A stretch of 64,000 bases of DNA from Physcomitrium patens. Its lineage: Eukaryota; Streptophyta; Bryopsida; Funariales; Funariaceae. Under the pieces are notes generated by a model. That model worked only from the letters and a program-made list of their open reading frames with translations, was not told the origin of the DNA and made no database searches. Where the stretch lies: positions 3,598,503-3,662,502 of the forward strand of contig NC_037265.1 of the NCBI RefSeq assembly GCF_000002425.4, in the 5' to 3' direction. The translations under genes and the position numbers were made by a program. Positions 1-64,000 of the stretch are shown here, one piece after another (the stretch's first letter is position 1; each line of letters opens with the position of its first letter).

Positions 1-498
1 GGTGGAGCTTGTTGTCTTCTTGATGTGTCCACTGTCTTGTATGATTCAAGAAGAGTCATGTGGAATAATGGATGGATTTTCATTGACTCCGGTAGATGTA
101 AATGATATGCAACTGGTTTGATTTGTGCAGAAATAGAAAATGGTCCCAGCCTTTGATAGTTCAACTTGTCACAAAGACGAGTGGTCTTGATATTATGATG
201 AAGTAGCCATACCTTTTCACCCAAGATGAATGATGGTTGTTCCTTTCGATAGACATCCGTATTGACCTTTTGTTGTTCTTGAGCCTCTTTTAACTGCGCC
301 TTCATCGTTGCATGTAGCTTTGATAAATGAATTGCCAAATCTTTCGCAGTAGAATTATCAACTTTTGAAAAGTCAAAAGTATCAAGTCGTGGATGATAAC
401 CATAATTAGCAAAGAAAGGTGTTTGTTTTGTAGAAGAATGTACCGTGTTATTGTAAGTAAACTCTGCCAATGGCAAAAGACTTGTCCAATCATCTTGT
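1..498 (-). pseudogene. Element E, integrase C-terminal part (left of the A insertion)
   Basis: Read on the minus strand this continues the element E integrase that is interrupted at 6693. The translation resumes with QDDWT and goes on through LAEF.YNN, HSS..QTPFF and YHPRLDTFDFSKVDN, then the post-integrase motif INPVAYHLHLPESMK. These match element B at 40345-40840 in order. The expected chromodomain and 3' LTR lie to the left of position 1. This is part of a Ty3/gypsy pol polyprotein that would carry out cDNA integration. The junction at 498/499 is the left edge of the nested element A. Confidence 0.85.
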
Positions 499-944
499 TG
501 TCACGGACACAAAATACAGACTTGAAATCTAATAAGAAGTTCAAGAAGAAGTGACAAAACTAGATTAAACAGATGAGTATAAGAACAACACCAGAAAGGT
601 GAGCTAGAACTCCAAGAGATGTGTTGTCGAGACTGAAGAACTCTTCAGCCTCGATCCCTATATATACTCCTACTTAGGAAGCTTCTCGAGCTACTTCTAT
701 TAATTAGGAAGCTTCTAGAAGGTTCCAAAGGCTTCTTTTCTAGAAGGTTCTAGAAACTTCTCGAGCTACTTCTATTAACTAGGAAGCTTCTAGAAAGTTC
801 CAGGGACTTCCTTTCTAGAAGCTTCTAGAAACTTCTCTTCTATAAGGTTCCAGAGACTTCCTTTCTAGAAGCTTCTAGAAACTTTTCTCTAAAAGGTTCA
901 AGAGGCTTCTCTTCTAGAAAGTTCTAAGGAATATGTCCCTAACA
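499..944 (-). repeat. Element A 3' LTR
   Basis: 446-bp direct repeat of 6242-6687. Its U3 (roughly 667-944) is packed with TTCnnGAA units, the TATA box is at 659-666, and the predicted R begins at 634 with the intact 11-mer AGTCTCGACAA. The 5' LTR copy has one C-to-T change in that 11-mer, so this copy keeps the ancestral state. Confidence 0.95.
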
Positions 945-958
945 TCACCCCCTCCTTT
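945..958 (-). other. Element A polypurine tract
   Basis: On the minus strand AAAGGAGGGGGTGA lies directly against the TGTTAG start of the 3' LTR. This is where a polypurine tract that primes plus-strand DNA synthesis is expected. Element B has the same kind of tract at 41588-41601. Confidence 0.85.
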
Positions 959-991
959 AGCTTCGAGGTCTCTGAGAAGCAATGTTGTTGA

Positions 992-1345
992 TTAGTACCA
1001 ACGCAAGAAAATAAAGATCTGTCGCATAACTTCTGCTATGAACTCTAACTGTTGTTCACGAGGCAAGTGGTTCATCGACCCTTGAAGCCAACGGTAGTGG
1101 CCCATGCCTTCGACTTCTGACCAAGCATGAACTTCCGTGTCCTCATTGTGAAATTGTCCTACAAACACGCCTTCTGGCTGACCATCGTAAGCAGGCTCGA
1201 TCTCAAATACGATCACCAGTGATCGGTTACTCGGTATCCTCCATCGTCATCGTGGTACATGTAGTTCTTCATCTCGGGGTCGCCTTCCTGAGCTACTCGG
1301 TTGTGATACTCTGACTGGCATAGTATCTATCTCTTGTCTATCCAT
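992..1345 (-). pseudogene. Element A third ORF (ORF3), unknown function
   Basis: Reading frame of 118 codons starting ATG at 1345 and ending TAA at 992. It lies between the end of pol (1462) and the polypurine tract, in a frame different from pol. One in-frame TGA interrupts it at codon 33. The C-terminal half aligns with the ORF in the same place in element B (41138-41560): both have SQPS near the N-terminus, LVI..EI....DG in the middle, then the block GMGHYRWL.G..N.L.REQ. I do not recognise the family. Conservation of the block between two diverged element families argues for past protein-level selection. It could be an accessory protein or a captured host fragment. Confidence 0.6.
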
Positions 1346-1461
1346 ATCAAAAGACCAAACTATGATCTATCTTGAAGAAAATAACTACATCAACTACGAA
1401 TTTTGTTGGTGCTCTCCTCTTTTCTTATATTGTTGGGAGAACAAGCTTCAGAAAGAAGCTA

Positions 1462-4400
1462 TCATCGAATTGATTTAGGTTTATCAGGATGTCGTTGATG
1501 AAACTCTTGTATCTTTTATGGCGCATTAGCAAGATTTTCAGCTGGCTCCCACGTTTGCTCATTAATGTCATAGCCGCACTAATGAACAAGATATTCTAAC
1601 TTTCTCCACCTTCGCCGTGAATCCAATATCTTTTCAACCTCGTATTCTTCATGGTTCTCGATTTCAATACTAGGTGGCAGACATTGCACTCTTCCAGGAA
1701 AAGATGACTCTCGATAAGGTTCCAACAGAGAAACATGAAAGTTTGGATGTACCTTCATAGAAGCTGGTAACTCCAGCCGATATGCCACTGGATTAATTTG
1801 CTTTTGGATGATAAATGGTCCCAATCTTCGATAGTCCAACTTATCACATAGTCACTAGGTCTTGATATTTCGTCGAAGAAGCCAAGCTTTGTCTCCAACT
1901 TTGAAAGTAGGTGCTTGATTCTGAAATCTATCTGCATACGTCTTATAGGATTCTTGAGCGGATTGTAATTGAAGCTTCAACATAGTTTGAAGCTCTGATA
2001 GTTGTTTCGCAAATCCTTCAGCTGTTGGATTGTTATTTGTTGACGGACTGAATAAATCAAGCTTCGGATGATACCTATAGTTGGAAAAGAATGGTGTTTG
2101 TTGAGTCGATGCATGGAGGGTGTTGTTATATGTAAACTCGGCTAGCGGTAGATATGCAGTCCAATTGTCTTCCTGATAGTTGATGCTGCATCATAAGTAC
2201 TGCTCCAAGACTTGGTTCACCCGTTCCGTTTGGCCATCAGTTTGAGGATGAAAAGCTGAAGAAAGCTTGATATCCACCTTCAATATTCCAAAGAGAGATC
2301 TCCAAAACTTTGACACGAATTGGGTACCTCAATCTGATATGATATCATCTGGTAGTCCATGATATCGATACACATTATTGAGAAAGAGTCTTGCTGTGAC
2401 TTCACTAGACGATGTCTTCTTACAAGGAACAAAGTGTGCCATCTTCGTAAGCCGATCTACCACGATAAAGATGCTATCAAATGAGTTTGATGATGGCAAG
2501 TCCATGATGAAGTCCATAGAAATTGAAGACCGTGGTCGACGTGGAATTGGCAATGGCTGTAGAAGTCCATAAGAGCGATGTCGAGGATTCTTGGATCTTG
2601 AACAGATATCACAGGAGAGGACAAAATCTTTCACATCCTTCCACATTTGGGGCCACCAAAAATCTCGGGAAATAAGCTCCAAGGTCTTGTTGAATCCAAA
2701 ATGTCCCGCAGCTAGAAAATCATGGCGAGATTGAAGAACTCGGAGTCGTGCTGGTCCTTTTGGAATGTACAATCGCTCTTCAAAGTATAAAAGATCTCCC
2801 TCCACCTTGAACTTGTCGTCATTGGTACGTTGCTTGATATCAATGGCTACTGAATCTTTAATGGTCATAGCACGTACCTGGTTTAGGAAGTCAGCATCAA
2901 ATGATACAATAGTAGCACAAAGTTGAAATCTCTCTGGCTTAATTAATGTTGTACATTGTTGATCAAACGCTGCTTCTCCAGCCTTTGGTGCAAGATACAA
3001 TCTCCCTGATAAAGCATCGGATAGTCCTTGCTGCTTTTTAGGTCGATAAGTGATAATAAAATTGAATCTAGATAGCAACATATTCCACCGAGCTTGATGC
3101 CGATTTAAAACTCGAGCCGACATGAAATACTCCAAATTCTTGTGATCCGTATATATGGTCACTGGATGTGCAGCTCCTTCAAGAAAGTGACGCCATTCTT
3201 CGAAAGAATCCACTATAGCAAGAAGTTCCTTATCGTGGATCTCATAATTGATTTCAAGAGCAGAGAACTTCCGAGAATAGAATGCAATTGGATGGAGCTT
3301 CTTGTCTTCACTCATTTGTGAAAGCACAGCTCCCAAAGCAAAATCTGAAGCATCAGTCTCTAAAAAGAAGGCCTTTGTAAAGTCTGGATGTACCAAAATT
3401 GGAGCTGTAGTAAATGCTGTCTTCAAGTCTTGAAATGCCTTCTCCGCCAAAGGTCCCCATTTCAACTTATCCTTGCATGTTAATCGAGTGAGAGGATCAG
3501 CAACTTGAGAATAACTCTTAATGAAGATCCGATAAAAGTTAGCAAAACCAAGAAAGCATTGTACGTCTCTAACCGTCTTTGGAACCTCCCAAGACATGAT
3601 TGCTTCTACTTTCTTGGGGTCCATTTTCAAACCTTCTGTAGTCGCAATGAACCCCAAAAACTCCATCTCCATCTGGTGAAATAAACACTTTTCTAATTTG
3701 GTATATAGTCCTTGCTTGCGTAGTTTCTCCAAGACCAAACAAACATGCTTCTCATGCTCTTCCTCGTTTTTAGAGAATACTAGAATATCGTCTAAGTAAA
3801 TGACAACAAAATCGTCGAGGTGTTCTCGAAAGATGTCATTCATCATATGTTGGAAAACTGCTGGAGCATTGGTAAGACCAAAAGGCATGACATTATACTC
3901 GAAATGACCATACCTTGTACGGAATGTTGTCTTCCACTCATCTCCTTCCTTGATTCGTACGAGATTATAAGCTCCCCTTAGATCAATTTTTGTAAAGATC
4001 TTTGCACGTCCAAGTTTTTCTAAGAGACTAGAAATCAAGGGTAATGGGTAACGATTTTTCTTTGTTACCTTGTTGAGGCCTCGATAGTCCACACACATTC
4101 GTAGTGATCCATCTTTCTTCTTGACAAATAAGATGGGTGCTCCAGCTGATGATTTTGAATGATGAATGAAGTTTTTGGCTAGATTCTCGTCGATGTACTT
4201 TCGCAACTCTGCCAACTCTGTTTGCGATAGATTGTAGATTGGGCCAAAAGGTGGTTGTGCTCCTTCTTGCAAGTCTATGGCACAATCATATGGTCGGTAT
4301 TCCGGTAGTATGTCGGCGTTCTTCTTTTGAAACACGTCTTCAAAATCCTTATATTGCTCTGGTATACTTGCTGTTGAGATCTTCTCCTCGGTAGTTGGAG

Positions 4401-4932
4401 CCGCATAAATGACAAATGGAGTGCCTTCCTTAGATGATCTTATAAACGCTTTTGCTCCAATGAATAAGGATTTCTTTTTTCGAGGTTTTTTACTAGGTTT
4501 TTTCTTCGATGATTTTGTGGGAAAAGTCATCTTCCGCAACTTCCAATCTATCAATGGATTATGTTTTTCCAACCAAGAAAGACCAAGAATAATAGGATTT
4601 GATGGGGTTCTAATAATATTAAAAATAATATGACTACTATGGTCTTTAAACGTTACTTCTATAGGTTTTGATTCATGGGTGATGCTACCAGATAATAAAG
4701 GTCGCCCATCTATGACCTCAACATGAACAGGTTTTGATTTTTGTAATAAAGGGATCTTATGACGCTTTGCAAATTCTTCGTCTAAAAAACAAGCAGATGC
4801 TCTTGAGTCTAGTAGTTCTAAGGTTCTCAGTTTTTGAGGGCCGATAAACAGAGGGATTGTAAAACAAGGTGCAGGTTGGGCAGAAAGAAAGGAACCTAAT
4901 TGTTGTTGGGATATTTCATTGTCCAGCCGCAC
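1462..4932 (-). pseudogene. Element A pol (protease, RT, RNase H, integrase, chromodomain)
   Basis: Pol polyprotein in the -1 frame relative to gag. The first 867 codons are open to a TGA at 2331-2329. Protease comes first, with the catalytic motif changed from DSGA to DSRA at residue 42. Reverse transcriptase has YLDD near residue 380. RNase H has ETDASD near 525 and YTDHKN near 594. The integrase HHCC finger is at about 737-776 and its catalytic Asp near 807. The TGA directly follows the second integrase Asp (IISD). The frame then continues with GTQF and TDGQTERVN to a chromodomain at about 1580-1660 ([11 protein letters not shown]), where Trp of the LVHW motif is TAG. No ATG starts the frame; it begins I-G-T-V-R-L, consistent with frameshifting from gag. 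The chromodomain of such elements binds methylated H3K9 chromatin in known chromoviruses. Confidence 0.92.
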
Positions 4933-4937
4933 GGTTC

Positions 4938-5963
4938 CTACTGTGGCTGGGCATCCTCGTTTTCCTGAACAAATACTCTCCTAGTCTTGACTATGCCTCG
5001 ATTTTACTTTTTGGGGCAGTTTCCGACTTTGTGGCCTTCTCCACCGCAATAGAAGTATAAATTTTCCTCCATACGTCGCTTTTTTTCTTCTATAGTAAGA
5101 GATTTGATACGTACCACATCAATTTACATGTCTTCCACGTCTGAATGCGAATTCACACTGCTTGCCGATATAGTTGGAGCATGGCAAATTGTATGTTGTC
5201 TTGAGCGTTGGTTTTGGCGACGTTGGAATAGGCGATTATCGCACTTCACAGCTTGGCTAATGGCTTCATTGAGCGTTCGTGGATCAAGAAGAGTTAATAG
5301 CAAATCCTTCACATCATCTCTTAAACCCCAATAGAATTGACTCATCAACGCTTCTTCATCCCAATTGATGTCGCATACTAATTGACTGAAATTCGAAGCA
5401 TAGACTGATGTTGAACGCATTCCCTGTCGTAGCAACCGGATCTTTGTTGTAGCCCATCGAACCTTATCGTGTTTACCAAATGCTTCCGCAAATGCTTCCA
5501 AAAAGGTTTCGAAGTTGTTTAATATGGATGATCGTTTCTCAAACAAAGGAGCAAACCATGATAGGGCTTGTCCCGTAAGTAAGGTTCCAACAAGCCCAAT
5601 ACGTGACTCCTCCGTTGGATATCGTTTGGGCTGTAAAACTGTTATCAACCTGATTTGATTGACAAATCCTCGAAAATTAGAACGTGTTCCATCGAACTTA
5701 TCTGGAAGGCTAACTCGAGGCTCCTTATGTTGTAGAACTAGTGGTTCTTGTCGAACCTGAGGTAAAGTTATTTCTCCAAGTACAGAAGTTTGAGGCTGGT
5801 GCAGTTTAGATTGTGCTATCCCAGATACTCCATCATTATGAAGCCTTGCCACCACTCCTTCAATCTCTACAGTTTTTTGTGATAACGTAGCGAGGGCATT
5901 CATAATAGCATCTAACTTAGACTCCGAACTTTCTGTCATACTAATGTCTTGACCTCCGGCCAT
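4938..5963 (-). pseudogene. Element A gag
   Basis: Structural capsid/nucleocapsid polyprotein. It starts with ATG at 5963 (MAGGQDIS) and is open for 279 codons to a TAA at 5126-5124. The same frame continues through a second TAA at 5006 to the conserved UAG at 4940-4938. The capsid part has the retrotransposon-gag core, with KFDGTRSNFRGFVNQI near residue 88 and LSWFAPLF. Downstream is a damaged CCHC knuckle whose first Cys is Tyr. Element G has the same TAA after GluAspMet. Both early stops replace Gln codons (C to T). Confidence 0.9.
4959..4965 (-). promoter_or_regulatory. Candidate -1 frameshift heptamer, element A gag/pol
   Basis: GGAAAAC, read G-GAA-AAC in the gag frame, ends 18 nt before the conserved gag UAG. 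Pol is open in the -1 frame across this point but closed by a TAG about 5 codons upstream. The same heptamer is at the same place in elements E and G, and as GAAAAAC in B. It is not a textbook XXXYYYZ site, so slippage is inferred. Confidence 0.5.
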
Positions 5964-6006
5964 TCTAAAAGAAGGACAAAAATAACTCTACAAGAGGCAA
6001 TATTGG

Positions 6007-6193
6007 TTTATAGGAGGGTAATCCACAACCTATAAAACGCCTTAAGAATTTTAAGAAGAGGGATAATCCACTCTCTCCAAGAAGAATAAGACTCCAATAT
6101 TATAATAGAAGAAGTATCAGTTTAGAGGAGGGTAATCCGCAACCTCTAAAATGCTAGTATACCTTCAAGTAGAGGGGTAATCCACACTCTACT
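6007..6193 (-). ncRNA. Element A leader stem-loop array (candidate packaging structure)
   Basis: Between the primer site and gag there are repeated hairpins with a constant loop containing GGATTACCC. Perfect stems: 6168-6174 with 6187-6193 (7 bp), 6121-6128 with 6143-6150 (8 bp, TTTAGAGG/CCTCTAAA), and 6007-6014 with 6029-6036 (8 bp, TTTATAGG/CCTATAAA). The last two differ by a compensatory base-pair change. A weaker repeat lies near 6057-6074. A role in genomic RNA packaging or dimerisation is inference. Confidence 0.65.
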
Positions 6194-6228
6194 AAGAAAG
6201 AACTAGCTCTGATATCTCAAGTTAGTGC

Positions 6229-6239
6229 AGTCTCGACAA
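6229..6239 (-). other. Element A primer-binding site (self-priming type)
   Basis: Minus-strand TTGTCGAGACT, 2 nt inside the 5' LTR. It is the exact complement of AGTCTCGACAA, the predicted first 11 nt of the transcript (intact in the 3' LTR at 634-624). No tRNA-type TGG primer site occurs at the LTR edge. The pattern is that of Tf1/sushi elements, whose mRNA 5' end primes reverse transcription. Confidence 0.8.
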
Positions 6240-6241
6240 AA

Positions 6242-6687
6242 TATCACGAACACAAAATACAAACTTGAAATCTAATAAGAAGTTCAAGAAGAAGTGGCAG
6301 AATTAGATTAAACAGATGAGTACAAGAACAAGACCAGAAAGGTGAGCTAGAACTCCAAGAGATGTGTTGTCGAAACTGAAGAACTCTTCAGCCTCGATCC
6401 CTATATATACTCCTACTTAGGAAGCTTCTCGAGCTACTTCTATTAATTAGGAAGCTTCTAGAAGGTTCCAGAGGCTTCCTTTCTAGAAGGTTCTAGAAAC
6501 TTCTCGAGCTACTTCTATTAACTAGGAAGCTTCTAGAAAGTTCCAGGGGCTTCCTTTCTAGAAGCTTCTAGAAACTTCTCTTCTATAAGGTTTCAGAGAC
6601 TTCCTTTCTAGAAGCTTCTAGAAACTTCTCTCTAAAAGGTTCAAGAGGCTTTTCTTCTAGAAAGTTCTAAGGAATATGTCCCTAACA
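6242..6687 (-). repeat. Element A 5' LTR
   Basis: 446 bp, direct repeat of 499-944. U3 is upstream of the TATA box at about 6402-6409, and predicted R starts at 6377. The terminal dinucleotides have decayed at the inner edge (TATCACG in place of TGTCACG). Differences from the 3' LTR are mostly transitions. Confidence 0.95.
6410..6687 (-). promoter_or_regulatory. Element A U3 promoter with heat-shock-element arrays
   Basis: U3 contains several runs of inverted GAA/TTC pentamers in the phase that heat-shock factors bind (nGAAnnTTCn). The clearest run, 6481-6503, has five alternating units in perfect 5-bp register (TTC-GAA-TTC-GAA-TTC). Further four- to five-unit runs lie near 6446, 6531, 6559 and 6606. 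All are upstream of the TATA box. Heat-responsive transcription is inferred from the motif, as known for the copia element ONSEN. Confidence 0.7.
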
Positions 6688-6692
6688 CTTGT

Positions 6693-9482
6693 TGGTAATT
6701 AATGGTACATCTTAAATATTGCTCTAAAACTTGATTAATACGCTCCGTTTGTCCATGAATTTGAGGATGGAATGCCGAAGTTAGTTTTATATCCACTTTA
6801 AGAATCTTGAAAAGAGTCCACAAAAATCTTGATACAAATTGAATTCTCCTATCTGATATAATATCCTTGAGTAATCCATGATAGCGATAGATATTGTCAA
6901 AAAAGAGCTTAGCTGTTTCTTCACCTGTGATAGATTTTGTATATGGTACAAAATGTGCCATCTTGATAAAATGATCTACTATCACGAATATAGAGTCATA
7001 AGAACCTGAGATTGGAAAATCCGTGATGAAGTCCATAAAAACAGAAGACCATGGTTGTTTTGGAATGGATAATGGTTGAAGAAGTCCAAAAGGTCGATGA
7101 CAAGGAGTTTTCGATCTTGAGCAAACATCACATGATTGTACAAAATCTTTAACTGCTTTCCACATTTGAGGCCACCAAAAATCCTTAGATATCAGCTCTA
7201 AAGTCTTATTATATCCAAAATGTCCTGCTGTTGGGAAGTCGTGACGAGCTTGAAGAACACGTAAACGTGCTTCTACTTCTGGAACATATAGGCGTCCTTC
7301 GCAATAGAGTAGGTTGTTCTTGAATTTAAATTTAGATAGATCATAAAATTTAGAATAATTGTTCTTGATATCACGAACAAGAGGGTTTGAAGACATACTT
7401 AACTGGACTTGCTTAAGAAAAATAAAATCAACAGTCAATGTTGATTTTATTGCTCGAAGATGAAATTGCTCTGACTTCAAGAGAACCGTTCTTTGTTGCT
7501 CAAGAACTGCATCTCCTTCTTTTGGTGCAAGATAAGAACGTCTAGACAAGGCATCGGATAAACCTTGTTGTTTTCTTGGCCGATAAGTGATGATGAACTC
7601 GAATCTTGATAAAGACATGCTCCAACGAGCTTGGCGACGATTTAATACACGTGTTGACATAAAATATTCGAGGTTCTTGTGATCCGTATACACGGTGACT
7701 AGACTAGAAGTGCCTTCTAGATAATGACGCCATTCTTAAAAAGAATCCACAATTGCAAGAAGTTCTTTGTCGTGGATCTCATAATTGAATACTGCTGCTG
7801 AGAATTTTCTTGAATGAAAGGCTACTGGATGAAGTTTGTCATCTGTTCCCATTTGTGATAAAACCGCACCCAGAGCAAAGTCCGATGCATCTGTTTCCAT
7901 AAAGAATGCTTTGAAAAAATCAACATGATACAAGATTGGTACAGAAACAAACGTTGTCTTCAAAGATTCAAAAGCAACTTCCGCTTCTTGATTCCATTGG
8001 AGTTTGTCTTTACAAGTCAAACATGTAAGTGGAGCTGCAACTCGAGAAAAGTCTTTGATGAAGATCCGATAGTAGTTGGAAAATCCCAAAAAACATTGGA
8101 CATCTCTTACCGTTTCTGAGATCTTCCAATCTATAATAGTTTGAACTTTCTTACAATCCATCATAAGTCCATCATTTGAAATGATGTAATTTAAGAAATT
8201 GACTTGAGTAGTGTAGAATACACACTTTTCTATCTTGACATAGAGTCCCGCATCTCTTAGTTTTTGTAACACATGACAAACATGAAGTTCATGTTCTTCT
8301 ATATTTTTAGAATAGATTAAGATGTCGTCTAGGTAACAGACAACAAAATCATCTAAAAACTCCTGAAAAACATCATTCATTAGATGTTAGAATGTTGTTG
8401 GTGCATTTGTAAGTCCAAAAGGCATGACATTGTATTCGAAATGTCCATACCTTGTTCAAAACACAATCTTCCATTCATCTCCTTCTTTGATGCCTACTAG
8501 ATTGTATGCTCCCCGAAGATCTATTTTTGTATAGTTCTTAGCTTGATTCAGCTGATCAAGAAGTCTGGATATTAAAGGTAGTGGATACCTGTTTTTGATG
8601 GTAATCTTATTGAGTCCTCGATAATCAACACATATCCGCAATGATCCATCTTTTTTCTTCACAAATAGAATTGGAGCTCCTGCCGGAGATTTAGAATGGC
8701 GTATAAAATTCTTGGCTAGATTTTCTTCAATATATTCCTTGAGTTCAGCCAACTCATTTTGTGATAAACTATAGATTGGTCCGAATGGCAGTTGTGCTCC
8801 TTCTTGAAGGTCAATTGAGCAATCATAGGGATGATGTTCCGGGAGTGTATCCGCATTCTTTTTTTCAAATACATCTTAAAATTCTTGATATTGGCTTTGA
8901 ATGCCACTTGAAGTCTTTTCACCAATAGAAACGGGTGTAGCATAAATAATGTATGGTGATTCTTTCATAGCAGCATGCAAGAAAACTTTTGCACCTATAA
9001 ATACGGGTTTAATTAAACTGGACTTATTACTCTCTACTTGCTTAACTACACTGTTAATTATACTTTTAGAGAAAGTGAGAGTTCGGGAAATCCAGTCTAT
9101 TTGAAGGTTATATTTTTCTAACCACAATAAACTTAAAATGAATGAATGGATTAGAGGAAGATCTAATGATATTAAATACTACAAAACTATTATGATCATT
9201 GATTATTACTTCTATAGAAAGGGTTTCGTGAGTAATATCTCCAGAAGACAATGGACGACCATCTATGACTTCTACATGAACAGGTTTAGTTTTCTTTACT
9301 AAAGATATGCTATGTCTTTTAGTAAATTCTTCATCTAAAAAACACGCTGAGGCTCCTGAATCTAACAAGGCAGAGACTTTGTAATGTTTAGGTCCTAAAA
9401 TAATATTTAATGTAAAACAAAGAGAGGGCTCTCAGGAGAGAATAGGACCTTTACTAGAAGTTGTGCAAGGTTCCAGCCGCAC
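6693..9482 (-). pseudogene. Element E pol (protease to integrase)
   Basis: The protease keeps the catalytic DSGA motif (LLDSGASACFLDEEF near 9350). RT is interrupted by stops at about 8876, 8456 and 8385 but keeps YLDD near 8330. RNase H is split by a TAA near 7736, followed by YTDHKN. The integrase HHCC finger (HDFPTAGHFGYNKT with CDVCSRSK) and first Asp are at about 7250-7020, and the frame runs to CTINYQQ at the A insertion. A 4-bp CATT duplication near 9140 shifts the frame between protease and RT. Most stops fit C-to-T changes of Gln or Arg codons. Order and sequence match element B. Confidence 0.9.
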
Positions 9483-9487
9483 GGTCC

Positions 9488-10494
9488 CTATTGTAGCTGG
9501 ACAAACTCGTTTTCCGACATATTATCTTCTTTCACAGCCATACTCCTCATTTTGTGATTGCATCGTTTCTTTGGACAATTTTGAGCACTGTGCTTTGGTT
9601 CTCCACAATATAAACATAATCCTTCTTGATGACGACAAGTCTTTTCTTGCTCAGTAAGAGGTTTGAAACATACTGCATCAATTTGCATATCCTCTACTTC
9701 CGAATGTATGTGTTGAAGAGGTGTTGGTGTTGCCATTGAATTATAGTAACGTTGAGGTCGACTTGTACGGTTTTCAGATCGGAATTCAAAAAGACGATTG
9801 TCATACTTCACAGCAAAGTCAATTGCTTGACTCAATATTTGAGGATCAAGTAAGTTGAGCATTAATTTTTTTACCTCAGATTGTAATCCGTAGAAAAATT
9901 GGCTAATAAGTGCAGCATCATCCCACTTGATATCAGTTACAAGTTGTCGAAATTGTGAAGCATATAATGTTATTGATCGATTGCCTTGTCGTAAAATACG
10001 GATCTTATTGATTGCAACACGAATTACATCATGTTCTCCATACATGGATCGAAACTCTGCCAAAAAAGCCTCTAGATTATCTAATATTGGATCTTGTCGT
10101 TCAAGAAAAGATGAAAACCACGATAGTGCTGAACCTAAAAGAAGCGTACCAATGAATCTAACTTTTGATCCTGGAGTTGGAAGCTTTGGAGTTGAAGTTC
10201 AATCACAAGTTGCACTTGATTGATAAATCCTCGAAACTTGGATCTGGTGCCATCAAACTTCTCGGGTAGGGCAATTCTTGGTTCTCTAACATTTGAAGGG
10301 CGCTCCATGATAGGAGAAAGAACATGGTTTGGTGCAGATGTTGAAGCAGCTCCAACCATTTTTATATCTTCACTTCCTTCCAATCTTGTTGCTCCTTGTG
10401 GTAGTAAATTCAGTTGATACATTGCAAGTATTAACTCCCTCAATTGCTCTTGCATTTGTGCCATTGCACTCTTTATTTCAAGAAGTTCTGCCAT
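9488..10494 (-). pseudogene. Element E gag
   Basis: Starts with ATG at 10494 (MAELLEIKSAMAQMQEQL). One frameshift at about 10100 separates the N-terminal part (KFDGTRSKFRGFINQVQL) from the C-terminal part. The latter ends with an intact CCHC knuckle, CLYCGEPKHSAQNC (CX2CX4HX4C), and the conserved UAG at 9490-9488. It would form the particle shell and bind genomic RNA. The pol frame overlaps the end in the -1 register. Confidence 0.9.
9509..9515 (-). promoter_or_regulatory. Candidate -1 frameshift heptamer, element E
   Basis: GGAAAAC read G-GAA-AAC in the gag frame, ending 18 nt before the UAG. The pol frame has a TAA two codons upstream of it, so the overlap that allows a -1 shift is confined to this heptamer and the next few codons. 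Confidence 0.5.
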
Positions 10495-10588
10495 GATAAC
10501 ACTTAGAAGAGAGAAGATGTCTAATATCGCTCAAGACAAATAGAAGAGAGGACTTGCGGACAAAGAAAATACTAAGGACAATATTAGT

Positions 10589-10616
10589 TTAGAAGAGGGT
10601 AATCCGTAACTTCTAA
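10589..10616 (-). ncRNA. Element E leader stem-loop
   Basis: A 7-bp perfect stem (10589-10595 with 10610-10616, TTAGAAG/CTTCTAA) closes a loop containing GGATTACCC on the minus strand. It is homologous to the hairpins in A, B and G, but the stem sequence differs while pairing is kept. A second, decayed copy of the loop is near 10640-10655. Confidence 0.6.
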
Positions 10617-10693
10617 TACGCTTATATCTTATCAAGAAAAAGGAGTAATCCACTTTTAATCAAGATTAGAAAAAGCTCTGATATTGTAGGTGT

Positions 10694-10704
10694 ACTCTTG
10701 TCAA
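10694..10704 (-). other. Element E primer-binding site (self-priming type)
   Basis: Minus-strand TTGACAAGAGT, 2 nt from the LTR edge at 10707, is the exact complement of the predicted transcript start ACTCTTGTCAA at 10892-10882. The TATA box (about 10915-10923) lies 31 nt upstream of that start. The sequence differs from element A but the pairing is the same length. Confidence 0.8.
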
Positions 10705-10706
10705 TC

Positions 10707-11267
10707 TGTGAAGGACAAGAACTCGATGAAAAAACAATTCAGACAAGTGAGCCTTCACTCAAAGAGAGGTAACAAAATATATATAAACAAGTATATATAT
10801 TGAAAGAGAAACTGGAATGGCTATTGCCAAAAGACAAGAAAATTAGAGACCCTTGAAACTAGACTAGAAGCAAGAAAGGAGTTGACAAGAGTGAAGAAGC
10901 CTTCACTCTTGTCTCTATATATACTATCTAACTAGGGGCTACATGGCGATGTTCTATAGGACCTCCAATATGTGTTGACTTTGTAGGACACATGCTTTGA
11001 CTTACAAGGCAAGTTTTTCTACGTGTGGGCTACATAGTTAGCTTGATCTTCAAGCTAACAACATGTGTGGCACATGGCTAACTTGTTGACCACGTTTCTT
11101 ATTTACAAAGTCAATTAAAGACACCTATGAAGTCAAAGCAGCATCTAGGAAGCTTCTAAGAAGCTTTCATATTAAATATTATAGAATAAACTTACTTTTA
11201 CCTACTTTTACTTACTTCTACCTATTTGTATATGTAATTATTAGCTTACATGATTATGGCCATGACA
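10707..11267 (-). repeat. Element E 5' LTR
   Basis: 561 bp running from TGTCATGG (right end) to CCTTCACA (left end) on the minus strand. It is similar along its length to the 538-bp LTRs of element B, including the TATA region and the ACTCTTGTCAA start. Confidence 0.88.
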
Positions 11268-14200
11268 CTTAGACCCCTTATCTTGTTTTACAATAGATGT
11301 GCATTTAGAACCTAAAAATCACAAAATCCTTGCTTGATAAGATTCAGGAGCCTTAGCCTGTTTTACAGACAAAGATTTTGTCAAAAATCAAAAAATATCT
11401 TTAGTCAAAAAAACTAAATTCGTACATGTAGAAGTCATAGATGGTCATTCGTTGTCTTCTGAAAATGTTACCTATGAGACTGTTCTTTTAGATATAACAA
11501 TTAAAGATCATAAAAGTATAGTAGTATTTAATATAATAATTTCTCCCTCTAATCTAGTTATTTTATGATTATCGTGGCTAGAAAAATATACCCCTAAAAT
11601 AGATTGGATTTCTCGTAACCTTGATTTTTTTGGTAGTATAATTCAAAATTGAGTTAACAAAATAGAAGTACAAAAGTCTAATACTTCCAAACCTTTACTG
11701 GTAGGTGTGAAAGTTTTTATGCATACTGCAAAAGGAGGATCATCTTTTGCTATATATGTTATGCCTATTTTTAATGGTGAAAAAATACAAAGTGGTATTC
11801 TTAGCCAATATGAAGAATTTCAAGATGTTCTTGAAAAAAAGAATACAAATATTCTTTTAGAGCATCCATCTTATGATTATTCAATTGATTTATAAGAAAG
11901 AGTTCAACCACCAATCTATAGCTTACGGCAAAATGAGTTGGTTGCATTAAAGGAGTATATTGATGAAAACTTAGCAAAGAATTTAATATGTCATTTTAAA
12001 TCCCGAGCCGGAGCTCTTATCTTATTTACAAAGAAGAAAGATGGATCTCTCCAAATATATGTGGATTATCGAGGACTCAATAAGATCACCATCAAAAATA
12101 AGTATCCTTTGCCTTTGATTTTAGGACTTCTTGACTAACTCAATCAAACAAAGATCTATACCAAAATAGATCTACGAAGAGTATACAACTTAGTTCGTAT
12201 CAATGAAAGAGATGAATGAAAGTCTGCTTTTTGAACTAAGTATGGATATTTTGAATATAATGTCATACCTTTTGGACTCATGAATGGACGAGCTACTTTT
12301 CAATATCTTAAAAATAATATTTTTTGTGAATTTTTAGATGATTTTGTCATTTTTTTATTTAGACGACATTCTAATCTATTCTAAGAATATAGAAGAACAT
12401 GAACTTCATATTTGTCATGTATTACAAAAACTTAGAGATGTAGGATTATATGCTAAGTTAAAAAAGTATATATTCCACAATACTCAAGTTGACTTTTTAG
12501 GATACATCATTTCTAACAAAGTTCTTATGATGGATTCCAAGAATGTCCAAACTATTATAGATTGGAAGATTCCAAGGACCGTGCGAGATGTGCAATGCTT
12601 TTTAGTCTTTGCTAATTACTATCAAATCTTCATCAAGAACTTTTTTCAAGTTGCAGCTCCACTTATATGTTTGACTTGTAAAGACAAATTTCAATAGAAT
12701 AAAGAAGCAAAAGCATCATTTGATGCTTTAAAGAAATAAATTACTTCTACACCAATCTTGTATTACATCAATTTTTCTAAGGCATTTTTTTATGGAAGTA
12801 GATGCATCAAACTTTGCTATGGGTGCCGTGTTGTCACAAATGGAAACAGATGATAAACTCCACTCAGTAGCTTTTCATTCTAGGAAATTTTTAACAGTCA
12901 AAATTAATTATGAGATCCATGATAAAGAGCTCCTTGCAATTGTGGATTCATTTTAAAAATTACATCATTATCTAGAAGGCACTTCAAGTCCAATTACTGT
13001 ATATACAAATCATAAGAATCTCAAGTACTTCATGTCAGCACATGTTTTAAATTGTCGTCAAGCCCATTGGAGCATATCTTTATCTAGATTCAATTTTAAG
13101 ATCATTTATCGACTCAAAAAATAAAGTCTATCAGATGCTCTTTTTAGACATTCTTATCTTGTATCAAAAGAAGGAGATGCATCTTTTATTCAACAAAGAA
13201 TGATTTTCTTCAAGCCTGAGCATTTTCATCTTCGAGCAATAAAGTCAACATTGATTGTTGATTCAATCTTTATCAAGCAAATCTAATTAAGTATGTCCTC
13301 TGATCCTTTTGTTCATAATATCAAGAATCTTTCTTCTAAGTCTCATGATATTTCAAAGTTCTAGTTCAAGAATAACCTTCTTTATTTTGAAGGATGTCTA
13401 TATGTTTTAGAAAGAGAAGTACGTCTATGAGTTCTTCAAGCTTGTCATGACTTTTCAGCCATAGGATATTTTGGATACAATTAGACTTTAGAGCTTATAT
13501 CTAGAGATTTTTGGTGGTCGCAAATGTGGAAGGCAATAAAAAAACTTTGTACAATCATGTGATACTTGTTCAAGTTCCAAAACTCCTTGCGATCGACTTT
13601 GTAGACTTCTTCAACCATTACCAATTCTAGAACAACCATGGTCTTTTATTTCTATGGATTTTATTACAGATCTTCCAATCTCATGTTCATATGACTTCAT
13701 ATTTGTAATCGTAGATCCCTTCACCAAAATATCATATTTTGTCCCATGTACAAAATCTATTTCAAGTGAACAACTGAATATTTTCTTGGCAATATCTATC
13801 ACTATCATGGATTACCAAAGGATAATATATCGAATGAAAAGACTCAATTTGTATCTAGATTTTGAAGAATCCTATTTAAGATTCTAAAGGTAGATATAAA
13901 GTTTTCTTTGGTATTTCATCCTCAAACTGATGGACAAACGAAACGAGTAAATCAAGTTTTGAAGTAGCATTTGAAGTGTACCATCAACTATCATGAAGAT
14001 GATTGGACAACTCTTTTTCCATTGGTAGAGTTTACATACAATAATTTGGTATATTCTTCTACTCAACAAACATCTTTCATTGCCAATTATGATTATCATC
14101 TACAACTTCATACTCTTGATTTTTTAAACGTTGATAATCTTGCGACAGAAGATTTAGCAAATCAATTATTAAAGCTACATACAACAATTAAGATACAATT

Positions 14201-14339
14201 AAAAGGAGCTCAAGAATATCAAAAAATCAACGCAGATTCCTATCGTAAAGAACAACCACAATTCAACGTATGTGATAAGGTATGGTTACTTTGACAAAAT
14301 ATCAAGACTACTTGCCCTTGTGATGAGTTAGACTATCGT
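11268..14339 (+). pseudogene. Element D, degenerate B-like pol (first part)
   Basis: Strongly decayed plus-strand pol. Homology to element B starts at the first base after the E LTR, in the protease region (DSGAL near 11350), then RT ([16 protein letters not shown] near 12070; YLDD near 12360), RNase H (EVDASNFA near 12800) and integrase (about 13420-14300). Many stops and small indels. No gag or 5' LTR is present here, as expected if they lie left of E outside the window. The sequence breaks at DYR, where element C is inserted, and resumes at 22703. Confidence 0.85.
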
Positions 14340-15392
14340 TGTCGTGTTGTAACACGATTATACAGTGAAAATAAAAAGAAAGGGGAATTTTATTAATATT
14401 CAGTTACCTCGAATATTGGGAGCATCGACCAACTCCAGTACAAATACTGAGTGGTCAGGTTTAGTCACTCCGTTACAGTCAGCCGGGGCATACTGAAATG
14501 CTCCATTCGATCCCAATAACGGGAGTCAGCAGGAAGAGAAGGACCAATTCACAAGACGGGTTCGAGGAGCCAATTGGATCCAATTTCAATAATCCAATCC
14601 GTGTCCTCTTATCCAATATGAGACCTGAATTGGCCGGTCAACCCAGTGTAGTCTAATTACGGAAAATCCAGGTCTTACTATGGGTCTTAGCCAATCTGAC
14701 GCGAGGACCAATTTGACCCAATTACTGGAACATCCAGGTTACTACGGGCATCTTTCCCAATATAGGACCTGAATTGGTCGGGCGACTCAATGTGGTCCCG
14801 ATTACGGGGTTCGATTCTGTTTCAGGCTGTCCTGTTCTCTGTGCCGTCTCAGGGAACGTTGTTTTCGGTAAATGGATTTCTTAAAGGCAAAAACGGAGGA
14901 GAAAGCTTGACGGCGAGAGCCAATTTCGGATCCAAGCTTGAGGTGGGAGCCAATTCCGGATCTAAGACGGAAGATTGAAGAAATGAAGTGGGTTTGAATA
15001 CTCTTGACTGTTTTGTGAAATCGAGTTACGTCTGTGATTGAAGGATTAAAAGGGTGTCTATAGGATTGAGTATGCGGAGTGAATGAAATTTATTGGGTTA
15101 ATCTAACAAGACAGTCAGTGGATACAAGATCGTAAGTACAAAGCAGTATTGAAGGTTAACAGTTTGGGTTGTACGGGGTTCTCTGTAACGTCTAGAGACC
15201 TACCGGTTGGGGCAAAAAGGACTTCGACAAGCAGTCGAAGAGCACCTGATAGATTTACGGTACATTGTTGCAGTCGTTTATATTCCAGCAGTCAAAAACT
15301 GATAGACTGCTTGACTATCGGCGAATCTCCATACTACCTTCTACAGCCAGACGCCCGGCGCGTTCTCAAGCAGGAAAGCACGTAATACGACA
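14340..15392 (+). repeat. Element C 5' LTR (with internal deletion)
   Basis: 1053 bp. Collinear with the 3' LTR at 21369-22702 except for about 280 bp missing after AGAAAT (near 14982). Other differences are scattered, mostly transitions. Confidence 0.92.
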
Positions 15393-15396
15393 TAAG

Positions 15397-15412
15397 TGGT
15401 GAACCGGACGTG
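15397..15412 (+). other. Element C primer-binding site (tRNA type)
   Basis: TGGTGAACCGGACGTG starts 4 nt after the 5' LTR. TGG followed by tRNA-complementary sequence is the usual form of an LTR-element primer site. I cannot assign the tRNA with confidence. It contrasts with the self-priming sites of the other families here. Confidence 0.6.
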
Positions 15413-15463
15413 AAAGCTTGAGGTAGAAGGTATTGGATTTCGGTTGATTTTATCTTTATTTTT

Positions 15464-16915
15464 ATGGAAAATAAAAATAAAAATTTTGAAGGATTTTTGG
15501 GAGAAATTTCTGGGGGGGAGTCTTCTAAAGGACAAGGTATGCACATGGATCCGTCTATTGCTAGTTTGTTTCAAGCCTTCTCATTGTCAATGCAGCAACA
15601 ACAAAGCAATGATCGAAAGGAAGCTTTGGCAACCAAAGCATTGCAAGCAGTGGTCAATAAAATTGATCAATTTGATGGGAGGAATATTTCAAGGTATTTA
15701 AGATGTTATGTTCGTGAAATGGAATTAAATCGGATTTCTGAGAAGAAAATGGTTGCACTATTTGGACTTGCCACGATACCGGAGATAAGGGACCACATTA
15801 CATCGATTACGGATCGTTGTGGGAATTCATGGGAGGATTTTTCACATGCATTGAAAGACGAATATTTCTTGGAAGATGCTGATCGCGTTACTAAGAAGTT
15901 GTTTCTGGGATGGATTGAACGGCCCAATAAGAATTTGCAAGCAACAGAGCTACTAAGGGAATTTGAGAGGCAGTACTCTCAATTATCGAAGGTAGAAAAA
16001 TTGACATTGGAGCCGAACAAAGTTGATCTATTTCTTCAAGCTGCTGATGGAGAATTGCAAGAGAAATTAGAACCCCTTCTTGAAGACAAAGAAGAAGATG
16101 AAGGATTGATAACGAAGTGGAAGAACGTTGAAGATGCGGTGGGGTTGCTTACAAAAAAAGAAAGGAGGAAGGATAGGAGCAATATTCCGAAAACAGTACA
16201 AGCACCCAAAGCTCCAGTACGTACAACACCACCGACAATGCCTACAGTTCAACCTTCGACATCCTTGTCAAAGAAAACAGATATGGGTATGGAAGAAATT
16301 ATACGAGGAATGCGAGATCTTCAAATCAAATTGGCAAGACTTGAAGAGAATACTTCTATAAATAATTCGAAGAATGTTTCAAAACAAGGATATATACAAA
16401 GATGCATTTGGTGTGATGATGCTTCATACACTAGAAAAGATTGCAATGAATTTAATAATATGATACGGTAGGGAATTATTTGCTGGAAAGATGGGAAGAT
16501 AGCATTGAAAGATAGGGAGGATCTTCTTCAAACCAATTTTGGCAAGGGAGGAATGAGAGCATTGGTTCAAGATTACTTAAAAGAGCATGAAACAGTAGTA
16601 CGAGAAAGTGCAAGTTATGGTGCTAGAGTAGATGATGCAATTGGTGGAAGTACGGAAACTAGTGAGTTTTGGGCTTCTGCCGTTTCTACAATGCAAGAAG
16701 GGAAATTACCTCGAGAAGCGTTATTGAGAACTGCAGCTACAATACGAGGAAGAACAGGTTGGGAGGATCCTGTTGAGTCTCTTTCAGTTCATGCATATAT
16801 TGCTAAGAGCCAACATGAAGCTTTGATGGAAGAAAAAAGACGAGGAAATTTTGATGATACTAGAGAAGGAAATTCTTTTAAGAGGCAAACTCGAGGAGAC
16901 AAGGCTCGGGAGGCA
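15464..16915 (+). pseudogene. Element C gag (truncated by the assembly gap)
   Basis: Starts with ATG at 15464 (MENKNKNFEGFLGEI) and is open for 335 codons to TAG at 16469-16471. The same frame then continues (KDREDLLQTNFGKGGMRAL) into the N gap. The capsid-like region has FDGRNISRYLRCYVREMEL near residue 73. The nucleocapsid knuckle is CIWCDDASYTRKDC, a CX2CX4HX4C finger whose His is Tyr. The pattern resembles gag/protease proteins of Ty3-like elements common in seed-free plants and fungi, from general family knowledge. The TAG fits a CAG-to-TAG change. Confidence 0.8.
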
Positions 16916-17580
16916 NNNNNNNNNNNNNNNNNNNNNNNNNNNNNNNNNNNNNNNNNNNNNNNNNNNNNNNNNNNNNNNNNNNNNNNNNNNNNNNNNNNNN
17001 NNNNNNNNNNNNNNNNNNNNNNNNNNNNNNNNNNNNNNNNNNNNNNNNNNNNNNNNNNNNNNNNNNNNNNNNNNNNNNNNNNNNNNNNNNNNNNNNNNNN
17101 NNNNNNNNNNNNNNNNNNNNNNNNNNNNNNNNNNNNNNNNNNNNNNNNNNNNNNNNNNNNNNNNNNNNNNNNNNNNNNNNNNNNNNNNNNNNNNNNNNNN
17201 NNNNNNNNNNNNNNNNNNNNNNNNNNNNNNNNNNNNNNNNNNNNNNNNNNNNNNNNNNNNNNNNNNNNNNNNNNNNNNNNNNNNNNNNNNNNNNNNNNNN
17301 NNNNNNNNNNNNNNNNNNNNNNNNNNNNNNNNNNNNNNNNNNNNNNNNNNNNNNNNNNNNNNNNNNNNNNNNNNNNNNNNNNNNNNNNNNNNNNNNNNNN
17401 NNNNNNNNNNNNNNNNNNNNNNNNNNNNNNNNNNNNNNNNNNNNNNNNNNNNNNNNNNNNNNNNNNNNNNNNNNNNNNNNNNNNNNNNNNNNNNNNNNNN
17501 NNNNNNNNNNNNNNNNNNNNNNNNNNNNNNNNNNNNNNNNNNNNNNNNNNNNNNNNNNNNNNNNNNNNNNNNNNNNNNNN
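16916..17580. other. Assembly gap (665 N)
   Basis: Run of N within element C between the end of gag and the retropepsin region. True length unknown. Any reading frame drawn across it is meaningless. Confidence 1.
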
Positions 17581-20500
17581 AGCAACATTTCTTCGTTCAG
17601 ATACAACGTCTTATCCGTTGATTTTAGGACAACCTTATATCACGGCAACACGGATGGAAACAAAGATACTTGACGATGGTTCTGCTTATGTAAGGATACA
17701 GAGCGAAGATGGGAGGAAAGCTGTACAATTTCTATCAGTACCTCCTAACCATGAACGGAATCGAGATAGGTTGAGGGAGAAACCATTGCCAAAGATTGTT
17801 GAAGGATTTAAGGATTTTGGGGAGGTACCACTGTAAAGCGAGATCATGAAGGTACAAAAGAGGAGGTACTCTCGCGAGATGAAGGTGCCTTTGATGCGAG
17901 TTTTATTGGTATATTGGAGAATGGAAATATTATGTATAAGAAAGTTGATGATTTTAAAAGAAAAGAAAGAAAAAGATTATATGATATTGAAGGACAGTTA
18001 TGCAAGATAGGTACATTGCAAGATGATGAGAGGATTTTGGGTGTTTATGAAGAAAATGGACTGGAAGATTCATTGGAATTGATTACATCTATTGGGTTAG
18101 GGGATAATGATAAGATTGTTGAGATTCATTCGAGAGAGGTTTATACCATGCTTGAATCTTTTCAAGCACCAAAAGTCACAGTAGAGACGAGATATAAAAC
18201 GGCAGATAAGAAGGTAAAGCCTGTTGCCGGACCATTACTAGAGGATTCTAAAGAACAAATGGGAGAAGCATCAAAAGAAGCGAGTTTAAGAGATCCAATG
18301 AGTATTGGACATCAGTTTACTGAAGAGACTTTTGAAGAATTGAAGATTGGTTCTGATGGTTCTTTATTGCCAGAGGAAATTACTTGCTTCAAAAAGATGT
18401 TGGCTAAACAAGGTAGATCGTTTGCCTTCGAATCTCATGAAATTGGGTGTGTGGATCCAAATATTATAACACCTATGGTTATCTTCACTGTACCGCATGT
18501 ACCTTGGAATCTAAGACCAATTCCAGTACCGAGGGCACATTTACCTAAATTGGTGAAACTATTGAAAGAAAAGATAAAGATGAAAATATTAGAACCTTCA
18601 TTTGCGCCGTATTCTAGTCGATGGTTTACGGTACCTAAGAAGAATGGGTCACTACGGTTTATTCAAGATATGCAGCCGGTGAATGCTTTAACTGTCAGGA
18701 ATGCAGGAATTGGACCTATTGTGGATGAATTTGCTGAGGCGTTTGCTGGAAGGGCGATCTATTCAATGGATGATTTGTATTCAGGTTATGATCAATTTCA
18801 ACTTGCCGAAGGAAGTAGAGATATGACAACGATGAGAACACCGCTTGGATTGGTTAGAATGTGCACTCTTCCTCAAGGCGCGACCAACTCAGTTGCGCAT
18901 ATGATGAATGGGATGAATAAAGTATTGAGAGATTTTATTCCGGAAAAGACTATGCCTTTTCTGGATGATGTTCCTATAAAAGGGTGCAGAGAAGGAGACA
19001 AGGATGAAACTTTAGATACGAGGGGATGTCGCAGATATATTGTTGATCATATACAAGATTGTGAAAAGATTTTAACTCGGCTTGGAGAAGTTCATCTTAC
19101 ATTATCGGGTATGAAGTCCGTATTTGGAGTGCGAGAGGTTGTAATTGTTGGACATTTATGTGGATCTTACGGAAGAAAACCAGATCCGACTAAAGTTGAT
19201 GCAATTGGAAGGATGAAAGAGGATTGTGGTTCTTTAACAGAGGTTCGCAGGTTTTTGGGTGCATGTGTATTTTATCGAATCTGGATCCCTCATTTTGCTC
19301 CCATGATTGCCCATCTAAAATTCATGCCGCCATGGTCCAGACATCACGTTAAGTTATCTGTGTTTAAATGTAGCAAATCATACCAACATGATTGATGTCC
19401 CTCCATATTGAGGAAGGTTGATTATAAGTGCAATAGACCAGTGATTCTTACTGTAGACGCTAGTCCAATTGCCGTTGGATGGGCGGTGGGTCAAGATGAT
19501 TCGAATGGGAGTAGATTTGCAGTTTGATTTGGGACTAAAGTTTTAAGTATTCGTCAGCGTGCATATTCGCAAGTCAAAAGAGAACTTTGGGGAGTCGTTT
19601 CGGCTATGAAAGTTGAAAAGGACTATTTGATTGGGGCAGTAGTAGTAATTGAAACAGATTGCTTGCCATTGCTTGGAATGATTATTAACTGTTCAACGCC
19701 AGATATTGCAATGTTGAGATGGATTGCTTATATTAAGTCACTAAATCCAGAATTTAAGCTTATCACTGGAAAGGACAATTTAGTAGCAGACATGCTATCT
19801 CGAGCAAGATACGAGAGGGAAGACAAAATGGTTGAAGACATTGATGATGTCGGATTGAAATTCTATTCAATATCAAATCTCAACAGAGAAGGCAAGCTAT
19901 TTCTTGAAGAATCTTATGAAGGAGAATTATTGGATATTGGTCATTATTTGAATACCTTGTCTAAGCAGGGGAATTGGTTTACAGAAAAATTCAAACAAAT
20001 AAGAAAAAAAGCATATGGATTTTTACTTCGAGATGGATTCTTATGGAAGAGACCGAAGAAAGGAATTGGGATGCCACAACAAGTGATAGGCAAAAGGGAA
20101 GAAAAACTAAAATTATTAAAAGAGTTTCATGATAGTTTATGGGCAGGGCATAGAGGAATCTGGGCTACTTTTGCTAAACTCAAGGAACAATATTGGTGGA
20201 AAAATATGTATCAAGATGTGCTCTCATTTGTAGAGTCATGTGAAATCTGTCAATCATATTCTAATATCCAACATCGAGATGGTCTTCATCCTACGTATCC
20301 TCTGGCTATTCATTTTAAATGGGTTGTTGATTTGGTTATTATGCCGGTTGGGTTATGGCAGATGAGATATTTGGTTTAAGATTGTGAAGATTTATCAAAT
20401 CAAGTAGAAGGAAGAGCATTGAGGACAAAATCTACAGAGGGGATTTGTAGGTTTTTGCTTGAAGATGTCATTTGCCATTACGGGTGCGTAGGAAAAATCA

Positions 20501-21306
20501 CTGCAGATCGTGGAGAATTAAATGCACAAGGAGCTCGTAAGTTCTTTATAAGATGTGGAGTTAAACTATCACTGACTACTGCTTATAATCCGGAAGGGAA
20601 TGCGAAAAGCGAACGCGGTCACCCGCCGATTGTGAAAGCATTGGTTAAAGCTTGTAATGGGAAGGTTAAAGAGTGGCCACGGCTTTTGTCATTTGCATTA
20701 TGGGCTGATCGAACAACACATAGTTCGGTGACAGGATATATGCCAGTAGAACTTATGACAGGTCAAAAACCAATTATGCCGATTGAAGAAAAGGTACTTA
20801 CTTGGAGTATGCTACCATGGGAAGATGGATTGACAAGAGAAGAACTTCTGGCTATTAGGATTCGACAATTGGAGCAAAGAACGGAAGATGTGCAGATAGC
20901 ATTGGAAAGGTTAAAAAGAGCAAGGTTACAAAATAAGGCGTGATTCGATAAGCAACATCGATTGAGACCAAAAGCAATCGAGGAAGGTGACTGGGTACTT
21001 GTTTATGACAATAGTCTGGATAATCAACATAGTACTTTGCGGAAATTTTTAAAACGTTGGTTTGGACCATATGTTGTAACAACTGTTCATGATAATGCGA
21101 CTTACTCATTACGGGAGTTAGATGGTACAAAATTGAAAATACCAATTGCAGGGAAGCGAGTAAAAATATTTAAACGAAGACACGCGGAGATGAATATGGA
21201 AGACTTTAATGAAGGTACAGAGATTCCGCAGCAAGAAGATGAAAGTGATATGGATAATGAAGGTGACGACGACGAACTGGACAAAGACGTAGGGGATATA
21301 TTCTGA
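17581..21306 (+). pseudogene. Element C pol (protease end, RT, RNase H, integrase)
   Basis: Protease remnant (YPLILGQPYITATR near 17615), then a one-base frameshift near 17835. After that a single frame carries everything to 21306. RT has FLDD at about 18958-18969 in place of YxDD. RNase H has TVDASPIAVGWAVGQD near 19460 and a TGA at 19525-19527. The integrase HHCC finger (H...H with CEICQ) is at about 20120-20260; the DDE residues are in VVDL, TADRGE and SERGH at about 20320, 20510 and 20615. The C-terminus is acidic (about 21235-21305) with no chromodomain. Other stops are at 19393, 20377 and 20941. The RT/RNase H connection near 19320-19410 is scrambled. Confidence 0.88.
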
Positions 21307-21356
21307 ATCAAACAGCAATTGGATAAATTGGTGCATACCGGAGGATGCACAGGTTC

Positions 21357-21368
21357 AGAGGGGGTGGA
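21357..21368 (+). other. Element C polypurine tract
   Basis: Purine-rich AGAGGGGGTGGA immediately precedes the TGTCG start of the 3' LTR, the expected site of plus-strand priming. Confidence 0.8.
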
Positions 21369-22702
21369 TGTCGAGTTGTAACACGATTATACAGTGAAAA
21401 TAAAAAGAAAGGGGAATTTTATTAATATTCAATTACCTCGAATATTGGGAGCATCGACCAACTCCAGTACAAATACTGAGTGGTCAGGTTCAGTCACTCC
21501 GTTACAGTCAGCCAGGGCATACTGAAATGCTCCATTCGATCCCAATAACGGGAGTCAGCAGGAAGAGAAGGACCAATTCACAAGATGGGTTCGAGGAGCC
21601 AATTGGATCCAATTTCAATAATCCAATCGGTGTTCTTTTATCCAATATGAGACCTGAATTGGCCGGTCAATCCAGTGCAGTCTAATTACGGGAAATCCAA
21701 GTCTTACTATGGGTCTTAGCCAATCTGACGCGAGGACCAATTTGACCCAATTACTGGAACATCCAGGTTACTACGGGCATCTTTCCCAATATAGGACCTG
21801 AATTGGTCGGGCGACTCAATGTGGTCCCGATTACGGGGTTCGATTCTGTTTCAGGCTGTCCTGTTCTTTGTGCCGTCTCAGGGAACGTTGTTTTCGGTAA
21901 ATGGATTTCTTAAAGGCAAAAACGGAGGAGAAAGCTTGACGGCGAGAGCCAATTTCGGATCCAAGCTTGAGGTGGGAGCCAATTCCGGATCTAAGACGGA
22001 AGATTGAAGAAATTCAGAGGATAAGGTTAGGTGGGATATAGTTTTGGGGGTGGGTTTTTTTTGAAGGAAATCGGGGGGGGGGGGAGCGAGTTTTCAAGCT
22101 TCTGCAAGGTTACCAGTTCGGTTTTCATTGGAGGTTTTTGAAGATCAAGGGAATTAGAGAGAGGAGCTTCATGCTTCGGGTCGGGGAAGGAAAGACATAG
22201 AATTTGGATTTTTCTTCTTCGTAGAGTTTTGGGGAAGACTGAGGCAATCGCTGCTGAAGTCAGTGTTGTAATGGTGAATCGGGATTTTTAAATGAAGTGG
22301 GTTTGAATACTCTTGACTGTTTTGTGAAATCGAGTTACGTCTGTGATTGAAGGATTAAAAGGGTGTCTATAGGATTGAGTATGCGGAGTGAATGAAATTT
22401 ATTGGGTTAATCTAACAAGACAGTCAGTGGATACAAGATCGTAAGTACAAAGCAGTATTGAAGGTTAACAGTTTGGGTTGTACGGGGTTCTCTGTAACGT
22501 CTAGAGACCTACCGGTTGGGGCAAAAAGGACTTCGACAAGCAGTCGAAGAGCACCTGTATAGATTTACGGTACATTGTTGCAGTCGTTTACATTCCAGCA
22601 GTCAAAAACTGATAGACTGCTTGACTATCGACGAATCTCCATACTACCTTCTACAGCCAAACGCCCGGCGCGTTCTCGAGTAGGAAAGCACTTAATACGA
22701 CA
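21369..22702 (+). repeat. Element C 3' LTR
   Basis: 1334 bp, TGTCG...CGACA. It contains about 280 bp (roughly 22014-22294, with a GA-rich stretch and a run of G) that the 5' LTR lacks. The segment is bordered by AAAT on both sides. Confidence 0.92.
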
Positions 22703-23050
22703 TCGTAGGTTAGGACCTTTTTCTATTGCTTATCGATTACATATATTGATCTATAACTCTTTGGCACATATATAGATGACTTGCCTTGCAAGTTAAGACA
22801 TGTAATTAGCAAAGTCAACATGTTTTGGAGGCCCTATAGGATATCACCACGTAGCTTCTAATTATAAGTATATAAGGGGACAAGAGTGAAGCCTTCTTCA
22901 CTCTTGTCAATGCCATTCTAGTCCTTAGTCTTGTTTCAAGACTTTCTAGTCTTCTTGTTTTTGGCAATAACCATTCTAATTAATATTACATTATCTTTCG
23001 AATGACTTTTTAGTTCTCTTTAGTGACATAAGAGTGTATCAAGGATTCTC
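22703..23050 (+). mobile_element. Element D, remainder: pol C-terminus stub and truncated 3' LTR
   Basis: After the C insertion the D sequence resumes (CGTAGGTTAGGACC, the RLGPF motif) for about 50 bp. It then jumps by an internal deletion into the 3' LTR at about 22760. The LTR keeps a TATA box at 22869 and the start 11-mer ACTCTTGTCAA at 22900-22910, 31 nt apart. The 3' boundary of the LTR is uncertain. Confidence 0.75.
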
Positions 23051-24795
23051 TTTCTTTGAGATTCATATCCCCGAAAATTTATATCTTTTGGTCTTAAGAG
23101 TATCTAGCTTGTTAAAAACTTGTAGCAATAGTATATTGTTGGTATAGCATTAGTGGCGTCTGTAAAATAAAATAAAACTATCTATTTAGCAATCTCTTAA
23201 AATAATTTAATTTTTTTTCTTGATTAATATTAAGATCTTGTTAATTTTTTCTTTATATATCTATAATTCTTTAGATTTCTTTAGACCATATGAATATATT
23301 TGTATCCAATAGTTTGAAATTGGCTTATATTTTAAATTATTTAGATATTTTTTTAATATATAAAATATTATATAATATTCTAATGATTTATCTTTTTTTT
23401 TGAAGTATTATTCAAATTATTTAGATCTAAAACATGTCTTAGAAAATAAGGTTTCAATTCATAGTATTTCTTATAATTTTTATAAAATACTAAAAAATAT
23501 AATTAAATTTATTATTTCTAATATATTTTTATTGAATACATCTTACTTTTAGAATAATTATATATCAAAAAATTATGTTTTAATATAAGCTTTAAAATAT
23601 TTATTATAAAATGAATTTATTTTATTATTTTATTTATTTTAATATATTCTTGGATAAATTTTTAATTTATAATATAAATCTTTTTGTCATACTAATATAT
23701 TATTTTAATTTTTATTTGCAATATTTTTTATTTTTTTGTATATTTTATTTTTAGATATTTTAGATCTTTAAATTTTACTTTTATATTCTATCATGATTAT
23801 CATATACATGCTTACTTATATTAAAAAAAAACTTATGACTTATTTACATGTACAAATACTTTTTATACATAAAAATATTTTTTATGCAATTACTTATAAA
23901 AACTAAGATAATATGTTATATATATAAGTATTTGATTTTAAATTTTGTTTTAAAATATATTCTAATAGTATAAATAATTTCATTATATTATAAATATTTT
24001 ATATGAATGTATTAATATATTTTAAATTTAATATATAGATACATATTTAACATTAGCTTAATTATAAAATAATATAAAAATCATTGGAATATAACCAATA
24101 TTTCGATATCGTGGAATGACCATTAAATATTTTTATATTTTTTAAAATCTATATAAATGTCTTTATGAAATATTTCTTATAATTGTTAGTTAGTATGGTA
24201 TGTATACTCCTAGTATATCAGGTTGTCTTTAAAGAATATTCTGTTTTTTTTGTTTTATTTAAAATTCATAGAAATAATTAAATTTAATTAGTGATTTAAA
24301 TCTATCAAAGTAATATTTTGTTCAATATATGGTGTAAAGGAAAAAAACATGTAAATTTGTTCTAATTTTATTTTAAAAAATACTTATTTGATTATATTTA
24401 TTTTTTTATTTTTATTTTATAAAAATTATTATAGTATCTAAAATGATCTGCTATATTATAATCCACTATTTATAAGAGAATGATAAAGCAATCCAATTTT
24501 TTACTAAAGCAATCCACCTTATTTTATTTATCATTACATCATTGCAGCCCTTGTCTTTGTTTCCAGCTATTCCTCTGTCCTTAGCCCTCCCTCCATTCTC
24601 TATTGTTCCTCTTATTCTTAGCTATCACCTCCCTAGCTCTTGTCCTCAACTCAATCCCTTAGCCTCTATCCTCCATGCTAAAAACAAGGGCAAAATTAGA
24701 AATAAAAGAATGGCCAAGAATAAGGACAGACTTGAAAGGATAAATTAATGGTTTAAATATGTGGATTTATTTAGTAAAAAATTTGGATTCTATTA

Positions 24796-24832
<37 letters not shown>

Positions 24833-25527
24833 CCTTTTCTATTACAAATATAAAATGATTAATTATATATATACAAATAAAAATATATAAAAATATATAA
24901 AATATGATTTACAAAATAAATACACATATAACTTTATTAAATTAGCTTATACATTCAACATTTATTTTTGATTTGAAATTATATATTTTTAAATTTGTAA
25001 AAGCAAAATTAAATACAAACACTTAAATTTACTACAATTAAATGTATCCAAGCTTCATGGAAGATAAATATTATTTATCTTTATCAAATAAAGTTAATTT
25101 CATTTTCATCTATGAAATCAATAAATTTAATATTATTTAAAATAAATATCTTCAATTAAGATTATATATTTTTAAATACAATATATTTTTATTTATATAT
25201 TTTTTATATAAATTAGCTCAAGGAGATAAATCAATAAGATAAACTAAAAGAGGCAAAAACCATCTTTGATTGGCTGCATATCTCATTATTTTTATCAAAA
25301 AATAAAAAAAAATAAAAAGTAACTCAACTTTTGATCAATAAAAGATCAAAATTTGTATGTTGTTGCTACAGATTGCTAAGAGTAGTATTACAAGATCACT
25401 AGGCATAGAGTTCAAAAGATTTGAATCAAAGCAATTACTATTTTATTATAATTATAATACTATTTCATATTATAATATAATTATCAATTGTTCAAATATT
25501 TTATCATCAGCAACATATGTTTTTATT

Positions 25528-25578
<51 letters not shown>

Positions 25579-28500
25579 TTATTAAAATTCTTTGTATATT
25601 TTATATTTATCATTTAATAATTATTTTTTATACCATATTTTAAAATCTTACCAACTTTATTTATCTTTATAAACATTTAAATCATATTTTAATAGGTTAA
25701 TTTATTAATAATATTTTATTTTAAAAATAATTAATTTTAAAATATAAATCTATTATTATTAATATCTTTAGATATTTTTAGTAGTATTTTTTTATTAGTA
25801 ATAAACTAAAATATTTCAATTTATTTATCTTATTAAGTTTATTATTATTTTTTAATTTTTTAATAAATTAATATGATTATTTAATCTAATTAAAATATTT
25901 AGAATAATTTTGACTTTTTTACGAAAAATAGGTGTGTCTATATGTTAACTTTTATTCAAAAAAATTAAATGATGTTCTTTGAGTTTATTTTTTAAAGTTT
26001 TGATGCAAAAAAATCTCAAAGCTAATTTAATTTTATTCAATCTATATATTAAGAATGCTCAAGGAGACAAGTAGTGACTCTTATTTGTTGCATGGATAGT
26101 TTTTTTTTTCAATTAAAAATGTTCATGTTCTATAGAATTTACAATCCGTTTTATAGTTCATTACTATGTTTTACAATTAATAAGGGAGTTCTACATGGCA
26201 TTTTTTATGGCATTTCATAGGACATTTCTCTCTCCTTTCTTACATTGATGGTAGAGCAATACAACTCACATTTTTTAGCTTTGTTATATTGATTAAGTTT
26301 TTGTTTTATTAGCTGAGTTGTAAAGAATGAAGCAAAACAAAGTAGATTCACAATATGTTAAATTTTTGTATTTGAGGTAAAAGTGATGTGTTTTGTGTGT
26401 TTCCTTATAAGTTTAAATCCACATCTAGCTTATGCAAGTGCAACATCTAGCATGTACAAGTACAATAGATTTGTCAAGAATTCAACAATTATAAAGGAAA
26501 AATTAACATAATTGCTGCCATTTTTTTTGTAAGCTCTACTCAACATTGGAGTATGTTAAGCATATATTTATTTAAATATAATAATTTTTTCTTCCTTGGA
26601 TTTATGCACTTCATATTATATAATAGTATATCAATTTATTACCATACATTCACAAGGAAGACAAATACATTGAAGAAGGCTCAGCAAGTTATTTGAATTT
26701 ATGCTATATATGAATAATAATCTTGTAGATAGCACCAATTTTGTCAAATTTATGCTATACAAAAATTATAAACTTGAAGACAATACCAAAATTTGTCAAA
26801 TTTTTGTTTTATTTATTATTTTATTTCTTTTTTTTTAACATTGGTATTTTATTGAATTTATGCTATACACAAATTAAAAATTACAAATTATCATTGTGCT
26901 TTTTATTTTAGAATTTCAAAAGTAGATTTGTAATGGCATTGCAAGTCTATTCAATTTGAGCATAGGTATTTTTTATTTTTGAATTGGAAAACACCAAAGT
27001 TTATCATATATATATATATATATATATATATTTCTTCAATCATTGGTATTTGGAGATAGTAATTCCACCATGATTAGATATCATACTAGCAAAGATTTTA
27101 GAGGCGACAATTGAGCCTCTAAATTATGAAGCTTCAATTGTTGTTCTAATATTAGATGACATGCTTATTCTAGATTGGGTATTAACAAATTATGAGAAAA
27201 AATTGTTGTTGGCATTACACAAATTAAACTGTCTTTTTAACCACTATTAATGTCCTATCATTGTGCTTTGCATTTCAAAATTTTCATTGTGCTTTGCATT
27301 GCATTACAAAAAAATTAGAAAAAAAATTTAATGCATTGAGTAGGATTAAGCAACAACACTTCTTTGTTGCAATTGACATTGATTTTTATTTTACTATTCA
27401 AATTCATTTTATCGCAAAAAAATCTTTAATTTACGGAAGTTCATTCTATAAGATGCTAAGTTTTTTATAAGATTCAAAATCAAGGTAACTAAACTTGGAC
27501 TTTATTTTTATTACAATAATTGTCAAATTTTATTTTGGATTGGATATTTTAAGTTGTCTTGCTCCAGAGCAAGCAAATGAATTTATTTGTAATATTTTTA
27601 TGATAATTAAAGTTTACTTTCTCTAGTCAAATTTACATAATGAAGTAATTTATTAAAGACATCATAATAAATTACTTTGTTGGACTTCATGATATCATTA
27701 TTCCAACAGACTTTGTTTGATTTTTTTGTAACATCAAAATTATACTTTATAAACAAAAAGCAGCTCATAGTAAAAAAAGTTAAATAAATTATAAAGCCAA
27801 TTGAGAGGAAAATTTAAGTAATTATTATTTTTGAGTATTGTGAAGTGCAAGCATGAAAATTAAAAAGATAAAATAACAACTTTTATAAGTATTATGTAAA
27901 AAAACCATAAATAGAAGTATTTTATATTTGACTTTTTTAATTCCGCTCAGCACGCATTTCACATCTTTCAACGATCATCTTTCTTTTTTTTATAATAAAA
28001 GCTAACATAGCATTATTTCATTATATTTATATTTTTTTTCCTTGCCTTGAGTAACAATCTTCTGTAGTACCTTATTATAGCTACTATCTTTGTTGCTACA
28101 AGGACTCATCCTTTATATCACTTCCCTGTTTTTAAAAAATAGTTCTATGAGTTTTATTGTTGTTTGGATATTTTGAGCTTCCTCGATATTTTGAGTATAA
28201 TGTTAAAGGATTTGTCACAAGCTTAGGTACTCACAAGAATATTAAAGATACTTTGATTATTACTAATTATAATTATTGAAACAAAGATGGCCTTTGAAAT
28301 TAGGTCTAAAAAGTACTCCATTATATGTGATATTTATACATCTCCTATACTATGGCCAACAAGAATCACGTGTTGACAAATAAAAAAGTCATGAGAATTT
28401 GTTTTCAGTACTAAATTTGAATGTACAACTAATAGATTGCCTACAAACTTAAATACATGACTCTAATATCAATGGGTTTATTTTGATATATTATGGTATA

Positions 28501-29604
28501 AATCATCCATAAAAGAGGTCAAAAAATGAGTCATTTAAAAGTTTTCATATTTCAAACCATGTTTATGAGAAGGACTAAAGAAATAATTCCAACAAATTTT
28601 AGACAAGTTTTAGGCATCCGTCACTTATCAAAGATGCAATATAAAAGCAAAAGTGAGAGAGTGGAGGAACAACAGAAGGTCTAAGAAGAAGCAAGAACCA
28701 CTTCAATCTATTAGTTGCTAGTATTTCAAGAAGGTTCAATTCGTTCAAAGTAACTCAAAAATGGTTCATTTTTGAGAAAGACTTGAAATCAAAGTTTAAA
28801 AGCACGGATGGAAGAAGATGAGGCTAGCTGTAAATGATTGTTTGTACCTTTATTAAGTAGTAATCCATAAAAATAATTACAATTTTTATTGAACTTGATG
28901 AGAGTCTTAGAAATTAATTCATATTTAAAGTACTAAATTGAGATATTTCATCTAATTTTTTATTTTATATTAATATTTTTTATCTTTATAATTATACTTA
29001 TAGTTTTTATAATTTTTATATTATACTTAATATATTAAATTTTATATTACATCTTTATTCTAAACGAAATTCTTGAGCAAAAAAGTTTTATTGAAATTTT
29101 AAAAGTATTGTCAACTATTGTGAGAATTTCTTTATAAAAATTTAATAATAAATATTTTATTTTTTTCATTTATATAAAATTTTTAATATTCAATTTTATA
29201 TATTTATACACATAAATATTTTTTATATAAGTAAATAAATAAATATTAAATATTTTTAATAAATATTATTTAATATTATTAAATATTTACTATTTTATTT
29301 ATTTATTTGATTTATGAAATATAATATTTTAGAAAAATTGAGCAAGTTATTATAAAAATATGTATAATCATGATTAGTAGGAATGCATAGATATAGAATA
29401 TTTTTGTTAAAGCATTGTGGCATTATAATTTGACTAATTAAGCTATATATGCTTAATTTTATTATATAAGTACTATGTTATTGTGCTAAAATATTTAACT
29501 AATAAGTTTTATTGAAATTTTATAAAAATTCTATTTTGATACCTATAAGCTTATTCCAATTTTTTCATGGAACTTATGTTGTTATGAACAGTCTAATTTT
29601 AACA
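23051..29604. other. AT-rich intergenic DNA without a recognisable gene
   Basis: Very AT-rich sequence with short, stop-laden frames. (AT)n runs lie at about 24798-24831, 25531-25571 and 27005-27031. A short GC-richer patch at 24540-24710 has no recognisable product. The 26.0-28.8 kb part is less repetitive and may hold unrecognised decayed elements. I found no tRNA or gene. Confidence 0.6.
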
Positions 29605-30170
29605 ATGAATCAAAAACCAGTTGCTCAATAACGGGATAGGAAACGTGAGAGAATACAAAGGGAAGCTGAAATAATTACAAGTGCTAAAGCCATACATAAT
29701 TTAGAAAAGATGAATGTGTTGTGTCTTCATTGTAATGCATTACATGGATCTAATGAACATTTAGTCCAATAGCCAAAGGAGCTTCTGTTATTTAGACAAT
29801 GTTGTTATGAAAGAAAAGTTTTTCTACCATCTCTACTTTTTTGTTTTTGCTTTTGAGATACTTATTTGAGGACAAAGATGTAAGAGCAAGGGAGTTTTAA
29901 GAAATTATTTGTTAATACAATACTACACATGCATTTACTTCCTTAGATATAAAATATTGATCAATTTGTGCTGTAAGAAAATGAACTATATGATTTTATA
30001 ATAAATAGAGAATTGTGCCATTTAGTACGAGTATTATTATGAGAAGAAGGTATTAATCCAATTTTTATACAATTCTATATCTACAATACATTATTTGTAC
30101 AAGATAGAAGAATAAGATGTAATCATGGTTTATTGAGAAAAATTATGCAAAAAATTGGAGAAGTTTTGAA
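29605..30170 (+). pseudogene. Helitron Rep/helicase relic, N-terminal part (H1)
   Basis: Conceptual translation starting with ATG at 29605, with frameshifts and stops, gives the N-terminal order of plant Helitron proteins. It has RKRERIQREAE, then the Cys-rich block CLHCNALHGSNEHL, FRQCCYERKVFLPSLL, a YLFEDKDVRAREF block, YNTTHAFTSLDIK, EEGINPIFIQFYIYNT and QDRRIRCNHG. This is the region before the rolling-circle Rep motifs. Helitrons move by rolling-circle replication. The gene is broken by element F and continues at 34475. Confidence 0.75.
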
Positions 30171-30793
30171 ATATATATATATATTCTATTATGTGAAGTC
30201 TACTTGAAAATGTACCAAATACCTAGCTGTGGAAGGAAAAATGGAACTTGCAACAAGATGATCTTAATGACTCTAATAGAATTTTAAATAAAATATTGTT
30301 AAATTATAACAGCACTAATTAATATTTAATTAAATCCAATAAAAATTCATTTATAGATGAAAATTTTCCTTAGATGAAACTTTAACTTTGATGAAAATTA
30401 ATATAAAAATAAAATAAAATAAAATTATATAAAAAAATGATTGAATCATATAAAAAAATTATCAAATGTGTGATTTTTTTTGTTAATTAAGTATCTTGTA
30501 TTATTTTTGTGGATTTTTAAGTGTGGATTTTTAACTAATTAAGAGAATCAAGAATTTAAATTGAAATAGAAGGTAACTTAAGCAAAAAAAAGTATAAGCT
30601 AATTAAAGATTGTGAATTAGAATAGATCATCTATTTGAAGGATTTATTTAGATCTTAATTGAAGAGATATAAGACTTCTTAGACCTTAAATCAAATATTA
30701 ATTAATTATTACTAAAATAATTAAATAATTATAAATTAAATAATTAAATAATTAAAATAGTTTCTCAATTAATAGAAGTTTATCTTAGTTTAT
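30171..30793. other. AT-rich sequence between Helitron H1 and element F
   Basis: About 620 bp of AT-rich DNA. It should contain the left boundary of element F, but no LTR, gag or Helitron homology is recognisable here. Confidence 0.4.
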
Positions 30794-33700
30794 ACTAGGT
30801 GTGGACATTTCAAATATAATGTCATGTCTTTTGGATTCACAAATATATCAATCACTTTTCAATATTTCATAAATGAAATTTTTTGTGAATTTCTTAATGA
30901 TTTTATTATCTATTATTTACATAACATTCTAATCTACTTTAAGAATATAAAAAAAAATAAACCTCATGTTTTTCATGTGTTACAAAAACTTAGAGATACA
31001 AAATATATGTCAAGACGAAAAAGTATATAATCCACACTACTTAAGTTGAATTCTTTGAATATATCATTTCCAATAAAGGGCTAATAATGGATCCAAAGAA
31101 AGTCCAGACTATCATAGATTGGAAGATTTCAAGAATAATAAGAAATGTGCAATGCTTTTTAGGTTTTGCCAATTACTTCTAGATCTTCATCAAAAACTTT
31201 ATTCAAGTTACAGCCTTATTTTTACATTTGACTTGTAAAGACAAACTTAAGTGGAATAAAGAAGTCATATCATTGTTTGATGCTTTAAAGAAGGAAATTA
31301 ATTTTTCACCAATCTTATATTATATTAACTTCTCTAAAGCATTTTTATGAAAACAAATGTATTTGACTTTGCTTTAGATGCAATATTATCATAAATAGGA
31401 ATAAATGATAAATTCAATCTTATAATTTTTTATTTTAGGAAATTTTTAGCAATAGAGATCAACTATTAAATCTACAATAAAGAACTTCTTACAATTGTAG
31501 ATTCTTTTCAAGAACGGTGTCACTATCTAAAAAGTACTTCTAATTCAATTATTGTATATATAAATTATAAGATCCTTGAGTATTTCATATCAATACAAGT
31601 GTTGAATTATTGCCAAACTTATTGAAATATTTCATTATGAAGATTTGATTTTAAGATCATATATAAACTTAAAAAACAACAAAGTTTGTTAGATATACTT
31701 TGTAAAAATTCTTATCTTGCATCAAAAGAAAGAAATGTAGCTTTTAATCAACAAAAAATGATCATCTTGAAGCTTGAGCAAATTCATCTTGGAGAAATAT
31801 AATCATCATTGACTATTGATTCAACATTTATTAAGCAAATTCAATCAAGTATGTCCTTTAATCTTCTTATTCATTATATCAAGAATACTTCTTTTAAGTT
31901 TCATAATACATCCAAGTTTGAGTTCAAAAATAGCCTACTATGTTTTGAAGGCTGCTTATATATTCTAGAAGAAGAAGCATATTTACATTGTGATGTAATA
32001 TGACTATATAGTGAAACTATAATTAAAATTAAATTTCTAATTAATATCTAATTATCTTGATTCAATAATAATTCAATGTATCTAAATATGGCTTTTATAA
32101 AAGCCTCTTAGTTTATTATCTTATCTTAATAGTTAATAGCTTAAAAGTTGGTCAGTACTTTTACCCTCTAAGTTGTAGAGACTCTTTTACTACTTTAGAA
32201 AGACCATAAATTGATAAAATTAGATTAAAAGAGATAAATAAGTAATATGGTTGATACTAGGATTAAGTTCAAGATAATATTGGACTAAAAAATCCTTAGG
32301 ATAGGTTAGATTGATACTTGGAGATCAACTGTTTGTGAAATACATTGAAATTAGATCTCTAACCACTAAAACAACTGCCTAGGGCAAAATAGGAAGGCAT
32401 TCAAAGATCAAAGTTTAGGATTTGAGAGCTAAATTAGAATTTCTTATAGAAACATAAGGCTAGTTTTGATACAATTTTTTTGGACTTTGCAATTTTTATT
32501 CAAAGTTAAGATTTGTATTGGCAACTTGGAATTTATGCAATATAATTAGGGCTAGCACTCTCAGCTAATTCATAAAAATGATGTCTCATCTATAGTTAAA
32601 ATTTTGAAAATTCTTGGCTAATTAGGTGTGCTAAATGTATGTATAATTTTGTAATAATCCAACAATGCAATTTTAGAGCTTATATCAAGAGACTTTTTGT
32701 AGCTGCAAATGTAGAAGGTTATAAAATACTTTCTATAATCATGTAATATTTTTTCTAGATCAAAAATTCTTCATCATTGATCCTATTGACTTCTTCAACT
32801 ATTGCTTATATCAAAACAATCATTTTTTTATTTCAATAGATTTTATTATAGATCTTTCAAATTCAATTTATATAACTCTATAATTGTGATTGTAAATTGC
32901 TTCATCAAAATTGTATATTTTATATTATGTATAAAATCTATTTTAGGTAAAAAATAGCTAAGTTTTTTTTTGATAATATCTATTTCTATAATGGATTATC
33001 AAAGGATATTATATTAGATAGAAGGATATAATTTTTATGAAGATTTTGAAAAAAAAAATAGATATTAAAAGTAGATATAAAACTGTCTTTGGCCTTTTAT
33101 CTTCAAACTAATGGATAAATAGAATGGATAAATTAAGTTTTAAAGCAATATTTGAGGTATACCATCAACTATCATTAACATAATTGGATAGCTTTTTTAC
33201 CTTTGGTAGAGTTTATTTATAATAATTTGATACATTAGAAATTCAACAAACACCTTTTTTTTACCAATTATGGTTATCATCCATGATTTAATACTTTTAA
33301 CTTTTCAAAAGTTGATAATTCTATTATGAAAGATTTGGCAAATCATTTGTCAAAGTTACATGCAACAATGAATGTGTAGTTAAACAAAGCTCAAAAACAA
33401 CAAAAGATCAATATAAATGTCTATTACAAAAAATAACCATAATTCAATATTAGTGATAAGGTATAGTTGCTTTGTTGCAATATCAAGACTACTTATTCTT
33501 GTAATAAGTTAATCTATTGTAGACTTAGTTCTTTTCTTATTTATAAACAAATCAATCTTATCTCTTATTGATTATATCTTATAGAGTCTATGAAGATCCA
33601 TCATGTATTCTACATATCTCTTTTTGAACCATATAAGATGATGAATATCTTAAAAAGAAGATAATTTTTCTTATATAAGTAAATAATAATCAAGAATTTA

Positions 33701-34004
33701 AGGTAGAAGAAGCTTTAGATTGAAGGTAATACCAAAATTGATTGGAATATCTTATTCATTGGCATGGTTATGATATTAATAAAGTCATGAGAGCCATCAA
33801 AGAATCTTGCAAATCTAGCAAAGAAAATTGATGTTTTTTTATTAATAAAATCGATCAAAATGAAGATAAAAGATAGTAAATCTTTGCTATAAAAGAAACA
33901 AGATATAAAAAGATAGCATTCTATCTTCTATCCTTATTCCTAATTTTTATATATTTGTGGCATTAAAGTGATAGAGAATCAACAACTTGCAAATTCATTT
34001 CAAA
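30794..34004 (+). pseudogene. Element F, degenerate B-like pol with ORF3 stub
   Basis: Heavily decayed plus-strand copy. RT begins in mid-domain (MSFGFTN near 30824), followed by RNase H (about 31320-31700), integrase (about 31800-31990 and 32670-33450) and a chromodomain remnant (about 33690-33800). Near 33968 the ORF3 start is recognisable (ATA-GAG-AAT-CAA-CAA, matching ATG-GAG-AGC-CAA-CAA in B). The 5' half of the element is missing. A foreign block interrupts integrase at about 31992-32665. Confidence 0.75.
31992..32665 (+). repeat. Insertion in element F, probable solo LTR of a C-like family
   Basis: About 670 bp absent from the homologous part of B. Its start, TGTAATATGACTATATAGTG, is similar to the start of the C LTR (TGTAACACGATTATACAGTG), with further similarity over the next 60 bp. 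The right boundary is approximate and no target duplication was confirmed. Confidence 0.4.
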
Positions 34005-34474
34005 AAATATTGTTTATTGAGAAGAAATATATTCTTAGAAGCTTCATAGATGTAACTTTGACTTTATATATGTTTATATTAATTGATAGATTAGAAACTT
34101 GGTTAATAAATAAGCCATGTATCAAATATATTAATAGCATGTAGAATAAGCTAACTATGTGTCACACATATAAAAAATTTATCTTATAAGTTAAAACATG
34201 TATTTAGCAAAATGAACACATGTTGAAAGTCCTATAAAAAATTGTTATATACCTCTTAGTCAAAGAGTATATATGGAAGCAAGAATGAAGTCTTCTTCAC
34301 TCTTATCAATGTTTTTTTAGTCTTTAGTTTTGTTTCAACTCTTTCTACTCTTCTTGACTTTGGCAATAGCCATTCTAATTTAATATTATATCATCTTTAA
34401 GTGATTATCTAGTCTTTTTGAAGTAGATAATAATATTTTGATCTTTCAATTCTTCAAGATTTATGTCTTTGATA
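34005..34474 (+). repeat. Element F 3' LTR (decayed)
   Basis: Similar to the B LTR from its U3 (AGAAGCTTCATAGA) to its end (CTTTGATA for CTTGACA). The TATA box at 34268 and the transcript-start 11-mer ACTCTTATCAA at 34299-34309 keep the 31-nt spacing. The LTR start is lost. Directly after it the Helitron reading frame resumes. Confidence 0.7.
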
Positions 34475-35796
34475 TTAATCCATATTAAAGGTTTACAATT
34501 ATTTGAGCACTTAAAAACTATTTGTAGAATTTTCTATCCAACATTTAAAAGTAAAGGTATAGCTTTAGGATTGCTTGAAGATGATGAAGAGTAGTAACAA
34601 TGTTTAGAAAAGGCATCAAGAATATAAACTAGATCTCAATTTAGGTCATTGTTTGCTAATTTGTTACTACACAAAAAAATTCTAAATCCATTAAACTTTT
34701 AGGAAAAGATTTTGTAAAAAAAAACTTAGTTAATTCAATGCTTGTTTGCAAAGAAAATGTAGAATTAGCAATTTAATGGAAGAAAAAATTAAGGATTTTG
34801 GATTTTTTTTTTTTTTTGTTGGATAAGTTTTTCAAAGATTACAATGGATTTTTTTTTTTTTAAAAAAAAATTATAAAAACTAGTAAATCATTTTTCTACA
34901 AAATTTTTATAATTAAAGTTTGATTAATGCAAAAGATTGTCATATGTATTTTATCTTTGAAAATTACTGCATTGCCACTTAAAAAAAGAAAAATTGTCTA
35001 TTTTACATTTAAGATTCCATTAGATTGTATCAAAGACTTTTTTTCTTCAATTATTAAGAATTTCAACCATATTGAGTTTATTTATCAAATTTTGCTTATT
35101 ATTTGGAATGAACTTTTGATGTAACATTGTTATTATCCTAAGACAATTGATTGTTTCTTTAAAGACATTCAAAATATTGATTGTCCATTTTAAAGTACTA
35201 TAATAGTCTTTGGTAGAAATTTTTACATAATATTACTAATAATTATGAATAAAACTTGAGAGGAAATTGTAATAGCATCTTTTTGGCATTTAGCACTTTG
35301 GCCTCAAATAAAAATTTATACATTAAAAGAAAACATGAGATTGAATATAAATACACTTTAAGCAGATATCAAGTTTACTAATTAGCTTCTTTGGATATAG
35401 AATGCATGTACATGTTGTATATATTAATAGTGGTGCATTTGAATTTTTTATGGTTGCATTATTATTGACAAATATTTCTATTTATCACTTATCTAATAAT
35501 ATAATTATGCTTTATAATGACATAAATGTTGATTAATAATTAATATCTTTAATTAATATTTTTTATCTAAAGGTGGCAAAAGAGGGTGTATCAAATGATG
35601 CATTCTTAAGAAATATAATTATTTTATCTATACAAAATAATAACATAAAGGATATTAATAAAAATATTATGGCCATATTTTTTGAGGAAGAATAAGAATA
35701 TCTAAGCACCAATAAAATTATTATCAAAGATGGTATCAAAAATAATAATTTTTATTTAGTTGAATTAACTAAGTTACTTATTCCATCTAGAATGGC
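34475..35796 (+). pseudogene. Helitron helicase relic, middle part (H2)
   Basis: Conceptual translation follows Helitron order: IKGLQLFEHLKT, FYPTFKSKGIALGLLEDDEE, SRI.TRSQFRSLFANLLLH, then the SF1 helicase region FKIPLDCIKD, LLIIWNELLM (motif II, normally IWDEAPM), DIQNIDCPF, IIVFGRNF (normally FGGDFRQ), KENMRL, and near the end YLSTNKIIIKDG. The Walker A region near 34800-34870 is destroyed by T and A runs. Element B is inserted at the right end; the frame continues at 42140. Confidence 0.8.
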
Positions 35797-36334
35797 TGTC
35801 ACGGATATACATATAATTACCTACAAGAGTCGATAAAAGTATGTAAAAGTAGATAAAAGTAGGTTAATTATGCAATATCTTCTAAAGAAGCTTCCTAGAA
35901 GCTTCATAGACGCTGCTTTGACCTTATAGGAGTCCATAGTTGACTTTTAGGTTATAAACTTGGTCAACAAGTTAGCCATGTGCCACACATGTTGGTAGCT
36001 TGAAGGACAAGTTAACTACGTAATCCACTCATAGAAAACTTGCCTTGCAAGCAAAGACATGTGGCCTAGAAAGTCAACACATATTAGAGGTCTTATAGAA
36101 TATCGCCACGTGGCTTCTAGTTAGATAGTATATATAGAGGCAAGAGTGAAGCTCTCTTCGATCTTGTCAACTCCTTTCTTGCTTCTAGTCTAGTTTCAAG
36201 GGTCTCTAGTTTTCTTGTCTTTTGGCAATAGCCATTCCAGTTTCTCTTTCAATATATATATTTGTTTATTTACCTCTCTTTGAGTGAAGGCTCACTTGTC
36301 TGAATTATTTTTCATCGAATTCTTGTCCTTGACA
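35797..36334 (+). repeat. Element B 5' LTR
   Basis: 538 bp, direct repeat of 41602-42139. TATA box near 36129. The predicted transcript-start 11-mer at 36160-36170 has two changes relative to the intact copy in the 3' LTR. A few GAAnnTTC units occur near 35880-35912. Confidence 0.95.
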
Positions 36335-36336
36335 AA

Positions 36337-36347
36337 TTGACAAGAGT
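36337..36347 (+). other. Element B primer-binding site (self-priming type)
   Basis: TTGACAAGAGT, 2 nt after the 5' LTR, is the exact complement of ACTCTTGTCAA at 41965-41975 in the 3' LTR, which begins 31 nt after the TATA box. Same geometry as A, E and G. About 9 nt downstream comes the conserved box ATATCAGAGC. Confidence 0.82.
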
Positions 36348-36382
36348 GCACTTACAATATCAGAGCTTTGTTTTTCTTGAGT

Positions 36383-36452
36383 AAGAGTGGATTACCCCTT
36401 TCTCTTGACAAGACATAAGCGTATTAGAAGTTTGCGGATTACCCACTTCTAA
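36383..36452 (+). ncRNA. Element B leader stem-loops
   Basis: Two hairpins with a GGATTACCC loop: 36383-36387 with 36402-36406 (5 bp, AAGAG/CTCTT) and 36424-36431 with 36445-36452 (8 bp, TTAGAAGT/ACTTCTAA). The second stem differs from that of A and G (TTTAGAGG/CCTCTAAA) but pairs perfectly, so the structure is supported by covariation. Confidence 0.65.
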
Positions 36453-36545
36453 ACTGATATTATTCTTAGTATCTTCTTTGTTATCAAGTCTTTCTTTTCT
36501 TTTGTCTTGAGCAGTATCAAACAAATTTTTCTTCTTAGTGTCATT

Positions 36546-37550
36546 ATGGCAGAGCTTGTTGAAATGAAGAGTGCAATGGCACAAATGCAAGAGCAAATGA
36601 GGGAGTTAATGCTTGCGATGCATCAACTCAATTCACCAACATAGGAAAGAACAAGAATAGCAGAAAGTGGGGATATAGAGATGATCGGAGCTACTTCAAC
36701 ATCTACAACAAATCACGTTCCTTCTCCAATTGTACAACACCCTGTAAGCACTAGAGAACCAAGAATTGCCTTACCCGAGAAATTTGATGGTACGAGATCA
36801 AAGTTTCGAGGGTTCATCAATCAAGTACAATTGGCAATTGAACTTCAACCGCAAAGCTATCCAACTCGAGGATCACAAGTCACGTTTATTGGCACTCTAC
36901 TTTCTGGTTCTGCATTATCGTGGTTTTCGTCTTTTCTTGAACAACAAAATCCAGTATTGGATAATTTGGAAGCTTTTTTGGCGGAGTTTCGATCTATGTA
37001 TGGTGAACACGATGCAACTCGTATTGCAACAAATAAGATCCAAATTCTGCGACAAAAAAATCGCTCAGTAACAGTGTATGCTTCACAATTTTGACAACTT
37101 GCAATTGACATCAAGTGGGATGATGCTGCACTCATCAGTCAATTTCTTTATGGATTGCAATACGAAGTAAAGAAATTGATGCTCAACTTACCTGATCCTC
37201 AAACTTTGAGTCAAGCAATCGATTTTGCGATAAAATGTGATAATCAACTTTTTGAATTTCGATCCAAAAATCATTCACGGGAACCTCAACATTATTACTC
37301 AATGGCAACATCAACATCTTTGCCAAACGTACATTCGGAAGTAGAAGACATGCAAATTGACGCGGTACGTTTTAAACCCCTAACTGAGCAAGAAAAGTTT
37401 CGTCGTCGTCAAGAAGGATTATGTTTATATTGCGGAGAACCTAAGCACACTGCTCAACATTGTCCAAAGAAACGATGCAACTATAAAATGAGGGGTACGA
37501 CGGTCAAAGAAGACAACATGTCGAAAAACATATTCGTCCAGCTACAATAG
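36546..37550 (+). pseudogene. Element B gag
   Basis: Starts with ATG at 36546 (MAELVEMKSAMAQMQEQM) and would end at the conserved UAG 37548-37550, 334 codons. Two in-frame stops occur at 36642 (TAG) and 37092 (TGA, in place of an Arg CGA). Capsid core KFDGTRSKFRGFINQVQL and LSWFSSFL; an intact CCHC knuckle CLYCGEPKHTAQHC near 37428; then a basic tail. Orthologous along its length to E gag and more distantly to A gag. Confidence 0.9.
37523..37529 (+). promoter_or_regulatory. Candidate -1 frameshift heptamer, element B
   Basis: GAAAAAC, read G-AAA-AAC in the gag frame, sits where A, E and G have GGAAAAC. Pol is open in the -1 frame through it. An ATG at 37556, 5 nt after the UAG, gives reinitiation as an alternative in this copy; A, E and G have GTG there. 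Confidence 0.45.
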
Positions 37551-37555
37551 GAACC

Positions 37556-40500
37556 ATGCAGCTGGAACCTTGTACAATTCCTTATGAAGGTCCTATCCTC
37601 TCCTCAGAACCCTCTCCTAATTTTATAATAGACTTATATTTAGGACCTAAGAATTACAAAGCCTCTGCTTTATTAGATTCGAGAGCCTCAGCATGTTTTT
37701 TAGATGAACAATTTGTTAAAAGTCGTAAAATACCTTTTGTACAGAAACCTAAACTAGTACATGTAGAAGTCATAGATGGTCGTCCCTTGTCTTCTGGAGA
37801 TGTCACTCATGAAACTCATCCTATAAAAGTAACAATAGACGGTCATGATAGCTACATAGCTTTTAACATAATTAAATCCCCGTCCAATCCAGTTATTTTA
37901 GGTTTATCTTAGCTAGAAAAATATAACCCTCGAATAGATTGGAATTCGCGTAAACTTGATTTTTTCCAGAGCGTTATTAATAGTTCTACCAACCAAGTAA
38001 AAAATTATAAGTCTAGTATAGTAAAACCCGTACTGATAGGTGCAAAAGCATTTATACATGCAGCAAAAGAAGGATCAACTTTTGCTATTTATGCTGCACC
38101 TATTTCTGAAAACGTAAAGACTTCAAGTGGCATTCCAAGTCAATATCAGGAGTATCAAGACGTTTTTGAAAAAAAGAATGCAGATATTCTTCCTGAGCAT
38201 CGCACATATGATTGTTCAATTGACCTCAAGGAAGGAACTCAGCCACCATTTGGACCAATTTACAGTTTATCGCAAGATGAGATGGCTGAACTCAAGACAT
38301 ATATTAACGAGAATTTAGCGAAGAATTTCATACGCCATTCAAAATCTCCAGCAGGAGCTCCAATTCTATTCGTAAAGAAAAAAGATGGATCTTTACAAAT
38401 GTGTGTTGATTATCGAGGACTCAACAAGATCACAATCAAGAACATGTATCCATTACCTTTGATATCAAGACTCCTTGACCAGTTGAATCAAGCTAAGATC
38501 TATACAAAAATAGATCTAAGAAGAGCATATAATCTAGTACGGATCAAAGAAGGAGATGAATGGAAGACTGCGTTTCGAACCAGGTATGGACATTTCGAAT
38601 ATAATGTCATGCTCTTTGGACTCACGAATGCACCAGCTACTTTTCAACATCTAATGAAAGATGTATTTCGTGAATTCTTAGACAATTTTGTCATCTGCTA
38701 TCTAGACGATATCTCGATCTATTCTAAGAACGTCGAAGAACATGAAATACATGTTCGTCAAGTATTACAAAAACTTAGAGATGCAGGATTGTACGCCAAG
38801 ATGGAAAAGTATGTATTTCACACTACTCAAGTTGACTTTTTAGGATACATCATTTCAAATGATGGTCTCATGATGGATTCTAAGAAAGTCCAAACAATCA
38901 TGGATTGGAAGATTCCAAAGACAGTAAGAGATGTCCAATGTTTCTTGGGATTTATCAATTACTATCGGATCTTCATCAAAGATTTCTCACAAGTTGCAGC
39001 TCCACTTACACGCTTGACTAGTAGAGATAAATTCCAATGGAATCAAGAAGCGGAAGCAGCATTTGAAGCCTTGAAGACATCGTTTGTCTCTGCACCAGTC
39101 TTATATCGTGTTGACTTTTCCAAGGCATTTTTTATGGAAACAGATGCATCAAATTTTGCCTTGATGCAGTTTTATCACAAATGGGAATAGATGACAAACT
39201 TCATCCGATAGCTTTTCATTCAAGAAAATTCTCAGCAGCCAAGATCAATTATGAGATCCACGATAAAGAACTTCTTGCGATCATGGATTCTTTTCAAGAA
39301 TGGCATCATTATCTAGAAGGCGCTTCTAGTCCAGTCACTGTGTATACAAATCACAAGAATCTCGAGTATTTCATGTCAGCACGCGTGTTGAATCGTCTTC
39401 AAGCTCGTTGGAGTATGTCTTTGTCAAGATTCGAGTTCATTATCACTTATTGGCCAGGAAAACAACAAGGTTTGTCTGATGCCCTATCTAGACATTCTTA
39501 TTTTGCACCAAAAGAAGGAGATGCAGCTTTTGAGCAACAAAGAACGGTCCTCTTGAAACCAGAGCAATTTCATCTCCGAGTAATGAAATCAACATTGACT
39601 GTTGATTCAACTTTTCTCAAGCAAATCTAGTCTAGTGTGTCCTCAGATCCTCTTATTGATGATATCAAGAATAATTCTTCCAAGTCTCATGATCCTTCTA
39701 AGTTCGAGTTCAAGAATAATCTATTATATTTTGAAGGACGCCTATATGTTCCAGAAGGAGAAGCACGTTTACGTGTTCTTCAAGCACGTCATGACTTTCC
39801 AGCAGGAGGGCACTTTGGATATAATAAGACTTTGGAACTCATATCAAGAGATTTTTGGTGGCCACAAATGTGGAAGTCAGTCAAAAACTTTGTACAATCA
39901 TGTGATATTTGTTCAAGATCAAAAATTCCTCGTCATCGACCTTACGGACTTCTTCAGCCATTACCTATACTAGAACAACCATGGTCTTCTGTTTCTATGG
40001 ATTTCATCACAGATCTTCCAAGCTCAAGATCTTATGATTCTATATTTGTGATAGTAGATCGTTTCACCAAGATGGCACACTTTGTGCCATGTACAAAATC
40101 TATCACAGGTGAAGAAACAGCTAAGCTTTTCATTGATAATATCTATCGCTATCATGGATTACCTAAAGATATCATATCGGATAGGGGAACTCAATTTGTG
40201 TCAAGATTCTGGAGGACCCTTTTCAAGATTTTAAAAGTGGACATAAAGCTATCTTCGGCTTTCCATCCTCAAACTGATGGACAAACAGAGTGCGTAAACT
40301 AAGTCTTGGAGCAATATTTAAGGTGTACTATCAACTATCAACAAGATGATTGGACAACCGTTCTGCCATTGGCAGAGTTTGCTTATAATAATACAATACA
40401 TTCTTCCACGCAACAAACACCTTTCTTTGCCAATTATGGCTATCATCCACGACTTGATACTTTTGATTTTTCAAAAGTTGATAATCCTGCAGCAGAAGAT

Positions 40501-41043
40501 ATGGCAAATCGGTTGTCAAAGTTACATGCAATAATGAAGACGCAATTGAAGGAAGCTCAAGAACGACAAAAGATAAATGTAGATCTATATCGTAAGGAGC
40601 AACCACAACTCAACGTGGATGATAAGGTATGGCTACTTTGTCGCAATATCAAGACTACTCGACCTTGTGACAAGTTGGACTATCGTAGGCTTGGCCCCTT
40701 TTTTGTTTGTGAACAGATCAACCCAGTTGCATATCGGTTACATCTACCGGAGTCAATGAAGATCCATCCTGTATTCCACGTGTCTCTTCTTGAACCATAT
40801 AAGACAGTGGATATACAAGGAAGAAGACAAATGCCACCGCCTCATATAGAAGTAGATAATAATGAAGAATTTGAGGTAGAAGAGATATTAGACTCGAGGC
40901 GGCGCCGAAATAAGCTGGAATATCTTGTTCATTGGTGCGGATATGATATTAGTGAACGCACATGGGAGCCATCCAGAAATCTAGCAAATGCATCAGCTAA
41001 AGTCAAAGTTTTTCATCAACGACATCCATCAAAATCAAGATGA
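37556..41043 (+). pseudogene. Element B pol (protease, RT, RNase H, integrase, chromodomain)
   Basis: Protease LLDSRASACFLDEQF (DSGA changed to DSRA). TAG at 37910 replaces Trp. RT has [19 protein letters not shown] near 38375 and YLDD at about 38698. A one-base deletion near 39161 in RNase H (METDAS) shifts the frame; RNase H continues with YTNHKN. TAG at 39628. Integrase HHCC finger at about 39789-39920, Asp in SMDFITDLP and ISDRGTQF, then the TDGQTE motif; TAA at 40300. The last segment, 40306-41043, is open and carries an intact chromodomain at about 40868-40980 (FEVEEILDSRRRRNKLEYLV, then WEPSRNL). In known chromoviruses this domain targets insertion to heterochromatin. Confidence 0.93.
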
Positions 41044-41137
41044 AAATCTCTCTTATAAAAGAGACAAGATTGAGGCAAGATAACATTCAATTTCCTATCC
41101 TTGTTTGTAACTTCTTTACATTTGTGACGCTAATTAG

Positions 41138-41560
41138 ATGGAGAGCCAACAACCAGCGGATTCAACTCAAGAACCTTCGTTTGCTGACTTACCGGATGAG
41201 ACATTGCGATTGTCACAACCTTCAAGATGACACAACCGAGATGAAGACCCTCAAGAACCACATATTCTTCTTCGAATAGATGGTGAGATACAACGCGTTT
41301 GGTATCACGACCTTGGAAGAGATTCTCGATGTTTGGTGATATTACTGGAGATAGGAACGATTGCTGATGGTGTTTCAAATATATTATTTGAACGAAGTTA
41401 TGAAGGCCTCAATAATGATCAAATAACAGGGTGGTCTTCTCGTCCTGGAATGGGACACTATCGATGGCTAAGAGGACCCATCAACTACCTTCGAAGAGAA
41501 CAGAGATCAGAGTATGTAGCAAATACAATTTGCCGCATATTAGACTTTCTCAACATATAA
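41138..41560 (+). pseudogene. Element B third ORF (ORF3), unknown function
   Basis: 141-codon frame, ATG at 41138 (MESQQPADSTQEPSFADLPD) to TAA at 41560, with a single in-frame TGA at 41228. It lies 94 nt after pol in a different frame and ends 27 nt before the polypurine tract. The C-terminal half contains GMGHYRWLRGPINYLRREQ, closely matching ORF3 of element A. No signal peptide, membrane segment or zinc motif is evident; the N-terminus is acidic and Gln/Ser-rich. Function unknown. Confidence 0.6.
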
Positions 41561-41587
41561 TCACCGCTCCTCGTGGAACTCGTTCCT

Positions 41588-41601
41588 AGAAGGGGGGGTA
41601 A
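41588..41601 (+). other. Element B polypurine tract
   Basis: AGAAGGGGGGGTAA directly before the TGTCACGG start of the 3' LTR. Confidence 0.85.
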
Positions 41602-42139
41602 TGTCACGGATATACATATAATTACCTACAAGAGTCGATAAAAGTATGTAAAAGTAGATAAAAGTAAGTTAATTATACAATATCTTTTAGAGAAGCTTCC
41701 TAGAAGCTTCATAGACGCTGCTTTGACCTTATAGGAGTCCATAGTTGACTTTTAGGTTAGAAACTTGGTCAACAAGTTAGCCATGTGCCACACATGTTGT
41801 TAGCTTGAAGGACAAGCTAACTACGTAGTCCACTCATAGAAAACTTGCCTTGCAAGCAAAGACATGTGGCCTAGAAAGTCAACACATATTAGAGGTCTTA
41901 TAGAATATCGCCATGTGGCTTCTAGTTAGATATTATATATAGAGGCAAGAGTGAAGCTCTCTTCACTCTTGTCAACTCCTTTCTTGCTTCTAGTCTAGTT
42001 TCAAGGGTCTCTAGTTTTCTTGTCTTTTGGCAATAGCCATTCCAGTTTCTCTTTCAATATATATATTTGTTTATTTACCTCTCTTTGAGTGAAGGCTCAC
42101 TTGTGTGAATTATTTTTCATCGAGTTCTTGTCCTTGACA
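41602..42139 (+). repeat. Element B 3' LTR
   Basis: 538 bp, TGTCACGG...CTTGACA. The TATA box (TATATATAG) starts at about 41934 and the intact ACTCTTGTCAA transcript start is at 41965-41975. Confidence 0.95.
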
Positions 42140-42545
42140 ATGGCTACATCAATGACTTTGTCTTAAAATTTGGATTTTGGTTATACTTCTAAGAAATATT
42201 GCTCTTTACCAAGGACTTTGCAATGGAACTTGATTGGTAATTACATAACTAATAGATTAAATTCTTAAAGCAAGAATTATTCAATGACAATTTGCTTGAA
42301 ACTTGGTATTTAACTTGTAGATTATATTAACTTTCACAACAAAAGAACTTCCATTCATTCTAAGATAGAAAAATTTCCAATCATCTTATATTTGTAATAA
42401 AAAAAAAAAAAAAAATCAAGAAAAATTGGTGAAGTACGATAGTTTGGATCTATGACAATCTATTTTTTTCCATGGTCTACTTCATATAATATTCTCTTAA
42501 TGTACTTCTTCATGTTTTATTAAGTTTCTTCATCCTAAAAATAAA
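42140..42545 (+). pseudogene. Helitron helicase relic, C-terminal part (H3)
   Basis: The reading frame broken by element B at the ATGGC target resumes here. Conceptual translation gives SLPRTLQWNLIGNYITNRL, similar to the LCNGTRL region of Helitron helicases, then IYDNLFFSMVYFI and LNVLLHVLLS, similar to the LPEPVFSHGQLYVALSRV and C-terminal region. Heavily decayed, with an A run at about 42402-42417. Confidence 0.7.
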
Positions 42546-43185
42546 AATTTAAATTCTACATTGAATATTATTTTTCCAAATTTTTTAATTAAATAGATGT
42601 TAGTAATTTATTATTTATATTTATAATATAATTTATTTATATATAATTTAAAATTTTAAGTCTAGTACATCTTTGAATGTCTTTATATAATTTTATGATT
42701 TTTTTAATATAATTTAATATTTTTTTCAATATTTTTAAAAATATTTTCTTAAATAAAATTAACTTCTTTTTTATACAAATTCATTTACAAATTCATTTAA
42801 AATTTGTATCAATTAAAAATATTATTTTTAATTTCATTTACACAATATATTTTTGCATAAAAATTAATATTTATGTATTAATTTTATTTTATTGATTATA
42901 TAGAATATTAATATATTTTAATAAAATAATATTTATTAATAAAATAGAGCTTAATCAATCTAAAATTAAGAATTTATTTATCAAGTTATATCTCTTGTAT
43001 TACCAAAAACAAAAGATAAAAAGACAAAAAAACTTTAGAAAAGATTTTGAGGTCAAAATACCAATGAAATCTAAATTTATGATGGATACATTCTTTAATT
43101 GAGATATGAAAGTATTAAAATTAAAATATATTTTTATTGCACATCTTATCAAAAGAAAAATAATTTTTATATATATATTCAATCG

Positions 43186-43237
<52 letters not shown>

Positions 43238-44943
43238 TAAGTTTTACATACTTTTTGTATACTTGCATGCTTTAAGCTAATTAATAGCTATTGAATTGAC
43301 AAATCTAACTTTAATTAGCTTAAAGCATGCAATTCAAAAGCCTCATTAAAGTTAGATTTGTCAATATACTTTTATTATATTATTTTGATATACACTATTT
43401 TTGAGAATAAAATTTTAATTCAATTACCTTTGAAATATTTATAATAAAAATAAGTGAAATATTTGAATAAAGTAAACGAAAAATAGTTCATAAGAAAAAA
43501 TAACAAGATTATTAACAAAAAAAACAAATAATTTTTTTTCCGAATTTTCTCCTATTTTTTGAAAAAACTATATATGATCTTATTAGGAGAAAAAAAACCT
43601 TCATCAGATAATTTTAATTTAGTTTCATTGGAAAATTTAAGAGCTTTTTTATTTAAGATACCAAATGCTATTATTGTGAATTCTTAACATTAATTTTTCC
43701 ATGTAATAATTACATATTTAAAAGATGTAAAATAAATAAAATTTGGATCTTATAATATACATCAGATATTTACATCAATATATTATCCAAGATTTTTACA
43801 TCAATCTATAAAATATTGTGTATATATTATTGAAATAATCTAGATTTATTAATTTATTTTTATGCAAACTATTAACACAAGAAATAAGGTGTAAATGACA
43901 ACTTAGTGAGTTGTATATGTAGCAAGTTAAAATATTTTGTAAGTTTTTTATTCAACAAGAAGGAATTTAAAGTTTATGGTAATAGCTAATAGATAATATG
44001 CACATCCTATTGAAAATATAATGCTTAATAACATAAAGATTTTGCAATCAGGTATTATTAGTTATATTTTCGAAATGACTCTATAATTTTTTAATTCTAA
44101 ACTATATATATATATATATTGTAAATTAATTTTAAAAATTAAAAAATTAACAAGTTTCATTGATTTTTTGTTTTTGAACAATATTATTTAATGCATGTTA
44201 ATTATTATTTTTTAATTCTGAATTGAAATATTTGTAGACGACATTAAATATCAAATGACATTTTTACATTAATATAACACTTGATAGAATCTATTATAAA
44301 TTAAGCATCACATTTTATTTTTTTTCTTTGAGACACTTAATTCTTGCACTTCAATAGTTTTGTTTTAAAAAAAACTAAATTAGTTGGCCATTTTAATTTT
44401 TGATTGAAGAGCATTTTATTTGAAATAGACAAGTAGAAATTATAATTATAAGAAAAGAAAATATATGTCATATATTTTGTTAAAAAATAAAAAATAAATA
44501 TAAGAAGCTAAGACAAGTAAAGAATTTGTAGTAAATTTTATACCACTAAATTCTTTAATTATAAGTCCAATACAAACTTATCTATTCAACATTCTAAGCT
44601 TAAGAATTAATGCTAAGAAAAAACAATTATAAACATGTTTCTAAAACTTTTATTGCATAATTTCATAAATAAACCATAAATAAATTAATAAAAAGATTTT
44701 TTTTAAATGATTCTTCAAAGTGTTTTAGAAAAATAAATTATTAATAATCATAAAAAGTTGGATGAAAATTTTAAATTTTCAACTTCATTAATACATTGGA
44801 TATACTCTATTTTGTGTCAAAATAATAGATGTATAAATAAATGTTGAATGAAAATTGAAATATATCATGTTATTATAAACAAATTTTACTTGGATTATCA
44901 CATTCTTTATCAAAACAAAGATTCTCTCTCTTTCTCCTGCTTG

Positions 44944-44981
<38 letters not shown>

Positions 44982-45330
44982 TTAAATCAATTGTGGAATA
45001 GAATGTATTTGATGATTCAATCTTTAATAAAAACAAATTGGTAATTTATAATATTGTTTTGTATAGCCACTATCTTTTGTGGCATTAAAAAAAATGTATA
45101 TAATAAATAAATAATAGTGAAGACTTTAAATCTGATTAGACATCTAAGTTTGTAGATGTCTCCAACTAAAAAAACCACATAATTTATATATTCTACAACA
45201 TTCATCCATCCAATGTGACTTTGTATTTGGTGCCACACTACATGACAAATACTGTTCTTTCTCTTTGATGCTTTCAATATAAATGGTACACACGTTTTGG
45301 ATGATTAAATTTATACTTCTATCTGAAAAA
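42546..45330. other. AT-rich intergenic DNA with microsatellites
   Basis: No gene recognised. (AT)n at about 43193-43236 and (CT)n followed by (AT)n at 44944-44981. Contains the interleaved inverted repeats listed separately. Confidence 0.6.
43263..43365. repeat. Two interleaved perfect inverted repeats
   Basis: Arm a 43263-43284 is the exact inverse complement of 43311-43332 (22 bp). Arm b 43295-43315 is the exact inverse complement of 43345-43365 (21 bp). A shorter third pair, TTGAATTG/CAATTCAA, is at 43291-43298 and 43330-43337. The order is a, c, b, a', c', b', not a simple hairpin. Confidence 0.9.
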
Positions 45331-45382
45331 AATGCTGTTATCATGTTCTCCACATTTTTCTATATGCAAGGGACTTTTTCAA

Positions 45383-45802
45383 ATGGCATCAAAAAGGGGG
45401 CTTGGTCAAAAGGCCCTCGGGGATCTAGTCTTTCCTATGCTGCCCGCTGCCCCCAGAGGTCTGCCCCGAGTTGTGGTAAAAAGCCTACGGAGAGCAAGAA
45501 AAAATACTAACTTCACAAGTCACGGTGAAAATTTACCACCGGGCAGGAGAACGGGCAGCCCCGAAAATGTCTTATTGACCCATTTCCGTGAGAGGGTCGC
45601 GGTCTCATCCTTCAAGCTCCGGTCCCATTACCGTGGCTCAGATTTCTTCAATCACGGCAAAGAAAGAGCTGTTCCTGTCTCTGTTGCCATCAGTAACTCA
45701 ACAAAATACCACAATACGACCACCCCCTTTAAAACCCACCTCGCCCTTTCTTCGAATTCAGCACCATATGTTGCCACCCCAAGTGCACCATTCAAACCCT
45801 AA
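45383..45802 (+). other. Open frame of 139 codons, unrecognised
   Basis: ATG at 45383 (MASKRGLGQKALGDLVFP) to a stop at 45802, in GC-richer DNA at the left edge of the low-copy island. No domain recognised; Arg/Lys- and Ser/Thr-rich. It overlaps the start of the telo-box cluster. It could be chance, or an exon of an unrecognised gene. Confidence 0.2.
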
Positions 45803-45842
45803 AACCTCCAACCCTAAAAAACCCCTAAATAAACCCTAATGA
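45797..45842. promoter_or_regulatory. Telo-box cluster (CCCTAA motifs)
   Basis: Four copies of CCCTAA within 45 bp, two of them as AAACCCTAA. AAACCCTAA telo-boxes are known near transcription starts of plant ribosomal-protein and translation genes. Short ATG frames follow on both strands (plus 45904, minus about 45795) but neither is long enough to identify. Confidence 0.45.
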
Positions 45843-48800
45843 ACCTAAAGGGGGTTCGCAGGGGAGCCCAGCATTCTTCCTTCCCCCACGCCGCTTGCTG
45901 TGCGATGCTGAGCTTTCGATTGCGATTCTACGGCGACGCCAAGGGCCAACTTACGAAGGTGTTAAAAGCTGAAGCAGCAGCAGCAGTGATAACTTAATAG
46001 CGCTTACGTTCAAGCTTTTGCGGCCCTCAACACACACCGAACGCTGTCAGAATGTGGACAGAGTTAGTGTGACGCACTTGATGGGAAGGGGGAAAAATGA
46101 GGTTGTAACTTTACTCATGAATATCAAGCAGTTTTTCTTTACCACGATGCCGTGCCAGGACAAGCCCATGGATGGTCAGACATTCGGAACCCCCTTCCGA
46201 GAATCAGAGGTCGGAGTAAAGACAAATACTCATATGTGCGAAAGGGAAGGAAAGGAAACACCCGCAGTCGTCCGGAATGTCAGCCCCCCACGCCCACTCG
46301 AAAGCCCTTTAGCATTGCTTCTCCATTAAATGGGTGTCGGTTCGAATTGCAGCTTGAGGTTTTTGACCCCACCGACGAGGCTTACGGCGACTGATGAATG
46401 AAGCCAAGAGCGTCTGGACGCTGGGAGGGTTTTTGCGGCAGATGTACCTGAAATATGAGGCTTGATGAAGAGATTGATGCCAGCAATGCTGACACAGTGA
46501 GGTGGAACCCAGAGCACAATATACTAGGGCATTGCAACAATCTTCATGTTCCAATTCTTACTTGTAACGCTTCTGCAAGCTTGCCTGTCCCTCAATACCA
46601 GCATAACGGATTCTCCAAGGACGTCGACAGAGTTATTGCTGTCTTCGGCGTGGCAGAGCAGTCCTGGCATTTCTGCTGAGGAATTGCGAAACGGGGTGCT
46701 CAGATGCATGGGAGCAGTCCAGCTTGCGACGCCAATCTAGTGCCTCTCCTTACCATACCTCTGGCAGTGCAATCTCCCAGCGTGCCTTACGCTCCACGAG
46801 GCTGCTTTGTTATCAGCCCTTGTCACAAAGCTGGTAACCTGAGCAGTTTTTGTACCGCATGCAGTCCTCGACCGATTGGTGGGTCAGGTTGATGCGCCGC
46901 GGTCTTTTAAAAGCAGTTTTTGGAAGTTGCACATTAGTCCGATTTTCTTCAAAAGTTGAGCCTAGCGGTGCTGCATCGCAGCCGTTCAGAGCATGTAGCT
47001 AACGCACTGGTAAAGTGCAGGAGCGGGGTCGTTCACTCGGGAGGTGGACGACGGCGTCTTGTTCACTCTTGGATTGTTAAGTAGTGCACACAAAAGCTTG
47101 AGCTTCTTGACCTCGGGCCACAATGCTCTCCTCTGACAAAGTGCGGATTAGAATTCGTTGCTTCTACCATTCATGATCCTCGCTTTTTAACTGAGAATCT
47201 AGGGTGAAGTCGTAGATACTGCCAAGAGTTGCCGATTTCCAGATACCCCCATCCACGACATGCCGTGATCGTCGCTACAAACTTGACACATCTAAACCAT
47301 GACATTGTCAATCGACATTCGGTCTTGACTTCGGTCAGCGACTCATGCAGAGAAGGCGATTGTAAGGTACCACTTCGGCGCAGTCCCACCACTCGATGGA
47401 CGTGCACCTCCACTGCACATTTATTTTTTGACTTGTATCGGTTACGCTCGGAATGTAAGCTCCGTATTCTTGCTGTGGGTTGAGAAGCATTTTACTTCCC
47501 CTCGGAAAGTAAAGCTGGTTCTCGCCGACGATCTCACTCCGTTAGGCGAGAAGTGAGACTCTGGACACCAGGATTGCATCGCACTCATCAATCAAGGGTG
47601 AAGGAGCGATTGTTTAAGCTTTCGTGCGGAATGCAGTCAGTGAGGGTAAAATCCATGACGATGGCATGTTACTGTATCTCCAGCCTCTGACAAAGGTGGA
47701 GGAATTGTTCCAATCACTCCCTCTTCATTTCGTTTGCCAGCCAGGACTAACCAGCAACTCCGAAACCCGTGGCAACCAAAAGCCGAGCTGCAAAGTGGCT
47801 GCATATATCTCCTCCTCCCAGTGCCAAGGCTGTTTCCTGAAGCACCGTCTCGATCATGCCAATGTAAAATGCTACGTAAACATTGCGTCCACCGCAACGG
47901 CTGAAGAGGAGGTGAGGAACTACCCTTCTTCGCAATCATCGCTGAGGATACACACCTCCCTGCAGAGAATTGAAGGGCTCAGCTCTCCTTATCGGTCCCC
48001 GAGACAAAAAAAAAAAAACAAAAAACAAAAAACAAAAAAAAACAAACAAACAAACCTTGCAACTTATTGTCAGGAGCTCCAAGAGCAAGGTGCTGCATGA
48101 AATCATATCTGTGCAGCGCAGTCAGGGATGAAGCCATAGCAACTTTGCCTCGACCAATGTGGAGGAATTGCCCCTGTCGGCCACGTCTCTGGCAAATAAG
48201 GAAGACGACTTGGAGTAGGCGTTGGAGGAGCTTGGGTATCACAATCTCCTAATCAGAAGAAAAACTTCCTCTACTGAAAGAGAAGCTGCCCATCAAGGCC
48301 CTTCCTCCATCTTCAACACCTCTGTCAATGAACCCATCAAAGTTTGCAAGGTATATTGACTCTTATTTCGCTGTTTGGACCTTCTCTGCGATTTGTTCAC
48401 TACGAAAGATATGCTCTTCGTGTTCTTTGCTTCCAACATGCTCCACCCTGTCGACGATTATTAAGATCTGGTCATGACTTGTACAAGTGCTGTACACCAT
48501 GTTCCGCAGTGTAGATCGACGATTAACATTGCAACAAGTGCCATTGTTATTTCCATCAGAACATATGTTGACGGTCGACGTTCGATAATTGTGCAGGATA
48601 TCGGCAGGCTTCGAGGTGGAATAGTCGAGACTGGTTTCGGGGTTTCATTTATGTGAGAGCACTATGTTGAAGTGGAACGTCGACATTTACGCACAAGCAA
48701 GGTATTGCTTCGGCCGGAAGTTAACCCATCATGAAATTTTAGAAGTGCGCTCATCCTTGCGAAGAAGAGAACCAGCTGCAGTTCCTGATTTTACAATCAC

Positions 48801-50409
48801 AGGCCTATGGACTGTGAGGTTCCCTGTATCATAGGATTGTCTAGGTAACTTAACTCGGAGCTTCCTCCGTTGATCCAACGAGCAGTTGTTGACAGAACCA
48901 ACAACTAGGTCAAGTGTTGGTGACATGAAACCTCGCATTCATTGTCTCTTATTGCTCCAACGAAAGGCACATTTACTGTAACATACCCTCCTAGGTTGTC
49001 GAAGTTGATTCCAAACGGTGTGCAATATTCTTCACACGTTTTGTGGCAGCGGCTTTCTCTCAATGGTGTCAAAATGACTTTGAGAGTCGATGAATTGGCA
49101 CATTTTTTCCGTGAGTTGGAGCCTGCGCACAGTTAATTGTTGTCGAGCTGACCTCAATCATGCAGCAAACTAGTCCCTGCTATCGAACATTTTGCATGGG
49201 ATTGGAGCCCTTTTTCTGTGCACATGGACTGCTAACAACTGAACCGAAGCAAATGTTTTCTGCACATGCACAAGAGCGGCATCGTACAACCGTATTAGTT
49301 ATTTCATTAAATAACAGACCATGAAGTGGTTTTCGGCAGAGGTACTATCTGATCAACTCCATCAATGAGGGATTGTCCGCTGATATCGCCAAAAGCTGGC
49401 AACGACTTTTCAGCCCCATCTCCATGTCCAATGCTAATGCTCTGAGGTCGGTTTCGGATGAATAATCAAGCGTTCAGGATTATCGCTCATGATGGAATGC
49501 TTCTCTGTTTGCAAGCTCCAATGCAGAGTGTATGAGGTTGGTGAACAGAAGCTTAGTAGTTGAACACTACTGATGACTGCTACGCAGTTCACCGTAATGT
49601 TTAATGACAGATTGCATTAGTGTTCGAATGAGAAAAGCAAGATTCAAATGTTTGATATCTGCATTAACGAGTCTTGGCAATATCTGCACAGCCGTTCACT
49701 TCATATAGGTTTAAATAATACATGGTAGCTAAAGGTTTAAGGCTTCTAGCTGCCGCTATCTTGTAAACAGCATCCAAGCTACTGTACAAATGGCATCTAT
49801 CATCTACAAAGCTCCACTAAATTGACAAACGATTATCACCGCAGTCAAAGTGACGCTAGTCGATGGTACATGAGCTCGAAACAAAGCCCGAAAATAGATG
49901 AGAAGGTCATATGATCCTAGTGGTGAACAACCCAGAAGTGAAGCACTATGTTCTATGGGATGTGCCCACCAGGCGCAAGTGTCCTCGCTATGTTCTACAT
50001 AGGAAAGACAATCCTCCAAAAGATTGCTGTCAAATCCACACCAGCACACTTCTCATTGCTTGATAGTACCGTCTAGGCCCCCTACGAACCAAAACGTTAT
50101 GAAACAAACTGCGGAAGCAAGATCTGCGCTCAAGAAAATCCCACTGATAGGCACGGTGCGACATGACATCTCGTCACAACGGGATACCAAAGCACAAAGT
50201 AGCAGTGCTTACTGCGCCATTCCTTGATACCTCGATGAACGTGGGTTACAGAATAACGCTACGTAATTGGAGTTGTGCACAATGTCGTAACATATTACTG
50301 GCCATTGAGGAGCTGCTTGAGGATGAAGAGCAAAAATGTTGGAGAAATTTATCCAACGAATGCAGTTATCTCGATGGGGGAATAGATAGGAGTTCAGTCG
50401 AGACACAAA
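45843..50409. other. GC-richer low-copy region, no gene identified
   Basis: About 4.6 kb of balanced-composition DNA with no transposon homology and no frame above about 160 codons. It may be UTR, introns or short exons of an unrecognised gene, and part may be 3' UTR of the PADRE gene on the minus strand. An A-rich run lies at 48006-48056. Confidence 0.4.
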
Positions 50410-51405
50410 CTACGCCATATAAAGAGATTTCGCGTTGCCTCGATTTCGTTGAACTTGCTGAGATGCAGCAGAATACTTCGACGCAGTCCGCGCTACAAAT
50501 GCGGGCTGGGGAGGTGGTGAGACGTTCTTCGGCGGAGGACTGCTCCTTTGCGGGACACTCACTTGTCGTGGCGGTGAAATGTTCTTCGGGCCAGGTAAGG
50601 ATGGGGTAGAGGCGTTCTTCGGCGGAGACCCACTATCCCGGTAAGCCATCGGAGTGTGGAATTCCATGACAGGCTTCATCTCGGAGATGCTCTGCAAAAC
50701 CGGCTTCCACGCAAACTTACGCCGCCTCCGCGCTCTTCGAAGATAGAATTCCTGTCTCTTCGAAACATACATTCCTAATTCGGACCTTGCGGCACTTTTT
50801 AGTATCATCTGAGTAATCTCGTCTTCGGCAGTTGCCGTCGGCGATAAGGCCTCTCCGGAAAGATTAGGGAGTGGCGATTCCATTAGGTCTATTGAAATTC
50901 TAGGAAGTCGAAGTGCTCGCAAGCAATGCCGAATGAAAACGAGCTTAAGGTGCTTCGATGGTCGGTCTCCAGCGAGGTGAGGCTCTGGGCCCTCGTTTCG
51001 TATGGATTCAAGCTGCTGCATCGTTACTGAATGATAATCAAAAACCTTCCGTGACTGTTGGCTCCCATGCGTCGGGCTTCGCAACTCCCGCACATGGACC
51101 CCATGTTTGGAAAATCGTGGCAAAATCTTGGATCCTCGATGTACTACCTTCGGCTGACGTTCTAAGAAAGGTTGGGCATTTGGCGTTGCGCAAACGAAGT
51201 AGGTCACCCCATACTCGAGCACCTCTTCCGCTGCCATACGATTGGTGATTGTGTAAGGGGTGCTACCGCAGACATAGTAGTCTGGATTACCCAGAAGAAG
51301 ATCGTGCACGCTACAAGATTTGCTCAGATTCTCGACGTGGCCGTCGGGGTAGACCACCCGGACATAACCTTGAACCGTGACACAAGAAAACGGAGTGAGA
51401 CCCAT
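50410..51405 (-). CDS. PADRE (DUF4228) domain protein, 331 aa
   Basis: Plant-specific PADRE protein; family members are stress- and pathogen-responsive with disordered tails, and their molecular function is largely unknown. The first ATG of the frame is at 51405 (MGLTPFSCVTVQGYVRVVYP). The frame is open 67 codons further upstream but without ATG, so that part is taken as 5' leader. The PADRE core is at residues about 13-75: GYVRVVYPDGHVENL, then a Leu-rich helix (VHDLLLGNPDYYVC), and VLEYGVTYFVCATP. A basic stretch with FAWKPVLQSISE at about 231-242 matches the W.P.LQ.I.E motif in the C-terminal part of many family members. Residues 257-302 are a Pro/Ser disordered tail with repeated PPKN/GPKN. 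Gly2 suggests possible myristoylation but the context is weak. No intron is needed and no frame damage is seen. Confidence 0.8.
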   Translation of the reverse strand: MGLTPFSCVTVQGYVRVVYPDGHVENLSKSCSVHDLLLGNPDYYVCGSTPYTITNRMAAEEVLEYGVTYFVCATPNAQPFLERQPKVVHRGSKILPRFSKHGVHVRELRSPTHGSQQSRKVFDYHSVTMQQLESIRNEGPEPHLAGDRPSKHLKLVFIRHCLRALRLPRISIDLMESPLPNLSGEALSPTATAEDEITQMILKSAARSELGMYVSKRQEFYLRRARRRRKFAWKPVLQSISEMKPVMEFHTPMAYRDSGSPPKNASTPSLPGPKNISPPRQVSVPQRSSPPPKNVSPPPQPAFVARTASKYSAASQQVQRNRGNAKSLYMA

Positions 51406-52660
51406 TGGAACCTCGATCCTTCCCTCACAAGGAATAAATAGTTCTGATGCGGTCCACCTCTTTCTAGTCAAATCCCACACGATCGCTTCGGCAACATCAG
51501 GCTCTCTTCTCCGCTGAGCGGATACATAGATCCTCGACCCGACTAAAACTCTACGTTCGATTGAAACTCGTCGAGCTTGTAAACCAACAATTGTAATAAG
51601 TGGCAAGGGACTCCAACAAACCGGTGGTGCCCCTAAATTGCAAACATTCTCAGCTCAGAGACCTCTTCTCATCAGTCAAACAACCTCCAAAATCACAGAT
51701 GAAGCTTCACGCGCTTCAATTCCAAATTTCAGCCAGGTCGAGTGTAACTTCGCTGCCGAACTCTCAGCCTGCTCGCTGACTCAATACGAAGCCTCACAAA
51801 TCAATTGTCAACATAAATTATCCGAGCCAATACAAGCCCCTTCACAACATCCGCGCAACTACTGCGGAACCGCTGCCAATGAAAACCATCACCGTTCCTC
51901 CTCGAAGTCCGCTAACAACGACGCATCCTCTCACCGCGTCCTAGACGCATGTCACCGCCGCGCTGCGAGAGTCAACCATACAAAAATTCCGCTCCTATGC
52001 ATCAACTAAAGCAGGAGGAGGAGCTCCAAAGCCAGCCCTGAAAAGGCCCGCAGCCAATCTTGACCCGCTCCGAAACTCTGAACTACAGAACTACCACGGA
52101 CCCGGTGCGCACATCTGAACACCTCAGGTACATGCGCCTAACAAACAACACGGCGATTCCGCTACCAGACACACGCACGCTATAACAGTCTAAATATAAA
52201 TATGCTGGTCTGGCACATCCAAAAACTACCCTAGCACCGAATTTTTACCGAGAGCAAGGGAGCGCTTCCCCTCGCCACGTGCGCCCCGGACTTGGAATCG
52301 GACCCAGATAGTTTACAACAATTTATTACACTGACATCCATCTCGTGGCCATGTCTATCTGCGACAGCAATCCCGTAACCTCAACACACTTGAACGCCTC
52401 GTAACGACCTCTTCGTTTCAAACTGCTCGCACTGGTGATGGCAGGCACACGATCTTCCACTGGCTTCAAAACTAAAAGCCCTCTCGACAGCTCACGCACA
52501 TACCACTTGACTTGTCCACTATCTCCGACACTTGTAAACTCTCTCTAGTAAAAAAAAACTACATCACCGCTCCTCGTCTCGTCTTCGTCATCGAGCTCAC
52601 TCCTCCCTCTCTTCCACTTGCGTAAAACTAAGAAAACCCTATCCTTCTTAGCTCCGTCCG
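51406..52660 (-). promoter_or_regulatory. PADRE gene 5' leader and promoter region (inferred)
   Basis: Upstream of the ATG at 51405 the DNA stays GC-balanced with no other recognisable gene. A TATA-like TATTTATATTT on the minus strand near 52203-52193 would put the transcription start near 52165 and give a leader of about 760 nt. Start site and any leader intron are not determined. Confidence 0.3.
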
Positions 52661-54271
52661 ATCTCTGTCACCTTCCCGAGGAAACGCGAGATTTCAATAA
52701 CACCGACATCGCCCATCACAGACTGATCTAGCACCGAGCGAAACGAAATTGAATTGCGGTTGATTGAGGCGTTGTAATCGTCTCCAGGGGAGCTTGATTG
52801 CGATCGAAGAGGCGGGGCCTGATCGTGAAGAAGCGCGGATTCATCCCCCAGAAATTCAAAATTCGGCTTTGTCGGTTTTATGCGTAACGAACGCACAGCT
52901 TGCCTACACGAGTGGGGAGTATATCGGGGGTGAAAAAATGACGATAAGCGGGGCCTTTAACGAACATAATGACCCCGCCACGAAGGATTGCCAGCTCAAC
53001 AATTCGGTCCTAACTGACGCCAATTCTCATGCGGTATTCTACCACGTAAGTTCGTTTCATTATAGATGGCGTGACGTGGACATGAGAGTGGACCCTTCTC
53101 CTTCGTTCCCTTCCTCTCTTCAGGTTGTGAGCAATATTAAGGTGGTTCCCCACGTTCTCCGCCTTGGGAACAGTACCCTCTCGTGTTCAAACAATTAAAA
53201 TAAATTTGTATTGATTCCAATGATCGACATATGGTATTTTTATGATTTAACGAAGACATTGTCAGAATCATATATGGGCACCCTGGTCAAAATAGGTTAG
53301 GAACATTACAATTTTAAAAAAAAGTGACAAATAGTGGTGTATTTTTTGTCTACCATATTTTGTCAGAAAACAATGCATGTTTCTACAAACAAACATTGAT
53401 GTAAATATTCAATTTAATTCTCTTTTCCTGCATTTGATATATATATATATGTGTGTGTACTCTTTTGCTAATCCCTAGGTATAGGAATTAATATATGTGC
53501 ATGTATGGTAAAAAAGAGAACTCTGACAAACACAACCAAATATCATTGTCATATGAGCCTCTAATCAATAATAAATTTCATAAAATAAAAAATAAAAATG
53601 TAAAACAATTTGGAGATTCACTAAACAATGATGAAGCTCTTGGGAACTTCCAAAGTTAAAATCAAAACACCCAATCTCCATTCATTCATGTAAGCATGCC
53701 ATAATAATGTCCCTAAAATCATCATTCAATGTATTAAGATCTCAAAATCAAATATACAAACAACCAAAATTTAAACTCCTAGGGGCTTTCTCCAACAGTT
53801 TCATCAAATAGTTTATTAAAAAAAGAAAAGAAAGTAGATGGGTGTTCAAAATGCCTCCTCAACAATGCCCTAATGCATGTGTGAGAATTAAATAGTGACG
53901 ATGGGATCAAGTGAAGGAGTCATTAAAACAAACTCACCCAACTGGTATTCTAAACAGCAAAAATAAAAACATGCGTATCTATATATAGGATTATTTTTTT
54001 ATTTATGGTTGAGTTATGTTCTGATAAGGGTTACAATGAGGCAGTTTGTAAGATGGGAGCAAGAGGGCAAAGGCCAGTTGATAAAAAAGTGGGCAAGAAT
54101 AGAGATTGGATGGTATAGTAGTAGTGGGGTCCAGCATATATACAGTAACTGGGTCAACAATGACTTGGCCTTTATTCCCCCCCTGGCAACCATTGTTATG
54201 TATTTGATATTTCCACCACACACACTTAGTTTTATTAGTTTTTTTACCACCAATGAGAAATATATCTATAG

Positions 54272-54302
<31 letters not shown>

Positions 54303-57099
54303 CCCCCATCCCATTCTCCATCCACATTCCAAGCCATTCTTCAGGCTGGCTTGTCTGGTCATGTAGAGAATTCCTCAACATGGATGCATGTCCACTAAAT
54401 AGGGCTCTGATGATGGCCTCTAAATTTGCCCACTTGGCCAGGAACCCACACGGCATGTATATATATATATATATATATATATATGGTTTCCTTTATTAGG
54501 GCAATAGAGTCTACTATAAATGTAGAATTCCAGTCACAATTCCATGATGACCAGCCCCCAAAGAATATATTCCATCTGTGGGATCACCAATAAACCATTG
54601 TGGGGTATTTTGAAAATGGGACCATTGGGGTAGTTTTTAATTTTTTGTCCCTTTTTAATTTTATTTTGGATGTATGCATATGATTGGGAACCTTTTGCTC
54701 ATCACACAGACAGTGGTTGGCTTGTGAATTTGTCAAGCTTCCCCTCCCTCAATGTGAAAGGGATGAGAAAACACATACCATTCATCCGTACCCAGACGGA
54801 CTACTTTCATCCATCATGAGTGGACCCTGTTCGAATCCAAATACGAGCCTGTAGTCGTAAATCGTTCATACGGATGAATGATTATATATGGATGATATTA
54901 GGTCAACTGCAGTGATTTCCCAATCATCGCCCATATCCAGGATCCTGCTGGACTCCTCTCTTGGGCTTTAAAAGAAATCCAGCCTGAGTCTCTCCACATT
55001 TGTGGATTAGAATCATCTACGATGACTAATTCTTCATTAACCTTGATTAATGAAGGGCATCCCCCATTGATTATTATTATACTACCAAGTAGCGAGGATT
55101 CGAATTTTCATTTATGGGGGTGTAAATAAATAGCCCAGAATGTGTGTGTTGTTGAGGTGGGTAGCTAGGCGAAGAAGACGACTCAAAACCTGGCTTTTAG
55201 GGTTGTGAGTAGACGTTTACCGTAGTTCTGATACAAGTTGGGCTGGGGGGTGGTCATGTATATTAGGGTTTTAAGTTTTAGACGATTCATTATTCAATAA
55301 TAATAATAAATAAAGAGATTTTGAGGGGAGCGCTATAGATAGTGAGCTTTGATGAGATCCTTCAAACTTTGTTTTTAAGTCCATGTGTTGAGATTACGTG
55401 TTTTAAGAGATGCTTTATCCTTTTTCGTCGGTGGCATTTTTATAATTCACTAATGAAGCAAGTTTTCAATAAACAAAGCTCGTTATTTATTTATTTATTT
55501 CTTTTCTTTCTTTTTTTCTTTTCTTTTCCTGGTTTTCTGAGAATTCTATACTCTGATTTTTATTTTATTATTATTTATCAGCAGCTTTTATCTTTTTTGG
55601 TGAATATTGAAAACAACCTTCATTGCATGAAAATTTGAAGTATTCGTCCAAGTGAACTCAGATTTTTGATGCTCAATTTGGACTCATTCTCTTAGTAATT
55701 AAAACACACTAAAGTGTATTTTTAATTGTTTTGGACAATTTGGATGTTAATTCTTGCTTGTCTGATGTGGCTCACAGTTAGGTGGGAAAAATAGTGTGTG
55801 CTAGAAACATTTTTATTCAATTGAATGTTTTGCTACCAACCACTACTGTTGTTGGCATCTGAATGTATATATTTGATGATTTTCATTTTTGTTTAGAAAC
55901 AACATGACTTATTCAACAAACAAAAATATCGTATGCTTTTTTCCCCTTTGCATTAGTATCACACTTTACATACCCTAAAAACCTGAAAAATTCGGAGGGA
56001 CACATTTTAAAATTTTAAATCTGCTTAAGCCTTTTGAAAAAGAAACCTTAGACTTCATGGTTAGTTCTCTGATAATCTCATGTTGAATTTTCCACTTTTA
56101 TTTTTCACTTTTTTACTTTTTGTATGATTATTATTATTATCATTATTATCATTACTATTTTTGGAAAGATGTTACACTGGGAGTTTCATAATTTTTGGGC
56201 ACAGATAGTAGTCCTCGTACATGATCTCTGTATGATTTGAAGTTCCAGTATTTTTAATTCTCTCATGAAAATTAAAATGCATTTCAAAAGTAACATGCGA
56301 AGTTGGGCAAGCTCCAATGTTAGATTCAAATGTGCCATTTAATCCCAAGTGTCTATCTGCCACAGCAGTTAAGTTATTTTCACATTTGTGCCCTCTCATT
56401 TGGGACAGTTTAAACACCTCAAAACCTTACTTTAAAACAAAGGCAATTGAAGCCACTCAAAAAATAAATTATAAATAAATAAACACACACGAACACACAA
56501 ACACCGCTCACAACACAAGGAGAATAGGGTAGCATAATATCTTCTTGTGTTTATTATTCTGTATTCTTTTCATTCCTTATTTATTTATTTATTTATTTGT
56601 CTTCAGTGACTTGGCCAAACGGAAATTCTTGAAGTGAAGCCCACTCTTTTATGAAATCAAGCAGGCTCTTGTGGCTTGATAAGGCACCAAACAAATACCA
56701 AGCAATAATATATATATCTATATATATATATATATATATATATGCTTTATTTCATATTCTTTGTTCCCTCTTTTGTTGTTGTATGATTGCATCCAAGTTT
56801 CAGGATTTTCATTATTTGTGTTCAAGACTTGCAATCTTAATTACAAAAGAGGCTTGAATCCTTACCTGTGGCTACAATGCTAACCTAAAAACACCAAACT
56901 AACCACAAACAGACGTTTTTATTATTTATCCAAATTTCTTGAGATTCAAAGTTACTATTCCTTAATAATGTTTGAGTTTGGTCTTTTTGCTAAAAAGAGC
57001 TTGTACTTTGGTAAGATGGGTGTTTCTGTAAACACTGACTTTAGTAACTTAGTTTGTTTCTTAAAACACTTCATTTAAATATGTAAATCATGTCCCATC

Positions 57100-57153
<54 letters not shown>

Positions 57154-57400
57154 CATACACATTTATATACATACATACACATACATATAAATATATAAAT
57201 AAAATATATACATATTATTGTCAATTGACACAAGTATGAAATATGTACCAATTCACACAAACTTGAGTTTGAATGGGTTTATACCATATCAAACTGAATA
57301 CATATATACACATATTTCTCTGAACATCAGAATGATCCTTCACTTTCTTCAAGATCTAAGTTAAATTCCTCAGACTCAAATTTTGAAGCTACATACAAAG
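52661..57400. other. Intergenic DNA with microsatellites
   Basis: GC-richer to about 53.2 kb, then AT-rich. No gene recognised. Simple repeats: A run followed by C run (54272-54307), (AT)n at 54458-54484 and about 56706-56743, ATTT-type repeats near 56578-56598, and (CA)n followed by (TA)n at 57101-57149. Confidence 0.5.
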
Positions 57401-58567
57401 ATTGCATGTGCTTTTTTCTGGAAACGAAAAGACAGGATACTTCAGGGAATGCACAAGGGAAGCCAGTCTGGCTTTCTATGACTCCATGATACAAGCAGCA
57501 GCAGTAGCAGTACAAATGGCCACATTTGTTGTGTATTTGCTTCAACCAACCAACCAACCAACCAACCAACCCATCAGTTTCCTAAGGGGTGTTAAGAGTC
57601 AATGTGTGAGAGAGCTGACATGGCACTCCTTACACTTTTGTTTTACTTCAGCCCACTCATCACCAACTGTATTTCCTTCAGCTAGATCTGGCTTGTGCCT
57701 CCACGCCGTTGTGATTCACGACACCCGCTTCGTCTGTGTCATGGCTCGTCATCGTTTTCTCACGTGGGGCCATCGCCACCAACACGCTGCTGAATCCACA
57801 AACAGCCTGCACCGCAACAACAATAAAACACAACAGCATAAAAAGAGAGAGAGAGAGATTCATGGGAAAGCAGTTACGTTTGTGGATTTTCGAAAAGTTG
57901 GGGGCTGACTTGGGAGCAGTTTCGCCAGGGTTTTGTATCGAATCCTGTATCATAGGGTCGCTCATAGCTGGGTTACCATCCGTTGGTAACTACTGAGTGG
58001 TTCGGTGATACACTTCATCTCTTGTTACTTTTTATTATTTTTATTATTTATTATTATTATTATTTTTGTTGTAGACACAAAGCTCTTTCACTCGGAGTGC
58101 TGTCTTTGTGCAGTTACTGCAGTGCAGGAAACTGGGAAATCGAATGCTACCTAATCCGTAGCAGAATTATTACTATTATTATTTATGTTGGAGTTGTTGT
58201 TATTAATATTAAATACCGTGAGGAAACATTTTCACTGCGGTTGTGGGCCAATCTGGCAATCATGGCGTAAGGAAGGGAGAAGTCCCAACCCCACATCGTG
58301 CCTATGAGCGAAGCTCCACACTTCAGACATCGCAATCATGTTCCAGCAAAGGATGGCCCACAAATCGCAGCTTACAAACCTCCAAATTACCCTCTGCTAG
58401 GAGCATGTGGATTCTGCCACAAGCAAATGATTCCTTGTAACATGGATATGGATTAGGATCATGTTTAGATGTGGAGAGGTAATTGACTAACTGCCTGCAA
58501 AACAATCATGTTTCGATGGAGCCATGGCATGTCTCGCGGCTTCATGGCAAATTAAACCGACAAAACA

Positions 58568-58602
<35 letters not shown>

Positions 58603-60000
58603 ACAACAACAACAACAACTGGTGGTTTGTTTCTACAAGTGATCTGCAAACTTGTTAGTGAACTCTGTGCAGAAAATTAGTCTCTGCTCGATCTCGCTCG
58701 GCAAAGTACGAGGAAAGCATAGAGGAGGCTGACGGGGGTGGAGGTCCTCTAGTTTGTGAGATGGACGTAGGGAATCAGTCGTTCCGGTGGGTGCGATCAG
58801 AGCCCCTTAGCAGCGCAGCAGGTGCTTCAAGTTGGAAATCCCACATCATGGCCGGTCTCCATCGAGCCAATTTGGGAAGTTTATTACACATAAGGCAGAA
58901 GTTCGCGTGCACATGTTCGAAAAGGAAACACCAGCTAGACCAGTACTGGATAAGCCACTGGAAAAGAGTTGGAAGCTAACGTTGCTTGCCGTTCAGACGC
59001 AACGTGTGGGATTGATATTCCAGTGGGGTGTTTTCCATCTCATGCGCACTGTATGCAGTCTAAGCAAACCTGAATCCGCGATGTAACTTCACACATGCAG
59101 TCTAAGCAAACCTGACTCCACGATGTAACTTCACACATGCAGTCAGGTTGAATGCGGGGAGGGAGGGGGAGAACCACGAGCCCGCTACGAAACACGACAC
59201 AGGTGTAGCTAGCAACAAGCGCCTCTTCGCAGTCGAGACACAACCCTGCTTCTTCCCCCATCGCTCTCTTCAAGAGCCATGAGACTCCATCTCGCACAGC
59301 AGCGTTGAAACATTCCTCCACTTAAAGAGAGTTTATAATATCCACTCACGAACATGCACACCGAAGCTGGACATCGTGTCGAGAGTCCCACATAAGGGGA
59401 CATCAGGAGTAAAACCACCCAGTAGTCAGCGTCCTCGCCTTCACCATCGCCCACCTGTCGGAAAAAAAGCCGTTTCCTTCACAAGCTTTCACTCACACAG
59501 CTACTATTACTACTACCACCACCATTAAACTACTACTACTCCTACAACCACAACCAGTAAGTAGGCTCTGACACGGTCCGGGTAAGCATATTGTAATGCT
59601 AATCCAATTGAGATGCTCCTGCTGTTGCAGAGAGTGTGAGTGAGTGAGTGAGTGAGTGAGTGCGTGTGTGTATTTCTGACGATGTCGCACTCTGACAAAG
59701 CATTCATCCTGAGCTCCAGCTACAAAAGCAATTTAGTAGATCCAGGCTGGGTGATGACCCTCCCAGTTTCCAAAGCCTGCGCCGCAGTTGTGGCGTAGCA
59801 TCAAATTCCGACTCCTTTCTACTACCCAGAAAGACATGGGGACAAGATGCAGTACGCGATTGAGCGTCATGTGCCCATGTTTCGTTTCGTTCCCCTCCAT
59901 TCGAGCGGAATGATCCCGACATCGCGAGCTTCCTGGCAACGTTGGTTTGGAATCCTCGTTGGTTATTGAGGATTCCTTACTCGATTTGCATTTTAACTGC
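57401..60000. other. Second GC-richer low-copy patch, no gene identified
   Basis: Mixed-composition DNA with short frames on both strands, none recognisable. Contains (CAAC)n at about 57544-57570, a G-box-like CACGTGG near 57759, (AT)n at 58570-58600 and (GAGT)n at about 59637-59660. An ATG frame on the minus strand from 59922 (MSGSFRSNGGE, 72 codons) is unsupported. Confidence 0.35.
59053..59136. repeat. 42-bp tandem duplication
   Basis: Two adjacent 42-bp units (59053-59094 and 59095-59136), each starting ATGCAGTCTAAGCAAACCTG, with few differences, followed by a partial third copy (ATGCAGTC). The unit length is a multiple of three and the minus-strand frame stays open through it. Confidence 0.9.
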
Positions 60001-60322
60001 TTATTCATTTAAATCTACTGAAATATATATGGATGATGAGAAATATATGCGATGTAGAGTATAAGTGTATATTGAATTGTGTAATGATTTTTTTATGAAG
60101 TGTTTTAGAATGAGTAATTTTGAGAGGAGTTTAGGATTTTTGTTGTGTGGATTTGAAGCAATTGAATTAGAGTGATTGGGTGTGTCTGAATATGAGCATG
60201 GTGTTTTTGTTACTATGCTTTTTTGGGTGACAGAGGATTATTCCGCTGTTTCTTCTGTGAATTTATAAGAATGTGTCATGTTGAAAAGAAACAAACAAGA
60301 TTAGTATTGACATTAGTAAGGT

Positions 60323-60356
<34 letters not shown>

Positions 60357-60926
60357 TGTTGGAATTTAGATTTAAAATTTTGGATTCATACCAATTTCAT
60401 CACAAAAAAAAATAAATATAAAATAAAAAGGAAATAAAACCAAAAATTTTAACTTAAAAATATAAAGTTTGCCTAATTTTTTCTTACTAAAATTCCTTTT
60501 ACAATTAAAATCAACTTTAAAAGTTATGATAAATGAGGTTTTGTTACTAAAGATTTTTTGAGAAAATATAATATTTTTTATTTATATTGTATACATACTG
60601 TTTGTGATAAAAACCTTAATATTTCATATTGGCATTTTTTTAAATTGTCAAACTTATTATAAGATATTTCTAACTTGGTGTGACTATTATCATATAAAAA
60701 TATTAAAAATAACAAATCTTATAAGATTTGAAGTATTTATATTAATGCTTAAATCTTGTATATATCAAATTTTTGTTGAATAAATCAATCACAAATCATA
60801 AAAGATTAGATGAATCTTACATTTTTATTATAGGTCTAATAAATAGGTTTCTAAAAAAACTTCTTTTCTATTTTAGATAATATCTTTATTAAATTAACAT
60901 GTAATAAGATATGAGGTTATATTATT

Positions 60927-60973
<47 letters not shown>

Positions 60974-61005
60974 ATCTTTTATAAGATTCTATAATATAAT
61001 TTCTA

Positions 61006-61053
<48 letters not shown>

Positions 61054-61522
61054 TAGATATATTTTGATAATCTCTTCTATTAAAATTTAAAATATTTTTT
61101 TAGTTTTAGATTAAATTTTTTAATTCATTGGCTATGCTCGAGTTAGAATTATGTATCTTCAAATATAACATTAAAAATATAAATATAATATAATATTATT
61201 TAGACCCAAGTTTTTACTAAATCAATCCACTTATTTAAACCATCATTATACCTTCCATCTCTTATCCATGTTCTCTCCATTTGTAAATGTTCCAATCTTC
61301 TCAATCCCATTCTTGGTCCATATTTCTTCTCTTGACTTTCCTCTCTATCTTTAGTATTTATTCAATATTTCTCTCATAATTAAATCATAATATGAATACA
61401 TAATAAAAGAAAAAATAAAATATTATATTATTGAGAAGCTTCATAAAAATAATTCATCAAATTATATTAAAAATATAGATAATAGACAAGGATGTAGCAA
61501 TAATTAATAAATGCTAATATTG
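60001..61522. other. AT-rich intergenic DNA
   Basis: No gene recognised. T run at 60324-60351, (AT)n at about 60929-60966 and 61014-61048. Confidence 0.6.
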
Positions 61523-61944
61523 TGTTAGGGACATAGTCCTTAGAACCTTCTAGAGACAAGTTTCTAGAACCTTCTAGAGACAAGTTTCTAGAACCTTCTA
61601 AAAGCAAGTCTCTGGAACCTTCTAGAAGCTTCTTAGTTGGTAGAAGATGTTAGGGACATAGTCTTTAGAACCTTCTAGAGATAAGTTTCTAGAACCTTCT
61701 AGAAGCAAGTCTCTGGAACCTTCTAGAAGCTTCCTAGTTGGTAGAAGTTGCTTGAGAAGCTTCCTAAATAGGAGTATATATTGGAATCGAGGCTGAAGAG
61801 TTCTTCAGTCTCGACAACACATCTCTTGGAGCTCTAGCTCACCTCTTTGGTGTTGTTCTTGTATTCATTTGATTAATCTAGTTCTTGCTAGTTCTTCTTG
61901 AACTTCTTGTTAGATCTCGAGTCTGTATTTCTGTGTCCGTGACA
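61523..61944 (+). repeat. Element G 5' LTR with partial tandem duplication
   Basis: Ends GTCCGTGACA. TATA box at 61775-61780, transcript-start 11-mer AGTCTCGACAA at 61807-61817. The first 125 bp (61523-61647) are repeated at 61648-61772, so the LTR head TGTTAGGGACATAGTC occurs twice. U3 has GAAnnTTC arrays, for example near 61617-61632 and 61711-61729. Confidence 0.9.
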
Positions 61945-61946
61945 GT

Positions 61947-61957
61947 TTGTCGAGACT
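61947..61957 (+). other. Element G primer-binding site (self-priming type)
   Basis: TTGTCGAGACT, 2 nt after the LTR, exactly complementary to AGTCTCGACAA at 61807-61817, the predicted RNA 5' end 32 nt after the TATA box. Both halves are intact within this one copy. Confidence 0.85.
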
Positions 61958-62036
61958 TCACTCACCTCAGATATCAGAGTTAGTTTCTTCCTCGTTAGAG
62001 TGCGGATTACCCCTCTGCTTGGAAGTGTACTAGCAT

Positions 62037-62180
62037 TTTAGAGGTTGCGGATTACCCTCCTCTAAACTGATACTTCTTTTGTTACAATATTGGAGTCCTA
62101 TTCTTCTTGGAGAGAGTGGATTATCCCTTTTCTTGAAACTCTTAAGGCATTTTAGAGGTTGCGGAGTACCCTCCTCTAAA
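62037..62180 (+). ncRNA. Element G leader stem-loops
   Basis: Two 8-bp perfect hairpins TTTAGAGG/CCTCTAAA: 62037-62044 with 62059-62066, and 62151-62158 with 62173-62180. Loops are TTGCGGATTACCCT or a one-base variant. Less regular GGATTA.CCC copies precede each one. Same array as in A. Confidence 0.65.
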
Positions 62181-62224
62181 CCAATATTGTCTTGTTGTAG
62201 AGTCATTTCTGTCCTTCTCTTAGA

Positions 62225-63250
62225 ATGGCCGGAGGCCAAGACATTAGTATGACGAAAAGTTTGGAGTCCAAGTTGGATGATATCATGAATACCCTCGCTA
62301 TGTTATCGCAAAGAACTGCAGAGATTGAAGGAGTCATGGCAAGGCTTCATAATGATGGAGCATCTCGGATGGCACAATCTAGGTTGCACCAGCCTCAAAC
62401 TTCTGTACTTGGAGAAGCAACTTTGCCTCAGGTTTGACAAGCACCGTTGGTTCTACAACATAAGGAGTCTCGAGTTAGCCTTCCGGATAAGTTCGATGGT
62501 ACGCGTTCCAAGTTTCAAAGATTTGTCAATCAAATCAGGTTGATAATAGTTTTACAGCCCGAACGCTATCCAACGGAGGAATCACGTGTTGGGCTTGTTG
62601 GAACCTTACTTACAAGGCAAGCTCTATCATGGCTTGCTCCTTTGTTTGAGAAACGATCGTCCATACTAAACAACTTTGAAACCTTTTTGAAGGCGTTTGC
62701 GGAAGCATTTGGTGAACATGACAAGGTTCGATGGACTAAAACAAAGATCCGGTCACTACGACAAGGGATGCGTTCTACATCAGTCTATGCATCGGACTTC
62801 AAGCAATTAGCATGCGACATCAATTGGGACGAAGAAGCGTTGATGAGTCAATTCTATTGGAGTTTAAAGGATGATGTGAAGGATTTGCTGTTAACTCTTC
62901 CTGATCCACAAATGCTCAACGAAGGTATTAGCTAAGTTGTGAAGTGCGATAATCACCTATTCCAACGCCGCCAAGACCAACGTTCAAGACAACATACAGT
63001 TCGCCACACTCCAACTATATCGGCAAGCAGCGTGAATTCACATTTAGAGGTAGAAGACATGTAAATTGATACAATACGTGTCAAATCTCTTACCCTAGAA
63101 GAAAAAAAGTGACATATGAAGGAAGATCTATGCTTATATTGTGGTGAAGAAGGCGACAAAGTTGGAAACTGCCCCAAGAAGCAAAATCGACGTATTGACA
63201 AGACTAGAGGTGCGTTTGTTCAGGAAAACAAGGATGCCCAGCCACAATAG
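62225..63250 (+). pseudogene. Element G gag
   Basis: ATG at 62225 (MAGGQDISMTKSLESKLDDI). The gag frame has stops at 62435 (TGA), 62933 (TAA), 63062 (TAA, same codon as in A) and 63110 (TGA), and reaches the conserved UAG at 63248-63250. Capsid core KFDGTRSKFQRFVNQIRLI. The knuckle CLYCGEEGDKVGNC has lost the His (Asp instead). Confidence 0.88.
63223..63229 (+). promoter_or_regulatory. Candidate -1 frameshift heptamer, element G
   Basis: GGAAAAC, read G-GAA-AAC in the gag frame, ending 18 nt before the UAG. A TAG in the pol frame lies about 6 codons upstream. Confidence 0.5.
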
Positions 63251-63255
63251 GAACT

Positions 63256-64000
63256 GTGCGGCTGGACAGTGAAATATCGCAACAACAACAAGGTTCCTTT
63301 CTTTCCGCTCAACCTGCCTTTTGCTTTACAATCCCTTTTCTTATTAGCCCTCAAAAACTGAGAACCTTAGCATTATTAGATTCAGGAGCATCTGCTTGTT
63401 TTTTAGACGAAGAATTTACGAAGTGTCATAAGTTTAATTTAGTACAAAAATCCAAACTTGTTCACGTTGAGGTCATAGATGGACGACCTTTATTGTTTGG
63501 TAGTATCACCCATGAATCAAAACCTATAGAAGTGACGTTTAAGGGCCATGATAGTCATATTATTTTCAATATTATTAGAACTCCATCAAATCCTATTATT
63601 CTTGGTCTTTCCTGATTGGAAAAGCATAACCCATCCATAGATTGGAGGTTGCAGAAGATGACCTTTCCCACAAAACCACCCAAGAGCAAGCCTAGTAGAA
63701 AACCCCGAATAGAGAAATCCTTATTCATTGGAGTAAGAGCGTTTATAAGATTGTCCAAGGAAGGTACACCGTTTGTCATTTATGCGACTCCAACTATCGG
63801 GGAGAAGATCTCAACAACAAGTATACCTGAGCAATATAAGGATTTTAAAGACGTGTTTCAAAAGAAGAATGCTGACATGTTACCGGAACATCGACCATAT
63901 GATTGCGCCATAGACTTGCAAGAAGGAGCACAACTGCCTTTTGGCCCAATCTACAATCTATCGCAGACGGAGTTGGCAGAATTGTGGAAGTACATCGACA
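63256..64000 (+). pseudogene. Element G pol, N-terminal part (protease, start of RT)
   Basis: Begins with GTG (VRLDSEISQQQQG) in the -1 frame relative to gag. The protease motif DSGA is intact (LLDSGASACFLDEEF near 63376). TGA at 63613-63615 replaces Trp of LSWLEK. After that the frame is open to the window edge, reaching the RT N-terminal region (PIYNLSQTELAEL). Confidence 0.88.

Follow-up and report, generated by a model that had tools for sequence, protein, structure and literature searches.

The 64,000-nucleotide stretch of the Physcomitrium patens genome analysed here (henceforth the window) carries related long terminal repeat (LTR) retrotransposons, designated A, B, D, E, F and G, whose features are collected in Table 1. 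The two 538-bp LTRs of element E are identical at 524/538 positions and have the 5-bp target site duplication (TSD) ATGGC on both sides, and the chromodomain at the end of its integrase is as expected for a self-primed chromovirus of the Tf1/sushi type. A preliminary description of this DNA had proposed that, in two families, the first 11 nucleotides of R are fully complementary to a primer-binding site (PBS), which in B and E lies 2 nt inside the LTR, the sequence of the pair differing between the families.

Table 1. Positions of the retrotransposon features in the window
Feature	Position	Strand	Basis or remark
E 5' LTR	35797..36334	+	538 bp, TGTCAC...TTGACA; TSD ATGGC at 35792-35796
E 5' LTR, putative transcript start and self-primer site, decayed GATCTTGTCAA	36160..36170	+	9/11 identical; two bases off 3' LTR copy
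E self-PBS TTGACAAGAGT	36337..36347	+	2 nt inside LTR
E leader, predicted three-way junction, two hairpins with GGATTACC in loops	36349..36470	+	folding, z -3.15
E reverse transcriptase/RNase H open stretch	38282..39190	+	PF00078, PF17919
E integrase C-terminus, Tf2-1-like SH3 domain and chromodomain	40306..41043	+	PF24626 E 1.2e-20, PF00385 E 2.9e-15
E 3' LTR	41602..42139	+	TSD ATGGC at 42140-42144
E U3-R hairpin, U3 arm GCAAGAGTGAAG paired with CTTC and the first 8 bases of R	41945..41972	+	-19.7 kcal/mol, z -4.93
E 3' LTR, intact self-primer ACTCTTGTCAA	41965..41975	+	sequence match
B self-primer ACTCTTGTCAA	10882..10892	-	sequence match
B self-PBS TTGACAAGAGT	10694..10704	-	sequence match; 2 nt inside LTR
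A 5' LTR self-primer site with one change, AGTTTCGACAA	6367..6377	-	sequence match, 10/11
A self-PBS TTGTCGAGACT	6229..6239	-	sequence match
A 3' LTR self-primer AGTCTCGACAA	624..634	-	sequence match
G self-primer AGTCTCGACAA	61807..61817	+	sequence match
G self-PBS TTGTCGAGACT	61947..61957	+	sequence match
Self-primer ACTCTTGTCAA in LTR taken for D; perfect U3-R hairpin	22900..22910	+	z -4.65
Self-primer site taken for F, one change ACTCTTATCAA; hairpin decayed	34299..34309	+	z -1.26

Much of that description stands. The sequence TTGACAAGAGT lies 2 nt inside the LTR of both B and E, and the distance from TATA to the presumed start, given as 31-32 nt, measures 31 nt in four elements (B, D, E and F) and 32 nt in the other two (A and G). 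Placing ACTCTTGTCAA at the start of B, E, D and F holds for B, D and the 3' LTR of E, but the 5' LTR of E matches at only 9/11 positions and the site taken for F has one mismatch; likewise, the combination of AGTCTCGACAA with TTGTCGAGACT described for A and G is present in G and the A 3' LTR, but the A 5' LTR matches at 10/11. In E and A, a full match to the PBS is therefore found only in the primer copies of the 3' LTRs, not in those of the 5' LTRs. Counting exact and one-mismatch occurrences together, the 11-mers have 9 and 7 matches in the window (shuffle means 1.88 and 0.85), and none of 100 shuffles was as high.

Two primer classes across the genome

Of the "several" positions said to differ between the families, there are exactly three (2, 6 and 8 of the 11), each mirrored in its own PBS, and they separate an A class (AGTCTCGACAA) from an E class (ACTCTTGTCAA). 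The exact A-class primer-PBS pair occurs at 1,639 places genome-wide (one gap form of the pair search undercounts, with 189 matches), and exact cross-class pairs occur 2 and 1 times within the gap ranges searched. Features of these two families served as anchors for the searches, and within that range only two primer classes were encountered; one search, swamped by AT-rich chance matches, went unused, and Rfam and a tRNA scan contributed nothing. The three cross-class matches (L164, L165 and L166) were considered as mixed elements and rejected, since in each case two LTRs of different classes, in opposite orientation, lie side by side or one inside the other.

Among 85 sampled 5' ends, 84 were parsed, with L088 left out because it has no leader; parsing required a TATCAGAG-like core within 2 mismatches after the PBS. 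Primer and PBS paired at 11/11 positions in 54 of the 84, comprising 29/54 A-class and 25/30 E-class loci (25/54 A-class pairs were imperfect), and E copies anchored on the reverse transcriptase and retaining a leader were perfect in 18/19 cases. None of the 84 parsed loci combines R and PBS from different classes; when the classes are crossed, a mean of 8.1-8.7 of the 11 positions pair, counting G.U. Thus, subfamilies with intact LTRs but non-complementary 11-mers were not encountered, either among the parsed loci (0/84 mixed) or among the three genome-wide matches, which are neighbouring inverted LTRs.

The claim that the second family keeps the 11-nt pairing with a different sequence, beyond chance, is borne out by the alignment, in which 93.7% of cells are paired, compared with 28-47% in slid registers. 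Cells changed on both sides number 29, against a shuffle mean of 9.8, and 0/500 shuffles reach 29; counted as pairs changed on both sides, the shuffles were not beaten (4 against 3.4; 187/500). The three changed positions are essentially one class split, so together they represent about one evolutionary event. In E-class elements, changes at R position 7 and PBS position 5 coincide in 5/18 loci with the PBS change and in 0/28 without it (Fisher p 0.006), where the 18 are 17 loci chosen for that change plus L127, after 3/20 were dropped as too diverged. This hints weakly at covariation within a class, the PBS-change group being probably older; the imperfect A-class pairs (25/54) point the other way.

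The two R copies of an element were also compared. A changed 5' R accompanied an intact 3' R in 5 of 6 usable loci, while L040 differs in all three copies. These six came from 12 loci (in L045, L065 and L066 the stretch lacked a 3' LTR, L054 had an E-type LTR, and L056 and L057 had LTRs of other elements), and their 3' LTR partners were assigned without a TSD; a PBS with TATCAGAG followed none of the six 3' LTRs (0/6).

Probable priming by the element's own RNA

The pairing of R with the PBS is genuine, and the reading that fits it best is self-priming of the Tf1 type in Tcn1/Tf1-sushi-like chromoviruses. We put at roughly 87% the probability that the elements are chromodomain Ty3/gypsy retrotransposons that use their own RNA to prime reverse transcription in the manner of Tf1. 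The RNA would start with an A, 31-32 nt downstream of TATA, this spacing being what places the 11-mer at the beginning of the RNA, and its first 11 nt would pair back onto the PBS 2 nt inside the LTR. Cleavage after nucleotide 11 would then allow the 11-mer to prime minus-strand DNA; the 11 RNA bases would remain attached to this DNA and later be copied into the plus strand, and the PBS would thereby be rewritten from the primer in each cycle. In Tf1 the primer is reportedly not removed, to go by the title of a paper.

We propose that primer and PBS agree in both families because of this rewriting. Covariation need not mean selection on paired mutations: recopying of the PBS from the RNA primer in each round, which Tf1-type elements are expected to perform, would produce it automatically. 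Alternatively, R and PBS could have mutated independently, with selection for compensatory changes maintaining the covariation, and selection on this sequence probably exists, as the U3 arm described below also tracks the class changes though it is not copied from the primer. We nevertheless regard this account as unlikely, given that no mixed-class elements were found in the 84 parsed loci or the genome-wide cross-class search, and that recopying is expected from the known cycle.

An alternative is that a tRNA primes at an initiator-tRNA-Met-like site (TGGTATCAGAGC in T6, ATATCAGAGC elsewhere) about 10-14 nt past the self-PBS, the 11-mers being incidental. The T6 12-mer, which corresponds to the PBS expected for initiator tRNA-Met, follows TTGTCGAGACT in full in 298 T6 loci (control 0), and the parsed loci have the TATCAGAG-like core behind the PBS, although parsing demanded it within 2 mismatches. 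In eight T6 stretches taken for their 3' LTR, however, what comes after the LTR end CGTGACA is other sequence, which places the LTR boundary upstream of the self-PBS, so DNA primed by a tRNA would not terminate at the LTR. The self-PBS occupies the site 2 nt from the LTR end, and the T6 12-mer lies 10 nt beyond the self-PBS. Moreover, TATCAG is predicted to pair with CTGATA downstream, as the 5' side of a closing stem, and this can account for its conservation, and tRNA priming leaves the primer-PBS covariation unexplained. We consider it highly improbable and reject the idea that the primer site is a tRNA-iMet PBS, whether functional or a relic: the 12-mer is real, but the core is explained by the leader stem.

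When 5' ends were folded freely (seven correctly oriented of 11, the four on the wrong strand having been dropped), the full 11-bp primer-PBS duplex formed in 5/7 minimum-energy folds, and forcing it in the other two cost 0.8 and 1.2 kcal/mol. Points that we count against self-priming are the single class split underlying the primer-PBS variation, flanking duplexes that are inconsistent across the seven folds, the behaviour of longer stretches (11 primer-PBS pairs in B and 10 in A, but 0 in G and E), the lower rank of the base after the PBS once probably older E loci are included (see below) and the tRNA-like 12-mer of T6. The complementarity might also serve RNA structure or regulation and not priming, since the leader is predicted to be highly structured and R pairs as well with the U3 arm as with the PBS. 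The length of 11 and the position 2 nt from the LTR end nevertheless fit the Tf1 scheme, and copying of the primer end would be expected to leave a changeable base directly behind the PBS, so we give this possibility very little credence.

Self-priming is itself already known in relatives. It is predicted for the majority of Tcn1 elements, which are present in moss and clubmoss (Neumann et al., 2019; PMC6317226); these chromoviruses share with ours a moss-type host, a chromodomain and the predicted self-priming, but primer classes, a U3 arm and a recurrent site are absent from the relevant passages. Tf1 of Schizosaccharomyces pombe (Tf1/sushi group) likewise has an 11-nt primer from the RNA 5' end, a PBS adjoining the 5' LTR and a chromodomain, whereas the passages concerned (PMC7175516, PMC10085805) mention neither an arm in U3 that pairs with the primer nor a changeable position following the PBS. 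The flanking duplexes of the three-duplex "pretzel" described there for the Tf1 5' UTR (PMC10085805) were not consistently found in the moss folds. Tj1 of S. japonicus differs in its fungal host (PMC4600332). RLG1 of P. patens, a very abundant chromodomain gypsy element of the moss genome (PMC7466625), is probably the same family as our elements; "self-prim" and "Tcn1" are absent from the main text of that paper. What had been a prediction for the Tcn1 clade thus becomes a strong case, with 1,639 exact A-class pairs and no genuine mixed element encountered.

The U3 arm and the base after the PBS

A third complementary segment, the U3 arm, lies just upstream of the presumed start, pairs with the primer and bears the same class changes. 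Given this position, only the 3' copy of R can be locked in a hairpin, and the arm may thus lock the 3' primer copy and leave the 5' copy for use. At -18.9 to -21.3 in five LTRs of the window, the U3-R hairpin exceeds the primer-PBS duplex (-14.4, -16.2) in stability. That the inverted repeat is instead a promoter or poly(A) element has not far short of an even chance: in the window LTRs it sits between TATA and the first bases of R, a possible place for a DNA element. Both the greater stability of the hairpin and its seventh pair from the loop, which in the A class is G.T in 53/54 loci and hence a mismatch in DNA but a wobble pair in RNA, argue for a function in RNA. If the arm does lock the 3' copy, three-way pairing would be a simple answer to primer choice in a self-primed RNA with two identical ends.

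The base immediately after the PBS is unusually changeable, as if it marked the 5' end of the primer. It has 13 inferred changes in the A class (next site 8; rank 1 of 95 variable sites) and 6 in the E class (next 5; rank 1 of 86), and in an E sample enlarged by 20 probably older loci it is tied third of 126. Together with the U3 arm it is our addition to the self-priming scheme, neither being mentioned in the literature passages cited. We tentatively suggest, as a combined proposal that may well fail, that the U3 arm evolved to fold only the 3' primer copy, the element thereby telling its ends apart, and that untemplated bases are added when the uncut primer is copied up to its capped end, so that the recurrent base allows the RNA 5' end to be located with genome sequence only. 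If true, this base would be a sequence-only marker of the primer 5' end that is usable in other genomes. Elsewhere, R position 2 is changed from G to C in 3/40 A-type 5' LTRs, and in this 40-locus sample, assembled after removing two chance matches and double listings, 21/31 changes are G>A or C>T.

Primer and PBS pairing in two sequence classes

The preliminary description held that the R start (the first 11 nt of the inferred element RNA, the proposed self-primer) and the PBS, its complementary 11-mer, pair fully in both families. This is borne out perfectly in the LTR retrotransposons B and G. Element E has the TSD ATGGC, a PBS 2 nt inside and 538-bp LTRs with 14 differing sites, two of which fall in the R start of its 5' LTR, and full pairing with the PBS therefore holds for the copy in the 3' LTR but not for the 5' copy. 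Element A follows the same pattern, its 5' copy being mismatched by one change.

We sampled 85 loci from the genome (470 Mb, 101 contigs). The A-type sample comprised 40 5' ends anchored on the TATA box and ATATCAGAG, taken from the first places on contig 1 (30.2 Mb) with double listings and two chance matches left out; since it was found via ATATCAGAG, conservation of that sequence in it is not evidence. Twenty E-type loci were anchored on RT and picked among 130 scored matches, out of 43,644 first-look RT candidates genome-wide. A further 20 were picked for variety among 100 listed matches to the leader hairpins, and elements A, B, E and G and locus L008 were added. Twenty loci selected for a changed PBS were kept apart from these.

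Parsing took in 84 of the 85 loci. Perfect 11/11 pairs were found in 29 of 54 loci of the A class and 25 of 30 of the E class, the two primer-PBS sequence classes. With R sought in a distance range fixed by PBS class, none of the 84 loci joined an R of one class to a PBS of the other. The E-class base appeared in A-class R copies at position 2 (3/54) and position 6 (4/54), and at position 8 in none of 54. Genome-wide, the exact A-class R and PBS lie 105-135 nt apart at 1,639 places, the same on both strands because the search pattern is its own reverse complement. An A-class R with an E-class PBS at that spacing occurs at 2 places, and an E-class R with an A-class PBS, 155-185 nt apart, at 1. 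All three cross-class matches were rejected as mixed elements on examination of their sequences: in each, an LTR of one class adjoins an inverted LTR of the other class or is interrupted by it.

Across the primer-PBS alignment 93.7% of cells were paired, versus 28-47% in slid registers, and 29 cells were changed on both sides versus 9.8 in shuffles. Counted by pair, 4 showed a double change versus 3.4, which does not beat the shuffles. Apart from rare cases the changes sit at positions 2, 6 and 8, and thus represent one split counted across many sequences. Within the E class, a PBS position-5 change was accompanied by an R position-7 change in 5 of 18 loci versus 0 of 28, groups that were selected differently and probably differ in age too; this hints at lineages whose primer change got into the PBS. 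A-class pairing has decayed (25 of 54 pairs imperfect). Of six usable elements whose 5' R has changed, five keep an intact 3' R, a pattern expected if the change came after insertion. Three loci (L041, L065 and L072) with differing backgrounds carry G>C at R position 2 of the 5' LTR with the PBS unchanged; a 3' LTR was found for two, both unchanged.

A third arm in U3

A stretch of twelve U3 bases, which stops 8 nt ahead of the start, pairs with CTTC and the 8 bases that open R. Five of the six window LTRs give this hairpin, with energies from -18.9 to -21.3 kcal/mol and z scores between -4.65 and -6.00; in the LTR F it is decayed (z -1.26). Among 42 distinct rows, 94.2% of arm-R cells pair and 28 are changed on both sides versus 9.3 in shuffles, with no excess of doubly changed pairs (4 versus 3.7) or of further pair types (14 versus 13.6). 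The U3 arm mirrors all three primer class positions, with E-class loci showing A-U or G.U at position 8. In 53 of 54 A-class loci one pair is G.T, which favours RNA over DNA as the acting form of the repeat. As the element RNA would start within the 3' arm, the hairpin could form at the U3-R end of the RNA only. The hairpin may serve to keep the unused 3' copy of the primer locked; that the repeat acts as a promoter or poly(A) element is about equally likely.

The base after the PBS

When trees are made without the site under test, the base after the PBS requires 13 changes among the 54 A-class loci (next site 8, median 3) and 6 among the 30 E-class loci (next 5, median 1), ranking first of 95 and of 86 variable sites. 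As the pattern was first noticed in the A-type sample, a fairer test comes from the E class. In 22 E loci anchored on RT or the leader, the base again ranked first of 65 (4 changes; next 3); with the 20 changed-PBS loci added to the E class, it tied for third of 126 (9 changes; best 10). By simple diversity it was not top, ranking 37/212, 3/215 and 7/213 in three groups. The flanking bases do not place it in a CpG. Such changes could arise if copying reaches the end of the primer RNA and untemplated bases are added.

In the T6 subfamily (sampled as L111-L120) the self-PBS is followed by 10 nt and then TGGTATCAGAGC, which is identical to the initiator tRNA-Met PBS; this arrangement occurs at 298 loci genome-wide, and TAGTATCAGAGC is present in some copies. 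Counted by eye among 100 places listed, the base after the self-PBS was 66 G, 31 A and 3 C, and the second 98 C and 2 T; seven invariant bases follow, and the tenth varies again (90 C, 9 T, 1 G).

Group membership, leaders and neighbouring features

The elements fit the Tf1/sushi-Tcn1 group in having a chromodomain, a Tf2-1-like SH3 domain and a self-PBS. The great abundance of chromodomain gypsy elements, together with a PADRE-domain gene in the window, points to a land-plant host, and this abundance fits the RLG1 family of the moss P. patens (PMC7466625). One paper groups P. patens elements with Tcn1 and reports one Selaginella element with evidence for neither tRNA priming nor self-priming (PMC2864245); another predicts that most Tcn1 elements are self-primed (PMC6317226), and the mechanism is therefore not new. 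Neither the U3 arm nor the recurrent base after the PBS was mentioned in the literature searched, which included part of that on Tf1.

The leaders are predicted to fold into three-way junctions, each with two hairpins whose loops mostly carry GGATTACC, single or double in tandem; L139-L143 have them too. Fold z was -1.82 to -3.18 for the four window modules. Closing stems vary and still pair (TATCAG/CTGATA, CAATATTGG/CCAATATTG, CGATTTCAG/CTGAAATCG). The double motif has 3,707 matches genome-wide, the reversed control 0, and an Rfam search of E's leader gave no match. The module may be a packaging signal.

Leader modules and other features of the window
Feature	Position	Strand	Remarks
Leader module	36349-36470		element E; predicted fold
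Leader module	6091-6228	-	predicted fold
Leader module	5986-6105	-	predicted fold
Leader module	61958-62080		predicted fold
Nested LTR element	14340-22703		own RT; tRNA-style site TGGTGAACCGGACG just inside LTR; does not look self-primed
PADRE-domain gene	50410-51606	-	PADRE is a land-plant domain

Two T6 3' LTRs (L131 and L136) share a flank similar to the nested element's own LTR, reflecting either a repeated target or a duplication.
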